Assembly (NCBI RefSeq): GCF_900108095.1
Contig: NZ_FNWL01000001.1
Span: 372,001 to 436,000, forward strand
Length of the DNA: 64,000 nucleotides
Source: Natronorubrum sediminis
GTDB lineage: Archaea > Halobacteriota > Halobacteria > Halobacteriales > Natrialbaceae
Direction of reading: 5' to 3'
Part shown: piece by piece, positions 1 through 64,000 of the stretch
Position numbering within the stretch: the stretch's first letter is position 1
How the letters are laid out: each line of letters begins with the position of its first letter
Translations under genes and position numbers: made by a program
Notes under the pieces: generated by a model
What the model saw: the letters and a program-made list of their open reading frames with translations, nothing else
Told to the model about the DNA's origin: nothing
Databases searched by the model: none

Positions 1-1422
1 CCGGCCAGGTGTGAGCAGATAATTATTGTCGGCAATCTCATCTACTGTAGCTATCTTGCAAAATCCAAGTTCGTCCTCATATTCGGAAACCCCGTCTTCT
101 CCTCGATAAGCCCGTACAGTGTCTGCGACTTTGTGAATATGGTCGGTGTTCAGGTGATTCGTGGTACGGTCAAGTGATTCATATAGGTCATGAGCGTCGA
201 TAAATAATGTTTCTTCAGAACGATTTCTATACTGGTCGGAGTCTTTACCTTTGCTAATCACCCATAGGCAAACCGGTATTTGAGTCGTATAAAAGAGCTT
301 TTCGGGAAGTGCAATAATGGCATCTACGAGATCGTCCTCAATAATCTGTTGCCGAATTTCACCTTCAGTTCCCTGTACTGACATTGAACCATTAGCCATG
401 ACAGTCCCGGCCATACCATCATCGTCCAAGTGGTGTATCATGTGCTGAATGAAGGCGAAATTCGCATTATTAGCTGGAGGAAGTCCATATTTAAAACGTG
501 AATCATCATCAGAGACCGTTTCTTTCCCCCATTCGCTCATGTTGAACGGAGGGTTGGTGATGACTTTATCTGCGCGAAGATTGGGGAACCGATCGTTTCG
601 GATGCTATCCCCGAGTTGAATGTTACCATCGATACCGCGCAGGTAGAGATTCATCTTACAGATACGCCAAGTAGCATCGTTGACCTCCTGCCCAAAGATG
701 GATACCTGGCTTTCGTCTCCTCCCTTTCGCTCAAGGAATTTGTGACTCTGAACAAACATCCCGCCTGAACCACAGAACGGGTCAAAGATGCGTCCCTCAA
801 AGGGTTCCAAGATCTCCACCAGTAGTTCGACAACGTGTTTCGGCGTATAGAACTCTCCACCACGATGGCCTTCTTTCCGGGCAAATTCCTTGATGAAGTA
901 TTCGTAGACGCGACCGAAGACGTCCTCGTCTTGAGTGTCTTTTCGGTTGCCGAGGTCGAGTTCTGCGAATTCGTTAAGCAGTCCTTCCAGTGTATCCTGA
1001 GGAATCCGCGAATATCGTTTCGGCAGCATTCCATCGAGACGGTCAGGGTTCTCGTTTTCGATAGCCCTCATCGCATCGTCGATCTGTGCCCCGATGTCAG
1101 GGTCTGTTGCGTTGTCAATGAGTTGCTCCCATCGCGCCTCCTCAGGAACATAGAACACGTTCTCACCGTGGTACGCGTCCTTGTCCTCCAGAATGAACTG
1201 ACGCTCTTCGTCGTCATCCCCACAGTAGTACATCGAATCTTCGTCGTTCGTCAGTTCACGAAGCTCAACCCGGCGCTGTTCGAACGCGTCAGACATGTAC
1301 TTAAGAAAGAGGAGGCCGAGCACGATGTGCTTGTATTCTGCTGACTCAACAGGCCCGCGAAGTCCCTCCGCAGATTGCCACAGACTCTTCTCGAAATCGC
1401 CGTTGTCGCCGTTAATACTCAC
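1..1422 (-). CDS. hsdM: Type I restriction-modification N6-adenine methyltransferase (HsdM), 3' end outside window
   Basis: The reading frame stays open from a GTG at 1422 to the window edge, so about 474 residues are visible and the C-terminus is missing. An N-terminal HsdM helical domain is followed by the GGEFYTP motif, SAM-binding DPFCGSGG near residue 213 and the catalytic NPPF motif near residue 290. HsdM methylates adenine in the recognition site of a type I system and needs HsdS for specificity and HsdR for cleavage. Both partners would lie beyond base 1 if present. The ATG at 1430 is in another frame and hits a stop after three codons, so GTG 1422 (or an upstream CTG) is the likely start. 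The family call is firm; completeness of the system cannot be judged. Confidence 0.93.
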   Translation of the reverse strand, partial: MSINGDNGDFEKSLWQSAEGLRGPVESAEYKHIVLGLLFLKYMSDAFEQRRVELRELTNDEDSMYYCGDDDEERQFILEDKDAYHGENVFYVPEEARWEQLIDNATDPDIGAQIDDAMRAIENENPDRLDGMLPKRYSRIPQDTLEGLLNEFAELDLGNRKDTQDEDVFGRVYEYFIKEFARKEGHRGGEFYTPKHVVELLVEILEPFEGRIFDPFCGSGGMFVQSHKFLERKGGDESQVSIFGQEVNDATWRICKMNLYLRGIDGNIQLGDSIRNDRFPNLRADKVITNPPFNMSEWGKETVSDDDSRFKYGLPPANNANFAFIQHMIHHLDDDGMAGTVMANGSMSVQGTEGEIRQQIIEDDLVDAIIALPEKLFYTTQIPVCLWVISKGKDSDQYRNRSEETLFIDAHDLYESLDRTTNHLNTDHIHKVADTVRAYRGEDGVSEYEDELGFCKIATVDEIADNNYLLTPGR

Positions 1423-1449
1423 ACTCTCATGCTGGTTGTTCAGGTGACT

Positions 1450-1623
1450 TCAACTTTTGCCAATTCCATCAGGAGGTGTCAACTGTTGATAGTCCTTCTT
1501 CAAGATGCCCAATTGTTGCATTAGCGTGTTTTCGATCCGTAGTCCCACACTGATGACTTTTCCACTGGCAAAAATCAGGAGCGTGACCTCGAACTGTGAC
1601 GGACGGTAAATCAGCCCGGGTTC
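1450..1623 (-). pseudogene. TATA-binding protein C-terminal fragment (TBP remnant)
   Basis: Translating the minus strand gives a 57-codon stretch with PGLIYRP followed by VTLLIFASGKVISVGLR. It matches the second TBP saddle repeat and aligns with PGLVYRP and VVITGA of the complete TBP at 1704. An in-frame TAA (1626-1624) immediately precedes it, and it ends in TGA at 1452-1450, only 28 bases before the hsdM start and on the same strand. I read it as the surviving tail of a second TBP gene joined to hsdM by a deletion. It has no start codon and is presumably non-functional. Confidence 0.72.
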
Positions 1624-1703
1624 TTATTCGTGGTTGAGCATGGATGGGGCATCAGAAGGTTATAATCCGTGGCATCAGAATCATCTGTGTACAAACGAGT
1701 AAG

Positions 1704-2243
1704 ATGGTAAAAGTCGTTAATGTTGTTTCATCGGGGTCTCTGGGGATAGAACTTGATCTGGAGGCAGTAACCCAAGAACTGAACAGAGTTGCCGACTATG
1801 ACCCTGAGAAATATCCAGGGGCCTACATCCGACTCAGCGAATCCTCACTCCTCATCACGCTCTACCGGACTGGGAAGTACATCATAACAGGGGCAGACTC
1901 CGAAAACGAGGCTAAGGCTATCCGTGAAGAGTTCTTACACGTTCTAAGTGATCATGACATACTAACATCAGCGGACGACGAGTGGTTCAGTGTCCAGAAC
2001 TACGTGTGTACCGCAGACGTGGGGAAACAACTGAATCTCTCGGCGTTGGCCATCGGGCTTGGGTTAGAGGTAACGGAATACGAGCCGGAACAATTCCCCG
2101 GATTAGTGTATCGCCCACCGGAGCATGATTGTGTTCTCTTGGTATTTGGTTCAGGACAGGTAGTAATAACCGGCGCAACCGACATAGAGTATGCTGAACA
2201 GGCGTTTTCAGATCTCCAAGCACGTATCGAGGACTTATTTTGA
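1704..2243 (+). CDS. Divergent TATA-binding protein (TBP) paralogue
   Basis: A 179-residue protein with the two imperfect direct repeats of archaeal TBP. Repeat 1 runs from VVNVVSSGSLGIELDLEAV to ITGADSENEAKAI. Repeat 2 runs from VQNYVCTADVGKQLNLSALAI through YEPEQFPGLVYRP to VVITGA. TBP bends promoter TATA elements and recruits TFB and RNA polymerase. ATG 1704 begins MVKVVNVV, the normal TBP start; the longer frame from 1644 adds 20 unrelated residues. It is close to the usual 180-190 residues, but repeat 1 is clearly divergent from a housekeeping TBP. It lies in the nuclease-rich accessory region with a TFB paralogue at 8156, suggesting an alternative initiation pair (inference). Confidence 0.9.
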   Translation: MVKVVNVVSSGSLGIELDLEAVTQELNRVADYDPEKYPGAYIRLSESSLLITLYRTGKYIITGADSENEAKAIREEFLHVLSDHDILTSADDEWFSVQNYVCTADVGKQLNLSALAIGLGLEVTEYEPEQFPGLVYRPPEHDCVLLVFGSGQVVITGATDIEYAEQAFSDLQARIEDLF

Positions 2244-2345
2244 AGGACTATTGCTCGCTACGTCCCGATTCAGGTATGTAGAAGCCTTGGCACATCCTGT
2301 GGGCGATCCCAGGAACGGAGCGATCAGGACCGTAGCTTTGCTGAG

Positions 2346-2693
2346 TTACTTTTCCGCGGCCTCTACGAATCCTTGTTGCCGGAGATTTTGATCCCAGTGC
2401 TTGATGAATCCGTTCAGCTGAAGACCGTCTTCGTCACGTTGGTACACTCGTGGATGCTGCGTGAATTCGATCGGGATCCAGTCGCCGTTTTCGACACGGA
2501 AGACGATCTCAGGATCGCACATCAGATCACATCGCTGGACGTAATGATGAGCCACGCTAATCTGCTGTTGGCCGACTTTTTCGATCGCCAAGTCATTGTA
2601 CCCGGGGACTTCGACGGTGTAGCTCTCGTTGACGTCCATCTGCTCGACTGATTGGATACCTAACTGTGCAAGAATTTCTTGTACTGCCTTCAT
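2346..2693 (-). CDS. Small haloarchaeal protein, DUF6908-like
   Basis: A 115-residue acidic protein beginning MKAVQEILAQLG, with central IEKVGQQQISVAHHYVQ and DPEIVFRV followed by YTQHPRVYQRDEDGL. This layout resembles the DUF6908 family common on haloarchaeal plasmids and proviruses, recalled from memory and not searched. There is no signal peptide, membrane segment or metal motif. It is transcribed alone, between the divergent TBP gene and a DUF4268-type nuclease gene. Function is unknown; its value is as a marker of mobile-element gene content. Confidence 0.72.
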   Translation of the reverse strand: MKAVQEILAQLGIQSVEQMDVNESYTVEVPGYNDLAIEKVGQQQISVAHHYVQRCDLMCDPEIVFRVENGDWIPIEFTQHPRVYQRDEDGLQLNGFIKHWDQNLRQQGFVEAAEK

Positions 2694-2824
2694 CCTGGAA
2701 TTGAACTGGTTTCGTTTTCGTACAAAAATGTCCGTAGGCCCCCTCCATCACACATGTGTTAGAGAATATATCAGTAGCCATACAAACTGCTTGCAACTCT
2801 TGCATGTTGTTCGATCTGTTCCGT

Positions 2825-3787
2825 TCACAGTCGCTGGAGACGGTCACCGAGCACCTCGTGGAAATGTTCGCCGTATTCCAGAAACCACTTGATATGCTCG
2901 TCCCACATTTCCCGGTCGTCCAGCGTACCGTCTGTGCGGAGTTGAATCGCACTCCGCATATTCCCGCTCCGTGTCTCTTCAGGTTCATCCCAATTGAGCG
3001 AGTGACCAAGCTCCTCTTCGATTTGCTCCTTGTCCTCGTGGAGTTGCCAGAACGCTTGCTCGTCGTCCTCGACGAAGAGGGTGATGCCACGTTCCTCCGC
3101 TTTCCGATCAAAGAGGAAAGAGATGTGAAACCCGGATTTACCAATTGGATTTGAATAGTAATGACGGGGGCCTGGCTTCCGTGCGCTGAGAGGTGTTTGT
3201 TCCTGCTCAATTCGATTACGGAACATTGTCCAGAACTCTTCACGGCGTTCCGCCTGTTCGGAGAGTTCGCCCTCTGAACGTCGTGCTTTGGCTTTCCACT
3301 CACTGGGTTGGTCAACCGGGTTAAGGCGGAACGCTGGCGCGGACTCACCGATTTTCCACACTTCAAGTCGGAGGGCGAAAAGGTCCACGCCTTCTCTGCT
3401 GTTGCTATTCAACCACTGGACGGCGTCTCGGTGTTCATCGTTGAATCGGGGGGCGATCCAGACGATGATGTCTGCGTCTATGCCTGCAGCATAGGCGATG
3501 GCTTTGCCGAGATGGTCGTGATCGGATTGCGTGAGCTGGTTCTCAATCACGACGTTGCGTCCGTCGGCTTCGACTCGCGCGAGGATATCAACGCTGTATT
3601 TCCCGACACTCTTCTCAATCTCGACCACGTCTAATTCTAGGCCGAGCATATCCTCTAGGTGCGATGTTTCGTCGGATCGGATCTCCTCAGCCAACCACGG
3701 CGTGAACTCTTGGGCTTCATGCTGCCAGTACTCTCGAACGTCTTGTTTCTCAAGATCGCGGAAATCGAGATCGTTAAAATTTCCCAT
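2825..3787 (-). CDS. DUF4268-type protein with N-terminal PD-(D/E)XK-like nuclease domain
   Basis: A 320-residue protein if started at ATG 3787 (MGNFNDLDF); an upstream ATG at 3814 adds nine residues. Near residues 65-105 the motif VDILARVEADGRNVVIENQ followed by SDHDHLGKAIAYAAG is a restriction-endonuclease-like core: an Asp, then E-x-Q in place of the usual E-x-K, then a helix. The C-terminal half (WTMFRNRIEQE to IKWFLEYGEHFHEVL) matches the DUF4268 layout. Such proteins occur singly in defence islands and are assumed to be nucleases acting on foreign DNA, but no activity can be shown here. The Gln variant is typical of this subfamily. Confidence 0.78.
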   Translation of the reverse strand: MGNFNDLDFRDLEKQDVREYWQHEAQEFTPWLAEEIRSDETSHLEDMLGLELDVVEIEKSVGKYSVDILARVEADGRNVVIENQLTQSDHDHLGKAIAYAAGIDADIIVWIAPRFNDEHRDAVQWLNSNSREGVDLFALRLEVWKIGESAPAFRLNPVDQPSEWKAKARRSEGELSEQAERREEFWTMFRNRIEQEQTPLSARKPGPRHYYSNPIGKSGFHISFLFDRKAEERGITLFVEDDEQAFWQLHEDKEQIEEELGHSLNWDEPEETRSGNMRSAIQLRTDGTLDDREMWDEHIKWFLEYGEHFHEVLGDRLQRL

Positions 3788-3882
3788 TATTGGATGTTCA
3801 CACCCGTAGGACAAAATTCTGCGGGGCGTTTAATCACTGGCAGAAAGTGTCAATGTCTCCTGCGATAGTCCAATTTCCTGTT

Positions 3883-3894
3883 CTGACTAGTCAG
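3883..3894. promoter_or_regulatory. Perfect 12-bp palindrome upstream of the 3927 gene
   Basis: CTGACTAGTCAG is a perfect palindrome ending 32 bases before ATG 3927 and just ahead of an AT-rich catataac that could be the TATA element. Its position fits an operator for a dimeric regulator. Only the symmetry and placement support this. Confidence 0.3.
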
Positions 3895-3926
3895 AGTCAT
3901 ATAACTTGGCTGGAAACAAGCAGAGC

Positions 3927-4547
3927 ATGGCCAAATGGTTTACAGAAAAGGGTGCGACAGGAGAGGTATTACTCGAACGACGTGGTAAAGACTGGTTTGT
4001 TGCTTCTCCACCGGGTGACGGTGACATCAAATGTATGCTGGAGGACGAAGAGTTGGTCGATAGCTCTTCAACCGAGCAGCGAGTTGAAGCTACCGTATCT
4101 AATTTTATGCGTGGAACCGGTGGGGATGAGAGCTTCCTCTTCTTGAGTTCGCCAAATGCTGAACACGAAAGCGAAGCCAATGAGTCAGAATCCAATGATC
4201 GATCTCCTACTCCCACTCCTTCTGACAGTAAAACGTCTTGGACCTCAAACGAAACATGGCAGCTCAAAGATTTCCGCGGGTCTGGAGAGTACGTTGATGT
4301 CGAAGCGACGATTGACTCGGTATTCTACGCCAAGAAGGACACAAACGGTGTACCCGATATCAAGGGGGAACTCACCGATGATAGCGTCCTAAATCCAGTC
4401 TATTTCATCGTCGAGGACGGCACGACTCATCCCTACCTCAAAGAAGGGAAGCGATTCCTGTTCAGGAATGTTAAGGATCATTACTACAAAAAACAGGCCG
4501 AGGTTCAGGTTGTCATTAGCAATAGTACCGACTTTATCGAACGATGA
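3927..4547 (+). CDS. Uncharacterised two-domain protein with acidic Ser/Pro linker
   Basis: ATG 3927 (MAKWFTEKGATGEVLLERRG) gives 206 residues. An N-terminal segment (residues 1-75) is joined by a low-complexity linker rich in Ser, Glu, Pro and Thr (about 80-110) to a C-terminal segment of alternating beta strands (YVDVEATIDSVFYAK, PVYFIVEDGTTHPYLKEGKRF, AEVQVVIS) that reads like an OB fold. No catalytic motif is visible. An OB-type nucleic-acid-binding role is an inference from strand pattern only. It is a single gene between two divergent or convergent nuclease genes in the accessory region. Confidence 0.6.
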   Translation: MAKWFTEKGATGEVLLERRGKDWFVASPPGDGDIKCMLEDEELVDSSSTEQRVEATVSNFMRGTGGDESFLFLSSPNAEHESEANESESNDRSPTPTPSDSKTSWTSNETWQLKDFRGSGEYVDVEATIDSVFYAKKDTNGVPDIKGELTDDSVLNPVYFIVEDGTTHPYLKEGKRFLFRNVKDHYYKKQAEVQVVISNSTDFIER

Positions 4548-4654
4548 CACCGAAATCGATTTCAAGTGCTAACGACGATCGCGGAAAATGTCAAGTGTCA
4601 GTTTAGCTTTTGGAGGTTGTCATAACATTTCCATAGACTTGCTTCTCTTTCTTA

Positions 4655-4663
4655 TTCCTACGA
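4655..4663 (+). promoter_or_regulatory. TTCCTACGA element (partial copy of the accessory-region motif)
   Basis: This nine-base core is identical to the core of the 15-bp direct repeats at 6871 and 6933 (reverse orientation there). It lies about 130 bases before the HNH gene, in a 249-base AT-rich spacer (4548-4796) that also holds TATA-like tcatataaataacc near 4715. A nine-base match alone could be chance; it is listed because other copies also precede accessory genes. Confidence 0.3.
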
Positions 4664-4796
4664 ACTAATTGGCTGAATTCCTTTACGGAATATACACCAG
4701 CAAATCTAAAAGATAGTCATATAAATAACCGACTATTGTATTCTCTCAATTATAAAAGTATTAGTAGCTTCAATTATCTCTTTATGAGAGACGATT

Positions 4797-5300
4797 GTGT
4801 CGTCCTCAAGCCAGTATCCCGATAACTGGGACAAGCTCCGCAAGCGAGTCTACAAGCGAGATGGGTACCGATGTCAAAGCTGTGGTGCTGGCGGTGGTAC
4901 AAATGGTGACACAGTCCTTCATGCTCACCACAAGAAACCCATCGCAAATGGGGGCTCACATCGTATGTCGAATCTGACAACCCTCTGTCCCTCGTGCCAC
5001 AATGACGAGCATGAGCACGACATTCAAGCATGGAAAGATTCCTCAACAAATAAATCTAACTCGAAAACGTCATCAAACCGAAATCGATATTACCACACTT
5101 CGGACGGTCGCAAGAGAGTTAATGACTGGGATTGGGGAAGCTCGGCTGAAGAAGTTCTGGAGGAGGAGAAGCCAGAACCGGCTGAAGTTGCATTCGGAAT
5201 AGTGATAATTTTGATAATTGGGATCTTGGTGTTCATCTACTTTGAGATCGTTTTAGCGGCGATTGCAGCGTTTGCCATCTTGTATCTGATGACTCGTTAA
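4797..5300 (+). CDS. HNH endonuclease with C-terminal membrane anchor
   Basis: A 167-residue protein from GTG 4797. Residues 1-80 form an HNH/McrA-like domain: WDKLRKRVYKRDGYRCQSCG, then LHAHHKKPIANGGSH, NLTTLCPSCHNDEH. The two C-x2-C pairs bind structural zinc and the HH pair with the downstream N and H forms the nuclease site. After a Ser/Asn-rich linker, residues about 130-163 are strongly hydrophobic (VAFGIVIILIIGILVFIYF and IVLAAIAAFAILYLM), which predicts two membrane helices. A membrane-tethered HNH nuclease is unusual and could act on DNA entering the cell (inference). No start other than GTG fits the domain. Confidence 0.82.
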   Translation: MSSSSQYPDNWDKLRKRVYKRDGYRCQSCGAGGGTNGDTVLHAHHKKPIANGGSHRMSNLTTLCPSCHNDEHEHDIQAWKDSSTNKSNSKTSSNRNRYYHTSDGRKRVNDWDWGSSAEEVLEEEKPEPAEVAFGIVIILIIGILVFIYFEIVLAAIAAFAILYLMTR

Positions 5301-5372
5301 GACATAATTGAGCTCGCGTCAAGTAGTTGTACAGAGGATACGTGAACTGTTCTATAACACCCTCACTAAGAG

Positions 5373-6473
5373 CTATTGAGGCGAAACGCCGAAGACCTCA
5401 TAGAGTCGGTCAAGTGTCTGCTGGTCTCGTAATTTTGTAACCGTATTCTGGTTTGCGTATAACCCCTTCTCCCAGAACGCGTCTTCTATGTCTCTCGTCT
5501 CTATCCAATCGACACCGATGAGATACTCCCGGAGGTCGGGGTCTTCGGAATCCTTGCTTAAGTCACCTTCAAGCGGTGCTTCGGTGATCGGAATTTCATC
5601 TTCCTCGCCTTCCACATCAACCATAAACTCTGGTGCCGGTGTCTTCTCTTGAGTTACTATACCAACACCGATGTATCCCTCTCCAGGATGATTGACAAAT
5701 ATGCGTTTTCCCTCTTTGGCTTTCCCCATCGTTCGGTGATACCACTCACCGTGACCACCAGTGATGAACCCGTACTTGCGACCATCTTCCCATCTGCGGT
5801 ACTCGTTCTGTCCGAAATTCGCGTAAAAGTCGAATCTGTTCCAAGGTTTCCGGGCGTCTTCTTCTTCCTCTTCTTCCGATTCATAGGGGTCTTTTAGCCA
5901 AGTACGGGCGATGTATTCGCGCCCATCTTCTTTGTAGTAATTGAATCGGATCGCATTTATTGGAACTTCGTATTCTTCGGAGAGATACTCAATAATACGT
6001 TCCGTTGAACTATCTAATTCCGAGGAAACTATCGTCAGCATGTGCTGGCTGTTCACATCTTCAGGTCCTGAGGGAGCATCATCTTGTGTAGGATAGAATG
6101 CAGAGTCGAATCCTACTTCGAACGTATTGTCGTGTTCGTCCGAGGCTTCGTATAGCTTCTTCACATCCTGATAGTCTAGGTGCCGAACCCAGGATGCATA
6201 GTCGATAACCTGCGCCGTGACGTCACGCGGTGATTGATCACGTTTCAATTCTACCACATGGAGGTCGCCTGCCTCGTCGATTGCCAAAATATCAAGACGG
6301 TTCCCGCTGGGGGTCGTTATTTGCCGGTCGATGACCAGAAGGGGTTGACCAAGCACGTTTGGGTCCTGGAGGAGGAATTCTTCAAGACGCTCTTCACTGT
6401 CTAACTTTGTGGATGAAACTCGCTTGAAGGAGTCGTCGTTCTCAACCCGCCAGAGTCCCAAATCAATCGGCAT
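5373..6473 (-). CDS. NucS/DUF91-like PD-(D/E)XK nuclease family protein
   Basis: A 366-residue protein starting MPIDLGLWRVENDD. Residues 25-100 carry the NucS-like core: LEEFLLQDPNVLG, then RLDILAIDEAGDLHVVELK with the D and E-x-K catalytic triad, and AQVIDYASWV with the usual glutamine helix. This N-terminal architecture is shared with archaeal NucS and DUF91 proteins. The rest is acidic, with an EEEEEED run near residue 200, and has no recognised domain. It lacks the canonical NucS C-terminal PCNA-binding tail. In this nuclease-rich neighbourhood it is more likely a defence or element-encoded nuclease than the housekeeping mismatch nuclease. Substrate unknown. Confidence 0.77.
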   Translation of the reverse strand: MPIDLGLWRVENDDSFKRVSSTKLDSEERLEEFLLQDPNVLGQPLLVIDRQITTPSGNRLDILAIDEAGDLHVVELKRDQSPRDVTAQVIDYASWVRHLDYQDVKKLYEASDEHDNTFEVGFDSAFYPTQDDAPSGPEDVNSQHMLTIVSSELDSSTERIIEYLSEEYEVPINAIRFNYYKEDGREYIARTWLKDPYESEEEEEEDARKPWNRFDFYANFGQNEYRRWEDGRKYGFITGGHGEWYHRTMGKAKEGKRIFVNHPGEGYIGVGIVTQEKTPAPEFMVDVEGEEDEIPITEAPLEGDLSKDSEDPDLREYLIGVDWIETRDIEDAFWEKGLYANQNTVTKLRDQQTLDRLYEVFGVSPQ

Positions 6474-6571
6474 ACCTCTTGTTTAATCCATATTCCGATA
6501 AATCATTCTTTTTGACTTTAATCCACTATCTCGCCAGGAAATGGTACTCCCTTCGTTCATCAATGGAGTAA

Positions 6572-6829
6572 CTAATCTCGATCAGTTGTTGAGGTCGAGG
6601 TGTAGTTAGGAAGCCACCAAACTGTTGTCCGCCCACCGACCTTCTTAGATTCGAGAGTATCTACTTCTTCGAGCTGAACAAGTCGGTCATAGACTGAACG
6701 TCGTTTGATAGGAAGCTCAGTGGAGACTTCAGAAGCAGTCAAAACGGGATCGGCAGATTGGCGGAAAACCTGGAGAATTTCCTCATCAGAAACCCGTGGC
6801 TTCGGTCCTCGCTTCTTTTCTTCGCCCAT
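6572..6829 (-). CDS. Winged helix-turn-helix transcriptional regulator
   Basis: An 85-residue protein. VSDEEILQVFRQSADPVLTASEVSTELPIKRRSVYDRLVQLEEVDTL is a winged-helix module with recognition helix RRSVYDRL, and the wing reads LESKKVGGRTTVWWLP. The N-terminus is basic (EKKRGPKPR). It is divergent from the Cas4-like/TFB operon, with the intergenic space holding two copies of a 15-bp direct repeat, so it probably controls itself and that operon. DNA-binding family is clear; effector and target are inferred. Confidence 0.85.
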   Translation of the reverse strand: MGEEKKRGPKPRVSDEEILQVFRQSADPVLTASEVSTELPIKRRSVYDRLVQLEEVDTLESKKVGGRTTVWWLPNYTSTSTTDRD

Positions 6830-6870
6830 TCATCCTAACGACGTGTGCACAACTTCAAAAGGAAACTCCA

Positions 6871-6885
6871 CCATCGTAGGAACTA
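6871..6885. repeat. 15-bp direct repeat, copy 1 (putative operator)
   Basis: CCATCGTAGGAACTA occurs here and identically at 6933-6947, 62 bases apart, in the space between the divergent wHTH gene and the Cas4-like operon. Two identical copies at about six helical turns suggest a regulator site. Related sequences in inverse orientation precede the trlF-like gene (14669-14703) and the HNH gene (4655). Confidence 0.55.
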
Positions 6886-6932
6886 ATTAATGATTTAGAG
6901 AGTCGTGTACTCCACAAATACCTAAAATACCG

Positions 6933-6947
6933 CCATCGTAGGAACTA
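6933..6947. repeat. 15-bp direct repeat, copy 2 (putative operator)
   Basis: Second identical copy of CCATCGTAGGAACTA. It lies about 118 bases before the ATG of the Cas4-like gene at 7065. Confidence 0.55.
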
Positions 6948-7064
6948 TATGGTGAATTGCCGGCGCATGAAGGTTCATATCCAGAATCGGTGGTTAACTG
7001 TGGGAGAGTCATTCTCTGATCAAACCTCCCTATTCGAAACGATCGATAAGCAGGGTGAACGAAA

Positions 7065-8159
7065 ATGACGTTCCCAGATCTGAATGAACTACTCAAATCT
7101 GAATTCACGGATGACGATGTCTCCGCTGCGACCATAAGCTTAGTTGATCAGATACAGAGTACTTCATTTGACCGATGGTACCGTGCACAGGAGTTCGCCT
7201 CCAATATTCAGAACGGGCAGCCGTACTTCAATGGTCCCAGTCCAGTTCCTGATCCGATCCGTCATAGCCCGAGTCAACTCCTGCAATGCACTCGCAAAAT
7301 CCACTACAGACAGCACAACGCTCCGAAAGAGACTGCAGACCCGTTAGGCATCTTTTGGGTAGGCGAACACGTAGAAACCGACCTAATCCTTCCGTACTTC
7401 CAAGCCGTTGCTGACGACGACGTATACGTCCAGAACGGTATTTGGGTTGACTTCACGGTTGAATCTCGGACTGGGAAACTGCGTCTCAAAGGCGAAACCG
7501 ACCCCGTTTTTGTTGATGCGGAAGGCAAACCGGTTCTGCTGACCGAAATCAAAACGAAAGATTCTATCGAACATCTCGACTCACCAAATGACCACCATCT
7601 CGCACAGGCGCACGCCTACATGTGTGGTTTGACACAGAAATTCGACCGCCGGATTACTGACGCGTTGCTCGTCTACGTGGATCGCTCAACTTTGGATCTC
7701 AAGTCGTTCCATACGAAATTCGACGACAAATTTTGGAAAGACACGGTCTTGGACTGGGCCGCAGCGCACACCGAGTACCAAATGGACGAAGAATTGCCAC
7801 CTGCTGATCCCGAGTACGAGTGGGAATGCCGGTTCTGCTCTTATCGAGTTCGATGCGGGCGAGGCAACACGTCTCATCAAGACCACGGTTCGAGCGGGTT
7901 GCTCATCGGATATGATGGCTACCCACGTGAGGCCGTAATCGAGTATCTTGAGGAAAACCCAGATCAATTCCTGACACCGTCGATAGCGCGGAAATATCCC
8001 GATCTTGCAGAGGAATACGGTGTGATGAACTGGTACTGCGATGGGTGTTCCTCCGATGTTGGTTGGGATGAAGTTGACCCAAATGGCGATCCATTGTGCC
8101 CCAATTGCGCTGACAAGGGGGAGATATCGTCTCTTTCGCTTTCAGGGAGGGGACGATGA
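7065..8159 (+). CDS. Cas4/RecB-like PD-(D/E)XK nuclease with Fe-S cysteines and C-terminal zinc ribbon
   Basis: A 364-residue protein. The nuclease core is GETDPVFVDAEGKP followed by LLTEIKTKD (D and E-x-K) and HLAQAHAYMCG (Gln helix). One cysteine upstream (QCTRKIHYR, about residue 78) and three downstream (CRFCSYRVRCG, about residues 256-265) reproduce the Cas4/AddB 4Fe-4S arrangement. Residues 320-355 add a zinc ribbon (CDGC and CPNC). Cas4 enzymes are DNA exonucleases used in CRISPR adaptation or recombination, but no cas1, cas2 or array is visible here. It is the first gene of an operon and its last four bases overlap the TFB start (ATGA). The ribbon and the partners suggest an element-specific DNA-processing role (inference). 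Confidence 0.85.
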   Translation: MTFPDLNELLKSEFTDDDVSAATISLVDQIQSTSFDRWYRAQEFASNIQNGQPYFNGPSPVPDPIRHSPSQLLQCTRKIHYRQHNAPKETADPLGIFWVGEHVETDLILPYFQAVADDDVYVQNGIWVDFTVESRTGKLRLKGETDPVFVDAEGKPVLLTEIKTKDSIEHLDSPNDHHLAQAHAYMCGLTQKFDRRITDALLVYVDRSTLDLKSFHTKFDDKFWKDTVLDWAAAHTEYQMDEELPPADPEYEWECRFCSYRVRCGRGNTSHQDHGSSGLLIGYDGYPREAVIEYLEENPDQFLTPSIARKYPDLAEEYGVMNWYCDGCSSDVGWDEVDPNGDPLCPNCADKGEISSLSLSGRGR

Positions 8160-8935
8160 CACAGTCGGTATACGAACAAAGCGAACTCTGTCCCGTTTGT
8201 GAATCAGATGATATCGACGATTCTGTAGAGGTGTGTGACGCGATCTGTGAATCCTGCGGGTTCGTCATTAGTGAGAACACGGATTCCACTTCATTAGAAT
8301 GGGATGTAGCTGAAGGATTCTTCTCATCCTCGGAGGATAAAGACTGGATGTCGGAATGTCGAATCAGAAACGCAACCGACCAACAACTTGCGGAGGCTTT
8401 TGAGACGCTGGAGGAGTTTGCTAACCAACTCGGGCTTTCAGACGATTTGCGGGGAAAGACAGCGGAGATCTACTGTGATGCATTTCGAGCCGAAATCACT
8501 GACGGAAGGGTAACCGCTTGTATTATTGCGGCGTGCCTTCGATTGGCATCCCGACGTGGAGACCTTCCGATCCCGATGAGCCGGCTTACTGAGTTTTCGA
8601 GTGTTGACGAAAAGAAATTCCATCGCAGCCACCTCGCCCTGTGTGACGAGTTGGATATAGAACCTCGTACGCCAGCACCATCGGAGTACGTATCGTTCCT
8701 TCAATTGGAACTAGGACTGACAGATGCCGATTATGAAGAAGTAGAACAGCTCGTGGACGAAGTTGAGAGAGAGCAGATGTTTGTGGGGAAGGATCCAGCT
8801 GGGATTGCAGCTGGAGGTGTCTACCTTCTACAAGAGGATTTTACGCAGTTGGATGTTGCCAAGGCAGTTGGGCTGTCAACTGAGACTGTACGACAGCGTG
8901 TCAAAGACCTCCAGAAGGTTTTCGACGATGTTTGA
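8156..8935 (+). CDS. Shortened TFIIB-family transcription initiation factor (TFB paralogue)
   Basis: A 259-residue protein, against about 310-330 for a standard TFB. Zinc-ribbon cysteines C12, C15, C31 and C34 are present, then EWDVAEGF in the B-reader position. The linker is abbreviated before cyclin repeat 1 (LAEAFETLEEFANQLGL to ACIIAACLRLASRRG) and cyclin repeat 2 (FLQLELGLT to DVAKAVGLSTETVRQRVKDL, with the BRE-reading HTH). TFB joins TBP at promoters and loads RNA polymerase. It overlaps the Cas4-like gene by 4 bases and the recombinase gene by 8, so it is made together with DNA-processing proteins. The shortened linker suggests altered start-site selection (inference). Confidence 0.9.
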   Translation: MTQSVYEQSELCPVCESDDIDDSVEVCDAICESCGFVISENTDSTSLEWDVAEGFFSSSEDKDWMSECRIRNATDQQLAEAFETLEEFANQLGLSDDLRGKTAEIYCDAFRAEITDGRVTACIIAACLRLASRRGDLPIPMSRLTEFSSVDEKKFHRSHLALCDELDIEPRTPAPSEYVSFLQLELGLTDADYEEVEQLVDEVEREQMFVGKDPAGIAAGGVYLLQEDFTQLDVAKAVGLSTETVRQRVKDLQKVFDDV

Positions 8936-9878
8936 TCAGGAATCTGTGCGTGAACGAGTTGCAGAAAACGGGGAGACTCAGCAACTCCGAGCATCAGTAT
9001 ACGCGAGAACGTCGTCTAAAAGTCAGGAGTATGGGTACTCATTAGACGCGCAAGTACGTCGGAGTATAGACCGATGTGAATCGCTCGGATGGAAGGTTTG
9101 GTTCGTTTTCCGTGACGAGGCTGAGAGTGGTAAGGACACGGATCGTCCGATGTTCCGGAAAATGCTGAGTGCCGCGGAGAAGCAGGTATTTGATGTGGTC
9201 GTGATCTGGAAGCTGGATCGATTTTCACGGAGTCTGATGCACGCAGTACAGCTGGAATCTGAACTGAGACAACACAACGTGAGTCTGTACAGCGTAACGG
9301 AACAGATCGATACGACGAGCGCGACGGGACGGTTCAACTTCAGGAATATTGCTAGTGCAGCTGAATTTGAACGGGACATGATAAAGCAACGGACCCAGAT
9401 GGGGCTCAACGAACTTGCGTCCGAACTGAAGTGGCCGAATAACTCGCCACCGTTAGGTTATGAGTTGGATTCTGAAAGAAAACTCATGCTCGTAGAGCAG
9501 GAGGCGGACATAGTTGCTGGGATATTCGAACGCTATATCGAGGAACGATCGATGCCGGAGGTTGCGAGGTGCTTGAACGAGCAGGATATCCAGACACGAG
9601 AAGGGGGAGAGTGGACACCACGGGCAGTGGGTGACATCTTACGGAACGAGATCTACGCAGGAGTCTACGAAGTCGCAGACATTTCTAAACATGTTCCTGA
9701 GTACCAAATAATTGATTCAGATACGTTTGAAGAGGTAAAATCGATTCGTCACCGATTCCAAGGAGGTGGTGCTTCGAAGTCATCAATGTCCAACCCACGG
9801 AAGGAGCGAGCGATCAACAGAATACGAGAAATGTATCAGGAGTACCGTTCGGCTAATTCCGTCGAGGATAGATTATGA
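8928..9878 (+). CDS. Large serine recombinase / resolvase-invertase family
   Basis: A 316-residue protein from ATG 8928, chosen because it overlaps the TFB stop by 8 bases and starts just before the domain. The resolvase catalytic domain shows SVYARTSSKSQEYGYSLDAQ (nucleophilic Ser near residue 29), WKLDRFSRS and RFNFRNIASAAEFERDMIKQR. A Recombinase DNA-binding domain follows (PPLGYELDSERKLMLVEQEA to AVGDILRNEIYAGVY). The C-terminus is short with no zinc beta-ribbon, so it is compact for a large serine integrase. Cotranscription with a Cas4-like nuclease and TFB is unusual. It probably moves or inverts an element segment. Confidence 0.92.
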   Translation: MFDQESVRERVAENGETQQLRASVYARTSSKSQEYGYSLDAQVRRSIDRCESLGWKVWFVFRDEAESGKDTDRPMFRKMLSAAEKQVFDVVVIWKLDRFSRSLMHAVQLESELRQHNVSLYSVTEQIDTTSATGRFNFRNIASAAEFERDMIKQRTQMGLNELASELKWPNNSPPLGYELDSERKLMLVEQEADIVAGIFERYIEERSMPEVARCLNEQDIQTREGGEWTPRAVGDILRNEIYAGVYEVADISKHVPEYQIIDSDTFEEVKSIRHRFQGGGASKSSMSNPRKERAINRIREMYQEYRSANSVEDRL

Positions 9879-10528
9879 TTGTAGCGAACTACGACATGCT
9901 TGGTCGTATTTTTACTGGCCCCGAACTGCAGTTACTGATTGAGGAGAATAGCCATGACCTGTTCGACTGGCCGCTTACATGTCCGATTTGTAATAGACAA
10001 CTCACCTACCAAAGTGCCTCACTTGAACGGCCTTTCACTTATTTTTCTCACTCTGATGGAAGCGCAGATTGTTTCGAAACTAAATCTACGTCTGATGAGC
10101 ACAGACTCGCTATCGAATACACAGTAAAAGCACTCTATAACCGAATCAGTGAGGTAACCGGAGAACCAGTAGTGATTGATGTGGAAAAGTGGATCGGCAC
10201 ACGGGAGAAGTTCGTTATTGCAGATGTGCGAGTCACATCTCCACTTAATATTGCTGCTGAAATATTCTACAAAACAGAGAGGCTTGCGCTCGGTCGTAGA
10301 CTCAGAACGGTGTTCGCCAATGATTTCAAATCATATCTGGTGTTCCATACAAATGGCAAACATAACCCTAATCGAATTGAACGCTATCTTCAACAGGTAG
10401 CTCCGATCAGGGTTGGTCGCTTCGATGCTAACACTCGGGAAGTAACACTTGGCGATCTGTTTTCTGCAGAACAAGTCACATTGAGCCGTTCCGATCGGGA
10501 TCGCTTACCTAATTACATCGCTCGATAG
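9875..10528 (+). CDS. CoiA-like protein with N-terminal zinc finger and putative nuclease domain
   Basis: A 217-residue protein whose ATGA start overlaps the recombinase stop. TCPICNRQL with FSHSDGSADC resembles the CoiA N-terminal zinc-binding segment. SDEHRLAIEYTVKALYNR followed by VIDVEKW, FVIADVRV and NIAAEIFYK follows the CoiA-like restriction-endonuclease fold, with D and E in strand positions although the E-x-K is degraded. CoiA-like proteins are linked with DNA uptake and recombination and are common in mobile elements. It ends the four-gene operon. The assignment rests on motif layout only. Confidence 0.6.
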   Translation: MIVANYDMLGRIFTGPELQLLIEENSHDLFDWPLTCPICNRQLTYQSASLERPFTYFSHSDGSADCFETKSTSDEHRLAIEYTVKALYNRISEVTGEPVVIDVEKWIGTREKFVIADVRVTSPLNIAAEIFYKTERLALGRRLRTVFANDFKSYLVFHTNGKHNPNRIERYLQQVAPIRVGRFDANTREVTLGDLFSAEQVTLSRSDRDRLPNYIAR

Positions 10529-10557
10529 CACTCCGACACGTCCCATTTCAGACGCGT

Positions 10558-12105
10558 TCAGAGGATTGAGTGTAACTTATCCAGATTCACCAGCATCTTC
10601 ATCATTTCACGCTCCGATTCGTTTGGCCATCGTCGATAGAAATCGCATTCAGCGTTGGAACATTCATACATGCGAGATGCGTGTTCTCCGTCAATCAAGT
10701 ACTGACCTCTGGAATTCAGCCTTTCACGACACTTGGGACATTGTAACTCTACAATAGGACTGGTGGCCTCAACTACGAACGGGCTGAATTCTTCGTTGTA
10801 GTCGGCTGGGGAAAATGTCACATTCTCATTAGAGCTGTGTTTCTTTCTTAGCTCTACTATGATTTCCTGAGCCTTTTTAAATTTATCTTCACTGACAAGA
10901 GCCAACCCAGGATCCACTATGCTTGGGTATGGCTCATAGTGTTCAAGTGACGTGACCGGGATTGTCGGTTCACCCTTATAGAGCGGCCGACGTAACATCG
11001 AACGAATTTGAGAATAGGTCAATCCAGAATCCTCATTTATATCTCCATCCTCATTTGTCTCTTCGCTAAGACGGCTGAGTTCCTCGCTGTACCTTTCGTT
11101 TATTATCGATTCTACATCTGCATAGCTTTCTTGCTCGATGAATTCGTCGAAGATGTCCCTGATTATAGGTTTCATCCACTCAATCGGCTGTATCCAGTCT
11201 TCTTCGTCAATACGCACGTATCCTACAGGGACATCACTACCATACCACGAACTCCATTGTTTGTCTTTTAGGAAATTATCTGCCTTGGATCTGTGTGATG
11301 ATCGAGCTCGGTTCATCGTTCCAAAATCAGCCATCGAAGCTAACATCGTCACCTGCATCTTGTCGGTTGGTTTGAGAACGTCGAATTCTTGTGTCCTGGT
11401 TAATAACTTGACGTCACACTTCGTTCGCAGGTGTTTGATGAACATAATCGTCTCCGCGACGCTTCGACCAATTCGGTCAATTGTGTCCACGAAAAGGTGA
11501 GTTACTTCGTCGTTGTGTGCTAATTCCGCAACACGCTGGATTCCTTCTCGCTCGAAATTTGTTCCAGTCTTCCCCTCATCCCTGATGGGTTCCTGCATAT
11601 AGGTTCTCATATTCGGATTTGCGTCAACTATGGAAGTGAGTTCATCTTCTTGGGATTCTAATGAACGACCATCCTCCTTCTGTTCATTCGAACTCACGCG
11701 TACGTAGATGAGTACACATTTTTCGGCCTCGTCGATCTCAGTCTCGTCACCTGAACTACCCCCTGCTGGCTCACTGCCGTTTTCAACTTCTCCACTGTCG
11801 TGATGAGAAGTCCCACTTTGAGAAACAGGCTGCGTACTGTCACCGTCGCTCTGGGTGTCGGGCGAATTCCGAGCGTAGTCCCAGAGTGATCCCTCAGATG
11901 AGGTCAGCAGCAATGAACTGCCGACAACGGGGACCACTACGAATCCGCCTTGACTTAAGTTTGAGGCCAAGGCTGAAATAAAAGATTGTATACGACGATC
12001 GAACGCATACCGTATACAATCTTTTATTTCAGTGTGGGGGCAATCGAGGTAGTCTGTGAGTGCCGAACGACGGGGAGCTGAATCGATCAGCCAGCCCGCC
12101 TTCAT
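10558..12105 (-). CDS. Large serine recombinase with zinc beta-ribbon and unusual N-terminal extension
   Basis: The open frame has 515 codons. The recombinase proper starts near residue 128: CVLIYVRVSSNEQKEDGRSL (catalytic Ser about 138), FVDTIDRIGRS, then a Recombinase domain with YSQIRSMLRRPLYKG and a zinc ribbon (CPKCRERL and CSNAEC). The first 125 residues are not part of the family: about 85 are a Ser/Gly/Glu-rich linker, and residues 25-45 are encoded by a 22-bp inverted repeat. The ATG overlaps the stop of the tyrosine recombinase gene (ATGA). Either the extension is genuine or translation starts later at a GTG or TTG. It is convergent with the CoiA-like gene, 29 bases away. Confidence 0.85.
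   Translation of the reverse strand: MKAGWLIDSAPRRSALTDYLDCPHTEIKDCIRYAFDRRIQSFISALASNLSQGGFVVVPVVGSSLLLTSSEGSLWDYARNSPDTQSDGDSTQPVSQSGTSHHDSGEVENGSEPAGGSSGDETEIDEAEKCVLIYVRVSSNEQKEDGRSLESQEDELTSIVDANPNMRTYMQEPIRDEGKTGTNFEREGIQRVAELAHNDEVTHLFVDTIDRIGRSVAETIMFIKHLRTKCDVKLLTRTQEFDVLKPTDKMQVTMLASMADFGTMNRARSSHRSKADNFLKDKQWSSWYGSDVPVGYVRIDEEDWIQPIEWMKPIIRDIFDEFIEQESYADVESIINERYSEELSRLSEETNEDGDINEDSGLTYSQIRSMLRRPLYKGEPTIPVTSLEHYEPYPSIVDPGLALVSEDKFKKAQEIIVELRKKHSSNENVTFSPADYNEEFSPFVVEATSPIVELQCPKCRERLNSRGQYLIDGEHASRMYECSNAECDFYRRWPNESEREMMKMLVNLDKLHSIL
11973..12032. repeat. Perfect 22-bp inverted repeat with 16-bp spacer
   Basis: The left arm (11973-11994, starting CTGAAATAAAAG) and right arm (12011-12032) are exact reverse complements around a 16-base spacer. 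The arms are AT-rich and contain tgtatac. The repeat lies inside the frame of the serine recombinase, just after the point where it overlaps the tyrosine recombinase. It could be a recombination site, a transcription stop for the integrase, or the footprint of a small inserted element. Confidence 0.85.
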
Positions 12106-13232
12106 AAGTACCCACCCCCGTTTTCGTTAGCGTGCTTGTCCAAGATCTGACGACGCACTTCGCGGCGCTCCTCTTCCGTTGTCTCATCATAGTATTTCCG
12201 GATGACCTCCTCCGTGACATCACAGCGATCGCTGAGGAGGTCGATGGGGACGCCGTTGCGCCGGGCGTCGGTGATGAAGCCATGTCTCAGCGTATGTGGC
12301 GAGCGGCTGGACGGGCACTTCGAGGCGTCGTCGCTCGACCGGTTTGCCTCGCAAGCCTCTGGATCGCGGTCGTGGGGGCAGTCAGTGCCGATCGAACAGG
12401 GTCGGCTCCAGCGGTAGATGCAGCGGCGGAACGTCGAGTTCGAGATTCGGCCGTGCGAGGTTGCTAGGAGCGGCTCACGGCCGTGGTCGTCTTCGACATC
12501 CGGACGCGTGTTTGTGAGATAGTCTCTGATGACGTCAGCCTGGGCCGGGGTTAGTGCGACGTGGCCTTCGCTTTGCTCACAGTTTTTCAGCCGGGTCTCC
12601 GTCTCTGGGCGGTGGCTGAATTCCAGGAAAGGTGCCTCGTCCGCAAGGTGGGTGTCGTCACAGTCGAGCGCGATTAGGCAGCCGGTGCGGCGGCCGGTGC
12701 CAGCGGTGAGGGCCCAAATGACGTGGTCGAGCGACGCGTATTCGAACGTGGCGAGGTAGTCGAGGACGCGCTCGACTCGCTCAGGATCCATATCGACGTC
12801 CCGGACTCCGTCACCGTCTCTGAGGTCGGGGATGGAGATCGAGTTACTAAGGTCAGGTGTAACCGCGTCAATGTCTTCGAGGTACTGAACCCAGTTCCGG
12901 AGTACGAAGAGGTCGTCTCGGATAGTCTTCGTCGCCAGCTCCTCAACCTCGTCAGTGGAGTCGTATCGCCGCCAGGCGATCATGTCGTCGAGGGTCCGAC
13001 CATCGAGCTCGCGGAGATCCTCAATGCCGTTCCGGTCGAGGTATTGTCCGTAACGGCTGAGTTTACGCTCGTACTCGGTGAGGGTGTTCTCGGTGAGTTC
13101 CGAGCGTCGCTTCTTCAGGTAACGCTGGATGCCGTGTTCGGGCGTACACGGTTTGAGATCAGGGCCGAGTTCGTTGGCGAGTCGCTCAAGCAGGTCTTCC
13201 TGGGAAAGCTGGTCGATCGAGGACTCACTCAT
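12102..13232 (-). CDS. Tyrosine recombinase / phage-type integrase
   Basis: A 376-residue protein from ATG 13232 (MSESSIDQ), selected because it forms an ATGA overlap with the small gene upstream; a further ATG at 13241 adds three residues. The N-terminal SAM-like core-binding domain (IQRYLKKRRSELTENTLTEY) precedes the catalytic domain with Arg in TAGTGRRTGCL, HTLRHG and the nucleophile in KYYDETTEEE. A cysteine-rich loop (CSIGTDCPHDRDPEAC) before HTLRHG is typical of haloarchaeal integrases. It performs site-specific integration and excision. It is linked by overlap to a large serine recombinase gene downstream, so two unrelated recombinase types share one operon. Confidence 0.94.
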   Translation of the reverse strand: MSESSIDQLSQEDLLERLANELGPDLKPCTPEHGIQRYLKKRRSELTENTLTEYERKLSRYGQYLDRNGIEDLRELDGRTLDDMIAWRRYDSTDEVEELATKTIRDDLFVLRNWVQYLEDIDAVTPDLSNSISIPDLRDGDGVRDVDMDPERVERVLDYLATFEYASLDHVIWALTAGTGRRTGCLIALDCDDTHLADEAPFLEFSHRPETETRLKNCEQSEGHVALTPAQADVIRDYLTNTRPDVEDDHGREPLLATSHGRISNSTFRRCIYRWSRPCSIGTDCPHDRDPEACEANRSSDDASKCPSSRSPHTLRHGFITDARRNGVPIDLLSDRCDVTEEVIRKYYDETTEEERREVRRQILDKHANENGGGYL

Positions 13233-13423
13233 CGATCCCACCTCGAATTTTTGGCGTGGTCTTGACCGAGGTCCGTACGATCCACTCCTACGTCGCTTTT
13301 CAACGAAATCGCGTCAAAGTCTACTTCTTCAATCAGGTTGGCACGCTGCAAGAACTGTTCCAGAGGTTCTTCTTGTTCGGCTTGAGTTCGATGCGGTCGA
13401 TCAGTGCTGATGCGGTGATTCAT
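13229..13423 (-). CDS. Small acidic protein upstream of integrase
   Basis: A 64-residue frame (MNHRISTDRPHRTQAEQEEPLEQFLQ...) ending WDR-stop in an ATGA overlap with the integrase start. The tight coupling and acidic haloarchaeal composition favour a real gene. A helical segment (EEPLEQFLQRANLIEEV) is the only visible structure. It may be an integrase cofactor or directionality factor (inference). No family recognised. Confidence 0.6.
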   Translation of the reverse strand: MNHRISTDRPHRTQAEQEEPLEQFLQRANLIEEVDFDAISLKSDVGVDRTDLGQDHAKNSRWDR

Positions 13424-13546
13424 CGCATAGAAGGCTTACTGTGGAACCTGCAGATCGCCACTTAGGAGGTTTCTAACGTACAAATCAGCCCATATCAGTG
13501 GTTGGCAACAGTCTTTATATGTGTCGTAAGTCAGTTCTAGGCTAAG

Positions 13547-14230
13547 ATGTCAGAAAATGAAACCAGGGGGATTCTGACGCCTGCTGATAAAGAATGGTTG
13601 CGAGGCGAGACGGAGTATGAGCACCGCCAATCCGAGGCCAAACGCCGCCAAGAAATCCGAGAACGCGTTTCTGCTGCGCTAGAAGATTTTGCTATGCTTG
13701 TCGATCATTGGTCTGCAACAGAACGTCAGAAGGCCCTCAAAGAGATCAACCGTGAGAAAATCGCTACTGATACGATCGAATTTCTGTATCTTGGACTCAA
13801 TGGATACGCTTCCGATGCAGAAGAGATGACCGGTGAGAATGCAACTGATCGCGCATTAGCGTTTAGACGGGCCTTGAGTAACGGCATTCGGAATGGAAAG
13901 GAACATTTCGATAATGCACCAGATCACGTTCTGATCGACTCGAATACAGAATTATTTGAAATACCCTCAGTAGGGGATCTACAGCGCGCTATCGATACCG
14001 GTCAATGGCGAGATGCAAATGATCACGTTCGAGGTGCTTTCGATGAGCCTGACGATGCTGTCATAGAGAAGGAACAGGCAGCAAAACAGTTCCATATGGA
14101 CCTTCATTTGGCTATCGAACGTGAGTTATATTCGCGTCGGCAGCGTGCCAGATCAGAGATCAAGCGGCACGATACAATGGTTGGCTCTGCAGGTCTGTTG
14201 AGCGATCACAAGACGGAGGCCGACAAATGA
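13547..14230 (+). CDS. Conserved haloarchaeal protein of unknown function
   Basis: A 227-residue, highly charged, mostly helical protein: ILTPADKEWLRGETEYEHRQSEAKRRQEIRERV is an N-terminal module seen in many haloarchaeal accessory proteins (from memory). No cysteines, catalytic motif or membrane segment. It starts 123 bases from the divergent small gene and overlaps the next gene by four bases (ATGA), so the two are coexpressed. Divergence from the integrase operon suggests an element-maintenance or regulatory role (inference). Confidence 0.7.
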   Translation: MSENETRGILTPADKEWLRGETEYEHRQSEAKRRQEIRERVSAALEDFAMLVDHWSATERQKALKEINREKIATDTIEFLYLGLNGYASDAEEMTGENATDRALAFRRALSNGIRNGKEHFDNAPDHVLIDSNTELFEIPSVGDLQRAIDTGQWRDANDHVRGAFDEPDDAVIEKEQAAKQFHMDLHLAIERELYSRRQRARSEIKRHDTMVGSAGLLSDHKTEADK

Positions 14231-14562
14231 CAACAAGTGCAACCGGTGAAGAGGGGTATCATCGGGTATTGGTGGTTATCTCGGAACATCCGCAGAAACC
14301 TCTACTTGGTAATATCGTAGCACTACAAAGTTCGAACGAAGAGGAAATTGATAGCAGCATACTCCATTCGGTGGTTGACGACGCTAAAGAGCGTTTTGAG
14401 ATTGAGGAGTACGCTACTGAGCTCTACCTGGGGATATTATATGTTAATGATGAGACTGCTGAAGCTGTAGGCGTGTGTTGGGAAGATTCTCCGAAGCCCT
14501 ACAACCATGATGACTTTGAGGAACCTGTTGACGACCTCCCTGACGATTTAGTACAAGTGTGA
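14227..14562 (+). CDS. Small hypothetical protein coupled to the preceding gene
   Basis: A 111-residue acidic protein. Segments HRVLVVISEHPQKPLLGNIVAL, YATELYLGILYVNDETAEAVGV and a final DDLPDDLVQV suggest an alpha/beta fold. Its ATGA overlap with the upstream gene is strong evidence of a real two-gene operon. I recognise no family. Might form a pair (for example toxin/antitoxin) with its neighbour, but no hallmark motif supports that. Confidence 0.6.
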   Translation: MTTSATGEEGYHRVLVVISEHPQKPLLGNIVALQSSNEEEIDSSILHSVVDDAKERFEIEEYATELYLGILYVNDETAEAVGVCWEDSPKPYNHDDFEEPVDDLPDDLVQV

Positions 14563-14668
14563 TTATAGATTGATAGGGAGATAACATACCCTTCAGGTCA
14601 AACTGATAGCGGTCTGCCACAGGTTTCAGTTCCTCGCAACTCAGAGATCTCTAGGTGCCCCATCCAGG

Positions 14669-14703
14669 AAGTTCCTATCATTAACTCTTTAGTTCCAACG
14701 ATC
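14669..14703. promoter_or_regulatory. Two GTTCC-motif half-sites upstream of the trlF-like gene
   Basis: AAGTTCCTATCAT (14669-14681) and TAGTTCCAACGATC (14690-14703) resemble the reverse complement of the 15-bp repeat at 6871 and 6933 (TAGTTCCTACGATGG) with three and two differences. Their starts are 21 bases apart, two helical turns, and they end about 70 bases before ATG 14774. This suggests one regulator controls both loci. The rest of the 211-base spacer shows nothing else clear. Confidence 0.45.
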
Positions 14704-14773
14704 AAGATATACTCAGTTACGCGATTTACCAGAGCCCGATAGTTTGATTGTATGCCAAAATAACTAGAGTCCT

Positions 14774-17584
14774 ATGACCCTAGACCGCGGATCTAAGTGG
14801 CGGAAATGGGACTTGCACGTTCATACGCCAGAGTCATTTGAGGAACATTATGGGTTTGACGGCGAAGAAGAGGTGGAAAAATATGATGGAAACCACTGGA
14901 AGAAATATCTTGACGAATTGGAGTCGGTGACTGACGACATAGCAGCCCTTGGTATAACTGACTATATGTCGGTTGATGGGTATGAAAAAATTATAGAGGA
15001 ACGGGAAAACGGACGATTAGAACAAATTGACTTGGTTCTTCCTAATATCGAATTTCGGCTTGATGACCTCGTAGTCGAGAATAATAGTGGCGATACTACT
15101 CGCATAAACGCTCACGTTATATTCAGCGACAAGTTTTCGCCTGAGACTATCCGAGAGAGGTTCCTCCATCGGCTTGAATTTGAAAATCAAAACGGCGAGA
15201 GTCTCCCCCTGAGCAAAGGGAGCTTGAACACACTAGGGGGACAGCATATAGAGTCCAACCCGGAAGAAAATCACCTATCTCCGTATGTAGCCGGTTGCAA
15301 AATTGTCACAATCTCCTTTGATGATATTCTTGACAAACTTGACACCAAAAAATTTCGGAATGATCATATGGTCGTTTTGGCGACTGAAGGATGGGACGAT
15401 GTTAACTGGAATTCTCAGGGTCATTTGACCAAAGAGCGCCTATTTAGAGAGTCAGATGCCTTGTTCAGCAGTAATGAGGGTCGCAGGGAATGGGCTCTCG
15501 GAATCACGGATGGCGTAGAAGAGTTCGAGAGGTCCTTTGGCAAACCAACACCATGTTTGTGGGGTTCAGACGCACATTCATATGATCGGTTATGCGAACC
15601 TGATGAAGAAAGATACTGCTGGGTAAAAGCTGACCCAACCTTTGAGGGACTAAAACAGGTGATTCACGAACCCAAACGAAGAGTTCGTATTCAAAGTGAT
15701 TCTCCACGTGATTTCACCCCAATCCATACGCTTGATGAGCTTTCTATAGAAAACGGTATAGTTGATTCACAGTTGCGAATTGAAGAAGAGTCGATTCCAC
15801 TGAACCGTGACCTCTCGGCTGTAATCGGCGGCAAGGGTGCCGGAAAGACAGCTCTCCTTGACATGATTGCGACCAATTTCGAAGATAGATGGGATAGGGA
15901 CAAAGAGAAAGGGGAACCTCCATCTGACCGAAATTCATTTATACAGCGGATTCAGGACAAGGAACCAGACATAAAAACAAAGCTGAGCTTCGTTGGAGAG
16001 GATGTTGATGAGTTCTCTAAACAAGTGAGTGATGAAACTGTGTTTGAATCCGCAGATCTAGTTTATTTGCCGCAGGGGAAGATTGAGGAATATTGTAGGA
16101 ATGAAGATAGGCTACATAACCGCATTATTGCCTTGGTCGAAAGAGAAGTACAACGAACTGACCCTGAGATGGTTAATCGTTTGGATCAACTTCGCACAAC
16201 AACCGAAGAAATAGTTGAGAATTTCCGTACTATCACCTCAAATATTTATGACCTCAACCCTTCCAAGCTGAACAAAGAGAAGGAATCCCTACAAAGCAGA
16301 AAAAAGAGGCTCGGCGGTGACTTGCAATCCAAAAAGGCCGAGATATCCAACTTTGAGGAGAAACACGCTGATGTATTAGAAGACGATGAAGCGACTGACC
16401 TTCGGAACGAACTCGGAAAACTGCAAGAAGAGATCGAACAAATTGAGGATGCTGAAAAGATTACCGAATCCGTCCAAGAAAAGGTATCTAGGCTCTCAGA
16501 CATAAATACACAACTGAGAAAGCTCGAAGGCCTATTGGAGGAGATTGACGAAGGCGAAAACCTCCCTCGTATCTCTATTCAAAAGGTAAAGACGGAGATT
16601 GAGAAAAATCAGGAGAGACTCCAGACTCAGGTCAACCGTAAGCGGGCACGGCAAGATGAGATTGAGGAAGCTCTCGAAGAAATGAATGATATTCAACAAG
16701 AGTATTCAGACCTTCTGGTCGAGAAAACAACAATTGCAGACAAGATTAGTGATACTAAAAGAGAGTTAGATGAGATTGGGGCCAAATTAGAACAGATAGA
16801 GGACCTCAGGGAGGAACGAGAGTCCTTATTCGTCGAATATATACAGAAGTTTGACGAAGTTCGAAATCAATATCAAACGATTATCGATCAATTTGAATCA
16901 GACTCATCTGAGATTTTAAGCGATATCTCTTTTGAACCCGCAATTAAGGCGAGAGAAAATTTGGAGACCCGTCTTGAACGACATATCGATATGCGTCGAG
17001 TTGATGAAGACCGCCTGCCGAATGTCGTGAATAAACTCACAGACGCTATTGAGGCAGATACCCAAGCTCGCAGGAAGGAACTATCCAGAGAGTTCCTAAA
17101 CAAGACACAGAATCTCACCGAGAAGATGCTAAGCGGGACGAAGGAATTTGAGTACGAAACCACTGTGTTTGACGATCATCTGTCCCTGGTCGAGAAGATT
17201 TATTTCCGAGATTCACCTATGCCAAACCTGTCTCTCGGGCAGAAAGGGACTGTGTTGCTGAAGATACTATTGGCTGAGGAGGATACGCCACTTATTATCG
17301 ATCAACCTGAAGAGAACCTCGATAACGAATTTATTTATGAAACTCTAGTTGGCGCTTTCCGAGATGCCAAACTAACACGGCAGGTGATTATCGCTACTCA
17401 TAATGCCAATTTAGTCGTCAACACTGATGCTGAACAGGTTATTGTTGCAAACTATGACAATAATACTATCGGATTTGAGTCTGGCTCTCTTGAGAATCCC
17501 GACATTAGGGAGCGGGTTACGACCATCTTAGAAGGCGGGGAAGAAGCTTTCCGTAGACGAGAGGAGCGATACGAAATTGGCTAA
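14774..17584 (+). CDS. TrlF-family PHP domain / SMC-like ATPase
   Basis: A 936-residue protein. Residues 1-310 form a PHP-type phosphoesterase domain: KWDLHVHTPESF, ITDYMS, and WGSDAHSYDRL supply metal-binding His and Asp. The ATPase half has Walker A GGKGAGKTALLDM (about 352), a long coiled coil (about 480-720), signature LSLGQKGT (about 818), Walker B PLIIDQPEENLD (about 839) and switch ATHNANLVV. This matches TrlF-type ATPases, found with defence genes and thought to couple nucleotide-dependent sensing to nucleic-acid cleavage. It is a single gene behind the shared GTTCC motif. Family call firm; activity and target are inferred. Confidence 0.88.
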   Translation: MTLDRGSKWRKWDLHVHTPESFEEHYGFDGEEEVEKYDGNHWKKYLDELESVTDDIAALGITDYMSVDGYEKIIEERENGRLEQIDLVLPNIEFRLDDLVVENNSGDTTRINAHVIFSDKFSPETIRERFLHRLEFENQNGESLPLSKGSLNTLGGQHIESNPEENHLSPYVAGCKIVTISFDDILDKLDTKKFRNDHMVVLATEGWDDVNWNSQGHLTKERLFRESDALFSSNEGRREWALGITDGVEEFERSFGKPTPCLWGSDAHSYDRLCEPDEERYCWVKADPTFEGLKQVIHEPKRRVRIQSDSPRDFTPIHTLDELSIENGIVDSQLRIEEESIPLNRDLSAVIGGKGAGKTALLDMIATNFEDRWDRDKEKGEPPSDRNSFIQRIQDKEPDIKTKLSFVGEDVDEFSKQVSDETVFESADLVYLPQGKIEEYCRNEDRLHNRIIALVEREVQRTDPEMVNRLDQLRTTTEEIVENFRTITSNIYDLNPSKLNKEKESLQSRKKRLGGDLQSKKAEISNFEEKHADVLEDDEATDLRNELGKLQEEIEQIEDAEKITESVQEKVSRLSDINTQLRKLEGLLEEIDEGENLPRISIQKVKTEIEKNQERLQTQVNRKRARQDEIEEALEEMNDIQQEYSDLLVEKTTIADKISDTKRELDEIGAKLEQIEDLREERESLFVEYIQKFDEVRNQYQTIIDQFESDSSEILSDISFEPAIKARENLETRLERHIDMRRVDEDRLPNVVNKLTDAIEADTQARRKELSREFLNKTQNLTEKMLSGTKEFEYETTVFDDHLSLVEKIYFRDSPMPNLSLGQKGTVLLKILLAEEDTPLIIDQPEENLDNEFIYETLVGAFRDAKLTRQVIIATHNANLVVNTDAEQVIVANYDNNTIGFESGSLENPDIRERVTTILEGGEEAFRRREERYEIG

Positions 17585-17610
17585 TTCGTTCCAAGGCAAG
17601 AATCCTACTC

Positions 17611-17826
17611 TCACAATCCAGTCTCGCCGGTGAGAGACAGTGAACGAGTTGCGTCGTCCAGAACATCTTCCGAGAGCGCAACGAACCGCTGTCCTGCCTT
17701 ACCGTTCTTCAATGGTGCCCTATCCTCTGAAAGATGGATGATTTCGAGTACCTGGTTCCCAGAATCGTAATTGGCACAATTCAGTGCGTGGACTGCATCG
17801 ACTCGCAGCATTGTATGCCACATCAT
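17611..17826 (-). pseudogene. Degenerate, deleted copy of the 23544-24554 integrase
   Basis: Minus-strand translation gives MMWHTMLRVDAVHALNC, PLKNG and RFVALSEDV, matching residues about 148-200 of the intact integrase (ELMWHTMLRVGAIHALDC, PLKNG, RFVALSEDV). The first 145 codons are missing and the end drifts out of homology into LDDATRSLSLTGETGL. Upstream of it (17827-17906) lies the equivalent of the intact gene's 5' flank. So this is a relic of an earlier or duplicated element end. Confidence 0.85.
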
Positions 17827-17906
17827 TTGAGACGACCGATTTTGGCCACCTCACGCCTAAATGTCGGTTCGTTCGACGCTCGAATTATAGCTTGCAGCGC
17901 CCATAG
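17827..17906. repeat. Diverged duplicate of the integrase 5' flank with att-like core
   Basis: This stretch aligns with about 24590-24672: tttgagacgaccgatttt, cacctcacgcct, and cttgcagcgcccata here against tttgagacggccgatttc, gcctcacgcct and cctgcagcgcccatg there. The shared GCAGCGCCCAT core is repeated near 24760 and 24884. With the integrase relic next to it, it looks like the left end of the 17.9-24.6 kb segment. The following bases to 18106 hold no gene I can support. Confidence 0.7.
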
Positions 17907-18106
17907 ATTTGGCGTTAAGAATCGTCCGATAGACCAAGGATTACCGATTAAACGGGCAGACTCGTTGCTTTCGTTCGATCACCAAACATTCGATCGCTGA
18001 GGGGAATCTTATGTCAAAAGGTCCAGCTTGATTGGCTACCGATAGACTTGCAATGACTATGAGTGAAGTCAGCCGGGTGGTGAGAAACTCAACCGGCCTA
18101 CCCCTC

Positions 18107-18361
18107 TCAACGGATAGCGTCTATGAACTCGGTAACTGGTTCAATATACACTTCATTATCATTGGCCGAGTATTTTACGTACCACGCGCCAGGGACTGAT
18201 CCGTCGCCGGTCCCAGTGTCGTATACTGCGTACTCGCGGAATATGTTCTCAATTGTTACTTCACTATGAAGCTGATGCCGGTAAACGGTTTTCGTCACGA
18301 GCTCGGTCATGGGGGTTGTTATCTTGTAATACAATCTCTGCGGAAATAGTAAATCACTCAT
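18107..18361 (-). CDS. Small hypothetical protein
   Basis: An 84-residue frame, MSDLLFPQRLYYKITTPMTEL, with TGTGDGSVPGAWYVKYSANDNEVYIEPV near the end. The beta-rich pattern and compact length suggest a small folded domain, but I recognise nothing. It stands alone downstream of the SMC-like operon; the 227 bases between them hold no other gene, only a short ccggtcggccctaaaccgg inverted repeat near 18511 that could be a terminator. Coding status is moderate. Confidence 0.45.
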   Translation of the reverse strand: MSDLLFPQRLYYKITTPMTELVTKTVYRHQLHSEVTIENIFREYAVYDTGTGDGSVPGAWYVKYSANDNEVYIEPVTEFIDAIR

Positions 18362-18588
18362 TGACGATCAGCGACACAACAATGCCCTTCATCTATGTAG
18401 TATGGCGAGGGCGTGCTTTGAACTGAAACTCGACTGGTGCACACCAGACGACAAAGATCACTACAAGAACACCAATTTAATACTACCGGGCGGTCTTATG
18501 AAAGACAAATTCCGGTCGGCCCTAAACCGGTTTAGACACGAAATGAAGTACTACATATAAACTATGCGCCGAAAAATCAATTTAATTT

Positions 18589-20637
18589 CTATTCTCTCAC
18601 TTCGATATAGTCTACAACTGCGGACAAATCATACCTTTGCTTGAGTCTTTTTTGATCGGCAAGGTTCGAATCTGCCATCGCAACAATTATCTGACATTCA
18701 TCAAGAACCTCAGTCATCTCCAAAAGGAAATCCGTGATATCTGGAGCGTTCTCATCATCCTGACCGTTTCCATAAGGAGAATCAATCAACACCAACTTCA
18801 ACGGAAGCGTGCTACTTTCCTCCTGTAACTCTGCAAGCACAGCGACATGGAACAGAAGCATATGCAGAGTTAGTTCTGCGTTCGTCTCTTCAAGGAGCTC
18901 TGGCTTCGACTCCGTTTGACCAGTTGTATGGACTGTGTACTTGTAAGAGTCGTCTTCTCTGAATGTCACTCCGGTCGCTGTCTCAAATGTTCCACGGGTG
19001 AATACCTTCAACAGGGAATTCATTCTCTGCCTCAATCGATTCTGAACTCGTCTCCTAGCCTCTTTCTGCTCTCGTGTAATCAGATCTTGGAACGCTTCTA
19101 GGGCCTTCTGCCGCTGCTCTTTCTGAATCCTCCCCTTGTTTAATTGCTTCCACCGCCACACGTCACGGGCAACCTCATGAAGCTTTTCACGTCTCGCCTC
19201 AATACGGAGTTCAATCTTTCTACTCTGCTCTCTCAACTGAGTGATCTCGTTCTTCAAAGCTTCCTTCCGCCGTTTGTATTCGGAGAACTTCGACTCTTCT
19301 TCTATCTTTCCTAGTTCTTGGAGTCGCTGCTTCTTTTCTTCAATCTCATCGTTCAGGAACTCAATTTCACCTTTGACCTGTCGCTTTCTGCCCTCAAGCT
19401 CTTCCAATTCCTCATGACGTCTCTCCTTCTCATCGACTCCACCCTCTTCTTCCACCTCAGACACTGTATCGTAACGTTTTGGCGGGATATCTTCCCCGCA
19501 AAGCGGACAGTCGCCTTCTTCGTGGAACTGCTCGTGTTTGCTTGGACTAATCGAAGTTGTGCATATCGGGCAGTGATTCGGGACAGCAACAAGTTGCTTC
19601 ATTTCCTGAAGAGCTGGAGCAACTTCTTCCGTCACCGCCTCACTCTCAACCTTCGAGATTGCCTGCTTAATTGAGCCAAACTCTTCCTGCTTCTCATCGC
19701 GTCGCGTTTGAAGGTCAGAAATATCGTCTTTGATATCGATTTTCTCTGATAAAATTACACTAACCTCTCCCTTGTTTTCAATCAGGTGGGAGAGGTCTTC
19801 TCTCTCCTTCGTCTTCTCCGAAATCTCTTTTTCAGTCTCTTCCTGATCAACCTGAAGACTTTGTATCTCTTCGTGAAGTTTATATGCACGTTGCACTCGT
19901 TCCCGCAGTAATCCCTTCGCCTTCTTCTCTTCTTTGTCAAGTTTGCAGTCTTCGAGTTCTTCCTTGATTTTACGTACGACGTTCGTCACTGTGATCCCAA
20001 ACAGGACATCTATCAAATCGGTGGCGTCATCACAATTATAGAAGCTCCGCAACTCACCAGTGATGACACTGTGTAATGAGAAGACGTCGAACTCGTCAAA
20101 ACCACGTTCGTAAAGCGGAGTATACCCGATCAAGTTGTTCACATCACTCTGCGTCTGCCGTTGAGAGATGGGGACCTCGTTTTCGCTAGGGTTCTTAACA
20201 ATATTGGGTTCATGATGACCTTTGTACCCCCCGGTGTTTTCCATCTCTCGATGGATTTTATACTCAACATCCCCCTTTGACCAGTAGCTGTCTGTCTCTA
20301 ACTTACCGTAGTTTTCGTGAATCGGGTCCGTAACAAGCGGATTGTCGTCATCTCGACCGATTAGATTAAACCTGGTTGCCTCAATGAAACTACTCTTCCC
20401 TTTTGAATTCTTCCCATGAATGATCGTATTCTGGTTATTGATTGGGAGATCCAGATCCGTAATCGCTCTGAACGCTCGGATCTGCATGTGTTGCAGCAGA
20501 ACCGGAGACTCATCGAAATCGAGGTTAGTATACCGACTGTCCAAGACATCAATAAACTCGTCTTCATACTCTTCATCGATCTCGTCTTCTTCCCGAATCG
20601 ACTTACGAATCTCACTTTTTATGTTGTCTTCAGGCAT
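18589..20637 (-). CDS. SMC/Rad50-like ATPase with zinc-hook cysteines
   Basis: A 682-residue protein. Walker A is GKNSKGKSS (75-83) after MQIRAFRAITDLDLPI, the beginning of a RecF/SMC head. Two coiled coils flank CPICTTSISPSK and CPLCGEDIPPKR (about 356-385), a double-CxxC zinc hook. Walker B is LKLVLIDSPYGNG (about 612), followed by IIVAMADSNLADQKR in the switch position. A classic LSGG signature is not apparent. It is the last gene of a four-gene operon and overlaps the YwgA-like gene by 8 bases. Size and organisation resemble Lamassu LmuB or archaeal Rad50-like defence ATPases. I infer a DNA-sensing role in defence; family is firm, function is not. Confidence 0.85.
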   Translation of the reverse strand: MPEDNIKSEIRKSIREEDEIDEEYEDEFIDVLDSRYTNLDFDESPVLLQHMQIRAFRAITDLDLPINNQNTIIHGKNSKGKSSFIEATRFNLIGRDDDNPLVTDPIHENYGKLETDSYWSKGDVEYKIHREMENTGGYKGHHEPNIVKNPSENEVPISQRQTQSDVNNLIGYTPLYERGFDEFDVFSLHSVITGELRSFYNCDDATDLIDVLFGITVTNVVRKIKEELEDCKLDKEEKKAKGLLRERVQRAYKLHEEIQSLQVDQEETEKEISEKTKEREDLSHLIENKGEVSVILSEKIDIKDDISDLQTRRDEKQEEFGSIKQAISKVESEAVTEEVAPALQEMKQLVAVPNHCPICTTSISPSKHEQFHEEGDCPLCGEDIPPKRYDTVSEVEEEGGVDEKERRHEELEELEGRKRQVKGEIEFLNDEIEEKKQRLQELGKIEEESKFSEYKRRKEALKNEITQLREQSRKIELRIEARREKLHEVARDVWRWKQLNKGRIQKEQRQKALEAFQDLITREQKEARRRVQNRLRQRMNSLLKVFTRGTFETATGVTFREDDSYKYTVHTTGQTESKPELLEETNAELTLHMLLFHVAVLAELQEESSTLPLKLVLIDSPYGNGQDDENAPDITDFLLEMTEVLDECQIIVAMADSNLADQKRLKQRYDLSAVVDYIEVRE

Positions 20638-21559
20638 CGCTCAGACCCTCCTGAGTCGTTTCAGTACGCCACAACTCATTGTCATACTTCACTTGCCTGC
20701 CACGAATCAAAAGCTTTCGATCATCGGCATTACGTACATCCTCGATATCATTGACGTAGTTGTGAAATTCCTCTATGGACATTGGCCCGAACTCTTCGAT
20801 GACCGCGTTGATTGCACTCTCCCATTCGGAAAGGACATCAGTATCTAAATCAGCCATCATTTCGGAGAACCGACCCATCATCACTCTCCCCGAAGCACCT
20901 AGAGATATTTCGAGGCGAGTGTGTTGCTCAGTGATCTCCGGCGTGGATTCTCCCTGCACCAACTTTTCATCGATCAGATCTGATGCATACAAACGGTATG
21001 TGTCATCCCTGAGGTTTTTCGAGTATGGACCTGACTTTCTTTTCCGGTACGTATACCGAAACCCAGTTTTCTCTAGTTTCCCGTGGTCATACGGTGCTGT
21101 GTCCCGCTCCGCTCGTTCTTGTTTGACCAGTCGTCGATTTACAAGGTATACTAGTTTCTGAAGCCTGTACCGACTATCGACCAAGCCCTTCTCTGACTGG
21201 TCTGAGTACTGTTTTATCAGCTTCAACAGCATCGTCAAATCCAGAAGTTCGTTTATTGAATATTCGATTACATTCCATTGCTGGTAGACTTCGTCGTACG
21301 GAATCTGCTTTGTTTCAAACTGTTCGATTACAGTGGGATCTATCCCTGATCGCTCTAAGAAACCGAGAAGTTGAGGATCGGAGAAAACGTTGTTCTCCAA
21401 GTGTTGTAAATACCTCTCGTCGAAATGGGTTAGATTAGTATCCGGAACCGAGGACAATTCATGTGCAAGGTTAATGAACAGGTTCTCTTGGGTTCTTGAC
21501 AGTTCGAGCCACTCGGCAACTCGTTCTATCGCTTTGTGATGTGTTTCTTTACCAACCAT
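20630..21559 (-). CDS. YwgA/Panacea-like domain protein, partner of SMC-like ATPase
   Basis: A 309-residue protein from ATG 21559 (MVGKETHHKAIERV), which begins two bases after the upstream stop; longer frames to 21610 overlap that gene by 49 bases. The central region YRLQKLVYLVNRRL, GFRYTYRKRKSGPYSKNLRDDTYRL and LIDEKLV resembles the YwgA/SocA-Panacea layout (LQKLVY, then GPYS and a helix). Such domains act as antitoxins or adaptors. The C-terminus (FGPMSIEEFHNYVNDIEDV) is helical. Stops overlapping the SMC-like start suggest stoichiometric expression. Homology is by motif only. Confidence 0.6.
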   Translation of the reverse strand: MVGKETHHKAIERVAEWLELSRTQENLFINLAHELSSVPDTNLTHFDERYLQHLENNVFSDPQLLGFLERSGIDPTVIEQFETKQIPYDEVYQQWNVIEYSINELLDLTMLLKLIKQYSDQSEKGLVDSRYRLQKLVYLVNRRLVKQERAERDTAPYDHGKLEKTGFRYTYRKRKSGPYSKNLRDDTYRLYASDLIDEKLVQGESTPEITEQHTRLEISLGASGRVMMGRFSEMMADLDTDVLSEWESAINAVIEEFGPMSIEEFHNYVNDIEDVRNADDRKLLIRGRQVKYDNELWRTETTQEGLSDA

Positions 21560-21561
21560 TG

Positions 21562-22089
21562 TTAGTTGTGCACGCATTGATAGACCTGTTTCTCCCACTC
21601 CAACACCCAATTCTTCGCAGGGTCACCCTTACACTCTGGACAAATTCTTTTAAAATACCGTTCTGCTTTTTCAAGAACATCGTCAATACAGGTTGCGGTC
21701 TCTATAGAGCGCTGCAGATTCTTTGCTCGTTTCCCAGGACTGTTGTAGTTCGAATCTTGGAGTAAGATAACAATTTCTGAGCCTTTTGGGATTGAGTTTC
21801 CTTTCAGATATACCCTGAAGTCCGTTTCGAATACTATATTGAAGTCAACAAAAATGAGGCTATTGGGTGCAATCTCATCAATTTCATCTACTTTCTCACG
21901 ATTGAAGTAGTGAAACGTCGCTGAAAGCTCGTTCATCTCATGAATACCTTCGTCTCTAATATGCTCGCAATCCTCCAGTTGTTGAATCAAACCAGAAACT
22001 GGCTCCCCAAAGCAGTTATCCGAGTCCATGAGAAATATGACCGTCTCATTATGTGGCCATACATCCGTTACTGATTCTGGTTTCTTCAT
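21562..22089 (-). CDS. Receiver-like (CheY-fold-like) protein
   Basis: A 175-residue protein. ETVIFLMDSDNCFGEPVSGLIQQLED, NSLIFVDFNIVFE and GSEIVILLQDSNYNSPGKRAKNL follow the alternating strand and helix pattern of a response-regulator receiver. DSD could be the acidic pocket and VDF the phospho-acceptor Asp, but the usual conserved Lys is not placed clearly. The end has CPECKGD, a lone CxxC. It overlaps the membrane protein gene by 41 bases. A signal-relay role between the membrane protein and downstream ATPase is inference. Confidence 0.5.
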   Translation of the reverse strand: MKKPESVTDVWPHNETVIFLMDSDNCFGEPVSGLIQQLEDCEHIRDEGIHEMNELSATFHYFNREKVDEIDEIAPNSLIFVDFNIVFETDFRVYLKGNSIPKGSEIVILLQDSNYNSPGKRAKNLQRSIETATCIDDVLEKAERYFKRICPECKGDPAKNWVLEWEKQVYQCVHN

Positions 22090-22894
22090 TGTTGGAAATT
22101 CTTTGTAATCTACTTATGATTGACTCGAAGTCATTTGCCAGTCTTCTTAACTCTTGTTGCTGAGGAGATCGGGATCGGTCAATAATCTCTGCTTGTGGGA
22201 TTTCTGGATAGGTGCGGAAAGCTTCAGTCCAATCTTTCATATTACGAGATAGTTGACGCCCCTCTTCAGTGAAGGACTCATCAAGAATATCAGCACACTC
22301 CTCAATAGAGTCAACTAACGATTCGAAATTCCCTGTCTGCTTGATAGGTGCTTTGCTGCTATCTTCGATATTTGACCGCAAACTCTGTATCGACCGGATT
22401 TCGTTTTCCAGATCTACACGGTTTCTTGGTGTGTCAATTTCGACTCTGTCCAAGAATAACAGAATCAAAAATCCAAAGATCGATCCTATACTAACCCCAA
22501 GAACTGCTTCGTCTAACCCTACCACAACCGAGGTATTCATCAAAAAGGTGTGGAGCAAGTATCCGATTCCTGTCCCAACCAATCCAATCATAATATATCC
22601 GGACGCGATAAATGGTGGAACATAACGTTGGTGGAGGAACGGCGAATAGGATGTATGAGCAATTCTCCACGAGAAAAAGAATGTTCCCAATATGGCTATT
22701 ACTCCGAAAATTGGGATCAATGTGAGAAAGGGAGATCTTGGCGAAATTTTAATGAAACCGCTTGCAGCGAATTGCAGCGAACCCAATACGAATAGACCTT
22801 CCAATATGATTGCGATGAGTAATCGACGAGGTAAAACACCGTATGTAAATAAGGAGAGTAACCGAGAGAATTTCGAATTAGTCATCCATCTCAA
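22049..22894 (-). CDS. Four-helix membrane protein with cytoplasmic helical tail
   Basis: A 281-residue protein (ATG 22885 is an alternative three codons in). Four hydrophobic segments are visible: LLIAIILEGLFVLGSLQF (about 25), FLTLIPIFGVIAILGTFFF (about 57), FIASGYIMIGLVGTGIGYLL (about 94) and VLGVSIGSIFGFLILLFL (about 130). The remaining 130 residues are hydrophilic and helical. It is the first gene of the operon with the receiver-like, YwgA-like and SMC-like genes. In defence systems such membrane proteins are often effectors that depolarise the membrane (established for several families, inferred here). The 230 bases upstream hold no gene. Confidence 0.7.
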   Translation of the reverse strand: MRWMTNSKFSRLLSLFTYGVLPRRLLIAIILEGLFVLGSLQFAASGFIKISPRSPFLTLIPIFGVIAILGTFFFSWRIAHTSYSPFLHQRYVPPFIASGYIMIGLVGTGIGYLLHTFLMNTSVVVGLDEAVLGVSIGSIFGFLILLFLDRVEIDTPRNRVDLENEIRSIQSLRSNIEDSSKAPIKQTGNFESLVDSIEECADILDESFTEEGRQLSRNMKDWTEAFRTYPEIPQAEIIDRSRSPQQQELRRLANDFESIISRLQRISNNEETRISNGCMAT

Positions 22895-23124
22895 TTAGAA
22901 ACTGACTGCTTGCCTTATAATGCTTTTCCAGAGATTTAACAAAACATGGATAAGATTGGAATGTCTAAGCAGTTGAACCGTGTTTATTAAGATAACATCG
23001 CCCATTGATCGAGAGGAAGACAAAGGTCATCATGGTCGTATCGCTCGTGACATTCAAGCGTGAGTGTCAAGTGTTGGTCGTATCTACGTCAAGAAACTTG
23101 TTTAGATGCGTGAGATTGGTGGTA

Positions 23125-23475
23125 TCAGAGCCTCACAGCTTGCTCGATGTTTCTGACGGCAGTCTTTAGGACGAACTCTCTGAACTCCCCAACCCACGTT
23201 CTCACCTGCAACGTCTCGTCGAACCTATGTTTCAAGATGAAGAAGATCGGCTCGACAATCGACAGACGGTGATACACGCCATCGTCGTGATGAGTGTTGT
23301 ACTCTTTGTCGAGTGCATAGAACTAACGATGTTTGATCACCAGGCGGATGCCAGCGTCCCTGAGTTCGCACCAGAGCGCGTCTCAGTCGTAGCTTTAGCC
23401 AGCGAAAATCGTGTACAGCTGGTTTAAACACCTCGTCAGGGTCTGTTACCCGACCTGTGTCTCGTGAAAACATTG
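23125..23475 (-). pseudogene. IS5-like transposase remnant
   Basis: In one minus-strand frame the translation reads CELRDAGIRLVIKHR-stop-FYALDKEYN, then VYHRLSIVEPIFFILKHRF and RTWVGEFREFVLKTAVRNIEQAV before a TGA at 23127-23125. That is the C-terminal third of an IS5-group transposase of haloarchaeal type (the Y-H-R-S-x-V-E and R-x-W motifs). Three internal stops and an upstream frameshift show it is dead. No terminal inverted repeats are obvious. Confidence 0.75.
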
Positions 23476-23543
23476 TTCGCGCTGTCTATTCACCAAGCCC
23501 TCTGAAACCAATCCTGAAAAGAGGGTTTAACAAGGTCAGGAGG

Positions 23544-24554
23544 TCAGAGATCAGTCAGGTATTCCCGGCGCTGTTCCATTTTCACCTCTTCTGAGCGAGA
23601 ATCGTAGTGCATCGATAGCACCTTTTCCGAGACATTCGCACGGCCCTCAACCGCCTTCATCGGCCAATCTTCCGAGAGCGCGTGCGTGATTCCGCCACGT
23701 CGGAGAGCATGAGGGCTCACCGAAGACGGACACTCCGAAGCGCCGTCATAGCCCGCCGCTGAACACTCATCGACCTCGCGCCCGTGCGGGCACTCTCTTG
23801 TCGGGACACATGGGCGAGTGTACCGATAGCAGTCGCCGCGAAGGGTAGTCGTGTGGGCGCGCCCTTCCGGCGTTGTCACGAGGGGCTCTCGGCTGTGTTT
23901 GTCGGTAACTGCCGGTCGTTGGTGTTTGATCCAGTCGTCCAGCACCTCACAGACGTCTTCAGAGAGTGCGACGAACCGTTCTCCTGTCTCTCCATTCTTC
24001 AATGGCGTTCCAGTCTCTGGTCGGTGGATGACTTCGAGTGCTTGGTTCGATGGATCGTAGTCGACACAATCCAACGCGTGAATCGCACCGACTCGTAGCA
24101 TTGTGTGCCACATTAATTCCAACGCGACGTGGGGCCGAGACGCGTACTCGTATTTCCGCAAATATTCCAAGATCTGTTTGGCTCGCTCTGAGTCCAACAT
24201 TACGCTCCGGATGTTGTCGTTGCCAGTCAGCGTCGGGGACAGCACCTTTGCGTGCAAATCCTGTTCGACGCCATCGATCGATTCCAGCCACTTGATGAAC
24301 ACGCGCAATGTGTCCATCTGGGTTTTCTCGGTGGCTGGTGCAAGATCGCCTTCGACGCGTCGGCAAATGCGGAACTCGTGGAGCTGGCGGCCTGATAGCT
24401 CGTTCAGGTTTTTGATTTCTTTTTGGTTGCACCACCGGATGAAGTGGCCCAGTCGTGAACGATGTGAATAGATCGTTGCCTGGGTTACACTGTTTTCACG
24501 GTCGGCTAAATACAGTTCAAGTGCGTGTTCGGGGTCGATTGGTTCGAGACTCAT
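23544..24554 (-). CDS. Tyrosine recombinase / integrase
   Basis: A 336-residue protein. An N-terminal core-binding domain (ALELYLADRENSVTQATIYSHR) precedes a catalytic domain with HTMLRVGAIHAL (Arg), HALRRGG (H-x-x-R) and MHYDSRS (nucleophilic Tyr). The cysteine-rich loop CVPTRECPHGREVDEC matches that of the 12102 integrase, so both belong to the haloarchaeal SNJ/pHK-like integrase type. It would cut and rejoin an attachment site next to its own 5' end, where att-like cores lie (24658 onward). A truncated duplicate is at 17611. It marks the right end of the accessory region. Confidence 0.94.
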   Translation of the reverse strand: MSLEPIDPEHALELYLADRENSVTQATIYSHRSRLGHFIRWCNQKEIKNLNELSGRQLHEFRICRRVEGDLAPATEKTQMDTLRVFIKWLESIDGVEQDLHAKVLSPTLTGNDNIRSVMLDSERAKQILEYLRKYEYASRPHVALELMWHTMLRVGAIHALDCVDYDPSNQALEVIHRPETGTPLKNGETGERFVALSEDVCEVLDDWIKHQRPAVTDKHSREPLVTTPEGRAHTTTLRGDCYRYTRPCVPTRECPHGREVDECSAAGYDGASECPSSVSPHALRRGGITHALSEDWPMKAVEGRANVSEKVLSMHYDSRSEEVKMEQRREYLTDL

Positions 24555-24589
24555 TAGTCGTATCCACGCGAGTCCCCGTCAGAACCACC

Positions 24590-24898
24590 GTTTTGAGACG
24601 GCCGATTTCGGCAGCCTCACGCCTCAAAGGTCGAGTCGTTCGACAGTCGAACCGGAGCCTGCAGCGCCCATGATTTTGCGACGAACGAACGTGAGGAGTA
24701 AATCATGTCCGCGAGGATTTGAATCAGGGAGCAGCTGTGCTGCGACCGTGGTTCATAATCCTGCAGCGCCCATGTTTCTGTCGCGAACAAAACCGTGAGC
24801 GACAGAACTGGATCGCGAAGGATTTGAACGAGACGAGACGCAGCGCGAACGTCGTGAGCGACCGTCTCGGCGTGGTTCATAATCCTGCAGCGCCTACG
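24590..24898. repeat. Tandem degenerate attachment-site-like repeats
   Basis: Three copies of CCTGCAGCGCC(C/T)A(T/C)G start at 24658, 24760 and 24884. Two longer units also share GCGA-GGATTTGAA (24710-24724 and 24814-24828) and GGTTCATAATCCTGCAG. Units are about 102 and 124 bases. The GGATTTGAAC string is like the reverse complement of a tRNA T-arm, as expected where integrases use tRNA 3' ends, but no complete tRNA is present. I read this as successive integration scars of elements using the same site. Confidence 0.65.
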
Positions 24899-24960
24899 TT
24901 TTCACGACGTTCGAACCCCGTTTTGGTATAAGTGACTGGGTGACGTACTACCGTCAGAGT

Positions 24961-26052
24961 ATGCTTTACGACGATGTTTCTGGGCTCAGCGTCGACATCG
25001 ATGGGTACGCCCTCCAGCGTAACGAGCGAGCGACGTCGAGTGGCTTCGACCGGGTGACAACCACCGTCGTGTTACACGGCGGCGACGAGACCGGAACCGG
25101 CGAGGACGTTACGTACGACAGCGAAGTCCACGACGCGCTGCAGAACGCGCCCGAGGAGTTCTCCATAACCGGTCAGTACACCCTCGAGGAGTTCTCGACG
25201 CACTTGTCGACACAAGCGTTGTTTCTCGGTACCGAACCGGATCAATCGATCTTTCGAAAGTACCGACAGTGGGCGTTCGAAAGCGCCGCGCTTGACCTCG
25301 CCTTGAAACAAGCTGAAACGATGCTCGCCGAGCGTCTCGGTCGGGAGTATCGTCCCGTCAGGTTCGTCGTGAGCACGCGTCTGGACGAGCCACCGACGGG
25401 TGACCGAATCCTCGACTGGCTCGAGCAAGATCCAACTCTCGAGTTCAAACTCGATCCGACGTCGGAGTGGACGGACGACACCGTCTCCCGGCTGGCCGAA
25501 ACCGACGCCGTTCGCGTGCTCGACCTCAAGGGTCAGTACCACGGGACGACCGTCGACCAACCAGCCGATCCGGAGCTTTACGAGCGCGTTATCGACGGTT
25601 TTCCGGAGGCCCTCATCGAAGATCCGGCGCTGACCGACGAGACGCGGCCGGTATTCGAGGGACACGAAGACAGCGTGACGTGGGACTATCCGATCCGAAG
25701 CGTCGAAACCGTCGAGGACCTTCCGTGGGAGCCGACGTGGCTCAATATCAAGCCGTCGCGCTTTGGCTCGCTTCGAGCGCTGTTCGACACGCTCGAGTAC
25801 TGTGAAAACAACGACATACGGATGTACGGTGGCGGTCAGTTCGAACTCGGCGTCGGCCGTGAACACCTCCACGCCATCGCGTCGCTGTTCTATCCGGAGT
25901 CGCCGAACGATATCGCACCGAAGGAGTACAACGAGCCGGAACCGAGCGACGACCTTCCCTCGAGTCCGCTTGCCCCGCCGTCGAGCACTCGCGGACTCGC
26001 GTGGAAGTACGCGGAACCATCCTCACCAGAACCTGCCGAACACGATACCTAA
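24961..26052 (+). CDS. Enolase-superfamily (mandelate racemase / muconate lactonizing enzyme-like) protein
   Basis: A 363-residue protein from ATG 24961 (MLYDDVSGLSVDIDGYAL). A GTG at 24940 is possible, but a tataag box at 24926 favours the later start for a leaderless transcript. An N-terminal capping domain leads to FRKYRQWAFESAALDLALKQ, and a barrel shows VRVLDLKGQY (Asp), ALIEDPAL (Glu), TWDYPIRS (Asp) and WLNIKPSRFGS (Lys). This is the enolase-family metal-site order, although the usual K-x-K is not evident. Reaction unknown; epimerase, dehydratase or lactonizing activity are all possible. It is the first core gene right of the integration scars. Confidence 0.8.
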   Translation: MLYDDVSGLSVDIDGYALQRNERATSSGFDRVTTTVVLHGGDETGTGEDVTYDSEVHDALQNAPEEFSITGQYTLEEFSTHLSTQALFLGTEPDQSIFRKYRQWAFESAALDLALKQAETMLAERLGREYRPVRFVVSTRLDEPPTGDRILDWLEQDPTLEFKLDPTSEWTDDTVSRLAETDAVRVLDLKGQYHGTTVDQPADPELYERVIDGFPEALIEDPALTDETRPVFEGHEDSVTWDYPIRSVETVEDLPWEPTWLNIKPSRFGSLRALFDTLEYCENNDIRMYGGGQFELGVGREHLHAIASLFYPESPNDIAPKEYNEPEPSDDLPSSPLAPPSSTRGLAWKYAEPSSPEPAEHDT

Positions 26053-26288
26053 ACAGAACCGTCCTCACACGATACGCAGACCGCCCCAATACGTCACCAC
26101 GAATCGGACCCAACCGTTCACGCCGGTGAATGACCGTCTTTCAGTGACATTATGGTAAACGTCATTATCGTTCGCACCTCGTGCAGCGAAAATCACCCTC
26201 CGGTAGCGTCGTCGTACTCTACGCCATAACAGATCGAGTGACACTAACGAGAACTTATTTGTTATGGCAGTTACATGCTGCAATCAGT

Positions 26289-26942
26289 ATGGCAACGATC
26301 AATACGGTTCTTATCTCCACATCGTGGATTAAGTCTCTCGTCGGACGTTCAGACGACGAATCTGAATCGAACGACGTACTGTCGGCAGTCGATACCCGAA
26401 TGGGGTTCTATGGCTCGCTCGAAGGTGCGGAAGTGATCGGTCGAAGCCCTCAGTCGTACGTCGAGGCGGGTGAGTCGGTGTCTTCGTACGTCGGAAAACA
26501 GGTGACACACAAACTCTCGGAGTACGGACTCGAGGAAATCGAACCCGAGGAGTGGTATTCACTCGCTATTCCGCTCGCAATGTTGTACGACATGCGAGAC
26601 GAGTACGGTGGTGTCAGAATGCGAAACATGGGTCAAAACGTCCCCGAGCACGTCGAATTCCCGCCGGAACTCACCGAGGTCGAGAACGCGTTGCACGCGA
26701 TCGATCAGGCCTATCAACAGAATCACCGCGGTGACGAAATTGGCTTCTACGAGTTCGAGCTGGACGGCTCCAACGGGGGTATCATGACCTGTGAGACGCC
26801 GTATCCCTGCGAGTTCGATAAAGGACTCATCATGGGTGTCGCGGAGAAGTTCACGGACAATCACGTCGACGTGGAGGAGATCGGAGAACAGTGTCGAGAA
26901 GCTGATGGACAGCGCTGTACGTATCGCGTCGAGTGGATCTAA
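26289..26942 (+). CDS. V4R-like sensor domain protein
   Basis: A 217-residue protein from ATG 26289 (MATINTVLIST). The C-terminus CEFDKGLIMGVAEKF, VDVEEIGEQCREADGQRCTYRVEW follows the V4R pattern (GL-x-G helix, E-x-x-C, then G-x-x-C-x-Y-x-V). V4R domains bind small hydrophobic ligands or metals in regulators. The rest has no recognised domain or membrane segment. It stands alone between the enolase-like gene and the aldehyde dehydrogenase. The 236 bases upstream contain nothing else identifiable. A sensory role is inference. Confidence 0.6.
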   Translation: MATINTVLISTSWIKSLVGRSDDESESNDVLSAVDTRMGFYGSLEGAEVIGRSPQSYVEAGESVSSYVGKQVTHKLSEYGLEEIEPEEWYSLAIPLAMLYDMRDEYGGVRMRNMGQNVPEHVEFPPELTEVENALHAIDQAYQQNHRGDEIGFYEFELDGSNGGIMTCETPYPCEFDKGLIMGVAEKFTDNHVDVEEIGEQCREADGQRCTYRVEWI

Positions 26943-27005
26943 CCCGCTTCGAATCTACTGTTTTCTCAGCGCCCGTTGGTTTCGGTTGTCAGGGCCCCGG
27001 TCGAC

Positions 27006-28517
27006 TCAGTACGGATACTCGCGAGGTTCGCGCTGGACGGAGATCCACTTCAACGTCGTCAGAGTGTCCATAATCCACTCGTCGTTGTACCGCCCCATCC
27101 CCGACGCGCCGACGCCGCCGAACGCGACGTGGGGCTCGTCGTTCAACGGCTGGTCGTTGATGTGGACCATTCCGGTCTCGAGGGCGTCGGCGACGTCGCG
27201 GGCTCGCGCGACGTCACTCGAGTGAACCGAGCCCGACAGCCCGTACTCGGTATCGTTGGCGAGGCGGATTGCCTCCTCGTCGGTTTCGAAGGGGATCACC
27301 GGTGCGACCGGTCCGAAGTGTTCGTTGCACGCTACCGGCATGTCGCTGGTGACTCCCGAAAGCACCGTGGGCTCGACGAACAGGCCGTCGTGGTCGCCAC
27401 CGGCTTCGGCTGTCGCACCGCGCTCGATCGATTTCTCGACGAATCCAACGATTTTGTCCCGCTGACTCTCATTGATGACCGGCCCCACGAGCGCTCCCTC
27501 CTCGAGTGGGTGACCGATGGGGAGCTGTTCGGCACGCTCGGCGAGGCCAGCAACGTACTCGTTGTAGAGCGATTCGTGGACGAGGTGGCGGTTGATCGAG
27601 ATGCACTCCTGACCCTGATGGGTGAACGAGCCGAACGCGCCGGCGTCGATGGCCCGCTCGAGGTCGGCGTCCTCGAGGACGATGTGAGCGTTGTTGCCGC
27701 CGAGTTCCAGTGCGGGCTCCGTGAACGCGCCGACGGCGCGCTGGCCGACGCCGCGGCCGACTTCGGAGGAACCGGTAAAGGACATCACCGAGGGAACCGA
27801 GTGACCCGAAAAGTGGTCGCCGATTTCGTGGCCGTTGCCGGGGACGACGTTCAAGACGCCGTCGGGGAGGCCGGCCTCTTTGAAGATCTTCGCGAGCACG
27901 AGCCCGCCCGTGATAGGGGTGTGTTCGTCGGGTTTGAGGACGACGCTGTTGCCCAGTGCGAGGGCAGGGGCGACGACGCGACTCGAGAGGTACAGCGGGA
28001 AGTTCCATGGCGTGATGACGCCGACGACGCCCGCTGGCTCGCGAACGAGGAAATTCTCTTTGCCCGGCGTGACCGACTCCTTGCGTCGGCCGCCGTCGCG
28101 CATGGCCAATCCGGCGCCGACGTCCATCGTCCCCTGTGCGAGTTGGATTTCGAAGCCGGTTTTCAACTGCACGCCACCACACTCGAGGGCGAACAGCGTC
28201 GCGAGGTCGTCGGCGTACTCGCCGAGGAGTCGGGAAGCTTCGGAGACGATGGCAGCGCGTTCTTGCGGGGGATACTCGGCCCACTCCGATTGGGCGTCGT
28301 CGGCGATGGCGTACGCCTCGTCGACGTCGGCTTCGGTCGCAGCGGGGACCGTAGTCAGCGTCTCCCGAGTCGCCGGATTTTCGACGTCGATGAGGGCGCG
28401 CTCGTCCGCTGGGACCCACTCCCCATCGAGGTACAAGCCGCTCCATCCGCGTTCGGGCGCGATCTCGAGGTCGTCGACGTCGATCCGATCGGCAGAGGAA
28501 TTATCTACGTCTGTCAT
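27006..28517 (-). CDS. NAD(P)-dependent aldehyde dehydrogenase
   Basis: A 503-residue protein of normal family length. The cofactor fold has ITPWNFPLYL, VLKPDEHTPITG and FTGSSEVGRGVG. The general base Glu is in ALELGGNNAHIVLEDAD, the nucleophile Cys in HQGQECISINR, and NEHFGPVAPVIPF and FGGVGASGMGRY follow. It oxidises an aldehyde to an acid. Sequence does not fix the substrate; benzaldehyde- or succinate-semialdehyde-type enzymes are similar. It is monocistronic, with 205 bases upstream holding nothing recognisable. Confidence 0.95.
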   Translation of the reverse strand: MTDVDNSSADRIDVDDLEIAPERGWSGLYLDGEWVPADERALIDVENPATRETLTTVPAATEADVDEAYAIADDAQSEWAEYPPQERAAIVSEASRLLGEYADDLATLFALECGGVQLKTGFEIQLAQGTMDVGAGLAMRDGGRRKESVTPGKENFLVREPAGVVGVITPWNFPLYLSSRVVAPALALGNSVVLKPDEHTPITGGLVLAKIFKEAGLPDGVLNVVPGNGHEIGDHFSGHSVPSVMSFTGSSEVGRGVGQRAVGAFTEPALELGGNNAHIVLEDADLERAIDAGAFGSFTHQGQECISINRHLVHESLYNEYVAGLAERAEQLPIGHPLEEGALVGPVINESQRDKIVGFVEKSIERGATAEAGGDHDGLFVEPTVLSGVTSDMPVACNEHFGPVAPVIPFETDEEAIRLANDTEYGLSGSVHSSDVARARDVADALETGMVHINDQPLNDEPHVAFGGVGASGMGRYNDEWIMDTLTTLKWISVQREPREYPY

Positions 28518-28722
28518 ACTCGGTACTTCTTTGGAATCTGCTTATGTATTTGGTTCCGACATTCACCTCCGATAATCGGACGCAGGCTCCCCAATAGAAC
28601 GTCTCAATTATAGGAGCACTACGAATCGGTGAGTGATCACGAGACGTCGTACCTCGAGCGATAGGTCACTTCCCTACCAATCCGGCGCAAAGGCGATATC
28701 ATCTCGCCACGAGGATGAATAC

Positions 28723-28959
28723 ATGGGGTCGCCAACCGAACAACTATGGGTCAGTCCGCGGGTCAAACGCGAACTCGAGGTTCGGAAACGACACGGTGAG
28801 TGCGACAACGACGTGCTCGAGCGACTGCTCGCCGAGACGACGGCCGGCAAGTTCGGAGACGGGTTCGGGCGGTGGTCGGCTGATCACGCCGAGTACGTTC
28901 GTGCGGGGCGAGAGACGATGGACGCGAAACGACTGCGGTGGGAACGCGAGAGCAGGTGA
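28723..28959 (+). CDS. Small haloarchaeal protein, putative ribbon-helix-helix-like
   Basis: A 78-residue protein from ATG 28723 (MGSPTEQLWVSPRVKRELEVRK). LWVSPRVKRELEVRKRHGECDNDVLERLL has the strand then two helices of antitoxin-type ribbon-helix-helix DNA-binding domains. The C-terminal part (ADHAEYVRAGRETMDAK) is helical. No adjacent toxin gene is present, so it is an orphan. Longer in-frame starts upstream add implausible residues. Confidence 0.6.
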   Translation: MGSPTEQLWVSPRVKRELEVRKRHGECDNDVLERLLAETTAGKFGDGFGRWSADHAEYVRAGRETMDAKRLRWERESR

Positions 28960-29129
28960 ACGGTGGTTCGCGCGGTCGGAGTTACGTGGACGTGAAACGT
29001 AAAGCGACGAACCATATTCGCGTTCGTTGTCCGTGTCTGCCTCCGGCTACCGATGGGTCACTTCGTGGGTAGGTTTCTCACAAAAACGAGAGCGTTCGTA
29101 CTCGAAAAGACTCGAGTAACTATGGTCGA

Positions 29130-29348
29130 TCAATCCGACGGCCGCGGAATCGCCGCGCCGCCTGCCTCTGATGGATCGCTCTCGGTTGGAGCCTCCACCC
29201 GCCGGAAATCGCCGTCTCCGCAGGTACACTCCTCGGAGACGCCGATGGGTCTAATCGTCCCGTCGGGCTGTTGCTCGGAGACGAACACCGATTCACAGGC
29301 GCGACACACTGCAACGATCCTCGTCACCGATTCTGATTGGCTCATCAT
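29130..29348 (-). CDS. Small zinc-finger-like protein
   Basis: A 72-residue protein starting MMSQSES at 29348, or three bases later. VCRACESVFVSEQQPDG and VSEECTCGDGDF give CxxC and CTC pairs, the arrangement of the many small haloarchaeal zinc-finger proteins. Acidic tail. No operon partner. Function unknown; small size lowers certainty. Confidence 0.6.
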   Translation of the reverse strand: MMSQSESVTRIVAVCRACESVFVSEQQPDGTIRPIGVSEECTCGDGDFRRVEAPTESDPSEAGGAAIPRPSD

Positions 29349-29602
29349 CAAAGATGACGCGACGGATAGGGATCACCATTGTTCCAATGTGTGTTGGCTC
29401 CTCCGACTGAATCGCCACGTGTTCACCACCAACGTTCGGGGCGCCAGTCCGCTCGAGCCCCATCCAGGTCTCCGCCGAAACTTCGGCCTCGTTCCCTCGT
29501 GTTCGATGCGTGCCTTGCACAGGCCCCACCAAGAACGATACTCCGGTGACACGTACTCTGTGTGGATCTCATGGTCGATGCCGAGTCCACGAACGGTGGC
29601 GA

Positions 29603-31303
29603 ATGGGTCGACGAGCGTCGGTGCGGACCAGCCAACACAGAGCAGTGACGGGGTTGAGCTACCGACTCGTCGTTTACGCCGGTTCGTTCGTCGTGCTCAC
29701 AGTCATCTACGCGATCGGATACCAGTGGGGAATGGCGACGCTCGAGGGCGAAAGTCGGTCGTGGTACCACGCACTCGAGGTGGTCATTCAGTCCATGACA
29801 ACGACGGGGTACGGACAGGATGCGCCGTGGGAAACGCTCGAAATGACGGCGTTCATGGTCCTTATTCAGTCGACCGGAATTGCCTACATCTTCGTGGCGG
29901 TGCCGTTGTTCTTCGTGCCGTGGCTCCAGACGCTCGTCGAACCGACGCCACCGTCGGACGTCGCGGAACTCGACGATCACGTCGTCGTGGTTGGATACAC
30001 GCCCCTTTGTGAGTCTCTCGTGGACGAACTTCGAGCGAGCGGGACCGACTACGTCGTCCTCGAGGCCGACGAAGAGCGCGCCCAGTCGCTCTACGAGGAC
30101 GGCCTCGTCGTCTTGCACGGTGATCCGGCTTCGGAAGCGACGCTCGAAGATGCACAGGTCGACGACGCGCTCGCGGTCGTCGTCGACGCCTCGGAGACCG
30201 AACACATCAGCTCGGTCATCGAACTCACCCGTCGCGACGAGGAGCCGCGGGTGCTCGCGCTCGTCGTCGATCCCGAGGATTCTCGGTACTTGCGCTATGC
30301 CGGGGTTGAGGAAGTCATCTCACCGAAACACCGGCTCGGAAAAGCGCTCGGCGACAAAGTCAGACCGGTCGTCGACATCGACCTCGAGGACGCCGCTGAA
30401 ACCGACGCCACGTCGACTGCCGAGTTTGACGAGGATCTTCGTCTGCGCGAATTCCCACTCGACGATACCAGCGAGTTCTACGGGGAGCCACTCTCGAACT
30501 GCAGGCGACTCGAGTCCGTGGGCGTGACGATCCTCGGCGCGTGGGTGCGCGGCGACTTCCTTCGATCCCTGCCGGCCGACGTGCACGTCGACGAGAACAC
30601 TACTCTATTGATCGCCGGGACGCCGGACACGCTCGAGTCCGTTACTGCAGAAACCGATCTACGCGGGTCGTCGTACCGACCCCAGCGCGAACCGGTCGTC
30701 GTCGCCGGAACCGGAACGGTCGGCGCGTCCGTCATCGGCACGCTCGCTCGCTCCGATATCGACACCACCGTTCTCGATATCCACGACGGCGATATCGTCG
30801 ATGTCGTCGGCGACGCAACGACGGAAGACGGACTGCTCGCAGCGGGTGTCCGCGACGCCGGAACGTTGATTCTCGCGCTCGGCGACGATATCACGACACT
30901 CCTCGCGACATTGGTCGCTCGCGAACTCAACCCCGACCTCGAGATTCTCGCGGGCGTCGCTCGGACGGGAAACGTCGTCCGACTCCGCGATGCCGGGGCA
31001 AACTACACGCTCGGCCTGTCGAACGTCGCCGGTCGTATGCTCGCGCTCCGAATCTTCGAGTACGAGACGATGACGTTCAGCGACCAACTTCAAATTCGAA
31101 CCGTCGAGATTGCTGCGTCACTCGACGGGTCACTCGAGGGCGAAACGATCGGACAACAGACCGGCTGTGTCGTGATTGCACTCGAAGGCGACGGCGGCCT
31201 GCGTCCGACGCGCGAGGGAGAGTCGTTCGCACCAACCGATCGTCTCGTCGTCGCTGGGACCGAAGAGGAGATCGAACGGCTTCGAAAGCGAGTGGGGAGC
31301 TAA
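29603..31303 (+). CDS. Potassium channel with two cytoplasmic RCK (TrkA) domains
   Basis: About 566 residues from ATG 29603; the frame opens further upstream, but that part reads as noise. Two membrane helices (LVVYAGSFVVLTVIYAIGY and FMVLIQSTGIAYIFVAVPL) flank the selectivity filter MTTTGYGQD. The first TrkA-N fold begins HVVVVGYTPLCESLVDEL and a second begins PVVVAGTGTVGASVIG, each followed by a TrkA-C-like domain. It passes K+ across the cytoplasmic membrane, gated by nucleotide or Ca2+ at the RCK domains, and matters for salt balance in a haloarchaeon. It is followed by the DUF2270 gene 54 bases away. Confidence 0.9.
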   Translation: MGRRASVRTSQHRAVTGLSYRLVVYAGSFVVLTVIYAIGYQWGMATLEGESRSWYHALEVVIQSMTTTGYGQDAPWETLEMTAFMVLIQSTGIAYIFVAVPLFFVPWLQTLVEPTPPSDVAELDDHVVVVGYTPLCESLVDELRASGTDYVVLEADEERAQSLYEDGLVVLHGDPASEATLEDAQVDDALAVVVDASETEHISSVIELTRRDEEPRVLALVVDPEDSRYLRYAGVEEVISPKHRLGKALGDKVRPVVDIDLEDAAETDATSTAEFDEDLRLREFPLDDTSEFYGEPLSNCRRLESVGVTILGAWVRGDFLRSLPADVHVDENTTLLIAGTPDTLESVTAETDLRGSSYRPQREPVVVAGTGTVGASVIGTLARSDIDTTVLDIHDGDIVDVVGDATTEDGLLAAGVRDAGTLILALGDDITTLLATLVARELNPDLEILAGVARTGNVVRLRDAGANYTLGLSNVAGRMLALRIFEYETMTFSDQLQIRTVEIAASLDGSLEGETIGQQTGCVVIALEGDGGLRPTREGESFAPTDRLVVAGTEEEIERLRKRVGS

Positions 31304-31357
31304 CCACTGGCACGTCCCAGTAGAAGTGTGTTGTGTGTGGACATCGAACAAGTAAAT

Positions 31358-32059
31358 ATGGCCGACGGGGAAGCCGACTTCGATCCCGAAGAACCCGAGG
31401 AGAAAGAGATTGGCCGCGAAATGGTCGACGAAAGCACCGGCCTCGGCTCGGTCGCCGCCCACCTCTATCGAGGTGAGATGGAACGGACAGTCGAGTGGCG
31501 AAGCCGCCTCGATACGACGACGAACTGGGCGGTGACGGTGATGTCGGCCATCGTCGCCTACGCCTTCTCCGGCGAGGTCTCACACGCAGTCATCCTCGCT
31601 GGACTAATCATGGGAACCGTCTTCTTGTTCATCGAGGCGCGTCGGTTCCGCGATTACGACATCTGGCGCTCACGCGTCAGAGTCCTCCAGGAGAACCTCT
31701 TCGCGAACGCGCTCGATCCCTCCGAGGGAATCGAACGGGACGCGTGGCGCGAGGAACTGAGCGAGGACTATCGCGACCCCGAGAGCAAAATCAGCTACCG
31801 TGGTGCGTTTAGCCACCGGCTTCGACGGGTCTACCTCCCGTTGATGACAGCGATGTTACTCGGCTGGATTTTTCACATCTGGTCGTTCAACCCCGACGAA
31901 CCGTTCCTCGAGAGCGCGGCCTTACCCGGTGTCGAGGGAACGACCGTCGTTGCCGCCGTTGCCGTCTACTACGTCACGTTGTTGGTGTTGGCCATCCCGC
32001 TGTCCTCGAAAGAACGGGGCGAATCCGGCAGCGCAGAACACGGCGACCTCGAGGAGTGA
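31358..32059 (+). CDS. DUF2270 family membrane protein
   Basis: A 233-residue protein from ATG 31358 (MADGEADFDPEEPEEKE). A strongly acidic N-terminus is followed by AAHLYRGEMERTVEWRSRLDTTTNWA, a DUF2270 signature. Membrane segments are AVTVMSAIVAYAFS and AVILAGLIMGTVFLFIEARR, then PLMTAMLLGWIFHIW and TTVVAAVAVYYVTLLVLAIPL. RRFRDYDIWRSRVRVLQENL between them is typical. Function unknown. It sits 54 bases after the K+ channel gene on the same strand, so may be co-transcribed. Confidence 0.88.
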   Translation: MADGEADFDPEEPEEKEIGREMVDESTGLGSVAAHLYRGEMERTVEWRSRLDTTTNWAVTVMSAIVAYAFSGEVSHAVILAGLIMGTVFLFIEARRFRDYDIWRSRVRVLQENLFANALDPSEGIERDAWREELSEDYRDPESKISYRGAFSHRLRRVYLPLMTAMLLGWIFHIWSFNPDEPFLESAALPGVEGTTVVAAVAVYYVTLLVLAIPLSSKERGESGSAEHGDLEE

Positions 32060-32157
32060 ACCGGGCAATTGGTCTCCGTGTTCGGTGGCGCGTATCCCGA
32101 CGCCTGCTTCGAAATTCGGGAGGCGAAAGACCCTTACGTCCCACTCGTCTACGTACG

Positions 32158-32465
32158 GGTGGATAGGTCGGGCAGTTTGGCCCTGCTCGTCACCCGCGCT
32201 ATGGTCATTAGCGGGGACCGAACACCGCGGGCGTCCGGTCAGACCGACCGGGGCCTCGGGAGCCAACAGAGAAGCCTCGTCCGTCGGGGACAGCGGTCCA
32301 CGGTGGCCGTCCGCAGGGACGTCCCAGCGTGGTTAGCCGGCGACAGCCCATCAGGCGCGGAAGCGAGCAGTGGACCGCCGGACACCTGTCGCTCGACGGG
32401 TTGCGGGGTGGAGAAGGCAACCGGGATTCCCCCGGTCGGAACGCCGGGCAATCGCGGCCTCCACA
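32158..32465 (+). ncRNA. ffs: Signal recognition particle (7S) RNA
   Basis: Helix 8 is recognisable as AUCAGGCGCGGAAGCGAGCAG (32350-32370), with its GGAA tetraloop and the conserved asymmetric loop that bind SRP54. The ends can pair: GUGGA at 32159-32163 with UCCAC at 32460-32464. The long helix 5 can be drawn between GACCGGGG near 32240 and CCCCCGGUCGG near 32430. The 5' domain has AGGUCGGGCAG and CUCGUCACCCGC for helices 2-4. The length of about 308 is normal for archaeal SRP RNA. A TATA-like cttacgt at 32133 lies about 25 bases ahead. It targets membrane and secreted proteins to the translocon. End coordinates are approximate. Confidence 0.85.
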
Positions 32466-32593
32466 TTCATACCGTATTCATCCTTCTCAGCGACGCTGCC
32501 CGTCGAATCAGCTGGGCTTCCTCGTCGTTGAATTTTTCGTGGACCCGACAGCAATGAAAACACTTAGGGCGTTTCTGTCGGTCCACTCACCCA

Positions 32594-33388
32594 ATGGCGT
32601 CTCGTCGAGTCGCGGCCGCTGTCTGTGTACTCACCCTCATACTTACGCTGAGTGGGTGCGTTGCACTCGAGTCGATCTCATCTCAGGAATCGGAGGACCC
32701 AGCACCCGAGGACGTCTTCGAGGGTGCGTTCGTCCACAGCGACGACCTCGAGGACGTCGAGGGTATCGTCACGACGACAGTTACTGACGGGAACGAGACG
32801 ATCGAAGAACGGGAGGATCGCGCTGAGCGTCCGTACGTCGAACAACGATCGGAAACCCTCGAGTCGACGGACGACGATCGCGAGGGCGAGGTCTACGTCT
32901 CGAACGAATCAATGTCGTGGTGGTACGACTCCGACGCGCAAGCGGCGACGTACTTCGAAAGCGACGAACCGTTCGACACTGACGAGGTGCGCGCGGACCG
33001 CGCTGAGATGGCCGACGAACAACGCGACCTGTACGACCTCGAGTACCAGGGGACGGAGACGATTGCGGATCGAGAGGCGCACGTCCTCGACGTCGAAGCG
33101 AAAGACGAGGCCGTCGAAGCGGGACTCTCGATCCTGGTCGGAGACACCGAGTACGTCTACGCACTCGAGACGGTCGATCCCGACGACGAACTCGACGTCG
33201 TCGAACAGACCATCTGGATCGACACCGAGTACGCGTTCCCGCTCAAAGAGCACCTGGTCGTCGACGACCCCGACGGCGACCGCCACGAACTCACCGAACG
33301 GTACGAAACGGTCTCGTTCAATCAGGACCTCGGCGACGAGACGTTCGACTTCGAGCCGCCGGCGAACACGACAGTTACGGCCTCGTAA
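32594..33388 (+). CDS. Secreted lipoprotein, LolA-like fold
   Basis: A 264-residue acidic protein. The first 23 residues form a signal peptide with lipobox LTLSGC, so it is a lipid-anchored protein on the outer membrane face. Repeated strand motifs (YVSNESMSWWYDSD, YEYQGTETIADREAHVL, EQTIWIDTEYAFPLKEHL, YETVSFNQDLGDETFDF) are those of LolA/LppX-like lipoprotein-carrier folds and haloarchaeal relatives. It may bind a lipid or hydrophobic ligand outside the cell. Monocistronic, shortly after the SRP RNA gene. Confidence 0.82.
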   Translation: MASRRVAAAVCVLTLILTLSGCVALESISSQESEDPAPEDVFEGAFVHSDDLEDVEGIVTTTVTDGNETIEEREDRAERPYVEQRSETLESTDDDREGEVYVSNESMSWWYDSDAQAATYFESDEPFDTDEVRADRAEMADEQRDLYDLEYQGTETIADREAHVLDVEAKDEAVEAGLSILVGDTEYVYALETVDPDDELDVVEQTIWIDTEYAFPLKEHLVVDDPDGDRHELTERYETVSFNQDLGDETFDFEPPANTTVTAS

Positions 33389-33581
33389 TTCGGAGTAGTC
33401 AGAAAGTTACGACAGCACTCTTCTCGCCCGTACGGACGGTCGACGGCGTTCGGGGACGACTCCTCGAGTAGTTTGAGTCCGACTCCTCGAGTGCGAAGTC
33501 GCCCTCGAGTCCGCGTCTCCGAAGCGCCGCTCGGCCGCGAGCAGTTTCTCCGATTGCATCGCCGAGCGTGCGGGGGAGGTG

Positions 33582-33830
33582 TTATCTGGCGATAACGGCG
33601 GTGTGTCCTCGGGTGTCGATCAACGTCGCGTTGACGCGCTCGGCCAGATCGGCTGCCTTTTCCTCGGTCGAACTCCCTGCACGGGCCGCACGGAGGAATT
33701 TGACCTTCACGAGCTGGCGGTCTGATAACTGGTCGTTGAGTTCATCGACGACTGACTCGAGTCCGCTTTTGCCGACCCAGACGGTGACGTCGACGTCGTG
33801 TGCTCGTTCTTTGAGCCGTTGTGTATCCAT
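33582..33830 (-). CDS. YhbY-family RNA-binding protein
   Basis: An 82-residue protein from ATG 33830 (MDTQRLKERAHDVDVTVWVGKSGLE); the upstream frame adds ten residues without family support. VTVWVGKSGLESVVDELNDQL followed by LVKVKFLRAA is the CRM/YhbY domain with the GxxG-like VGKSGL loop. These proteins bind pre-ribosomal RNA. It lies 90 bases downstream of rnp4 on the same strand, a usual archaeal pairing with RNA processing genes. Confidence 0.9.
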   Translation of the reverse strand: MDTQRLKERAHDVDVTVWVGKSGLESVVDELNDQLSDRQLVKVKFLRAARAGSSTEEKAADLAERVNATLIDTRGHTAVIAR

Positions 33831-33920
33831 ACCCCTGAATAACGACGCGAGCCGTTTCAATCTTCTCGATTGGGCTTTTCAAAACAGTGTAGCGCGAATG
33901 GCCCTACAGCGCACCCATCC

Positions 33921-34199
33921 TCACTCCTCGTAGGGGTACCTGGCGAGAGCGCCGCAGTCACAGGTAATCACGACGTGATCGTCCTGAAGCCTTACACGCG
34001 CGTTCACGCCCGGCCGGAGGTACGAATCGCACCGGTCACACGTGAACCGACGGAACTCTCGTGGCAACTCGAGTCGGTTTCGCTCTGCGACACGGCGTGC
34101 GAGACGGACGTACTTTCTGGCCCTGTCGTCTTCGCGGTTCGCCGCCGCTTCTCGAGCCAGTTTGTGGAGTCGCTCGAGTCGTTCGGCAGCGATATCCAT
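33921..34199 (-). CDS. rnp4: Ribonuclease P protein component 4
   Basis: A 92-residue protein: MDIAAERLERLHKLAREAAA helices, RARKYVRLARRVAERNRLELP, then a zinc ribbon FTCDRCDSYLRPG and TCDCGALARYP (C-x2-C and C-x-C). This is the Rpr2/Rpp21 subunit, which with RNase P RNA and partner proteins trims tRNA 5' leaders. It is of normal length and is followed by yhbY. Confidence 0.95.
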   Translation of the reverse strand: MDIAAERLERLHKLAREAAANREDDRARKYVRLARRVAERNRLELPREFRRFTCDRCDSYLRPGVNARVRLQDDHVVITCDCGALARYPYEE

Positions 34200-34423
34200 A
34201 CCTCATCTTTCGGGGGTTCACATATTGATGTTTTCTTCCAGTGGTCGCATTTCGGACACGGAACCCAGTTACTGACTGTCTACATCCTTGCCAACAAATA
34301 GCACATTCTCTGTAGTATGTCACAAAACAGCGTCCGATTGAAAACGTTTTTGACCCTTCCCTCTAGTCGAACACAGTACGAAATCTTGTTATATATCAAC
34401 AGCAAAGAGGTGTAATAGACTGA

Positions 34424-36289
34424 ATGAATCGCACTACAACTGATCCGGTTGACGGCGTTGACCGCCGGTCAGTACTCGCTGCAGGTGCGGCCGGGCTCTC
34501 GCTCTCGTTGAGTGGCTGTATCGACAACGTCCGGAGCGTCGTTACCGGCACAACCGACGATCAGCTCTCGCTCTCCATCGCGACGGTCCCCCAGGACGAT
34601 AACAGGGAAATCATCCAGATCGCCCGCCACATCGAGTCGAATCTCCAAGCAGTCGGTATCGACGCAGATATTGAAATGCGATCGCGCACGGATTTCCTCG
34701 AGATGGTCCTCATCGAGCAAGATTACGATATGTACGTCGGCCTCCATCCTGCTGATTTCGACCCCGACTTTCTCTTCGAGGCGCTCCACTCGACGTACGC
34801 CGGTGAAGCCGGATGGCAGAACCCGTTTGGATACGCGACCGGCGAATACCTCTTCGACGATCTTCTGGAGGACCAGCGTCGGGCGGACGACGAACAAGAG
34901 CGACAAGAAATACTCACCGACCTGCTCGAGATGTTCGTCAGTGAAAAACCGTTCGAGCCGATCTGTCGGCCTCACGAGTTCCGGATTGGACGCGGCGACC
35001 GATTCGACGGGTGGCACGATGGCCACTTCGCCACCCAGCGTGGATATCTCGGTCTCGAGCCGACCGACAGTAACGACGACAACGAGTTAGCGGCGCTCAT
35101 AACGGACTCGCGACCGACGCAGAACATCAACCCGCTCATGGCAGAAAACCGTGAACGGGAGACGATTATCGATCTGGTGTACGACTCTCTCGGAACCGTG
35201 ATCGTCGAAGACGACGAAGACGGCGAGGACGGCGTCGACACCGACGACCACGTGGTCGAATATCGCGTCGAGCCGTGGCTCGCAGAGTGGGACTGGGAAA
35301 CCGTCGAAGATGGAACGAACATTGCGCACGTCACGCTTCGAGAAGACGTCACGTTCCACAACCTCGAGGAGGACGATACGGGTGAACCCCTTACCGCCGA
35401 GGACGTCGAATTCACCTACCAACTCCTCGAGAACACGACGCTCGGACAGGGCAACACGTCACCAGCACCCCGCTATCAAGGTCACGTGAGCGCGGTCGAC
35501 GTCGACGGTATCGAGATCGAAAACGAGTACGAACTTCGAATTCCCTTCCACACCAGTACGATGGTCGGCGAACGGGCGTTTACCGTCCCGATCTTACCGA
35601 AGCACATCTGGCTCGAGTACGAACTCGACGAGCGAATCGAATCGAGTGACGACTTCTCGGCACCGCAAGGTGAGTGGGGCCTCGTGACGAGCAGTGCGAT
35701 CGAACCGGTGGGGAGCGGCCCCTACCAGTTCGCCGATCAATCCGATCAGAGTACCCTCACGCTCGAGCGATTCGACGATCACTTCTCGATCGGGTCGGAC
35801 GAGGAAGACCTCCTCGAGCCGATCGTCGAAGAGATCACGTTCATGGCCGATACTGGCAGTGCGTCTTCGATCGATCGAATCGAAAGCGGTGGGGCCGACT
35901 TCACCGGGACGATGCTCGAGGCGTACGCGATCGACGACGTACCCGATGACGACAATATCGAGGCGATGCCGGCCTCCTCGTGGACGTTCTATCACCTCGG
36001 GTTCAATACGGGGCGCGCACCGTGTCACAACCCACAGTTCCGTCGAGCTGTTGCACAACTGATCGACAAGGCGTATCTCACCGAAGAAGTGTTCTACGAC
36101 TATGCGGATCCGATAGCCGTCCCGGTAACTGACGAATGGGTCCCCGAGGAGTACGAGTGGAACGGCGGGGATCCCGTTACACCGTTTGCTGGTACCGATG
36201 GCGAGGTGAACGTCGAAGGTGCGTTGTCTGCGTTTGAATCGATCGGCTATCGGTACGATGCAGAAGAGGAGATTCTGAGGCGAAATTAA
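34424..36289 (+). CDS. ABC-type peptide/solute-binding lipoprotein, family 5 (copy 1)
   Basis: A 621-residue protein. DRRSVLAAGAAGLSLSLSGC is a twin-arginine lipobox signal. The mature protein has two-lobe family-5 (DppA/OppA) features: DGTNIAHVTLREDVTFHN, AEDVEFTYQLLE, VPILPKHIWLEYE, EPVGSGPYQF and FYHLGFNTGRAPCHNP. It binds a peptide or similar ligand outside the membrane. No permease or ATPase genes adjoin it. The TAATG overlap (36287-36291) couples it to a PAP2-family gene, and the same pair repeats at 37219. A tatatatcaac stretch upstream could hold the TATA box. Confidence 0.9.
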   Translation: MNRTTTDPVDGVDRRSVLAAGAAGLSLSLSGCIDNVRSVVTGTTDDQLSLSIATVPQDDNREIIQIARHIESNLQAVGIDADIEMRSRTDFLEMVLIEQDYDMYVGLHPADFDPDFLFEALHSTYAGEAGWQNPFGYATGEYLFDDLLEDQRRADDEQERQEILTDLLEMFVSEKPFEPICRPHEFRIGRGDRFDGWHDGHFATQRGYLGLEPTDSNDDNELAALITDSRPTQNINPLMAENRERETIIDLVYDSLGTVIVEDDEDGEDGVDTDDHVVEYRVEPWLAEWDWETVEDGTNIAHVTLREDVTFHNLEEDDTGEPLTAEDVEFTYQLLENTTLGQGNTSPAPRYQGHVSAVDVDGIEIENEYELRIPFHTSTMVGERAFTVPILPKHIWLEYELDERIESSDDFSAPQGEWGLVTSSAIEPVGSGPYQFADQSDQSTLTLERFDDHFSIGSDEEDLLEPIVEEITFMADTGSASSIDRIESGGADFTGTMLEAYAIDDVPDDDNIEAMPASSWTFYHLGFNTGRAPCHNPQFRRAVAQLIDKAYLTEEVFYDYADPIAVPVTDEWVPEEYEWNGGDPVTPFAGTDGEVNVEGALSAFESIGYRYDAEEEILRRN

Positions 36290-37110
36290 TGCTCACAGAG
36301 GTCTTAGTGGGAATGGTACAGATCGTCGGCATCATGCTGGCGATTTCGATTGCGCTCTTTATCAGCCGCGAAGCACTCACAACGACGCTCGCACAGTTGC
36401 GGTCCCGGTTACAGATTACTGGGCCGGTCCTCGTCGTCTTGGGCATCGCGTTATTGATAAATCGAATGATGCGTCAAAGCGAGGAAGACGGCATCTTCCG
36501 AATGACGACAGCGATTCGGAATCTCGAGGGTGAGTTCATCCTCATCTTTCAGGATTTCGAGACGACGAGGCTGACGGCGTACTTCTCGTTCGTTTACGTC
36601 TACGGCTACGCCTACATGCTCATCTTCCCTGCTGTCGCGTACTTCGTCCTCTCGAATACGCGGATGTTCCGTCGGCTCCTGACAGCCTACACGCTCAATT
36701 ACCTCATTGGACTCTCAGTGTACCTCCTCATCGCCGCCTACGGGCCGCGGCAGTTCTTCGGTGACGAAATGAACACGGTGCTCTACGATTTCGGTCCCGA
36801 GTACCAACACGTCACACAGGAGGTAAATCGGAACACGAACGTGTTCCCGTCGCTGCACACGTCTCTCGCCGCAACGGTCGGTATATTCGCGTTCTACACG
36901 CGCTCTGAGTACCCCTACTGGTTCGTCGTCGCGCTCATCCTCTCGATCAGTGTTATCATCTCGACGATGTACCTCGGCATTCACTGGGCAATTGACGTCG
37001 TTGCCGGCCTCGCACTCGCCGCGTTCTGTGTCTGGGTGTCGGATCAGGTCGTCGGACGGTGGACGCTCTCGGATATTGTCGATCGCACTCGAGAGACGCT
37101 CGACCGGTAG
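36289..37110 (+). CDS. PAP2-superfamily (AUR1-like) membrane phosphatase/transferase (copy 1)
   Basis: A 273-residue protein with six hydrophobic segments. Family motifs are FPSLHTSLAATV (phosphatase C2 with catalytic His) and TMYLGIHWAIDVVAGL (C3 with His and Asp); LTAYFSFVYVYGYAYM is conserved with the paralogue. AUR1-like relatives transfer phospho-headgroups between lipids, while others remove phosphate. It is read through from a coupled solute-binding lipoprotein gene, so the two probably act at the outer membrane surface together (inference). Substrate unknown. Confidence 0.87.
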   Translation: MLTEVLVGMVQIVGIMLAISIALFISREALTTTLAQLRSRLQITGPVLVVLGIALLINRMMRQSEEDGIFRMTTAIRNLEGEFILIFQDFETTRLTAYFSFVYVYGYAYMLIFPAVAYFVLSNTRMFRRLLTAYTLNYLIGLSVYLLIAAYGPRQFFGDEMNTVLYDFGPEYQHVTQEVNRNTNVFPSLHTSLAATVGIFAFYTRSEYPYWFVVALILSISVIISTMYLGIHWAIDVVAGLALAAFCVWVSDQVVGRWTLSDIVDRTRETLDR

Positions 37111-37218
37111 TCTCGCCCATTCTCGCTGGTACGGTGTTGGCTTCTGTTCGCTGACAAGGCATCGGGCCCAACGCAATACTGTTATACCACGGCCAGCCAA
37201 CTGTCGTAAACGAACCGA

Positions 37219-39036
37219 ATGAGCAACCACGGAGGCACACCGGTCGACGACGAAGCGAACGACGATATCGCCGGTGGGCCCTCCACCGGTGGGCTGAGCC
37301 GTCGGGCCGCACTTGTGGGTGTAACAGGCCTCACGGTGGCGACGAGTGGCTGTTTGAGTCAGTTCCGGAGTATCGTCAATCGCGACGACATCGATCCGCT
37401 TTCCGTGACGATTACGACGCTCCCCGCAGACGGCGACCGGGAGACGATCCGGCTCGCTCGAGAAGTGGCAAACGCGCTCGAGGCGGCCGGAATCGAGTCG
37501 TCAATCGAGATGCGCTCGAGCGAGGAGTTTTTGCGAGCCGTTTTGATTAACCACGATTTCGACATCTACGTCGGTGAACATCCGGGTGGCACCGATCCGG
37601 ACTTTCTCTACGAAGCGCTCCACTCACAGTATGCCGACGAATCCGGCTGGCAGAACCCATTCGGCGTGACGAACCTGTTACTCGACGAGTTACTCGAGGA
37701 ACAACGTGAGGCCGACGAGGACGAGCGCGAAGAGGCGGTCGAATCGATGCTCGAGGGGTTCGTGGCCGAGCAGCCGTTCGTCCCGATCTGTACGCCGACG
37801 GAACACCGCCTGGCCAGAGCAGATCGATACGACGGCTGGACGGACGGTCATCTCGCGACGCGAAGTGGCTATCTCGGACTCGATCCACTCGCTGACGAGC
37901 ACAGCGAACACCTCCGAACCGTTCACACGGACGCGCGTCCGTCACAGAACCTCAACCCGTTGACGGTCGAGTACCGCTACCGTGACACCACAATGGACCT
38001 CGTCTACGACTCCCTCGCGATCGACGCCGTCTCCGGTGACGGCGAACAGACGTTCACGCCGTGGCTCGCCGAGGAGTGGGAGTGGGAAAACGAATCGACG
38101 CTCGTCGTGTCGCTTCACACCGACTGTACGTTCCACGACGGCGAATCACTCACCGCCGAGGACGTCGAGTTCACGTACGAGTTCCTCTCAGATACTGCAA
38201 ATGGGGACGGGTCTGCACCTGCACCTTCCCCACGGTATCGCGGGGTGGTCAGTGCGATCGACGACGTCGAGGCGAGTGACGAACACACCCTCGAGTTCAC
38301 GACCGAGTCGAACCAGACGGTCGGCGAACGCGCGCTCACGGTTCCGATCCTTCCCGAGCACATCTGGACGGACCGCGCTGAGCACGCATCTGTCCGCGGT
38401 GTCCGCGTCGCACAGGGGACGACCGATGCGGTCGTCTCGAACAACATTCCGCCGGTCGGTTCCGGGCCGTTTCAGTACGCAGATCACACCGACAGAGAAC
38501 ACGTGACGTTCGATCGATTTGACGACCACTTCACGCTGCGTGAGGATGTCGACCTCCCCGAACCGACCGTCGACGAACTCCGCGTGCAGATCGACCCGCG
38601 AAGCACCTCTGCGATCCAATTGATCGAAGATGGCGACGCCGACGTCACGAGTTCCGCACTCGAGACCTACGTGGTCGACGATATCGAGGAGACGGACGAT
38701 GTTCAGTTACTCGAGTCGCCGTCGTGGTCGTTCTATCACCTCGGCTTCAACACCAGAAATGCACCGTTTAGCAACCCACGGTTCAGACAGTCCGTCGCGC
38801 AGTTGCTCGATAAGGCGTGGCTGACCGAGGAGGTGTTCGACGGCTACGCCGAACCGATCGCGACGCCGCTCACCGACGAGGAGTGGTTGCCCGAGGATTT
38901 CGAGTGGGACGGCGAGGATCCGGCCATGCCGTTTCTCGGAACGGACGGCGACGTCGACGTCGATGCAGCACAGGCCGCGTTCGAAGACGCCGGCTTCCGA
39001 TACGGTGAGGATGGATCCCTTCGGGTGAGACACTGA
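37219..39036 (+). CDS. ABC-type peptide/solute-binding lipoprotein, family 5 (copy 2)
   Basis: A 605-residue protein closely similar to the 34424 product: same motif set (LHTDCTFHDGESLTAEDVEF, VPILPEHIWTD, PVGSGPFQYADH, FYHLGFNTRNAPFSNP) and same ending pattern. The twin-arginine lipobox is LSRRAALVGVTGLTVATSGC. The first lobe and loops differ, suggesting distinct ligands after duplication. It overlaps its PAP2 partner by one base at 39036. No transporter genes are nearby. The 108 bases upstream hold nothing clear. Confidence 0.9.
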   Translation: MSNHGGTPVDDEANDDIAGGPSTGGLSRRAALVGVTGLTVATSGCLSQFRSIVNRDDIDPLSVTITTLPADGDRETIRLAREVANALEAAGIESSIEMRSSEEFLRAVLINHDFDIYVGEHPGGTDPDFLYEALHSQYADESGWQNPFGVTNLLLDELLEEQREADEDEREEAVESMLEGFVAEQPFVPICTPTEHRLARADRYDGWTDGHLATRSGYLGLDPLADEHSEHLRTVHTDARPSQNLNPLTVEYRYRDTTMDLVYDSLAIDAVSGDGEQTFTPWLAEEWEWENESTLVVSLHTDCTFHDGESLTAEDVEFTYEFLSDTANGDGSAPAPSPRYRGVVSAIDDVEASDEHTLEFTTESNQTVGERALTVPILPEHIWTDRAEHASVRGVRVAQGTTDAVVSNNIPPVGSGPFQYADHTDREHVTFDRFDDHFTLREDVDLPEPTVDELRVQIDPRSTSAIQLIEDGDADVTSSALETYVVDDIEETDDVQLLESPSWSFYHLGFNTRNAPFSNPRFRQSVAQLLDKAWLTEEVFDGYAEPIATPLTDEEWLPEDFEWDGEDPAMPFLGTDGDVDVDAAQAAFEDAGFRYGEDGSLRVRH

Positions 39037-39893
39037 TGCTTGCGAACGTCCTGATTCAGTTGGCGCTGGTCGTCACGTTCATGACGCTCGTCTCGATCGC
39101 GCTCTTCGTGGGTCGATACCGACTTCGCGATACGAAAGTCGAGTGGCGAGACCGCCTCCGGGCGGCCGCCCCGGCGACCGTCCTCCTCGGTGCCGTCCTC
39201 TCGCTCAACGGACTCTCGAGGCAGTTCGTCCCCGAAATTTCGTGGCTGATCGACTGGAACCTGACGTGGGCGATCTACGACATCGAAGGCCAGTTCATCG
39301 TCTGGCTGCAGTCGCTCGAAACGCCAGCGGTGACGGCGTACTTCTCGTTCATCTACATCTACGGCTACGTTTTCTTGCTCGTGTTTCCGGTTATCGCGTA
39401 CTTCGCGCTCTCGAATACGCGGCCGCTCCGAGAACTCCTGACGGCGTACACGCTGAACTACGTTCTCGGGACGGTGCTCTACATCCTCATCATCGCCTAC
39501 GGGCCACGAAACATGATGCCGGAACTCGTCGACGCGTTGCTCTATGACACGTATCCGCAGTACCAACACCTCACGCGCCAGGTTAACCGAAATACGAACG
39601 TCTTCCCGTCCTTGCATACCTCCCTCGCAGCGACCGTCTCGATTCTCGCGTTCCACACGCGGTCGGTCTATCCGAAGTGGGCCGTCGTCGCCTCGATTCT
39701 GGGCCTCTCTGTCGTCATCTCGACGATGTACCTCGGCATTCACTGGGCGATCGACGTCGTCGCGGGAGTCGTCCTCGCGTACGTCTGCGTCGAACTCTCC
39801 CGCCTGCTCGTCGGCCGCTGGTCGGTTTACGAGTGGGCCGACGGTCGACTCCCATCGCTCTCGAGTATTCGCAATCGCGACTCCGACTCGTAG
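39036..39893 (+). CDS. PAP2-superfamily (AUR1-like) membrane phosphatase/transferase (copy 2)
   Basis: A 285-residue protein with the same motifs as the 36289 product: FPSLHTSLAATVSIL, TMYLGIHWAIDVVAGV and VTAYFSFIYIYGYVFL. Its ATG overlaps the last base of the solute-binding gene (TGATG). Paralogy plus identical gene order show a tandem duplication of the whole unit. It is predicted to work on a lipid-linked phosphate at the membrane; precise reaction unknown. Confidence 0.87.
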   Translation: MLANVLIQLALVVTFMTLVSIALFVGRYRLRDTKVEWRDRLRAAAPATVLLGAVLSLNGLSRQFVPEISWLIDWNLTWAIYDIEGQFIVWLQSLETPAVTAYFSFIYIYGYVFLLVFPVIAYFALSNTRPLRELLTAYTLNYVLGTVLYILIIAYGPRNMMPELVDALLYDTYPQYQHLTRQVNRNTNVFPSLHTSLAATVSILAFHTRSVYPKWAVVASILGLSVVISTMYLGIHWAIDVVAGVVLAYVCVELSRLLVGRWSVYEWADGRLPSLSSIRNRDSDS

Positions 39894-40000
39894 GCTCGAA
39901 TCTGGCGTCCTGCTGTGTAGCGTTTTCCGAGGGTCTCGAGGACGACACCAGTCACTACGCGATGGGGTAGTACACGAAAATCCGCACCGACCGGGAGTGG

Positions 40001-40390
40001 TTAGTTGTCCTCGAGCGCGTCGGCGATCCGCTTGAGTGCGCGGGTCTGGTCGCGCATTTCGTCGCGAAGCTGACGGACCTCTTGGACGAGTTCTTCGTTG
40101 CCGGCTTCCTCGCTGCGGCCGCCTGGGCCGCCCGGACCGCCGCCCATGCCTGGTGGGCCGCCACCGCCGCCCATCATACCGCCCATCATCTGGGCGAACG
40201 GGTTGCCGCCACCGCCCATTCCGCCTGGGCCGCCTGGGCCGCCACCGCCGCCGCCGAATGGACTCTCCGGCGGTTCGCCCTCGCCTTCGCCCTCTTCAGC
40301 GCGCTTTTCGCGAATCTCTTCGACTCGCTCTCGGAAGGACTTCTCCTCTCCGTCGTCGCTGGCGTCGTTTGGTTGATCCTCGTCGGACAT
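40001..40390 (-). CDS. Glycine-rich, coiled-coil haloarchaeal protein
   Basis: A 129-residue protein from ATG 40390 (MSDEDQPNDASDDGEEKSF). It has a charged helix (ERVEEIREKRAEEGEGEGE), a long Gly/Pro/Met block (about residues 38-88) and a C-terminal coiled coil (ELVQEVRQLRDEMRDQTRALKRIADALE). The low-complexity centre may drive oligomerisation. Conserved in haloarchaea as far as I can recall, function unknown. It is divergent from fen. Confidence 0.75.
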   Translation of the reverse strand: MSDEDQPNDASDDGEEKSFRERVEEIREKRAEEGEGEGEPPESPFGGGGGGPGGPGGMGGGGNPFAQMMGGMMGGGGGPPGMGGGPGGPGGRSEEAGNEELVQEVRQLRDEMRDQTRALKRIADALEDN

Positions 40391-40580
40391 ACCCTCGGAT
40401 TCTCTATCGCCGCGGAAAAGGATTGTCATGTCTTCGATCGGGCGACAGTGTGGCCCCCTGACGGTTCGCGGCTCTACTTGTCAGATTTCACCGACTATCG
40501 ACCGCGCACCTCGAGTGGACCTCCAATCGGGCTGACGAGAAGGCAATGATACAAATCCCACTCCTCCTAAGGAAAGACCA

Positions 40581-41558
40581 ATGGGAAACGCTGCACTCCG
40601 TGACATCGCCGTGATCGAGGAGGTGCCGTTCGACGATATCGAGGGGGTCGTCGCCGTCGACGCCCACAACTGGCTCTATCGGTACCTGACGACGACGGTC
40701 AAGTGGACCTCGAGCGAAACGTACACGACCGCAGACGACACCGAAGTCGCGAATCTCGTCGGGATCGTCCAGGGCCTGCCGAAGTTCTTCGAGCACGACA
40801 TCACGCCCGTAATGGTCTTCGACGGCGGCCCCTCGGAACTCAAAGAAGACGAAATCGAGTCCCGCCGTGAGCAGCGCGAAACCTACGAGGAACAACTCGA
40901 GACCGCTCGCGAGGAAGGCGATCAGGTGGCCATCGCCCAACTCGAGTCCCGAACCCAGCGACTGACGCCGACGATCCAGGAGACCAGCCGGAAGCTACTG
41001 GAACTGCTCGACGTGCCGATCGTCGAAGCCCCCGCGGAGGGCGAGGCACAGGCCGCGCACATGGTTCGACGCGGCGACGCCGACTACGTCGGCTCGGAGG
41101 ACTACGACGCCTTGCTCTTTGGCTCGCCGCTGACGCTTCGCCAGCTCACGAGCAAGGGCGATCCCGAACTGATGGATCTCGAGGCGACGCTCGCACATCA
41201 CGACCTCACGCTCGAACAACTGATCGACGCGGCCATCCTCATCGGGACGGACTTCAACGAAGGCGTCACGGGAATCGGGCCCAAAACGGCGATCTCGGCC
41301 ATCACCGAACACGGCGATCTCTGGAGCGTCCTCGAGGCGCGAGACGCTCACGTCGAGTACGGCGACCGCGTCAGGCAGTTGTTCCGTGATCCGAACGTGA
41401 CCGACGACTACGAGTTCGACCGGTCGCTGGATCCGGACCTCGAGGCGGCCCGTGACTACGTCTGCGAGGAGTGGGAAGTACACGCCGACGAAGTCGATCG
41501 CGGTTTCGAACGGATCGAAGAGAGCGTCAGCCAGACCGGACTCGATCGCTGGACCTGA
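40581..41558 (+). CDS. fen: Flap endonuclease 1
   Basis: A 325-residue protein of normal length. N-domain [14 protein letters not shown] and [13 protein letters not shown]-domain [32 protein letters not shown] with clustered acidic metal ligands, then [24 protein letters not shown] (helix-hairpin-helix). The last residues [10 protein letters not shown] form a PCNA-binding PIP box. It removes 5' flaps in Okazaki processing and repair. ATG 40581 begins MGNAALRDI, the haloarchaeal Fen start. Confidence 0.97.
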
Positions 41559-41600
41559 ACGACGATGCTGGCAGTGTGTCTGTCTTTCCGTGTTTCCGCC

Positions 41601-42695
41601 TTAGCGCGAGTGAAGCGAGTCGACGACAGACTCCACCGTCTCGATCGATAGCTCGTGTTCCGTCGCGATTTCTTCGATCGCCGCCGGACTCGGGGCCACG
41701 GGGCCGGCGTGATCGGTGTGAGCATCGTCGGACTCGAGTGGCTCGAGCTCGGTATTCCGGACGTTCAGGTTCACGGCGTCCCAGCGAGTGTAGTGACCCA
41801 CCGCGTCGAAGTAGGCCTTCGTCGCACGGCGTTCGTCTCGGTCGAACTCGGCGGTGAGCAGCGCTTCCTCGTTCAGAACGGGTCCGGCTTTGACGATTCC
41901 GGCGGGGTTGACGAGCATGCTCCCGCCGGCGGCGATGTTGAGGCCGACTTCCTCGGAGACGGAGTCGAGCATGTCGTCGCTGACGTACGCCGAACTCGAG
42001 ATGACGAACGACTGGGTTTCGAAGGCGTACTGACGCATCGCGGGGTACTGATCGCACGTCTCGATCGCGTCCCGGTCCGTTGCTTTCGTCTTGTTTCCGG
42101 GATGGCCGTGTTGTTCCCAGAAGCCAGGCCAGACGGCGGGGTGAATCTCCTCGCCCATCGCGGCGAGGGCACCCTTCGGGAGTGTCATGTGATTCTCGTA
42201 GCAGATGAGCCCACCCATCCGTCCGATATCGGTGTCGTGCGTATCGAGCGTCGAGGGATCGCCTCGCCCCCAAATCGCTCGCTCGCCATGTGTGGGCATG
42301 AGTTTTCGGTGGCGACGAACTAACTCGCCCGATCGGTCGAAGTAAAACAGCGAATTGTACAACGTCTCGCTTCCCGGCCGCTCTGAGAGTTCGTTCGTCC
42401 CGAGAACGACGTGGAGGTTCGCTTCGTCGATCGTCTCGCCAATGATCTCGAGTGCGTCATCTCCGACCGAGAGGCTGTTCTTCTGTAATTCGACCACGAG
42501 TTCGCTCCAGCGGCTGATCGAACAGCCACGCCAGTAGGGATAGCCCGGGAAATACGTCTCCGGGAAGACCAGCACGTCGACGTCTTGCGCTCCAGCCCGT
42601 TCGATCCACTGGCACGTCTTCTCGAGCGTTCCCTCCTTGTCATGATAGACGGGTTCGACCTGTGCGGCAGCGGCGGTGAACGTCTCTGCGACCAT
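41601..42695 (-). CDS. Nitrilase / carbon-nitrogen hydrolase
   Basis: A 364-residue protein. The Glu-Lys-Cys triad sits in VFPETYFPGYPYW (Glu 46), HRKLMPTHGER (Lys about 130) and GGLICYENHMTLPK (Cys about 165). CYEN instead of CxExx and the GYPYW stretch favour true nitrilases (nitrile to acid and ammonia) over amidases, but aliphatic amidase-like activity is possible. It converges with fen, 42 bases away, and is single. A helical C-terminal tail (SPAAIEEIATEHELSIETV) is unusual but not unique. Confidence 0.88.
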   Translation of the reverse strand: MVAETFTAAAAQVEPVYHDKEGTLEKTCQWIERAGAQDVDVLVFPETYFPGYPYWRGCSISRWSELVVELQKNSLSVGDDALEIIGETIDEANLHVVLGTNELSERPGSETLYNSLFYFDRSGELVRRHRKLMPTHGERAIWGRGDPSTLDTHDTDIGRMGGLICYENHMTLPKGALAAMGEEIHPAVWPGFWEQHGHPGNKTKATDRDAIETCDQYPAMRQYAFETQSFVISSSAYVSDDMLDSVSEEVGLNIAAGGSMLVNPAGIVKAGPVLNEEALLTAEFDRDERRATKAYFDAVGHYTRWDAVNLNVRNTELEPLESDDAHTDHAGPVAPSPAAIEEIATEHELSIETVESVVDSLHSR

Positions 42696-42873
42696 ACACG
42701 TTCACTGATAACGTATCGCAAAAAGATGCGGGTGGAGGCGATCGCCTCCGACTCGTCACATCACTCGAGCGTGGCGGGTTCGGCTTACGGCTCGTAGTGT
42801 TCCCGGTGGACGACCCTCTCCTCGTCGCCGTCGACCGCGATTACCGTAAGACGTCGGTTCCGCTTAACGGTGG

Positions 42874-43857
42874 TTAGAAGAGGTGCTTCTCTTCGCCGAG
42901 GAGCTTTGCCGGGCCGCCGACGTCCCAGACGGTCGTGGAGACGCCACAGTCGGCGACGGCTTCCTCGACCTGGTCGACGTACTCCTCGGTGGTGTTGACG
43001 TAGACGCTGGCACCCGTGTCGGTCGAGAAGTAGACGGGAATATCCTCCTCCTCGCGAAGCTCTCGGACGGTGTTTAGAATCGAGAGTGTAGCTGGTTGCC
43101 AGTAGACCCAGCCGGATGGACCGGTCATCGTCGTCGCGGCCAGCGAGAGCGAGTCGTGTTCGGCGAGTTCGAAGACGGTGTCGAACTCGTTGTTTCGCAG
43201 GCCATCGCGCATTTCGGCGAGCTGGCCGTGGATGTGGGCGTTGCGTGCCTGGAACATGTGGCTGTCTGCGGCCTCGTCGTGGGCATCCTCGGTCTCCTTG
43301 TGGTACGGAACGAGCCCGACGACGATCTTGAGGTCCTCGTGGAGATCGGACGGAATACGACGGGATCGACAGTCTTCGTCGTTGAGTCCCGTGTGAAGCT
43401 GGGAGAACGCACCGGTGACGGCGCGGGAAGCGGAGGCCGATCCGACGCGGGCGATCGTCGAGATTTCTTGTCGTGATGCGTCGAGTTCCGCCGCTTCGGC
43501 GAGCGCCATCGCGGCTGCGGCGAAGCCGGAAGAAGAGGAGCCGAGCCCGACGTTCGACGGGAAGCTATTCTCGCTCTCGAGTCGAACCGGGTAGACGGTG
43601 TGGGCGGCGTCGGATTTCGAGCGCGCCTTCTCGACGACGGCCTCGACGCGCTCGTAGGCTCGCCCGTCGAGTTCCTCGCCGTCGACGACGAAGGTGTCCT
43701 CGTCGTAGTCCATCGAGAACTCGACGGTCGTGCGCGTGTGACTCGGTGCCGTACAGAGGCTGATACTGTCGTGGTAGGGAAGTCGCTTGACGTCGTCGCG
43801 CATCCCGTGATACTTTACCAGCCCCTGAATTGGGTGGGCCATGGCCGTAGCTTTCAT
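42874..43857 (-). CDS. mvaD: Phosphomevalonate decarboxylase (GHMP kinase family)
   Basis: A 327-residue protein from ATG 43857 (MKATAMAHPIQGLVKYHGMRD). The GHMP P-loop is FPSNVGLGSSSSGFAAAAMAL; DEDCRSRRI, GLVPYHKETEDAHDEA and FSTDTGASVYVNT follow. It decarboxylates the mevalonate intermediate to isopentenyl phosphate for lipid isoprenoids. Haloarchaea use the alternate pathway in which phosphomevalonate, not the diphosphate, is the substrate (known for Haloferax). A longer frame upstream is rejected because the family starts here. The prenyl synthase at 63752 is a later pathway step. Confidence 0.93.
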   Translation of the reverse strand: MKATAMAHPIQGLVKYHGMRDDVKRLPYHDSISLCTAPSHTRTTVEFSMDYDEDTFVVDGEELDGRAYERVEAVVEKARSKSDAAHTVYPVRLESENSFPSNVGLGSSSSGFAAAAMALAEAAELDASRQEISTIARVGSASASRAVTGAFSQLHTGLNDEDCRSRRIPSDLHEDLKIVVGLVPYHKETEDAHDEAADSHMFQARNAHIHGQLAEMRDGLRNNEFDTVFELAEHDSLSLAATTMTGPSGWVYWQPATLSILNTVRELREEEDIPVYFSTDTGASVYVNTTEEYVDQVEEAVADCGVSTTVWDVGGPAKLLGEEKHLF

Positions 43858-44081
43858 ACCCTGATAGGTGGAGGACGGCCGCTTAAAGTTCACGGCATCC
43901 GATTGATCGATCTCGATCTCTTCGGAGTAATTCTGTGGGGCACACAGCCGACCGAGAGCGGGACGTGATGAGACCTCGAGTGAGTTACGAGCCGGTGGCG
44001 TGGACTGGTATCGCGTCCAACGGTGGTCGCACCGGTCCGAATCCGAACCCCTCAAATGGTCGCTCTCGAAAGAGCGACAGC

Positions 44082-44765
44082 ATGGGAACCCCTCTCGAGA
44101 GTCGCGAGGAACAGGCCACCGAGATCGTCGACCGTCTCGAGGAAGCGTATCCGGACTCGACGATCTCGCTTCGGTACTCGAATCGCCTCGAGTTGTTGAT
44201 CGCGGTGATCCTCTCCGCACAGTGTACGGACGAGCGCGTGAACACGGAGACCGAACACCTCTTCGAGAAGTACGACGGCGCGGAAGAGTACGCAAATGCG
44301 CCCCAGGACGAACTCGCCGAAGACCTGAGCTCGATTACGTACTACAACTCCAAGGCAGGATACGTTCGTGACTCCTGTCGGACGATTCTCGAGGAACACG
44401 ACGGCGAGGTACCGGATACGATGGAGGAACTGACGGAACTCTCTGGCGTCGGTCGGAAGACGGCGAACGTCGTCTTACAACACGGCCACGACGTGGTCGA
44501 AGGAATCGTCGTCGATACGCACGTGCAGCGACTCTCGAGGCGACTCGGGTTGACCGAAGAAGAACGGCCCGAGGCAATCGAACAGGAACTGATGGAACTC
44601 GTCCCCGAAGGCTACTGGCAGCAGTTTACTCACCTCTGTATCGATCACGGACGAGCGACCTGTACGGCCCGAAACCCCGACTGTAGCGACTGCGTGCTGG
44701 CTGACATCTGCCCCTCCGAGAAAGGCGACAGCGACGTCGACCTCGCCTCTGGCGACGACTGGTGA
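44082..44765 (+). CDS. nth: Endonuclease III (DNA glycosylase/AP lyase)
   Basis: A 227-residue protein from ATG 44082. ELLIAVILSAQCTDERVN, helix-hairpin-helix LSGVGRKTANVVL with the catalytic Lys, VVDTHVQRLSRRLGL with the catalytic Asp, and 4Fe-4S ligands C-x6-C-x2-C-x5-C in CTARNPDCSDCVLADIC. It removes oxidised pyrimidines and nicks at AP sites. The frame upstream to 43935 is not supported by the family. Confidence 0.97.
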   Translation: MGTPLESREEQATEIVDRLEEAYPDSTISLRYSNRLELLIAVILSAQCTDERVNTETEHLFEKYDGAEEYANAPQDELAEDLSSITYYNSKAGYVRDSCRTILEEHDGEVPDTMEELTELSGVGRKTANVVLQHGHDVVEGIVVDTHVQRLSRRLGLTEEERPEAIEQELMELVPEGYWQQFTHLCIDHGRATCTARNPDCSDCVLADICPSEKGDSDVDLASGDDW

Positions 44766-44803
44766 CCTCCTGACGTAGCCACGGACGGGGATTTGGATCA
44801 CCG

Positions 44804-44848
44804 GCACCGATCATCTGGTGGGGATCGGCGTCACCGGTCATCTGGTGG
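44804..44848. repeat. Two 17-bp imperfect direct repeats, each a CACC/GGTG hairpin
   Basis: CACCG(A/G)TCATCTGGTGG occurs at 44805-44821 and 44832-44848 just after nth. Each copy can fold with CACC pairing to GGTG. It could be a terminator or regulator site for the small acidic gene at 44925. Confidence 0.4.
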
Positions 44849-44924
44849 CCACTCCTCGACGCGCGACCGCGATTGCAACCCCAACGCCTTTTTGTCCGTT
44901 CGCCATATCTCAGGACGAGGAACT

Positions 44925-45167
44925 ATGTCTGACAATACTGGCGAGACCGGCAAAGACGAGCACGGACGCGACGTCGAATTAACTCACGAAGACACCGACG
45001 ACGAGGACGAAGAAGAACTCACGGAAGAGGAAATGGAGGCTCGCGAACGCCAGCAAGAAGAACAGCGTCGACAGGACATCGAACACAAATCCGACGACCG
45101 AGAGGACGACGCCCTCGAGCATCAGAACCCGGACAACCATCGCGACGAGGAGCCGTTCAACAGCTAA
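44925..45167 (+). CDS. Small, extremely acidic hypothetical protein
   Basis: An 80-residue protein (MSDNTGETGKDEHGRDVELTHED) made almost entirely of Glu, Asp, Arg, Gln and His. It is likely disordered or a single helix (EEELTEEEMEARERQQEEQRRQD). Good ATG and codon use support coding. No family recognised. Confidence 0.7.
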   Translation: MSDNTGETGKDEHGRDVELTHEDTDDEDEEELTEEEMEARERQQEEQRRQDIEHKSDDREDDALEHQNPDNHRDEEPFNS

Positions 45168-45395
45168 TCGCACTCGAGCCCTCGCGCGTTCGTCCGCTCG
45201 CCGATTTCCCGCGGTTTCGCTCGACTTTTTTGCCCGTCACTCGGTACTCACGTCTCTCGGGTATCCGCTTGATTCCGTCTCTGCTCGCTCGTCTTCCCCC
45301 ACTCACACGTCCTGTCCCTACTCACTCTGCCTCCGCTACTCGCTCGTTCGACCCAATCCGGTCGCCCGCAGTCGGGCGTTCCTGGAGTCGCAACG

Positions 45396-46295
45396 TTGAC
45401 GGCGATCATCGGTCGCCACGGCGGGAGTACCGACGCGAGACTCGAGGTGTCGACGAATAGCGAGGAGCCACCGAACAGCGAAGAGCCGACGGACAGGTCG
45501 GGAGGCGAACGGTATTTCTGCCGTCGCTGCGAAGCCAGCATCGTGCAACTGGTCGGCTACGAGCCCCGCGGACGCGGCTCTGCAGTGGTGTTCGGTGACG
45601 GCGGGAGCGTCGAGCGACGGCCCCTCGAGCCGGGTGAAACGCTCTCGTATTCCCTCGGCACGCGTCACTGCGCCGGTACCATCGATGAGGGCGGACACGT
45701 CGCCTGCGACCGTTCTGGAACGCCGTACTGTCAGTACCACACCAGCACGTGGGTCTGTGCCCGGTGTACCGGGACGTGCCTGAAGGACGAGATGGACTGC
45801 TACGAGGAACACGCCGTCTACATCGCCGCGTTCGCCCCCGACACATTCAAAGTCGGCGTCACCAAGAGCCGCCGACTCGAGACCCGGCTTCGGGAGCAGG
45901 GTGCAGACCGTGGGGCGCACGTCCACACCGTCTCGAACGGCCGGATCGCTCGCGAACTCGAGGCCGAAATCGCGGAGTGGTTGGTCGATCGCGTTCGGAC
46001 GCCCGCAAAAGTCGCGTCCCTCGCGGCTCCTGTGGAGGACGGAGCGTGGGAGGACGTGCTCGCGGCGTTCGACGTCCTCGAGCGCTTCGAGTTCGACTAC
46101 GGGCTCGGACTCGAGACCCAGCCCGTACGCGAGACGCTGCTCTCTGGGACCGTTCGCGGTGTGAAGGGGCGGTTGCTCGTCCTCGAGCACAACGGAACCG
46201 AATACGCGGTGGACATGCGCGACCTCGTCGGCTACGAGGTAGATCCCGGGACGACGCGGCAGAACCTCCAGTCCTCGCTCGGCTCGTTTGGATGA
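45396..46295 (+). CDS. DUF2797 family zinc protein with GIY-YIG-like segment
   Basis: Up to 299 residues from TTG 45396; the family usually begins near VQLVGYEPRG, so the first 40 residues (with a CRRC pair) may be an extension or a wrong start. DUF2797 hallmarks are GTRHCAGTIDE, CDRSGTPYCQYHTSTWVCARCTGTCLKDEMDCYEEH, then VYIAAFAPDTFKVGVTK, RLETRLREQGAD and NGRIARELEAEIAEWL, which resemble a GIY-YIG nuclease core. Function unknown. The 228 bases between it and the acidic gene hold nothing recognisable. Confidence 0.85.
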   Translation: MTAIIGRHGGSTDARLEVSTNSEEPPNSEEPTDRSGGERYFCRRCEASIVQLVGYEPRGRGSAVVFGDGGSVERRPLEPGETLSYSLGTRHCAGTIDEGGHVACDRSGTPYCQYHTSTWVCARCTGTCLKDEMDCYEEHAVYIAAFAPDTFKVGVTKSRRLETRLREQGADRGAHVHTVSNGRIARELEAEIAEWLVDRVRTPAKVASLAAPVEDGAWEDVLAAFDVLERFEFDYGLGLETQPVRETLLSGTVRGVKGRLLVLEHNGTEYAVDMRDLVGYEVDPGTTRQNLQSSLGSFG

Positions 46296-46579
46296 GCGAG
46301 TTGGTCGTCTGGTGGGTGCTCGAGTTGCGACTCTCGATGCGGTCAGGTTTTTGAATACAGTAGTGATGAGTACGTCTGTCAGCTATTTCTTAATATTGGA
46401 TGGGTCCGTACGTCATTCCTGGATAACGAGTTCGTTCGTTCCCCGATTACTAGACACGGGGATTTCCTCACCCTCCCCAGCCGACTCGCTCGCGTCCACC
46501 GGACGCTCGCTCGCCCCTCGCGAGTCGTGGCGCGTCTCGCGAGTGCTCGCCACGCCACCGCGCGCCACGGAATCGATTG

Positions 46580-47239
46580 TTACCGGCGGCCGCCGCGACT
46601 GGTATCGTGGCCGCGGGGAGTGTCGCGACTGGTATCGTGACCCCGGGGGCTGGCGTCGGTCTCGAGGCCGGGTGCACCGTCGTGTCGTCGGTCGTCGAGG
46701 AACGCGTGTTCGTCCGCTGAGAGCTCTCGGTCGCGAAATTCCTCGAGGCCGGACTGATAGCGCTCATCCCTGTCATCGATGTCGTCGGTGTCTTTGGCCG
46801 GGTTGGGCGAGGGATACTCGAGGACGAGTTCGGCGATGCCGGTCGTCTCACCGGTGAACGCGAAGCCACTCCGGTAGAGGGCTTCGTAGGCGAAGGGGTT
46901 GTTGACGGCGATCCGAAGCCGTTCGTAGCCGCGCTCGAGGGCGCGCTCGCGCACGAACGAGCAGAGCGCTGGGCCGATACCCTCACCTCGGTGGGCTCGT
47001 TCGACGGTGACGTACCGAAGCCAGAGGGTACTCGAGTCGGTTCGGTCTTCGTTGAACGCGACGGCAGCGACGATGTCGTCGGCTTGCTGGTCGGAATCCG
47101 GGTCGTCTCCCTCGGCGTCGATTCTGGCCACGGCCTTCCCCGTGTTCGACATGACGAACTTGCCGGCGTAGCTAAAGCGCTCGTAATCGAGTCGGAGGGT
47201 CGGACCGTCGGCTGGCCAGCCGAGTAGTTCGAACTCCAC
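46580..47239 (-). CDS. GNAT-family N-acetyltransferase
   Basis: A 219-residue protein. WLRYVTVERAHRGEGIGPALCSFVRERA is the acetyl-CoA-binding motif A with R-G-x-G-I-G, and LRIAVNNPFAYEALYRSGFAF is motif B. The last 60 residues are a charged tail ending in RGHDTSRDTPRGHDTSRGG, produced by a direct DNA repeat. The tail looks recently extended. The substrate is unknown. The 284 bases to its right and left (46296-46579) hold no gene. Confidence 0.88.
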   Translation of the reverse strand: MEFELLGWPADGPTLRLDYERFSYAGKFVMSNTGKAVARIDAEGDDPDSDQQADDIVAAVAFNEDRTDSSTLWLRYVTVERAHRGEGIGPALCSFVRERALERGYERLRIAVNNPFAYEALYRSGFAFTGETTGIAELVLEYPSPNPAKDTDDIDDRDERYQSGLEEFRDRELSADEHAFLDDRRHDGAPGLETDASPRGHDTSRDTPRGHDTSRGGRR

Positions 47240-47387
47240 AGTAACGGGTTCCCACCGTAGCTACTAAGCTTCTGGTGGGCCGGTCGAGTGACTGTGGTTG
47301 TCGCTGCGACCATCGTTGTTTGTGCCTGTGACTGTGGTTGTGGTTGCCGGTCGAACACTTTTGGCAGGGCTCGTGGTAGGCGCGGGT

Positions 47388-47942
47388 ATGAGTACCGAGT
47401 CCGATAACGCGGCAGCGTTCGGTATCAGTGGCGCAACCGGCTGGTTGGTCGGCGGCACAGTCGGCGGCGCACTCGGTGCCGTCGCGTTCGGCCTGCTCAT
47501 GTGGTTGCTCGATCCCGCTATCGTCGAAGTGGCGATCCCCGCCGTCTACGGACTCGAGCCCGTCGGGATCGTCGGGTGGGGAATGCACATCGTCCACGGA
47601 ATCGTGCTCGGTCTCATCTTCGGCGTCATCATCACTCGAGAGGCCGTCCTCGGTGTATTACTGACGGACGTCGAGACCGAGAGTCTCTCTCGAACCGGAG
47701 TCATGTTCAGGCTCGTCGGCGCTGGATTCGTCTTCGGACTCGCCGTCTGGGCGATCCTCCCGTTGCTCGTCCTTCCCGTCTGGGTCGAAACAGCAGGCGT
47801 GGGCGGCGAGATCGGCGACTTCCCGACGGACGCCGTCGAGAGTCTCGTCGGCCACCTCGTGTTCGGAACGGTCCTCGGACTCGTCTTTGCCGCCACCGTC
47901 GATCTCTACGGCCGGTCGGACGAACGGCCACTCGAGGAGTAA
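47388..47942 (+). CDS. Small multi-spanning membrane protein
   Basis: A 184-residue protein from ATG 47388 (MSTESDNAAAFGIS). Hydrophobic segments are WLVGGTVGGALGAVAFGLLMWLL, IVHGIVLGLIFGVII, LVGAGFVFGLAVWAILPLLVL and VGHLVFGTVLGLVFAATV, so four helices. It is glycine rich, with no transport or enzyme motif. Divergent from the GNAT gene. The following 300 bases (47943-48243) show no supported gene; frames there read as noise. Confidence 0.75.
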   Translation: MSTESDNAAAFGISGATGWLVGGTVGGALGAVAFGLLMWLLDPAIVEVAIPAVYGLEPVGIVGWGMHIVHGIVLGLIFGVIITREAVLGVLLTDVETESLSRTGVMFRLVGAGFVFGLAVWAILPLLVLPVWVETAGVGGEIGDFPTDAVESLVGHLVFGTVLGLVFAATVDLYGRSDERPLEE

Positions 47943-48243
47943 CTCGACTCGCGTTTTCTCGATTTTACTCAAAACCGATTCCGCCGCCACTGGGTTCGGT
48001 GTTGGATTGCTCATACCAGCGTTTCGTCCGACGATCCTGGTAGGCCTCGTACGAGGACGCGCAAGTTCCCGCTGGTGGGTCTCGGTATACGTCGGTACCC
48101 CGAATTTCACGGTCGTTGCAATCGTAAGCCCGGGTTTTACTCGAGTCATGCCTGTCGATTGCTATCGAGGATTCTTCGATGACCGACAATAAAACGACCG
48201 TCGCGTCAGACTCGAGCAGTGGTCGACGAGGTGGATCCCGCAG

Positions 48244-49413
48244 ATGAAAGCACTCACCTGGCACGGCGAACAGGACGTCCGCGTCGAGGAGGTTCCAAAA
48301 CCCGAACTCGCGAATCCGACGGACGCGATTATCGAGGTGACGGCGACTGCGATCTGCGGTTCCGACCTCCTCCTCTACAACGGGTACATGCCCGGTATGC
48401 GCGAGGGCGACGTGCTCGGGCACGAGCCAATGGGTGAGGTAGTCGAAGTCGGCCGCGACGTCGAAACGCTCGAGGTCGGCGACCGCGTCGTCGTCCCGTT
48501 CACGATTAGCTGTGGCTCGTGTTGGTTCTGTGGAAACGACATGTTCTCGCTCTGTGACAACTCGAACCCGAACGCCGAACTGGCGAGCAAAGTGATGGGT
48601 CACTCGCCGGCCGGCCTCCTCGGGTTCTCACATCTCTTAGGAGGATACGCCGGGGGGCAGGCAGAGTACCTTCGGGTTCCCTACGCCGACGTCGGTCCAA
48701 TTACGATCGACTCGGATCTGCCGGACGAGCAGGTTCTCTTCCTTTCCGACATCTTCCCAACGGGGTACATGGCCGCCGAGAACGCCGACATCGAGGACGG
48801 CGACACCGTCGCCGTCTGGGGGTGTGGTCCAGTGGGTCAGTTCGCCATCCAGAGCGCCTGGATGTTCGGTGCGAATCAGGTCGTGGCGATCGACCGCGTT
48901 CAGGAGCGCTTGGACATGGCGAACGATCACGGCGATGCCGTGACCATTAATTTCGAACACGAGGACGTCTACGACCGACTGCAGAGCCTCACCGGCGGCC
49001 GGGGTCCGGACCGGTGTATCGACGCCGTCGGCACGGAAGCCCACGGCACCGGCCTCGAGGGAGTAACTGACCAGGTCAAGCAGGAAATGCACCTTCAGGA
49101 CGACCGTCCGTACGTTCTCCGCGAAGCAATCAAGTGTTGTCGAAAGGGCGGGACGCTCTCGGTCCCCGGCGTCTACATCAGGGAATCGGACAACATCCCT
49201 TTCGGTCCGCTGATGAACAAGGCCCTGACGGTGAAATCCGGACAAACCCACGTCCAACACTACCTCGATCCCCTCCTCGAGAAAATCGAAGACGGCGAGA
49301 TCGATCCCTCGTTCGTCATTACGCATCAAACGTCGCTCGAGGACGGCCCCGATATGTACGAGACGTTCAACGACAAGGACGACGACTGTATCAAGGTCGT
49401 GATGACTCCCTGA
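48244..49413 (+). CDS. Zinc-dependent alcohol dehydrogenase (formaldehyde-dehydrogenase-like MDR)
   Basis: A 389-residue protein. Catalytic zinc ligands are in [13 protein letters not shown] and [16 protein letters not shown] reduced structural-zinc loop is [15 protein letters not shown] (four Cys). The Rossmann motif is [30 protein letters not shown] and the long C-terminal insertion ([16 protein letters not shown]) match glutathione-independent formaldehyde dehydrogenase relatives. It oxidises an alcohol or aldehyde with NAD(P)+; the substrate is not fixed by sequence. Single gene. Confidence 0.92.
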
Positions 49414-49481
49414 GCGAGAGCCTTCGGTGAGAGTGGCTCGAACAATATTTTACGCTCGCGAATTTGGCTCGCGTGAAAATA

Positions 49482-49502
49482 TGCGCGGACCGGGATTTGA
49501 AC
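49482..49502 (-). repeat. Truncated copy of the tRNA-Gly 3' end
   Basis: tgcgcggaccgggatttgaac is identical to 49605-49625, which encodes the 3' part of tRNA-Gly. The two copies are 123 bases apart. This is the pattern left when a short element or integrase event duplicates the tRNA 3' end; no integrase is present in the 100 bases between. Confidence 0.8.
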
Positions 49503-49604
49503 GACGCGAAGACGGTTGCACTCGCTTCGCTCGTGCACTGCGACTTCTCTACTTCAAACCCCTCGAGCGAATTCTGCTGCTCGCGGTGTTGCTCGTAGCA
49601 GAAG

Positions 49605-49675
49605 TGCGCGGACCGGGATTTGAACCCGGGCCATGAGCTTGGAAGGCTCAGGTCCTACCACTAGACCATCCGCGC
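49605..49675 (-). tRNA. trnG: tRNA-Gly (anticodon UCC)
   Basis: The minus strand folds as a cloverleaf: acceptor GCGCGGA pairs with TCCGCGC. The D arm contains GTCTAGTGGTAGGAC. The anticodon stem is CTGAG/CTCA(T) around the loop CTTCCAA (anticodon TCC). The T arm is CCCGGGTTCAAATCCCGG. Length 70 plus discriminator A. No intron. No CCA is encoded, as usual. Confidence 0.97.
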
Positions 49676-49783
49676 GCAGTCTGCTATTCTGGTTCGGTGT
49701 TTAAGGCGCTTCCGTTTTCGACTACTCGCCTCGAGTCCGGCGTTTTTCCCACCATACCCTCCAAACTCGGCCGTCTCAAAACC

Positions 49784-50491
49784 TCATTCGTCGAGATCTG
49801 ATTCAGAACCTGCGACCGTCGCATAACAGTTCCCACTCGAGAGTTCCCACTCGAGGACGTCGAGGTCGCTCGCCTCGAGGTCAGCGTCGAACTCGTCGGG
49901 AGCGTAGATGTGATAGAATCGGTCGACGGTTTCCCCGCCGGGAAGCGTCCACTCGATGGTCGTATCGAAGCCGTCGGTTTCGTCGAATTTATCGTGAGCG
50001 GTCGACCACGCGCTGATCAGTGCTCTCCCGTCGGGGTCGAGGACGCGCGCCAATTCGTCGAGACTCGCCTGCCGGGCCCGTTGGGTTGGAAGGTGGTGAA
50101 GCGTCGCGACGTAAACGGCGATGTCGACGGTGTTAGTAGCTAGGGGGAGCGTCGCAGCATCTCCCTGACAGAGTGCGACCTCGAATCCACGTTCGTGTGC
50201 ACGCTCGCGGCCAGTCTCGAGGAGGCCAGCACTAGCGTCGAGGCCGACGACGGTCTCGCAAGTATCGACGAGCAACTCGGCGTGCCGGCAGTTGCCACAG
50301 CCGAGGTCGAGACCGACTCGAGTACCGGAGCGTGAGTTCGACGCCGCGTGCGCGTCGACGAACGATTCGACCTCCGGCCAGGCGTACTCTCTGGTCGACG
50401 CGAAGTGAGTCGCAATCTCGTCGTACGTATCCCGGACGTCGGCACGACGCGCGAGGTCGTCCGTCGTCGGTGGGTCCTGCTGGTCGGCCAT
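49784..50491 (-). CDS. SAM-dependent methyltransferase, Trm9/ABH8-like
   Basis: A 235-residue protein. The N-terminal block VRDTYDEIATHFASTREYAWPEV is distinctive for Trm9-type tRNA wobble-uridine methyltransferases. Motif I is LDLGCGNCRHAELL, then VVGLDASAGLLETGR, CQGDAATLPL, and YVATLHHLPTQRARQASLDEL. The expected reaction is methylation of a carboxymethyl-uridine side chain, needing the activator Trm112. A Trm112-like gene is at 57889 in this window. A general small-molecule methyltransferase is the alternative. Confidence 0.82.
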   Translation of the reverse strand: MADQQDPPTTDDLARRADVRDTYDEIATHFASTREYAWPEVESFVDAHAASNSRSGTRVGLDLGCGNCRHAELLVDTCETVVGLDASAGLLETGRERAHERGFEVALCQGDAATLPLATNTVDIAVYVATLHHLPTQRARQASLDELARVLDPDGRALISAWSTAHDKFDETDGFDTTIEWTLPGGETVDRFYHIYAPDEFDADLEASDLDVLEWELSSGNCYATVAGSESDLDE

Positions 50492-50738
50492 CGTCGATCA
50501 TTCGTCGTGGAACGCGCAAAAAGCGTTCGCACTCCTCGGTAAGGAAGTCGTCAGTTTCCCTCAGCGCCACCGTACACATCAGGTGTATGTCATCATACTA
50601 TCGCCGCAAAGCTCGGTTCCTGTCACCTGCGGGTACCGTGCGAATAGAATCGTCACGAAACGAATCTCGTTAGTGTACGGATATCCGATTGGTGTGCGTT
50701 ACGTTGATACGGTGTGAGTCCGAATCAGTGAGTACGGA

Positions 50739-51209
50739 ATGAGGCGCGAGCACTTCACAGTAACTGTCAGCAATATCGAGTGGGCCGAGACCAACGGCGA
50801 GCCACGGAAACCTGAAGTATCGATCGACGTCACTGGCTCGACGACGATGCTCCGCGAGCGCCTTACAGGGCCCGACGGCGAACTCCTCGATGCCGGTGAA
50901 ACCGACGTCTCCCTTCGGCTTCAGGCGCCACTGGACACCGACACGACAGGCGTAATCAGCGTTGCAAATCGTGTCACTGGCGAGTTCGTCCTCGAGCTCA
51001 ACGAAACCGCCGAGAACGTGCTGACGTTTATCCAGGCGGCCCGGAGTTACGGTGAGAGCGAGACGGAAGACGACGGTCGGTACGAAGTTGAACTCCTCCT
51101 CGAGGGTGAGCAGTTCGTTACCTACGACAAACAGACCTTTCTGGTCTACGACGTCGACGGGAATCTCATGCGTCAACACAGCCTGATTCCGAGTGGCGTC
51201 GAACTCTAA
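50739..51209 (+). CDS. Haloarchaeal DUF5793-like protein
   Basis: A 156-residue protein, MRREHFTVTVSNIEWAET, with EPRKPEVSIDVTGS, LTGPDGELLDAGETDVSLRL and IPSGVEL at the end. The pattern fits a conserved haloarchaeal family I recall as DUF5793. It is beta rich with no catalytic motif. Cytoplasmic, single gene. The 247 bases upstream contain nothing else identifiable. Confidence 0.75.
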   Translation: MRREHFTVTVSNIEWAETNGEPRKPEVSIDVTGSTTMLRERLTGPDGELLDAGETDVSLRLQAPLDTDTTGVISVANRVTGEFVLELNETAENVLTFIQAARSYGESETEDDGRYEVELLLEGEQFVTYDKQTFLVYDVDGNLMRQHSLIPSGVEL

Positions 51210-51290
51210 TCTGGGTTCACCGAGATAGCCCTCGAGTATCTGTTCGGTTTGCTAGACGTCTTTCCTCTACAACGCTGGAAGCGACCGGCA

Positions 51291-51300
51291 GGTATAAGTG
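51291..51300 (+). promoter_or_regulatory. TATA box of the ABC-ATPase gene
   Basis: ggtataagtg is an archaeal TATA-like element, directly followed by the iron-type operator. It is 52-61 bases before ATG 51352. Confidence 0.55.
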
Positions 51301-51318
51301 TTTTAGGGGAGCCTAAAT
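51301..51318. promoter_or_regulatory. DtxR/IdeR-type iron-box operator
   Basis: TTTTAGGGGAGCCTAAAT has the two-fold symmetry TTTAGG/CCTAAA known for DtxR/SirR/IdeR family operators. It sits immediately after the TATA box, where a bound repressor would block initiation under metal-replete conditions. This points to iron (or manganese) control of the ABC ATPase. Confidence 0.7.
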
Positions 51319-51351
51319 AGAATAGACGCCGAGAGACGGCGGAGGCGATCA

Positions 51352-52506
51352 ATGGCGAACGGACAACTACTCACGACGGCGGCCGAGGAACAAGTTCCGG
51401 AGTCACACGCCCATGATGTGGTTCTCCAGCTCGATAGCGTCGCGAAACACTACGGCAGTGAAGCGGTCATTCCGGACCTCTCGTTGTCAGTTCGCGACGG
51501 TGAAATTCTCACGTTGCTCGGCCCATCTGGCTGTGGAAAAACGACGACACTCCGTCTTATTGCTGGCCTCGAGCGACCCGATACCGGGACGATCCAGCTT
51601 CGCAACGACGACGTTGCTGGCAACGGCAGATTCGTCCCACCGGAAGAACGCGGCGTCGGGGTCGTGTTTCAAGAGTTCGCCTTGTTCCCCCACCTGAGCG
51701 CCCGTGAAAACGTCGCATTCGGCCTACAGGAGTGGCCGGAAGACGAACGCGACGCTCGAGTCGAAGAACTCCTCGACCTCGTTGGCCTCGAGTCACAGGG
51801 TGAGAGTTATCCGGACGAGCTCTCGGGCGGCCAACAACAGCGAATCGCGCTCGCCCGGTCGCTCGCCCCGGAACCGGCGATGTTGCTACTCGATGAACCC
51901 TTCTCGAATCTCGACGTCGACTTGCGCGTCGAAATGCGAGAGGAGGTTCGTCGGATCATCAAAGAAGCCGGTGTCACTGCGGTTTCGGTCACGCACGATC
52001 AAGAAGAGGCGCTGTCGATTTCCGACCGCGTCGCCGTGATGAACGACGGCGATGTCGAACAGATAGATACGCCCCAGCAGGTGTTCCAGCAACCCGAATC
52101 CCGCTTTGTAGCGGGCTTTCTCGGACACGCGAGTTTCCTCTCGGGTGACGTTCACGGTGATAGCGTCGACACGGCACTCGGTCGAGTCCTCCGCGACGAC
52201 GTTAACGGACTCGCAGAGCAATACGACAGCACCAGTATCGACTTACTCGTTCGACCCGACGACGTCACGGCATTTCCGGCGTCCGGGTCGGAAGCCAACG
52301 GTCACGTCGTCTATCGACGGTATCTCGGGCCGACAGTGCTCTACCGCGTCGAACTCGACTCCGGTGAGACGATCGAGTGCATGCACAACCACTCGGATCG
52401 AATCGTCTTAGACGAACGCGTCGCCGTTCGCGTCACCGCCGACCACGAACTCGCGTGGTTCCCCGCTAACCAGCGGACGAAGACAGAGACGACCACAACA
52501 GAGTAA
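51352..52506 (+). CDS. ABC transporter ATP-binding protein, iron(III)/polyamine type (orphan)
   Basis: A 384-residue protein. Walker A LGPSGCGKTTTLRLI, Q-loop VFQEFALFPHLS, signature LSGGQQQRIALARSLA, Walker B LLLDEPFSNLD, H-loop SVTHDQEEALS, and a TOBE-like C-terminal domain (VRPDDVTAFPAS, VVYRRYLGPTVLYRV). This is the FbpC/PotA class that powers Fe3+ or polyamine uptake. The operator TTTAGG/CCTAAA upstream supports iron. No binding protein or permease is adjacent, so they must be elsewhere. Confidence 0.9.
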   Translation: MANGQLLTTAAEEQVPESHAHDVVLQLDSVAKHYGSEAVIPDLSLSVRDGEILTLLGPSGCGKTTTLRLIAGLERPDTGTIQLRNDDVAGNGRFVPPEERGVGVVFQEFALFPHLSARENVAFGLQEWPEDERDARVEELLDLVGLESQGESYPDELSGGQQQRIALARSLAPEPAMLLLDEPFSNLDVDLRVEMREEVRRIIKEAGVTAVSVTHDQEEALSISDRVAVMNDGDVEQIDTPQQVFQQPESRFVAGFLGHASFLSGDVHGDSVDTALGRVLRDDVNGLAEQYDSTSIDLLVRPDDVTAFPASGSEANGHVVYRRYLGPTVLYRVELDSGETIECMHNHSDRIVLDERVAVRVTADHELAWFPANQRTKTETTTTE

Positions 52507-52652
52507 CTCGCGTACGGACTGTTCTCGAGACGCCGTCCACATCGACCCGATCTCGTCGAACAACCACCGCTGTCGGGTGGATTAAGCTTCCGTAGTGGCT
52601 TGTATCGGTGTTGCACACAACGTTTATGCCGAAACCGTTCGTACGCCACACC

Positions 52653-52931
52653 ATGCATAAAGACGAACTCCTCGAGCTCCACGAAGAACTCGTCGTGATT
52701 ATGGAGTATTTCTCCCAGCGGGAGGACGTCGACGAAGAACTGTTCGACCCGTACCATCAACTCGACGTCGACCCCTCACACGTCCACAAATCCAAAAGTG
52801 AGCACAAACACGCCGTATTCGTACTCGGCAACGCCCTCGCGAAGGGAATGAGCGAAGACGAGTTCTCGAGTGCCGGTCGAATTGGCAAACGAATGAAGGA
52901 ATTAGCCGACGACGCCGAGTCGAAAATATAG
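52653..52931 (+). CDS. UPF0058 family protein
   Basis: A 92-residue protein from ATG 52653 (MHKDELLELHEELVVIMEYFSQRED), the family start. HKSKSEHKHAVFVLGNALAKGMS is characteristic. Helical, cytoplasmic, function unknown. The frame to 52608 adds residues without family support. Followed by an unrelated gene 48 bases away. Confidence 0.9.
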   Translation: MHKDELLELHEELVVIMEYFSQREDVDEELFDPYHQLDVDPSHVHKSKSEHKHAVFVLGNALAKGMSEDEFSSAGRIGKRMKELADDAESKI

Positions 52932-52979
52932 CAACGAGACAGGCGAAACGTATTTAGTGTACTTCTTGTTTGTTGAACT

Positions 52980-55541
52980 ATGGAACCGCGCACGAAAGAG
53001 CGCGCCGAACAATGGGATTCTCGCCCGTTCAGCGGCGGATACGACGGCCTCTCCGATCTCGCCTCGAGTGATTTCTCGGGCGCCGTCGTCAGCGCCGGAA
53101 CGTGGCTGTTCATGCTCAACGGTCGCATCGTCGGCGTCATCGACGGAGAACTCGAGTCGTTCGAAGCCGCCTCAGGGACGATCTACGACGCACCACACCC
53201 CGCGTTGCCGTTGCTCTGTACGATGGAAGAGACGGGCGGAGAGACACGAGCGAGGTACTATACCAACAAAACTCCGCTTCGAGAGGTCGACGAAACGTTA
53301 CAGCGTAATTCGTTCACCGGCTACGTCGAACTCAGCGAAAACGTTCTGAGTGGCGACTACTACGCCGTCTACTACGGCGGTCGCCGGATGGCAGCCGCCT
53401 ACATCGGCAACGCCGAACGGTTGCTCACCGGCGAAGAAGCGTTCGAACGGGCCGACGACGAGGTCGGGATTTACGAGGTCCGAGACGTCGAAATCGACGT
53501 CGCTGACGTTCCCGGACGGACACCTGATGACGCCAGTACAAAGACACAGGCAAGTTCCGAACCTGTCCCCGAGACCGAGACGACTTCTGCCCCTAAGACC
53601 GAGCCGACTGCTTCCTCGAGCCACGAACACACGAGCGACTCGGAACCTCCCGCTCCGGAGACGCCAGACGTGCAGGATGACTCGGCGGACGACGCATCGA
53701 CCACCCCTTCGTCGTCCCCAATCGAGTCGATCGACATCGCGGAATCGACGGCGGAGCCAGACGATCGAACGCCGAGGGGGCGGTCGATCGAAGATATCGC
53801 ACTCGAGGAAACGCTGGGCGATGAGACGCCTGCCGATGCGTCCAACGCGGCGGATCACGCCGACGCCTCGACGCCGACTGAAACCGAGGAGATCGATCTC
53901 GAGTCGGCTCCCAGTGGCATCACTTCCTCGAGCGTCGAGACGCACACGTACTCGGATCCGGAAGACCAGTCGGTAACCGAATCGAACGAACAATCACCGA
54001 CCGAACCGGACACCGGAGTACCGGCCGAGCACTCAACTGAGACTCCTGGGGACGGAATCGACCCCTCGCCGTCTGCTGATCGACAGCCCCGAGAGTCGAC
54101 GCCGAAGACGACGGAGACCCAATCTGCTGTGTCGACCGAGACGGCCGACGAACCAGAGGACGAGTCGAGTGCTGATGGAAACGCTGATACGTCCGATCCA
54201 GGACCAGACCTCGCCGAGGTCGAAGCTGCCGCAGAACAGTTAGAGCAGAACGATATTTCCTGGACGGAAGACGACGTCGACGCCACGACTGAAGAAACTG
54301 AGACAGCAGAAAACGACGAGCGCTTCGATGAAGAAGAACAGTGGCGGGAAACGCGGAATATTCCGTCGATCGACCCCGAGAACACGCAGAAACCGACGAC
54401 AACTGCCGAGGCTGCGACGCACACCGACCCTGATTCGAGGTCGGCCGCGTCCCAGTCGTCGACGGACGCGACGACCGCACAATCGACGACGCAGAGAGAA
54501 ACACAACGACAACGTACGACTCCAAGCGAGTCAGCGCCCGGTCGACGGGAGCCCACTCCCTCGAGTCAGGAGCAAGACGGTCGTGTCGCAGATCTCACCG
54601 AACAGGTCGAGTCCCTCGAGGACCAACGCGACGCACTCGTCAGGAAGTACGAGGAGTTAGAAGCTGACCGGGACAGACTCAAATCCGAAAACGAGGAGCT
54701 TTCCTCGACGGTCGAGCGCTTGCAGGCCCGAATCGACGATCTCGAGCAGTCCCTACAGCAGGCGCGCGAGACGCAGGCTCCGAGCCCCGCAGAGACGGAT
54801 TCGACGCCAACACGAACCGAACTGTCGCGCCAGCGAGCGCTTTCCGACACGAACCTCTTCGTTCGATACGCCTCGAAGAGTCAACCGACGCTCGATACGG
54901 CTCACGACGCGAACGCCGATCGGAGCGAGGTCGCTTCGAATCTGCGTCTCGAGCATCATACGGGGTTCGATGCCGCCGATGTCGCAGTCGATGGAGAGCC
55001 ATTCGAGGACTTTCTGACCGGGACGATGGAACACCAGTTTGTCACGTGGTTGACCGAAACGGTGCTCTACGAGGTTCGAGACACCGGAAAGGCTGACGCG
55101 CTCGCCGATCTCTACGACGCAATTCCGCGAATCGATCGCGCGGAGCTGGGTGCGTCGATCTCGCTCGCCGACGACGAGACTGAACACGTTCCCGACGAGG
55201 TTACGTTCGACGTCGTCGCGTTCGACAAGATGGGCAATCCACTCGTCGTCGCGAACCTCAACGACTCGCGCCAGCCCGCAACGCAGGGAATGCTCGAGGA
55301 GATGGAAGAAGCCGCCTCGGCAGTCAAGGCGAACTATCAGACGCTCGCGGCGGCGATGGTCATCACCTCGAGTTACTTCGAACCGGGCGCACTCGAGGTC
55401 ACCGAACGAGCGACCGGAGGAGGGTTCCTCAGCCGCGGTTCGAAGCTGAGTTACGTCTCACTCTCGCGAAAACAGGGGTATCACCTCTGTCTCGTCGAGG
55501 CTCGCTCGGAAGGCTTCCATATGAACGTCCCCGAGTTGTAG
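52980..55541 (+). CDS. Large haloarchaeal protein with low-complexity centre, coiled coil and conserved ends
   Basis: An 853-residue protein. Residues 1-180 form a conserved N-domain (RPFSGGYDGLSDLASSDFSGAV, GRRMAAAYIGNAERLLTGEEAF). Residues 190-530 are Ser/Thr/Glu/Asp/Pro rich, and 535-600 form a coiled coil (VADLTEQVESLEDQRDALVRK). Residues 640-853 are an alpha/beta domain (VTFDVVAFDKMGNPLVVANLN, YHLCLVEARSEGFH) with strands reminiscent of a restriction-like fold but without a clear catalytic triad. Sometimes annotated as a transcriptional regulator in haloarchaea. I cannot assign a function. Single gene. Confidence 0.75.
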   Translation: MEPRTKERAEQWDSRPFSGGYDGLSDLASSDFSGAVVSAGTWLFMLNGRIVGVIDGELESFEAASGTIYDAPHPALPLLCTMEETGGETRARYYTNKTPLREVDETLQRNSFTGYVELSENVLSGDYYAVYYGGRRMAAAYIGNAERLLTGEEAFERADDEVGIYEVRDVEIDVADVPGRTPDDASTKTQASSEPVPETETTSAPKTEPTASSSHEHTSDSEPPAPETPDVQDDSADDASTTPSSSPIESIDIAESTAEPDDRTPRGRSIEDIALEETLGDETPADASNAADHADASTPTETEEIDLESAPSGITSSSVETHTYSDPEDQSVTESNEQSPTEPDTGVPAEHSTETPGDGIDPSPSADRQPRESTPKTTETQSAVSTETADEPEDESSADGNADTSDPGPDLAEVEAAAEQLEQNDISWTEDDVDATTEETETAENDERFDEEEQWRETRNIPSIDPENTQKPTTTAEAATHTDPDSRSAASQSSTDATTAQSTTQRETQRQRTTPSESAPGRREPTPSSQEQDGRVADLTEQVESLEDQRDALVRKYEELEADRDRLKSENEELSSTVERLQARIDDLEQSLQQARETQAPSPAETDSTPTRTELSRQRALSDTNLFVRYASKSQPTLDTAHDANADRSEVASNLRLEHHTGFDAADVAVDGEPFEDFLTGTMEHQFVTWLTETVLYEVRDTGKADALADLYDAIPRIDRAELGASISLADDETEHVPDEVTFDVVAFDKMGNPLVVANLNDSRQPATQGMLEEMEEAASAVKANYQTLAAAMVITSSYFEPGALEVTERATGGGFLSRGSKLSYVSLSRKQGYHLCLVEARSEGFHMNVPEL

Positions 55542-55725
55542 TCCGGTCTCGGTCGCTTTTTTCGAGTGACGTGTTCGTACTGAATCACGAGTCGTGGCCA
55601 GCGATAACCATCTTCGACAGGAGTAAAAACTGCGATTCGACTGCTCGGGGACGGTTTTCCCGTTGCTCCCCCCTCAGGGCGACTCGAGTGAAACGGGTGT
55701 TCGAGTCAGGTGGTCGGGAGAGAGA

Positions 55726-56031
55726 TTAGCCTTCGATCTCGGCGACGTCTTCGATCTTCATGCCGTCGAGTTTGTCGATGATGTCGTCGAGTTTCCCGTC
55801 GAGTTCGTCGACGAACTCGGCCGTTCGCTCCGTCTTGATCGCACCCTGGCTGGAGGGCTCGATGAGGTTTTCTTCCTCGAGGACGCGCAGCGAGTAGCGG
55901 ACCTTGTGGTGGGGGTACCCGGTCTCGTTCGACATCTTGACGATCCCGATCGGTTCGTTCTCGATAACCATCTTCAGGACCTGCAGATGTCGTTCCAACA
56001 TATCCACTTCCTTCTCAAGTCGGTCTATCAT
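55726..56031 (-). CDS. Winged-helix transcription regulator, haloarchaeal type
   Basis: A 101-residue protein. An N-terminal helix (LEKEVDMLERHLQVLKMVI) is followed by GIVKMSNETGYPHHKVRYSLRVLEEENLIEPSSQG, a winged-helix DNA-binding module, and a C-terminal helix (FVDELDGKLDDIIDKLDGM) for dimerisation. It resembles a haloarchaeal family of predicted regulators whose targets I do not know. The sequence between it and purA (56032-56439) holds only the short repeat and AT-rich promoter-like stretches. Confidence 0.85.
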   Translation of the reverse strand: MIDRLEKEVDMLERHLQVLKMVIENEPIGIVKMSNETGYPHHKVRYSLRVLEEENLIEPSSQGAIKTERTAEFVDELDGKLDDIIDKLDGMKIEDVAEIEG

Positions 56032-56225
56032 GGCATTTGTTAACTTGTCGTTGTTCCTTTTAAAAGTTACTCTCGGAGATTGACTTCCCCACTCTCAACC
56101 TGATGTTCGTTTCTGGCAGTAGTTAACCGTTCCGTTCTCGAGACGGTCGAATGCGCGTATATTCACCCTCTCGGCAGCGGCCGCGAGTGAGAGCGTCTAC
56201 AGAGAGATATCCAACAGTGATCGTG

Positions 56226-56260
56226 TCGATTGTCGATTGTCGATTGTCGATTGTCGATTG
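56226..56260. repeat. Five tandem copies of a 7-bp unit
   Basis: TCGATTG is repeated five times without change, upstream of purA, followed by ccaggcaatcgg. Perfect unit repeats suggest slippage, so copy number may vary between strains. About 180 bases before the purA start. Confidence 0.95.
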
Positions 56261-56439
56261 CCAGGCAATCGGCGCTCGAGTGGCAAAGTTCTGTTCCTCT
56301 CGCGGAGTTGTTTTTATATCCCCTCACGAAGGACCAAGTTCGGATTGGTCAATTATACCCACGTGTGTGTATATATTAGGTGGAACGGCTCATCCAGACC
56401 GTAATCTGTTTATCGGATCGGCAAGAATCCGCCGCTGTT

Positions 56440-57810
56440 ATGACCGTCACAATCGTCGGGTCCCAACTCGGCGACGAAGGCAAGGGTGGCGTCGTCGACC
56501 TGTATGGCGACGCTGCCGATGTCGTCGCCCGGTATCAGGGCGGAGACAACGCCGGGCATACCGTCGTTCACGACGGTGAGAAGTACAAGCTATCGCTCGT
56601 TCCCTCGGGCGCCGTCAGAGGGAAAGTCGGCGTCCTCGGCAACGGCTGTGTCGTCAACCCCGAAACGCTGTTCGACGAGATCGACACGCTCCGCGAGCGC
56701 GGGCTCGAACCCGACGTGCGCGTCGCCGAGCGCGCGCACGTTATTCTCCCCTATCACCGCGCGCTCGATGGAATCGAAGAAGCGGAGAAAGAAGACCTCG
56801 CCGCCGGCACGACCAAACGCGGTATCGGGCCGACCTACGAGGACAAAGCGGGACGTCGCGGCGTTCGAATCGGCGACCTGCTCGACCCCGACGTGCTCCG
56901 CGAGCGACTCGAGTACGTCGTGCCACAGAAGAAAGCCCTCGCAGAAGAGGTCTTCGACAAGGAGACCGGCGAGGAGTTCGACATCGACGCACTCTACGAG
57001 ACCTACCGCGAGTACGGCGAGCGCCTCGAAAACGAAGACATGACCGTCGATTGCGGAAGCTTCTTGCAAGCACGAATCGACGACGGCGACAACGTCATGC
57101 TCGAGGGTGCACAGGGAACGTCACTCGACATCGACCACGGCGTCTATCCCTACGTGACGTCCTCGAACCCGACAGCGGGCGGGGCGACCGTCGGCACCGG
57201 ACTCGGACCGACCGTCGTCGGCGACGGTGAGGTCGTCGGCATCGTCAAGGCGTACCTCTCCCGAGTCGGCACCGGTCCGCTTCCAACCGAACTCGGCGGC
57301 GTCGCGGATCAGACGCCAGCGTACGACGCGGACGACGGTGCTGGGGAAGCCGAAGAAGAACTCGCGACCTACATCCGCGACGAGGGCGGCGAGTACGGGA
57401 CCGTCACCGGTCGTCCACGGCGCGTCGGCTGGCTCGACATGCCGATGCTTCGCCACGCTGCTCGCGCGAACGGCTTTACCGGGTTGACGATCAACCACAT
57501 CGACGTCCTGGCTGGACTCGAGGAAGTGAAAGTTGGCCACTCCTACGAGTTCGACGGAGAGGAAATCTTCACGATGCCCCCAACTACCGAGCAGTGGGGC
57601 CGCTGTGAGGCGACCTTCAAAACCTTCGATGGCTGGTCTGAGGTGGACTGGGCCGAGGTTGCAGCGGAGGGCTACGACGCCGTTCCCGACAACGCACAAA
57701 CGTACCTCGAGTACATCAGCGATGAACTCGACACGCCGATTTACGCGATCGGTGTCGGTCCCGGCCGCGAGGAGACCGTCATCGTCGAGAACCCATACGA
57801 CAGTCAGTAG
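56440..57810 (+). CDS. purA: Adenylosuccinate synthetase
   Basis: A 456-residue protein from ATG 56440 (MTVTIVGSQLGDEGKGGVVD). The signature GDEGKG P-loop, QGGDNAGHTVVH, the catalytic GPTYEDKAGR and IMP-binding TTKRGIG, LEGAQGTSLDIDHGVYPYVTSSN and GRPRRVGWLD are all present. It converts IMP, aspartate and GTP to adenylosuccinate in AMP synthesis. Length is normal. It is transcribed singly, with a long AT-rich leader upstream. Confidence 0.97.
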   Translation: MTVTIVGSQLGDEGKGGVVDLYGDAADVVARYQGGDNAGHTVVHDGEKYKLSLVPSGAVRGKVGVLGNGCVVNPETLFDEIDTLRERGLEPDVRVAERAHVILPYHRALDGIEEAEKEDLAAGTTKRGIGPTYEDKAGRRGVRIGDLLDPDVLRERLEYVVPQKKALAEEVFDKETGEEFDIDALYETYREYGERLENEDMTVDCGSFLQARIDDGDNVMLEGAQGTSLDIDHGVYPYVTSSNPTAGGATVGTGLGPTVVGDGEVVGIVKAYLSRVGTGPLPTELGGVADQTPAYDADDGAGEAEEELATYIRDEGGEYGTVTGRPRRVGWLDMPMLRHAARANGFTGLTINHIDVLAGLEEVKVGHSYEFDGEEIFTMPPTTEQWGRCEATFKTFDGWSEVDWAEVAAEGYDAVPDNAQTYLEYISDELDTPIYAIGVGPGREETVIVENPYDSQ

Positions 57811-57888
57811 CACGTCCCACTGACGACGAGTTCGGGTTCGTCAGTTCGTTCCCGAAACCTTTTGCTGGATGCGGCCCCCGTTCGTACT

Positions 57889-58098
57889 ATGAAGGAGTCG
57901 TTGCTGGAGATCCTCTGTTGTCCGCTCGACAAACACGAACTGGAACTCGAGGACGCCGAGTACGAAACCGACGAAGACGACAGCGAGGAGATTATCGACG
58001 GAACGCTCGTCTGCGAAGAGTGTGGTGAACGATACCCCCTCGAAGACGGTATTCCGAACCTGCTTCCACCGGATATGCGCGAGGAGTCCCCGGCCTAA
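57889..58098 (+). CDS. Trm112-family methyltransferase activator
   Basis: A 69-residue protein from ATG 57889 (MKESLLEILCCPLDKHELELED). ILCCPLDKHELEL, LVCEECGERYPLEDGIPNLLP fits the Trm112/YcaR zinc-binding fold (CxxD-type and CEEC). In archaea Trm112 activates several RNA and protein methyltransferases. The likely partner here is the Trm9-like enzyme at 49784. An acidic insertion (DEDDSEEIID) is typical of haloarchaeal versions. Confidence 0.88.
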   Translation: MKESLLEILCCPLDKHELELEDAEYETDEDDSEEIIDGTLVCEECGERYPLEDGIPNLLPPDMREESPA

Positions 58099-58113
58099 CC
58101 GACCTGATTTATC

Positions 58114-58689
58114 GTGCCCCAGGAGGTCACCGTTCACGTCAATCGCGGGTCCACAGATTCGCTCGAGGCAGCCGTCAGTGCTCTCGAGACGCGTGGTTCG
58201 TTCAACCTGCTACTCGATGGCCACGAACGACCCGCACACGTCCACTGCCGTCTGCACGGCGACCTCGAGCGAATCGCCACGCTGGAGACGTCGAACTATT
58301 ACGTCGAGACCGAGGGTGAAACGGTCGTTCCCGTTCACGTCGCTGCCGAGAATCTCGAGAGCGCAATCGAGGGGCAACTCGAGGTCGTCACGGGCTACGG
58401 TTCCGAGACGGTCACAGTGCCCGTCGTCGTCAAACCCGCACCGGGGCCAGTCGACGTCGACGAGTCACTCGCCGAACCGGCCAACCCGACACCGGAGCCG
58501 TCTCCGCTCGAGCGTGTCGTTACGACGAGTGGGCTCGATCCGGCGACTCTCGCCGTCGTCGCCCTCGGGCTCGTCGCCATCGGAATCGCGACGGTAACGG
58601 CAGCGACGGTCGGTGGAACGCTTTCGATGATCGGCGTCGGGATCGTCGCCGTCGGCTTTTGTGTCGCACTCGTTCTGTTGGTCAGATAG
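58114..58689 (+). CDS. Haloarchaeal membrane-anchored hypothetical protein
   Basis: A 191-residue protein from GTG 58114, 15 bases after the Trm112-like stop, so likely in one operon. A beta-rich N-terminal domain (VTVHVNRGSTDSLEAAVSAL, PAHVHCRLHGDL, VTVPVVVKPAPGP) leads through a Pro-rich linker to two C-terminal helices (TLAVVALGLVAIGIATVTA and MIGVGIVAVGFCVALVLLV). Function unknown; a conserved haloarchaeal family as far as I recall. Confidence 0.75.
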   Translation: MPQEVTVHVNRGSTDSLEAAVSALETRGSFNLLLDGHERPAHVHCRLHGDLERIATLETSNYYVETEGETVVPVHVAAENLESAIEGQLEVVTGYGSETVTVPVVVKPAPGPVDVDESLAEPANPTPEPSPLERVVTTSGLDPATLAVVALGLVAIGIATVTAATVGGTLSMIGVGIVAVGFCVALVLLVR

Positions 58690-58719
58690 CGGTGAGAGTG
58701 TCGACGGTCAGCCGACGCG

Positions 58720-59955
58720 TTAGTCGGCGTCAGTTTCGTCTGCTCGTCTTTGGGCCGTGAATCCACCATCGTCGTCGAATCGCTTGGCACGAAGGTATCG
58801 GGCGCGGAATCGGTTCGCGCCGTCGTTGACGTCCGCTTCGCGTATCTCGTCCGTTCGTCCGTCGGCAACGGCGTCGACGATCTCTGTGAGCTGGTTGAGT
58901 TCGCTCGTCGTCAACTCGAGTTCGTACGTGTGCTCGTCCTCGGACTCGAGGATGGCCCACGATCGAGCGGCGGCGATTACGAGCGAGCACGGCTCTCGAC
59001 ACGGGAACTGCCCGTCGCCGCCGTCGACGTCGAGTTCGTCGTCTTCCTCGAAGTGCCACTCGCGTCGGCGAAGACACTGGGAGTCGACACAGCAGGCTTC
59101 GGTCATCCACTCGACGGCCTCGCGTGGCAGTTCGTCGACGACGTCGTAGATGCCGCTCTGGCGGTCTGCCGTCTCGAGCCAGTGGTCGACGTCGAGCATG
59201 TCGCGTTGCTCGCGATGCCAGTTAGCGACCGTCGCGGGGTAGAAGAAGCCGATCGTGTCGACGAGTTCGGCTCCCGAAAGGCCGGTGAACGCCCACCCGG
59301 AGACGAGCGTTGGAGCCGTTTTCAACGGCCGATAGCGGCCGTCCTCGTCGTGCGTTGCGAGCTCCCGTGCCGCACGCGGGTCGTCGTAGACCTCGAGTTC
59401 GGCGAGATCGGTCTCGGCGTCGTCTACGTGCCAACAGTCGTAGACGCGTTCGCTCTCGGGTCGATCGACGTCGTCGACAAGCCGTGTCGTCACAACGAGT
59501 TCGCCCCACTCCCTGTCGATTCCGTCTCGAAGCGCCTCGTCGCGCGCCGGGACCGCGACGGTTCCGTCGTCGGCTGTCACGAGGGTACGTGCCTCGGTCG
59601 TGGCGTTCTCTCCGTCGTTGGCAGTTGTTTCCCTGTCGTTGGTGTCTGTTTTCCCTTCTCTAGTATTTTCTCCGGTCTCTATCGGTGCTCGTTCACACCA
59701 CCGAAGGAACGCTCGACGGGCGGTGTCCTCGCCACCGACCGTCCGTTGCCAGTAGTACCAGTTCGTGACGTACGCTGAGACTGGCTCGAGTGCTTGGGGA
59801 AGATCCGATTGCTCGAGACCCGTCTGCGTGCCGGCGGGGGTCTCGACGGTGTACCCGTCGCCGTTTCGTTCGATGGTGAGTCCGTCGAACGCGATACGCT
59901 CCTCGTCGGTGACGGTCTCGAGGATCGCTTCGAATTCGGGTGACGTTCGGTCCAC
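58720..59955 (-). CDS. DR2241-family Fe-S protein (CbiX partner)
   Basis: A 411-residue protein. The C-terminal half has ACCVDSQCLRRREWHFE and FPCREPCSLVIAAARSW, cysteine pairs typical of DR2241-type 4Fe-4S domains. The N-terminal part is WCERAPIETGENTREGK rich in a disordered Thr/Asp segment. It begins three bases after the CbiX stop on the same strand. DR2241 relatives are found with chelatase genes and probably assist cobalt or iron insertion (inference). The centre (GFFYPATVANWHREQRDML) is the conserved core. Confidence 0.8.
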   Translation of the reverse strand: MDRTSPEFEAILETVTDEERIAFDGLTIERNGDGYTVETPAGTQTGLEQSDLPQALEPVSAYVTNWYYWQRTVGGEDTARRAFLRWCERAPIETGENTREGKTDTNDRETTANDGENATTEARTLVTADDGTVAVPARDEALRDGIDREWGELVVTTRLVDDVDRPESERVYDCWHVDDAETDLAELEVYDDPRAARELATHDEDGRYRPLKTAPTLVSGWAFTGLSGAELVDTIGFFYPATVANWHREQRDMLDVDHWLETADRQSGIYDVVDELPREAVEWMTEACCVDSQCLRRREWHFEEDDELDVDGGDGQFPCREPCSLVIAAARSWAILESEDEHTYELELTTSELNQLTEIVDAVADGRTDEIREADVNDGANRFRARYLRAKRFDDDGGFTAQRRADETDAD

Positions 59956-59958
59956 GTG

Positions 59959-60918
59959 TCAGTCACCCGCCTCAGTCGTCGGATCGGTGGCGCTGTTGGA
60001 CCCACCATCGTCTCGAAGCGACACCTCGTTTCGAACGGCCTCGAGTGCGTCGCCGACATCTGCACCGGCATCGGCAGCGCGCTCGAGGAGGACGTCGGCC
60101 ATTAGTCCTTCCGTGCCGACTGCGCCGGCATACCAGATCCGGTGGTCATCGACTTCCGCCGGGACGTCCCAGCCGAGGCGGTAATCGTCGGTCAGCCCCA
60201 TGTCTTCGGGGATGTCCTCTTGGGTGTGGTAGCCGTCGGCGATGAAGAGGGGGACGACGATGACGTCGTCGCTTTCGAAAAAGTCCGTGACGTCGTCGAC
60301 TTCTGGCTCTTCGTCCATGAACAACGCCTCGACTTCATCAAATCGGCCCTGTTCGCGGATTCGCTCGGTGTGGTACTCGATGGCCTTCGCCGAGTTCTCG
60401 TTGCGCTCAGTGCCGTGGCCAACGACCGCGAGGCCGAATCCACCGTCGGAGAGACTCCGACGAGCCTCCGGATCTTCCGATTCGGAGACGTTCCCCACGT
60501 TGGGGTCATCGGTGACGGTTTCAGCCCGCTGGACGATTACGTCCGTCATCGCGTCGTGCGTCCCGACCGGCCCGCAGTAGTGAATCGTCTTGTCGACGTC
60601 AGTTGCCTCGAGCGTGACGGTGGAGGCAGCCGTTCCGTCGGAATCCCACTTTTCGGGGTCCCAGTCCTCGAGTCGCAACTCTCGAGGGATGACCTGTTCG
60701 GTGAAGTAGCCCTCACTGATGAACAGCGGGACGACGAACACCTCGTCGGACTCGAGGGTGCGGATTACCTCTCGAAAGTGCGGTTCTTCCTTCCAGAACG
60801 CCTCGCGAACCTCGTCGAACGCACCCGTCTCCCGAACAGTGTCTGCGTGGGCGTACGTCGGGTCCGATGCGTCGGGGTTCAGATGTGAGCCGTGCGCCGC
60901 AATAACCAGCGCTTGCAT
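59959..60918 (-). CDS. cbiX: Two-domain sirohydrochlorin cobaltochelatase-like protein (CbiX)
   Basis: A 319-residue protein from ATG 60918 (MQALVIAAHGSHLNPDA), the family start. Domain 1 has VIAAHGSHLN with the metal-binding His and VVPLFISEGYFTEQVIPREL. Domain 2 has LAVVGHGTERNENS and VVPLFIADGYHTQEDIPED. CbiX inserts Co2+ into sirohydrochlorin in anaerobic-type cobalamin synthesis. Two tandem domains are usual in haloarchaea. Operon with the DR2241 partner downstream, three bases apart. Confidence 0.9.
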   Translation of the reverse strand: MQALVIAAHGSHLNPDASDPTYAHADTVRETGAFDEVREAFWKEEPHFREVIRTLESDEVFVVPLFISEGYFTEQVIPRELRLEDWDPEKWDSDGTAASTVTLEATDVDKTIHYCGPVGTHDAMTDVIVQRAETVTDDPNVGNVSESEDPEARRSLSDGGFGLAVVGHGTERNENSAKAIEYHTERIREQGRFDEVEALFMDEEPEVDDVTDFFESDDVIVVPLFIADGYHTQEDIPEDMGLTDDYRLGWDVPAEVDDHRIWYAGAVGTEGLMADVLLERAADAGADVGDALEAVRNEVSLRDDGGSNSATDPTTEAGD

Positions 60919-61107
60919 ACCTTCGCCTTGGGAGTGGGACGGTTTAGCCACTTCGCTGTCGACGTTCGTCGCCGGGTTTTTGCCAGACCGGTAGGAGGAT
61001 GATCGTTCTACACACTTATTGTAATTTTGAATGATATAATATAATCGATGACATTCCTATTTGTTTTGGTTAATGTTTGAAAGGTCTGTGAATTTACACC
61101 GTAGCAC

Positions 61108-61398
61108 ATGACTGGCTCCCCCCACCGTGACCGACGACCGGATGGCGGATCGGAAGTCGTCGTCGAGGAAAAGCCGAGTGAGTCAACGTCTCAGGCCATC
61201 CTCCGTGGTATTTCGACACTGGAGGACACTGGCTATTCCGACCTCGAGGTCCTCTACGAGAGTGTCGGCCCAGAATCATTAAACGAATTGATACGACACT
61301 CTCGGCGCCAGAACTGCTCTGTCTCAGTTGCGTTCAGATACGAAGGTTATAATATTTTCGTGACAACAAACGGTGAGATAACGATCACAGACACGTAA
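61108..61398 (+). CDS. HalOD1 output-domain protein
   Basis: A 96-residue protein. SQAILRGISTLEDTGYSDLEVLYESVGPESLNELIRH and CSVSVAFRYEGYNIFVTTNGEITI match the HalOD1 domain, an output module found alone or behind receivers in haloarchaea. Presumed signalling. The AT-rich spacer upstream (tataatataatcg near 61035) may hold the promoter. Single gene. Confidence 0.85.
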   Translation: MTGSPHRDRRPDGGSEVVVEEKPSESTSQAILRGISTLEDTGYSDLEVLYESVGPESLNELIRHSRRQNCSVSVAFRYEGYNIFVTTNGEITITDT

Positions 61399-61405
61399 CG
61401 ATGTG

Positions 61406-62284
61406 TTACACCGTCGGGACGTCGGCTGGAACGACCACCGTCGACAGCGTCGACTCGACGCTGAGTCGTATGCGGTCGTCGACGCCAACAGTCTGAACGA
61501 CGCGGTCGTCGACGACGAGACTCACGTCACCGTCGTCTCGCTCGACCGTCAGTCCGAGGTCGTCCGTCGGCAGTATCCAGTGTCGGGCTTGGGTCGCGAA
61601 CGGGGCAATCGGTGCAACCGCAACAGCATCGACGGCCGTGGACAGCTGTGGCGTCTCGAGCGCACTGGCGTACCCGGACGTGCCGGCTGCGGTGGCGACG
61701 ACGATCCCGTCCGCTCGGATCGTGTCGACCGTCTCGCCGCGACTCGAGAGCCCGTACTCGGAGATTCGTGCCGGTTCGTCGGTGACGAGCGTCACGTCGA
61801 AGAGGGCTCGAGTCCGGTCCTCGTCACCAGACTCGACCGGGGCGGTGGTGGTACCAGTCGAATCCGCGCGTTCTTCTTTACCGTCACGCTCGAGTGACGA
61901 GTCGGCGTCACGGCCCGAACTCACGTCGTCACCTCTCGGTTCGACCCTCACGTCGACCACTGCCTGTTCTGTGAGGGCCGCGTCCCCGTTGCGGATCGCC
62001 TCGAGTGCGGTTGGAACTGCCGTCGGCGAGACGGCGTCGATACCGACAACGTCGCCGACGGGTACGACAGGGACGGACGGTTCGGCACGTGCGAGGGCTG
62101 AGAGAGACGATTCTCCGTCGGCAATGACGAGCGTCGGGTCTGCGGCGAGAACAGTCTCTACGTCGTCGCGGACCGTCCTCACGTCGTCACTAGCGTCGAT
62201 CGAGTCGCCGACCGGAAGTGCGTCGGCCTCTGGCGAGACGACGCCGACGACCACCTGCTCGTTCGGAGGCCACGCGAGGTCCAT
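61406..62284 (-). CDS. NAD kinase-like protein lacking the GGDG motif
   Basis: A 292-residue protein from ATG 62284 (MDLAWPPNEQVVVGV). The C-terminal half has TADGIVVATAAGTSGYASALETPQL and PIAPFATQARHWILP, which match the NAD-binding domain of NAD kinases. In the N-domain the usual GGDGT is replaced by VIADGESSLSALA, and a long acidic insertion (about residues 115-160) interrupts the fold. It overlaps no gene. The missing phosphate-binding glycines suggest altered or absent kinase activity (inference). It is eight bases from the convergent HalOD1 stop. Confidence 0.78.
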   Translation of the reverse strand: MDLAWPPNEQVVVGVVSPEADALPVGDSIDASDDVRTVRDDVETVLAADPTLVIADGESSLSALARAEPSVPVVPVGDVVGIDAVSPTAVPTALEAIRNGDAALTEQAVVDVRVEPRGDDVSSGRDADSSLERDGKEERADSTGTTTAPVESGDEDRTRALFDVTLVTDEPARISEYGLSSRGETVDTIRADGIVVATAAGTSGYASALETPQLSTAVDAVAVAPIAPFATQARHWILPTDDLGLTVERDDGDVSLVVDDRVVQTVGVDDRIRLSVESTLSTVVVPADVPTV

Positions 62285-62327
62285 ACCACCAGTTCGGGTA
62301 GCGCAGAAAAAAGCGTGCGGGGGGAAG

Positions 62328-63638
62328 TTACTCGTCGTACGGCCAATCGCCGGTTCGGCGCATGCCCTCGGCGAGGTTCTGCGCCTCGAGGTCGTCCGCA
62401 ATCTCCGCGGGCGAACGCCGCTCGACGTCGACGGCCTCGCGTGCGAGGTGGACCGTCAGGTCGGTCAGTAAGATCGCCTGTTCGCGAAGCGTTCGCTGCT
62501 CGAGTTTTTCGAATGTGTCGGCGAAGGTGTGTCCCCAGCCCCGCCCAACGTCCTCGGACGTCGATTTGACGTGATAGCCGGGGACGCCCCACTGGACGAA
62601 CGGCCAGTGATCGCTGTGAGGGCCCAATTTCGGCACGGTCTCGATCGGGTGACCGTAGCGGCTGGCGATCTCGTCCGCAGCAGCCTCGAGATCGTCGAAT
62701 CCGTGGGTGGTGAACGAGAGCGTTCGATCACGGACGACGCCGTCGTTGTTGACGATGGCCGTGATCGTGTCGTGATCGGTCGTCTCGGCGTGGTACGCAG
62801 AGCCGACGAGGCCGACTTCCTCCGCGCCGTAGGCGACGAACTCGACGCGCGTCTCGAGGTCGTCTTCGCGCGCAGCGAGTGCGTTCGCGATCTCGAGAAC
62901 CATCGCCGTTCCAGCCCCGTTGTCGAGTGCCCCCTCTGCGATGTCGTGGGCGTCGACGTGACTCGTCACGAGCACGCGTTCGTCCGTCTCCGGGCCGAGT
63001 TCCGCGTGGACGTTCTGGCTCTCGGCCGCGTGGATATCTGCGTCGATCGTCAGTTCGATTTCGTCGCCGTCGAATCGACGAGCCAATCGCGCGCCGGTCT
63101 CACTCGAGACGCCGACGGCCGGAATCTCGCCGATTGGATCGTCTTCGGTCCCCACGCTTCCCGTCGGTGGGAGACAGCCTTCGACGTGATTTCGGTAGAT
63201 GAACCCGACAGCACCGCTCTCGACGGCGTTATAGTACTTCTCTCGGCGGTGAATGTAGCGCTCGTAGTGGCCCGGAATGTCGCTTCGCACCATGACGATC
63301 GTCCCCTCGAGATCGGTCTCGGCGAAGTCCTCGGGCAGTCCGTAGCCGAGGTCGACCAGTGGTGCCGTGACCTGATCGGACGGACTTCGAGGGAGGGCGA
63401 TACACTCCTGTGTCGTCTCGCCGGCCTCGATCGAACTGTCGCCGCGCGTCCAGCCCTGAATCTCGAACGACTCGAGGCGGGCGTTTCGTGCCCCTGCCTC
63501 CTCGAGTGCGTCACGCGTTCGTTCGGCGGCGACTCGTTCGCCGTCACTGCCCGCCATTCTGGTCTCAAGATCGACGAGTGTCTCGAGGTGGTTCCAGCCA
63601 ACGTCGCTCGTAAACACTTCACTGATCCACGATGTCAT
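62328..63638 (-). CDS. M28-family zinc aminopeptidase
   Basis: A 436-residue protein. A PA-like domain (VDLGYGLPEDFAETDLEGTIVMV) is inserted before the dizinc core: SHVDAHD, GALDNGAGT (bridging Asp), FVAYGAEEVGLVGS (Glu pair), IVNNDGVV and GHTFADTFEK. No signal peptide, so it is cytoplasmic. It hydrolyses N-terminal residues or small peptides. Its stop is 43 bases from the start of the NAD-kinase-like gene, so the two may be co-transcribed. Confidence 0.92.
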   Translation of the reverse strand: MTSWISEVFTSDVGWNHLETLVDLETRMAGSDGERVAAERTRDALEEAGARNARLESFEIQGWTRGDSSIEAGETTQECIALPRSPSDQVTAPLVDLGYGLPEDFAETDLEGTIVMVRSDIPGHYERYIHRREKYYNAVESGAVGFIYRNHVEGCLPPTGSVGTEDDPIGEIPAVGVSSETGARLARRFDGDEIELTIDADIHAAESQNVHAELGPETDERVLVTSHVDAHDIAEGALDNGAGTAMVLEIANALAAREDDLETRVEFVAYGAEEVGLVGSAYHAETTDHDTITAIVNNDGVVRDRTLSFTTHGFDDLEAAADEIASRYGHPIETVPKLGPHSDHWPFVQWGVPGYHVKSTSEDVGRGWGHTFADTFEKLEQRTLREQAILLTDLTVHLAREAVDVERRSPAEIADDLEAQNLAEGMRRTGDWPYDE

Positions 63639-63751
63639 ATGCTTACACAGAACGGAGGAGTGGGTAATTGTACCGTTCGCGGAAGAGATAGTTTCACTAC
63701 TGACAAGTGAAACTGGGAATCTTTTTTACGCCACTCTCTCACGATTCGAGT

Positions 63752-64000
63752 ATGCGGGAGACGCTTGCCGACTGGCGCCCGGCTATTGACGACGCAATCG
63801 CCGATCTGGTCCCACGCGAGATCGACGACGAGTACCTCGAGTCGTACTTCGGCGAACCGACGTACGAGTACGACCCATACGCCGTCCAGCGATCGCTCTC
63901 GACGCCGCTTTGGGACTTGCTCGATCGAGGGGGGAAACGCTGGCGGGCCGTGCTCTTTCTCGTCTTCATCGAGGGGTTCGGCGAAGATCCCGCCGAATAC
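63752..64000 (+). CDS. Polyprenyl (geranylgeranyl/farnesyl) diphosphate synthase, 5' part
   Basis: The frame runs from ATG 63752 to the window edge (83 residues: MRETLADWRPAIDD). LLDRGGKRWRAVLFLVF is the GGKR-type motif of trans-prenyl synthases; the catalytic DDxxD lies beyond the edge. In haloarchaea it makes C20 chains for membrane lipids, downstream of the mevalonate pathway. A TATA-like cttttttacg at 63720 precedes it. Confidence 0.85.
   Translation, partial: MRETLADWRPAIDDAIADLVPREIDDEYLESYFGEPTYEYDPYAVQRSLSTPLWDLLDRGGKRWRAVLFLVFIEGFGEDPAEY

Follow-up and report, generated by a model that had tools for sequence, protein, structure and literature searches.

The described systems that come closest to the locus analysed here each resemble a part of it. 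SNJ2-type proviruses and related elements carry integrases of the betapleolipovirus family, SCC elements combine the serine recombinases CcrA and CcrB with exchangeable cargo, the recruitment of Cas4 by mobile genetic elements (MGEs) has been discussed (PMC5704561), and archaeal dark-matter islands contain integrases and defence genes next to genes of which little is known (PMC4158269), as does the present island. The Sulfolobus TFB paralogue TFB3 acts in trans and is unable to replace TFB (PMC7289017), and the serine recombinases of archaea have hardly been studied (PMC8371274). The window (the whole 64,000-nucleotide stretch of Natronorubrum sediminis DNA that was analysed) contains a module of a Cas4-like nuclease, a TFB paralogue and recombinases (Table 1). 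The integrase of the surrounding island is 44% identical over 99% to that of the SNJ2 virus and likewise 44% identical to that of HHPV4; the 14-nt att repeats taken from a tRNA 3' end are also alike, with one group of islands located at an intron-containing tRNA-Met. In contrast to SNJ2-type proviruses, the islands span about 27-41 kb, hold much defence cargo, showed no virion genes among the genes examined, and carry a second recombinase set together with a Cas4-like nuclease and a TFB. The module shares two serine recombinases and restriction cargo with SCC elements. However, its ORF3 matches CcrB at 126.5 bits, far below the cut-off of 900, its recombinases are arranged convergently and not in tandem, the island end carries a tRNA integrase, and the Cas4-like nuclease and TFB are additional. 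Solo-Cas4 and MGE-Cas4 proteins have the Cas4 fold and residues in common with ORF1, which differs in its extra zinc ribbon and its recombinase partners. A search of PMC5704561 found no Cas4-like gene in a recombinase context, and a term search of PMC4158269 did not find the TFB/Cas4/serine-recombinase unit. As the original prediction had it, the gene set is apparently undescribed: no account of the module was found in the papers searched.

Table 1. Features of the island and its recombination module, in window coordinates.
Feature	Position	Strand	Remarks
attL CCTGCAGCGCCCAT	-4953..-4940		outside window; 3' end of tRNA-Arg(TCG)
HsdM	1-1422		left cargo (1-6473)
TBP paralogue	1644-2243		left cargo
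PDC-S11	2825-3814		left cargo
HNH	4797-5300		left cargo
PDC-S11	5373-6473		left cargo
ORF0	6572-6829	-	small winged-helix (wHTH) regulator, divergent
Two copies of CCATCGTAGGAACTA (6871, 6933)	6863-6958	+	between divergent genes; operator-like
ORF1	7065-8159	+	Cas4/RecB-like [4Fe-4S] nuclease, extra C-terminal Zn ribbon
ORF2	8156-8935	+	TFB paralogue without B-reader and B-linker
ORF3	8928-9878	+	small serine recombinase (resolvase and recombinase domains)
ORF4	9875-10528	+	weakly CoiA-like zinc-finger protein; possible restriction-endonuclease-like fold
REC2	10558-12105	-	convergent large serine recombinase
INT2	12102-13241	-	tyrosine integrase, overlaps REC2 by 4 nt
PHP/SMC-like Ppl-type protein	14774-17584		right cargo (13547-22894)
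Degraded integrase remnant, tRNA type	17611-17826	-	adjoins internal att copy
Internal att copy TGCAGCGCCCAT	about 17893-17904
LmuB-like SMC gene cluster	18589-22894		right cargo
SNJ2-type tyrosine integrase	23544-24554	-	intact; just inside attR
attR CCTGCAGCGCCCAT	24658-24671	+	further copy 24760-24773; degenerate copy 24884-24897

The module lies in a tRNA-integrated defence island with an SNJ2-type integrase beside attR. The island measures 29.6 kb (window -4953 to 24671) and sits within the 3' end of tRNA-Arg(TCG), with 14-nt direct repeats of the tRNA 3' end at both island ends; in a sister species (G120) the tRNA-Arg is found without the island. This difference in presence between sister species, together with the clean boundaries at the tRNA, bears out the predicted link to mobile DNA. 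HsdR and HsdS are encoded just beyond the window edge, and the island includes a type I R-M system along with further defence genes. The integrase remnant and the adjoining internal att copy indicate tandem islands. Five further module-bearing islands (G182, G064, G119, G257, G267) likewise show tRNA-tail repeats and an integrase inside attR; att ends were looked for and not found at loci E042 and E047, and were ambiguous at E065.

ORF1 to ORF4 are intact, lie on the same strand and overlap by 4, 8 and 4 nt, with zero internal stops; for ORF3 the start was set to the ATG at 8928, and the longest possible frame opens upstream of it. The unit is larger than these four genes, since the wHTH gene and the convergent operon at 10558-13241 (minus strand) belong to it as well. 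In ORF1, the RecB/Cas4 catalytic residues D146, E161, K163 and Q181, the Fe-S cysteines C75, C255, C258 and C264 and the zinc-ribbon cysteines C325, C328, C345 and C348 are invariant across 39/39 homologues, confirming the predicted cysteine motifs. The protein exceeds the cut-off for PDDEXK_1 (29.5 bits against 22) and scores 35.9 bits with TIGR00372, below the equivalog cut-off of 65, for which reason it is named Cas4-like only. PHROG Cas4-like profiles do match it; a viral origin was sought, with no match in phage records and none in a scan of viral contigs with patterns from a single sequence. Upstream of most Cas4-like genes of the two main locus types (A and B, below) stands a wHTH gene of one of two families, usually joined at other loci by a DUF7344 gene. 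The two CCATCGTAGGAACTA matches arose in 0/100 shuffles; as a conserved site the motif was rejected, being local to this window and not kept in relatives, and so was the TTGATCAA block upstream of the Cas4-like gene, which only a few related loci have.

ORF2 belongs to the TFIIB family (E 3.5e-17), and had been taken for a complete though short TFB that provides its own promoter recognition. It is not complete: B-reader and B-linker were found in 0/20 module TFBs, against 20/21 host TFBs, and the module proteins therefore fall short of the canonical set of zinc ribbon, B-reader, B-linker and two cyclin repeats. The B-reader and linker feed the template strand into RNA polymerase (PMC7289017). 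As the module TFB lacks them, the view of it as an ordinary promoter-recognition factor finds no support. Compared with Sulfolobus TFB3, the module TFBs belong to another lineage, keep the zinc ribbon and the cyclin repeats with their HTH, and adjoin recombinases. When the TFB alone was used as the query, short TFBs adjoined serine recombinases in 19/20 genomes. The neighbouring ORF3 is the resolvase-type recombinase that had been predicted (Resolvase, E 1e-35; Recombinase, E 1.7e-16).

The Cas4-like gene occurs in 49/292 sampled haloarchaea, and the predicted adjacency was recovered across many of them. Among 48 Cas4-like loci examined, 21 have a TFB and serine recombinase behind the nuclease gene (type A) and 11 a tyrosine-recombinase set (type B); at type C loci, the nuclease adjoins Orc1/Cdc6 without recombinases. 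Further named genera also show the grouping. Because the order ORF1-ORF2-ORF3 recurs in many haloarchaeal genera, the grouping is not due to chance; the full set of four genes, ORF4 included, was seen at this locus alone. What recurs is, on the one hand, wHTH/DUF7344 with the Cas4-like gene and, on the other, the TFB with two serine recombinases; the REC2-INT order is repeated at six loci (L058, L059, L067, L070, L074, L081). Behind a constant head of wHTH, usually DUF7344, and Cas4-like gene, the recombinase set is exchanged en bloc from the nuclease gene's 3' end onwards, the exchanged blocks being either the TFB with two serine recombinases or f9 with RHH/HTH and tyrosine recombinases. Supported branches of the Cas4 tree require at least nine (A1), five (A2) and seven (B) changes, and in pairs of type A and type B loci an identity of 76-87% ends at a breakpoint that lies no more than about 60 nt from the Cas4 stop. 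The swap could have occurred by homologous recombination and been retained through selection for coupling. Between wHTH/DUF7344 and the Cas4-like gene, the defence cargo varies in close relatives (none, McrBC, Avs2 with a methylase, or DinG-like). The C-terminal ribbon of the nuclease was considered as an adaptor that tracks the cassette, and was rejected, since 8 changes were counted on the N-terminal and on the C-terminal tree alike; a direct partnership of nuclease and recombinases thus receives no support from the ribbon.

We propose that the module serves a class of mobile, tRNA-integrated haloarchaeal defence islands as their exchangeable recombination core, and put the probability of this reading at roughly 60%. 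Alternatively, the TFB with its two serine recombinases, and likewise the tyrosine set, would be a mobile element in its own right that has settled downstream of the Cas4-like gene and borrows that gene's promoter, with the island as no more than the host. Both readings draw on the finding that the cassettes cohere in their own trees while jumping on the Cas4 tree (A2 cassettes do so in both the recombinase and the TFB trees, forming one clade of six in one tree). The occurrence of TFB-REC-REC2 (G066, G218) or TFB-REC (G115) without a Cas4-like gene nearby favours the alternative and, like the type C loci, counts against the recombination core. An att-like dyad of 34 bp (E044:34798-34831) lies 5' of REC2, and close relatives diverge immediately after its central AT, which makes it a suggestive candidate for a recombinase site under either reading. 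Against both readings, the best match to a partner half of the dyad was 14/18 (E047:12105), at chance level, and a comparison of the INT2 flank with the left region, made to find an att site of the module, gave only 12-mers, also at chance level. An independent element is rather unlikely, since the first cassette gene in almost every case overlaps the Cas4 stop or lies directly against it, which is hard to reconcile with insertion, a left end or repeat was looked for and not found, and the wHTH/DUF7344/Cas4 head usually has one cassette or another behind it.

It is improbable that the operon itself serves defence, with the effector role falling to the Cas4-like (or CoiA-like) nuclease and regulation to the remaining genes. 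Its position among defence genes and under a wHTH repressor-like gene would fit, as would the Cas4-family nuclease associated with Argonaute in ACE1 (PDB 9iac). On the operon, however, PADLOC matches were limited to Cas4 profiles on ORF1 and a weak HTH hit on ORF2, with none for ORF3 and ORF4; types A and B both conserve at least two recombinases although no defence mechanism needs them, and the exchanged part is the recombinases rather than the nuclease.

ORF3 also matches DNA-invertase profiles and hsdS lies within the same island, from which a phase-variation device might be imagined, with serine recombinases inverting or shuffling genes in the vicinity, HsdS for instance, and with the TFB and the Cas4-like protein assisting. 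This is very improbable, as the long perfect inverted repeat at 11973-12032 (search span 6400-13600) contains no gene between its arms, which a loop of 16 nt separates, and integration and excision are the usual reactions of serine recombinases that have a recombinase domain. A DNA-uptake module, as originally predicted, is extremely improbable: its sole point is the CoiA-like similarity of ORF4, which is weak (CoiA_N matched 3/10 homologues, best E 0.018, and not the window protein itself), the CoiA-like gene is present in 10/292 genomes and missing from nearly all modules, and no pilus, channel, DprA-like or other competence gene was seen in the gene set. ORF4 is accessory to the module; in at least one relative, a CoiA-like gene occupies the Cas4-like slot.

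For the exchangeable recombination core, we propose the following hypothetical scheme, in which (i) the wHTH regulator would hold the operon off until induction; (ii) the tRNA integrase would move the whole island; (iii) the inner recombinases would exchange or fuse DNA within the island, be it cargo, cassette or tandem islands; (iv) the Cas4-like nuclease may process DNA ends or intermediates for this inner recombination; and (v) the reader-less TFB would serve the serine recombinases exclusively, acting alongside host TFB as a co-factor at the promoters of the cassette itself or binding DNA as an accessory. More tentatively, the locus may represent a new class of archaeal recombination system, in which a TFB stripped of the parts that reach into RNA polymerase is the dedicated partner of a serine-recombinase pair behind a Cas4-like nuclease, together forming exchangeable machinery that builds and rearranges defence islands.

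Islands integrated at tRNA genes are already known. The constant nuclease with its interchangeable serine and tyrosine recombinase sets gives the collecting and trading of antiviral genes by haloarchaea both a specific marker and an engine that experiments can test. A TFB subfamily from which reader and linker have disappeared and that moves together with recombinases would mean that a general transcription factor has been put to a new use.

The original prediction of an overlapping four-gene operon was borne out: ORF1-ORF4 lie on the plus strand at the coordinates claimed, overlap by 4, 8 and 4 nt, and contain no stops. The unit extends beyond the four genes on both sides, with a wHTH gene on the left and the REC2/INT2 recombinase pair on the right. 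At 11973-12032, in the N-terminal extension of REC2, lies a perfect inverted repeat of 22 nt around a loop of 16 nt; the real start of REC2 may lie farther downstream. The G+C content of INT2 is about 61%, versus about 46-51% for its neighbours, which suggests another origin or age.

Genes of the module in the window (ORF1-ORF4 described by profile search)
Gene	Position	Strand	Description
wHTH gene	6572-6829	-	divergent from ORF1, left flank of unit
ORF1	7065-8159	+	Cas4-like PD-(D/E)XK nuclease
ORF2	8156-8935	+	TFIIB
ORF3	8928-9878	+	Resolvase + Recombinase protein
ORF4	9875-10528	+	weakly CoiA-like zinc-finger protein
REC2	10558-12105	-	large serine recombinase, convergent with ORF1-ORF4
INT2	12102-13241	-	tyrosine integrase, convergent with ORF1-ORF4; overlaps REC2 by 4 nt

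ORF1 scores 35.9 bits against TIGR00372, below the equivalog cut-off of 65, and the top structure match of its model (pLDDT 83) is Sulfolobus Cas4 SSO0001 (E 1.2e-7). The RecB/Cas4 site (D146, E161-x-K163, Q181), the Fe-S cysteines C75/C255/C258/C264 and an additional ribbon (C325/C328/C345/C348) are kept in 39 of 39 sequences, and Y185 nearly always. The TFB paralogue encoded by ORF2 belongs to a reader-less subfamily: about 55 residues forming the B-reader and B-linker of canonical haloarchaeal TFBs are missing from all 20 module TFBs (median length 265 vs 323), and the B-reader motif occurs in none of them, compared with 20 of 21 canonical TFBs. The same genome encodes seven canonical TFBs as open frames of 320-345 aa (25-28% identity). 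The Zn ribbon and cyclin repeats are retained; in TFBs, the ribbon brings in RNA polymerase, BRE recognition falls to the second cyclin fold, and the B-linker keeps the template strand stable (PMC7289017). A TFB lacking B-reader and B-linker would not be expected to support normal initiation alone; a TFB paralogue that works only in trans has a precedent in Sulfolobus TFB3.

Relatives of ORF1 were found in 49 of 292 haloarchaea spread over the class and on 9 haloarchaeal plasmids, and in none of the phage records searched. We extracted about 20 kb flanking the matches and classified 48 loci. In type A (21 loci), a reader-less TFB and a small serine recombinase follow the nuclease in variable order, usually with a convergent large serine recombinase next; in type B (11 loci), their place is taken by f9 (no Pfam match), f10 (an RHH/HTH-like DNA-binding protein) and tyrosine recombinases; in type C (8 loci), Orc1/Cdc6 precedes the nuclease and a transposase-like gene usually follows. 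The remaining 8 loci differ from these, are truncated or reach a contig end. Within the stretch read, 30 of the 32 A/B loci have an upstream wHTH gene, from either of two families, often accompanied by a DUF7344 gene. A scan of named genomes repeated the arrangement in Halobacterium, Halococcus, Haloferax, Halogranum, Haloplanus, Halorhabdus, Halorubrum, Halostella, Natrarchaeobius, Natrinema, Natronosalvus, Salinigranum and others. With the module TFB as query, 20 of 284 genomes were positive; a serine recombinase of the module kind adjoins in 19 of the 20 and the Cas4-like gene also in 14, two matches lie at contig ends, and three (G066, G115, G218) have no adjoining Cas4-like nuclease. Absence of co-occurrence elsewhere, originally named as a refutation, is thus excluded for ORF1-ORF3, recurrent in searches from ORF1 and from the TFB; ORF4 differs, its family being found in 10 of the 292 genomes.

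In type C loci (L083:56-3840, L064, L072, L073, L076, L078, L079, L082), the Cas4-like gene is immediately 3' of Orc1/Cdc6, usually ahead of HxlR-like and DDE transposase-like genes, and the Cas4-like proteins form one clade; one locus, right where a chromosome contig begins, is a possible origin. On the right side of type B loci L048, L051, L056 and L060, up to four tyrosine recombinases occur per unit, as two RHH-TYR pairs plus an INT-INT pair. In Halosimplex pelagicum (L171:9998-12039), the Cas4-like match falls into two parts that lie about 0.9 kb from each other, possibly through an insertion.

ORF4 appears in at least one relative as an alternative to the nuclease gene. Two contigs of G220, which we infer to adjoin from a split recombinase gene (residues 14-127 on one, 124-306 on the other), together read wHTH, DUF7344, ORF4, recombinase, TFB, REC2; ORF4 therefore stands in for the Cas4-like gene there. 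Locus L089 likewise reads wHTH-DUF7344-ORF4, and the window has both genes. The predicted ORF4 structure (pLDDT 88) gave weak fold matches throughout (E 0.016 or worse), restriction-endonuclease-like folds among them.

The module lies in a tRNA-anchored island. A same-genus genome (G120, probably Natronorubrum daqingense) is collinear with the window up to -4940, left of the window, and again from 24658, and the two blocks overlap by 14 nt in G120. The left boundary is the 3' end of tRNA-Arg(TCG), from which CCTGCAGCGCCCAT recurs at 24658 and 24760. Immediately inside attR lies an intact tyrosine integrase (23547-24554, minus strand); over 99% of its length, it shares 44% identity with the integrase of virus SNJ2. 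Within the island, at about 17893, TGCAGCGCCCAT adjoins a degraded integrase, which points to two tandem islands. Relic att copies and a decayed integrase (17611-17904 and 24658-24897) point to successive insertions of islands, in tandem, at one tRNA gene. The cargo is defensive in kind, comprising a type I R-M system, two PDC-S11 proteins, an HNH protein, and Ppl-like and LmuB-like SMC proteins. The island that carries the reader-less TFB also encodes a TBP paralogue (1644-2243, plus strand), and the two possibly form a matched pair of element-encoded general factors.

Extending ten module loci outwards bounded islands at intron-containing tRNAs with anticodon CAT (Met) in G182 (40.1 kb), G064 (31.4 kb) and G119 (34.3 kb), and at tRNA-Arg(CCG) in G257 (41.3 kb) and G267 (27.0 kb); with that of the window, six islands are therefore fully bounded. 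Anticodon CAT and intron were taken from the sequence, with Rfam confirmation of the tRNA in G064. Each of the five has 14-nt tRNA-tail repeats and a minus-strand integrase immediately inside attR, 47-58% identical to the window's. Ends were partly resolved in G244 and G263, ambiguous in G080, and not found for extended loci E042 and E047.

Cassettes are exchanged behind the nuclease gene. In the Cas4 tree, the cassette types are scattered among one another, with at least 9 changes forced for A1, 7 for B and 5 for A2; the A2 recombinases group in a single six-member clade, the L077 recombinase row labelled A2 being a different protein, and A1 and A2 TFBs separate likewise. In G182 and G064, the stretch running from the wHTH gene over DUF7344 into Cas4 is 87% identical at the nucleotide level, up to about 31-46 nt ahead of the Cas4 stop; beyond this breakpoint come recombinase-TFB-REC2 in one and f9-RHH-tyrosine recombinases in the other, and similarity restarts at 93% in a shared tyrosine integrase pair. 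The change between close relatives is a clean block, and all A/B comparisons in this group place the breakpoint within about 60 nt of the Cas4 stop. Cargo between DUF7344 and Cas4 also varies: G182 and G064 have none there, G119 has McrBC, G263 has Avs2 plus a methylase, and G057 has a DinG-like helicase.

Three closely related modules are alike 5' of REC2 up to GATGGACAGCTCACCTAT, which in G182 is the left half of the dyad GATGGACAGCTCACCTAT|ACCTGTGCTGTCCATC; in G057 and Natrarchaeobius, other DNA replaces the right half, and divergence begins directly past the central AT. Divergence directly past a central dinucleotide fits serine integrase crossover. Because the partner half was searched for and not found, the dyad is a hint, and no more, of an inner-recombinase reaction. 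Most likely, the SNJ2-type integrase both inserts the island at the tRNA gene and excises it again, and the inner recombinases act inside one island or between islands; roles for the nuclease and TFB we infer from gene order and conservation only. No account of the unit turned up in the term-searched literature (including PMC5704561, PMC4158269, PMC8371274 and PMC11078007; subscription papers outside scope). Islands of this type are known already. What appears to be new is the core module, together with the reader-less subfamily of TFBs.

Follow-up and report, generated by a model that had tools for sequence, protein, structure and literature searches.

The 64,000-nucleotide stretch of Natronorubrum sediminis DNA analyzed here (the window) carries two solute-binding protein (SBP)–PAP2 gene pairs in tandem at 34424-39893, with all four open reading frames (ORFs) on the + strand:

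34424..36289, + strand: SBP1, family-5 solute-binding lipoprotein, circularly permuted, 621 aa
36289..37110, + strand: PAP2-1, PAP2_3-type membrane lipid phosphatase/phosphotransferase, 273 aa; PF14378, E 9e-20
37219..39036, + strand: SBP2, family-5 solute-binding lipoprotein, circularly permuted, 605 aa
39036..39893, + strand: PAP2-2, PAP2_3-type membrane lipid phosphatase/phosphotransferase, 285 aa; PF14378, E 7e-17

Within each pair the genes overlap by exactly one base, in TAATG at 36289 for SBP1/PAP2-1 and in TGATG at 39036 for SBP2/PAP2-2. SBP1 and SBP2 are 47% identical across 604 aligned positions, and PAP2-1 and PAP2-2 are 54% identical across 269. The ORFs, junctions, and identities confirm the initial annotation, which had described one gene pair present twice with one-base overlaps. 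It had also reported that no ABC permease or ATPase gene accompanies the pairs, and indeed none adjoins them in the window gene map; permease and ATPase genes adjoin all five other family-5 SBP genes of the same genome. Gene maps were prepared with a home-made, composition-based gene caller, with which gene starts and small genes are uncertain. A third SBP–PAP2 pair is present elsewhere in the N. sediminis genome. A frame or annotation artifact was ruled out by the four clean ORFs and by recurrence of the arrangement in many genomes.

A search across haloarchaea, as had been suggested for this pair, showed that it is widely conserved. Among 65 genomes from 10 families, hand-picked from 391 to span families and take in genomes without a match, both SBP and PAP2 occur in 50, neither in 15, and one alone in none (Fisher p 4.5e-8; the counts and the p value ignore relatedness). 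A PAP2 gene lies directly downstream of 55 of the 61 SBP genes in these genomes, with a median hit-to-hit gap of 18 bp. In 75 named loci (the best 80 of 302 pattern matches, mostly from the window's own family), an SBP gene precedes 96 of 99 PAP2 genes, and 55 of these show the exact one-base overlap. This recurrence of gene order argues that the pairing is not due to chance. The partnership is nevertheless not absolute, as 6/61 SBP genes lack a PAP2 immediately downstream and 17/72 PAP2 genes lack an SBP upstream in the 65 genomes. When 24 tandem loci were analyzed together with the window, the copy 1 and copy 2 sequences fell into two clean groups in the SBP tree and again in the PAP2 tree; both trees show one change each, and thus the pair was duplicated once, as a unit.

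Circular permutation of the binding proteins

Both SBPs exceed the curated cut-off of PF00496 (32.4 bits), with scores of 135.7 bits for SBP1 and 175.8 bits for SBP2, and their N termini carry a twin-arginine motif and a lipobox (RR...LSGC in SBP1, RR...TSGC in SBP2). A lipobox after a hydrophobic stretch was found in 106 of 110 SBPs, and 105 of those have RR ahead of it. The canonical family-5 chain order, in which the N-terminal part comes first, is not followed: SBP1 and SBP2 are circularly permuted. In SBP1, PF00496 profile positions 2-279 match residues 282-610, while positions 288-361 match upstream, at C1:406568-406789, or about residues 49-122. In SBP2, profile positions 2-285 match residues 279-600, and the two portions of the chain are assigned as follows:

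37402..37878, + strand: SBP2 segment, approximately residues 62-220, equivalent to the C-terminal portion in ordinary family-5 SBPs
37891..39033, + strand: SBP2 segment, approximately residues 225-605, equivalent to the N-terminal portion in ordinary family-5 SBPs

Profiles of aligned SBPs agree with this assignment. Positions 20-180 of alignment A4, from which 8 of the 67 kept SBPs were left out, match residues 338-495 of AppA (1xoc; i-E 6.4e-07), and positions 57-181 of alignment A2 match 5u4o 365-489 (i-E 1.6e-4). In an AF2 model of SBP2 (pLDDT 89.5), residues 225-605 superpose on 1xoc 17-357 with a Z of 22.5 and residues 228-605 on 4oet 3-328 with a Z of 23.3 (both VIA). In-order alignment of the model to ordinary SBP chains covers residues 222-605 only; because structural aligners keep chain order, the equivalence of the N-terminal part of SBP2 to the ordinary C-terminal part rests on the sequence profiles. 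In a rotation test, the local score rose in 16/16 comparisons with ordinary SBPs, with gains of 3 to 91; gains in the controls were at most 8 in six ordinary pairs, and there were none in four permuted pairs. The initial annotation had not remarked on the permutation.

Related permuted SBPs occur in normal Dpp/Opp operons without PAP2. In an SBP tree sampled from every third of the 67 kept SBPs plus the window proteins and chosen others, the PAP2-linked SBPs group together in a single clade (37 rows, 100/100). Its sister group consists of permuted SBPs from Dpp-type operons, and a long stem (0.99) sets the clade apart from these Dpp-operon SBPs. The cut point of the permutation differs by subfamily (profile ~286 vs ~273), and the rotated ordinary outgroup is not confined to a single side of any branch (70/73, with long branches); the permutation may have had one or two origins. 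Dpp/Opp permease neighbors in place of the PAP2 gene had been named as the finding that would speak against the initial reading. Such neighbors were seen only in distant permuted SBP clades, and no SBP of the PAP2-linked clade was found next to Dpp/Opp permease genes in the gene maps of relatives.

The PAP2 enzyme and its genomic neighbors

PAP2-1 and PAP2-2 both exceed the cut-offs of PF14378 and PF01569. Residues R158, S192, H194, H236, and D240, which we take to be the catalytic residues of the three PAP2 motifs, are invariant in 40/40 PAP2s (2 of the 40 kept PAP2s were left out of alignment A5). The initial description of the enzyme as PAP2/AUR1-like is in line with a fold comparison of an AF2 model of PAP2-2 (pLDDT 91.0), the nearest structures being IPC synthase (9vj4, Z 18.0 over 214 residues) and Aur1 (9ivc, Z 16.7 over 218 residues) (VIA). 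LpxE scored close to Aur1 (Z 16.1), followed by SMSr (8ijq, Z 14.5) and PgpB, a C55-PP phosphatase (8bm3, Z 12.7). By sequence, the match to Aur1/IPC synthase is weak (E 0.003-0.004), and NCBIfam matches, undecaprenyl-diphosphate phosphatases among them, all lie far below cut-off. Two Haloarcula plasmid records label the relative "inositol phosphorylceramide synthase." The active site probably faces outward, an orientation with which the loop charge pattern fits.

Outside the window's own family, the pair is often flanked by a GT39-like glycosyltransferase gene (PMT_2-like, E 3e-5), an arylsulfotransferase-like gene, and a gene for a new membrane protein, c2. One or more of these lie near the pair in 16/41 diverse loci versus 0/13 control loci, and the full cluster is found on plasmid pHGLR2 of Haloferax gibbonsii strain LR2-5. 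Across genomes, c2 is present in 45 of the 50 with the pair versus 2 of the 15 without it. In N. sediminis itself, c2 is unlinked to the pair, and queries of the genome with the GT39-like and arylsulfotransferase-like proteins, in searches run without a positive control, gave no match; the link to glycoconjugates therefore rests on other haloarchaea. These neighbors, too, had escaped the initial annotation.

Around c2 genes mostly unlinked to the pair, no common pathway neighbor was seen in 20 loci. At one of these, L219, c2 adjoins a PAP2 gene without an SBP, and at locus L217 the gene caller overlooked a c2 gene. A resemblance of c2 to LssY_C proteins was unsupported, as there was no Pfam match at E 0.1. 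PF14067 gave four sub-threshold matches in six genomes and none over cut-off; one of the four lies inside the N. sediminis c2 (E 0.077).

Proposed function and alternatives

The initial annotation had suggested a putative surface ligand whose recognition feeds a lipid-phosphate reaction; of its interpretation, the pairing, its duplication and conservation, the lack of adjoining importer genes, and the Aur1-like nearest fold were supported. On balance, we lean toward a reading in which an SBP once used for transport became dedicated to an extracytoplasmic lipid-phosphate enzyme that takes part in assembling surface glycoconjugates. Each pair would form a dedicated two-protein module on the outside of the cell membrane. 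The SBP, predicted to be Tat-exported and lipid-anchored, would descend from a circularly permuted SBP of haloarchaeal peptide import and would have left its ABC importer to partner an integral membrane enzyme that is PAP2_3/Aur1-like and has probably outward-facing catalytic residues. The most likely reaction of that enzyme would be removal or transfer of a phosphate or phospho-headgroup, with an isoprenoid-phosphate or an archaeal phospholipid as substrate, while glycolipids or glycans of the cell surface are assembled or decorated. Its SBP-like partner may bind or present a substrate, or gate the enzyme, much as mycobacterial LpqW steers membrane glycosyltransferases, and c2 probably takes part in the same process. 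We put forward more tentatively a haloarchaea-wide, extracytoplasmic module for lipid modification. In it, an Aur1-like PAP2 phosphotransferase would have the permuted, transporter-free SBP as an obligate subunit that presents substrate or gates by ligand, and would build a surface glycolipid together with c2 and, in certain lineages, a GT39 glycosyltransferase and a sulfotransferase; such an enzyme would be an SBP-dependent PAP2.

An ordinary Dpp/Opp receptor, the default assignment, was rejected on two grounds: the pair has no adjoining permease or ATPase gene, and the SBP co-occurs with PAP2. An SBP with no permease gene next to it can still work with an importer encoded far away, however, and bacteria are known to have orphan SBPs that share a permease. 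The SBP might belong to a scavenging route in which an outward PAP2 dephosphorylates an external phosphorylated compound and the SBP passes the product to a Dpp/Opp permease that is encoded at another site and shared with other SBPs. Its fold is that of importer receptors, and the five other family-5 SBP genes with adjoining permease and ATPase genes would agree with such sharing. We nonetheless consider scavenging unlikely, since the PAP2-linked clade is far removed from Dpp-operon SBPs in the tree, co-occurs with PAP2 across the 65 genomes with no exception, and is never beside a permease in the relatives' maps, while the Aur1-like architecture favors lipid substrates.

PAP2 could instead be the haloarchaeal dolichyl-(pyro)phosphate phosphatase that recycles polyprenyl phosphate after extracellular glycan transfer, with the SBP helping to present the carrier. 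The GT39-like neighbors, the undecaprenyl-diphosphate phosphatases among the weak NCBIfam matches, and the similarity to PgpB point in this direction; the NCBIfam scores far below cut-off and the 15 of 65 sampled haloarchaea without the module, in a group where dolichol-based glycosylation is general, make recycling improbable in our view. Family-5 SBPs bind small ligands in the cleft between their lobes, which would suit a true sensor of the environment that detects a peptide, sugar, or metal and turns PAP2 on or off, acting as a receptor and not as a substrate carrier. Passages of PMC4990184 likewise describe a permuted SBP, Tp0684, in which glucose binding and the accompanying conformational change are retained. 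A ligand-gated enzyme nevertheless seems quite improbable, as the c2, GT39-like, and sulfotransferase-like neighbors suggest biosynthesis over sensing.

If the favored dedicated-partner reading is true, a lipid-phosphate enzyme joins the short list of non-transport roles for ABC binding proteins. The presence of the pair in many haloarchaea points to an uncharacterized step of cell-surface building. The module occurs in H. gibbonsii LR2-5, and genetic tools exist for the genus Haloferax. For haloarchaeal polar lipids, the assignment of genes to headgroup steps is incomplete (PMC8305020, section 3.7), and a conserved, probably outward-facing PAP2 with a dedicated partner is a concrete candidate for them. 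In the open-licence literature, we found no paper on a haloarchaeal PAP2 phosphatase; passages of PMC5898192 and PMC9385802 do not treat this SBP–PAP2 pair, and the term "PAP2" is absent from the latter.

Comparison with known systems

The same literature yielded one report of a natural circularly permuted ABC-type binding protein, on lipid-anchored Tp0684/TpMglB-2 of Treponema pallidum, in passages proposing the label Type Ic/Cluster Bc (PMC4990184). Tp0684 is a Type I sugar-binding protein, whereas the haloarchaeal SBPs are of family 5, the OppA/DppA class, and do not have the Type I (MglB-like) fold; in the same passages, Tp0684 is studied as a likely chemoreceptor rather than as an enzyme partner. 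Natural circular permutation is shown here in the family-5 class. The nearest relatives of the PAP2-linked clade are permuted family-5 SBPs of haloarchaeal Dpp/Opp importers (L016, L194-L200), which adjoin DppB/C/D/F-type genes and no PAP2; in one importer subfamily (L016, L199) the chain is cut roughly one helix earlier. Since permuted members also remain in importer operons, the effect of permutation is open to study in both settings.

Aur1/IPC synthase (9vj4, 9ivc) and SMSr (8ijq) appear to share extra N-terminal helices with the PAP2 model, and the Pfam family is PAP2_3; identity is 10-15%. We know of no ceramide or PI, their substrates, in haloarchaea.

Mycobacterial LpqW keeps the ordinary domain order, and we know of no transporter for it. 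The haloarchaeal SBP has an SBP fold (in the model) and no transporter gene nearby, and would resemble LpqW if it also acted on a membrane lipid enzyme. In the passages that describe it, LpqW (PDB 2GRV) is a lipoprotein with an SBP fold whose action is on glycolipid synthesis at the membrane. It is described as channeling PIM4 toward lipomannan, with MptB activity falling in its absence (passages of PMC3229680 and PMC7261415), and as the closest PDB homologue of the SBP EppA by PSI-BLAST (a passage of PMC7312458); passages of PMC12041525, PMC12421883, and PMC12802301 also treat it. The partners of LpqW are GT-C mannosyltransferases, whereas the partner of the haloarchaeal SBP would be a PAP2 enzyme.

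Tandem SBP-PAP2 pairs and their conservation

Reading of the sequence confirmed the initial annotation of a tandem duplication in the window: four open reading frames (ORFs) form two neighboring pairs, in each of which a family-5 (PF00496) solute-binding lipoprotein (SBP) and a predicted membrane lipid phosphatase/phosphotransferase (PAP2) share a one-base stop/start overlap. SBP1 and SBP2 are 47% identical, and PAP2-1 and PAP2-2 are 54% identical. Profile searches of the contigs of the host genome (3.78 Mb, six contigs; the window is C1:372001–436000) located a third pair, in which 254 bases separate the SBP and PAP2 ORFs.

Gene pairs in the N. sediminis genome
34424–36289, + strand: SBP1, first gene of tandem pair 1
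36289–37110, + strand: PAP2-1, second gene of tandem pair 1
37219–39036, + strand: SBP2, first gene of tandem pair 2
39036–39893, + strand: PAP2-2, second gene of tandem pair 2
C1:22762–25646, minus strand: third SBP-PAP2 pair

The SBP of the third pair ends (L015:6840-6960) in an imperfect short direct repeat containing two stop codons, and the long gap before PAP2 comes next. The closest named relatives of the window in both SBP and PAP2 trees were Natrialbaceae.

A search across haloarchaea, which the initial annotation had proposed, found the pair to be conserved. Among 65 genomes hand-picked from ten families (PAP2 at E ≤ 1e-50, SBP at E ≤ 1e-80), 50 carried both genes, none carried only one, and 15 carried neither. 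PAP2 lay immediately downstream on the same strand for 55 of the 61 SBP genes in this sample and was absent there for 6; an SBP lay upstream of 55 of the 72 PAP2 genes, the 17 without one including genes in genomes G033, G179, and G136. When 391 genomes were sampled from the class, the PAP2 profile matched 287 of them at E ≤ 1e-10, some only through weak matches to other PAP2s. In 75 named-genome loci, drawn from the best 80 of 302 pattern matches and mostly of the window's own family, 96 of 99 PAP2 genes were preceded by an SBP (exceptions in L163, L169, and L180), 55 of the 96 with the exact one-base overlap, and the order SBP–PAP2–SBP was frequent in Natrinema loci. PAP2 matches with an internal stop codon (G054:C12:180522-181373, G142:C2:399815-400612, and G318:C2:111724-112506) and a Salinigranum rubrum SBP annotated as two pieces (L203) hint that some copies are decaying.

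The SBP-PAP2 pair evolves as one unit. In trees of SBP and of PAP2 from 24 tandem loci and the window, one change was enough to part every copy-1 gene from every copy-2 gene (SH-aLRT 95 for SBP and 97 for PAP2), versus a mean near 17 changes after shuffling. The clean split in both trees implies one duplication of the whole pair, early among the sampled genera, after which the partners stayed together.

Separately, positions 1-24000 of the window are mostly 45-52% GC (one 2-kb bin, 55.6%) versus ~58-64% elsewhere in the window, carry two recombinase genes (one of the serine type at 8928-9878, one tyrosine recombinase-like at 23544-24554), and look like an integrated island. Strong matches there to the PADLOC candidate defense family PDC-S11 (2825-3787, E 1e-105; 5373-6473, E 3e-132) and large ATPases with weaker Ppl- and LmuB-like matches (14774-17584 and 18589-20637) may mark a defense island.

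Circular permutation of the SBPs

The window SBPs are circularly permuted, as seen in Pfam order, structure-profile matches, a rotation scan, and an AlphaFold2 model. In the genome profile search, PF00496 profile positions 2–285 fell in the C-terminal part of SBP1, with positions 288–361 upstream thereof. A profile of the three own-genome SBPs matched 5u4o through three segments whose order is permuted (profile 252–353 and 402–543 to chain 70–327; profile 57–181 to chain 365–489), and a 61-member family profile matched AppA (1xoc) at chain 44–311 (profile 233–527, i-E 2e-25) and 338–495 (profile 20–180, i-E 6e-7). For the rotation scan, four permuted SBPs were each cut, rejoined, and locally aligned with four ordinary, unpermuted family-5 SBPs of the same genome. 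Scores rose in 16/16 comparisons, by 3 to 91 raw units, and the best cuts lay around residues 200 to 281. As controls, six ordinary pairs gained no more than 8, and four permuted pairs gained nothing. When the SBP2 model (mean pLDDT 89.5, pTM 0.86) was subjected to order-keeping structural alignment, only the part from residues ~203–231 to the C terminus aligned, and its counterpart in family-5 chains was an N-terminal stretch of ~330–400 residues (4oet 3–328, Z 23.3; 1xoc 17–357, Z 22.5).

Permuted family-5 SBPs were also found beside ordinary permease and ATPase genes in haloarchaea. One from this genome (L016:6630-8294 = C1:814629-816293) heads a normal permease/ATPase operon and is cut about one helix earlier than the PAP2-linked clade; seven others accompany permease/ATPase genes (L194–L200), and one has genes of the Dpp peptide importer type nearby (L193). 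In a maximum-likelihood tree, 37 PAP2-linked SBPs formed one side of a branch (100/100), with six permuted SBPs of Dpp context as their sister group (joined 100/99), and another permuted Dpp subfamily branched apart. The rotated ordinary outgroup was weakly placed on long branches, and the tree therefore does not decide between one and two origins of the permutation.

PAP2 and neighboring genes

Residues R158, S192, H194, T230, H236, and D240 were identical in 40/40 PAP2 relatives. K+R counts were 5.8 for the TM1-TM2 loop, 2.2 for TM5-TM6, and none for TM6-TM7; by the positive-inside rule, these charges place the catalytic loops probably on the outer face. The PAP2 model (pLDDT 91.0) was nearest in fold to IPC synthase (9vj4, Z 18.0), followed by Aur1 (9ivc, Z 16.7), LpxE (6ebu, Z 16.1), and SMSr (8ijq, Z 14.5), and the top match by sequence was PgpB (E 2e-6). 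Either phosphatase or headgroup transferase activity is possible.

Genes around the pair were clustered over 42 stretches, comprising 41 diverse loci and the window. The only widely shared genes were SBP (cluster in 41 loci) and PAP2 (38). At least one of three further clusters lay within the fetched stretch at 16/41 loci: c2, a membrane protein that matched neither Pfam nor NCBIfam families (12/41); c3, PMT_2-like at E 3e-5, below the cutoff (10/41); and c7, over the cutoff for Arylsulfotran_2 (5/41). All three were absent from 13/13 control loci around importer SBPs. Plasmid pHGLR2 of Haloferax gibbonsii LR2-5 holds SBP, PAP2, c2, c3, and c7 together, under record names that include aryl-sulfate sulfotransferase, ABC transporter substrate-binding protein, and phosphatase PAP2 family protein; in S. 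rubrum, a sulfotransferase gene adjoins the pair with the two-piece SBP, as does a gene annotated "glycosyltransferase family 39 protein." Genome-wide, c2 occurred in 45/50 genomes with the pair versus 2/15 without (Fisher p 4.5e-8, which ignores kinship), and 17 of 51 c2 matches lay ≤10 kb from SBP or PAP2. The sole c2 copy in the window's genome (C3:227571–228929; L204:6569-7933) is not linked to the pair, and query searches of that genome did not detect c3 or c7. In G033, a PAP2 gene lacking an upstream SBP lies ~1 kb from a c2 gene.

Proposed function and precedents

With a lipobox in 106/110 sequences, the SBP would be exported by Tat and then lipid anchored, beside a predicted membrane-embedded PAP2 with its active site probably outside. 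In the simplest reading, the SBP would bind a lipid-linked or soluble ligand and either present it to PAP2 or gate the enzyme, which may remove or transfer a phosphate group during surface glycoconjugate assembly. The idea in the initial annotation that a binding protein serves an enzyme acting on lipid phosphates is plausible, and conservation, co-duplication, and genomic context now back it. The literature searched yielded no description of an SBP partner of a PAP2-class enzyme. Structurally, the closest precedent for an SBP in permuted form is Tp0684, which is of a different SBP type from the PAP2-linked proteins (PMC4990184). The nearest functional precedent is LpqW (PMC3229680, PMC7261415, PMC7312458). 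On this reading, the pair would join a repurposed SBP, in permuted form, to the PAP2 enzyme class.
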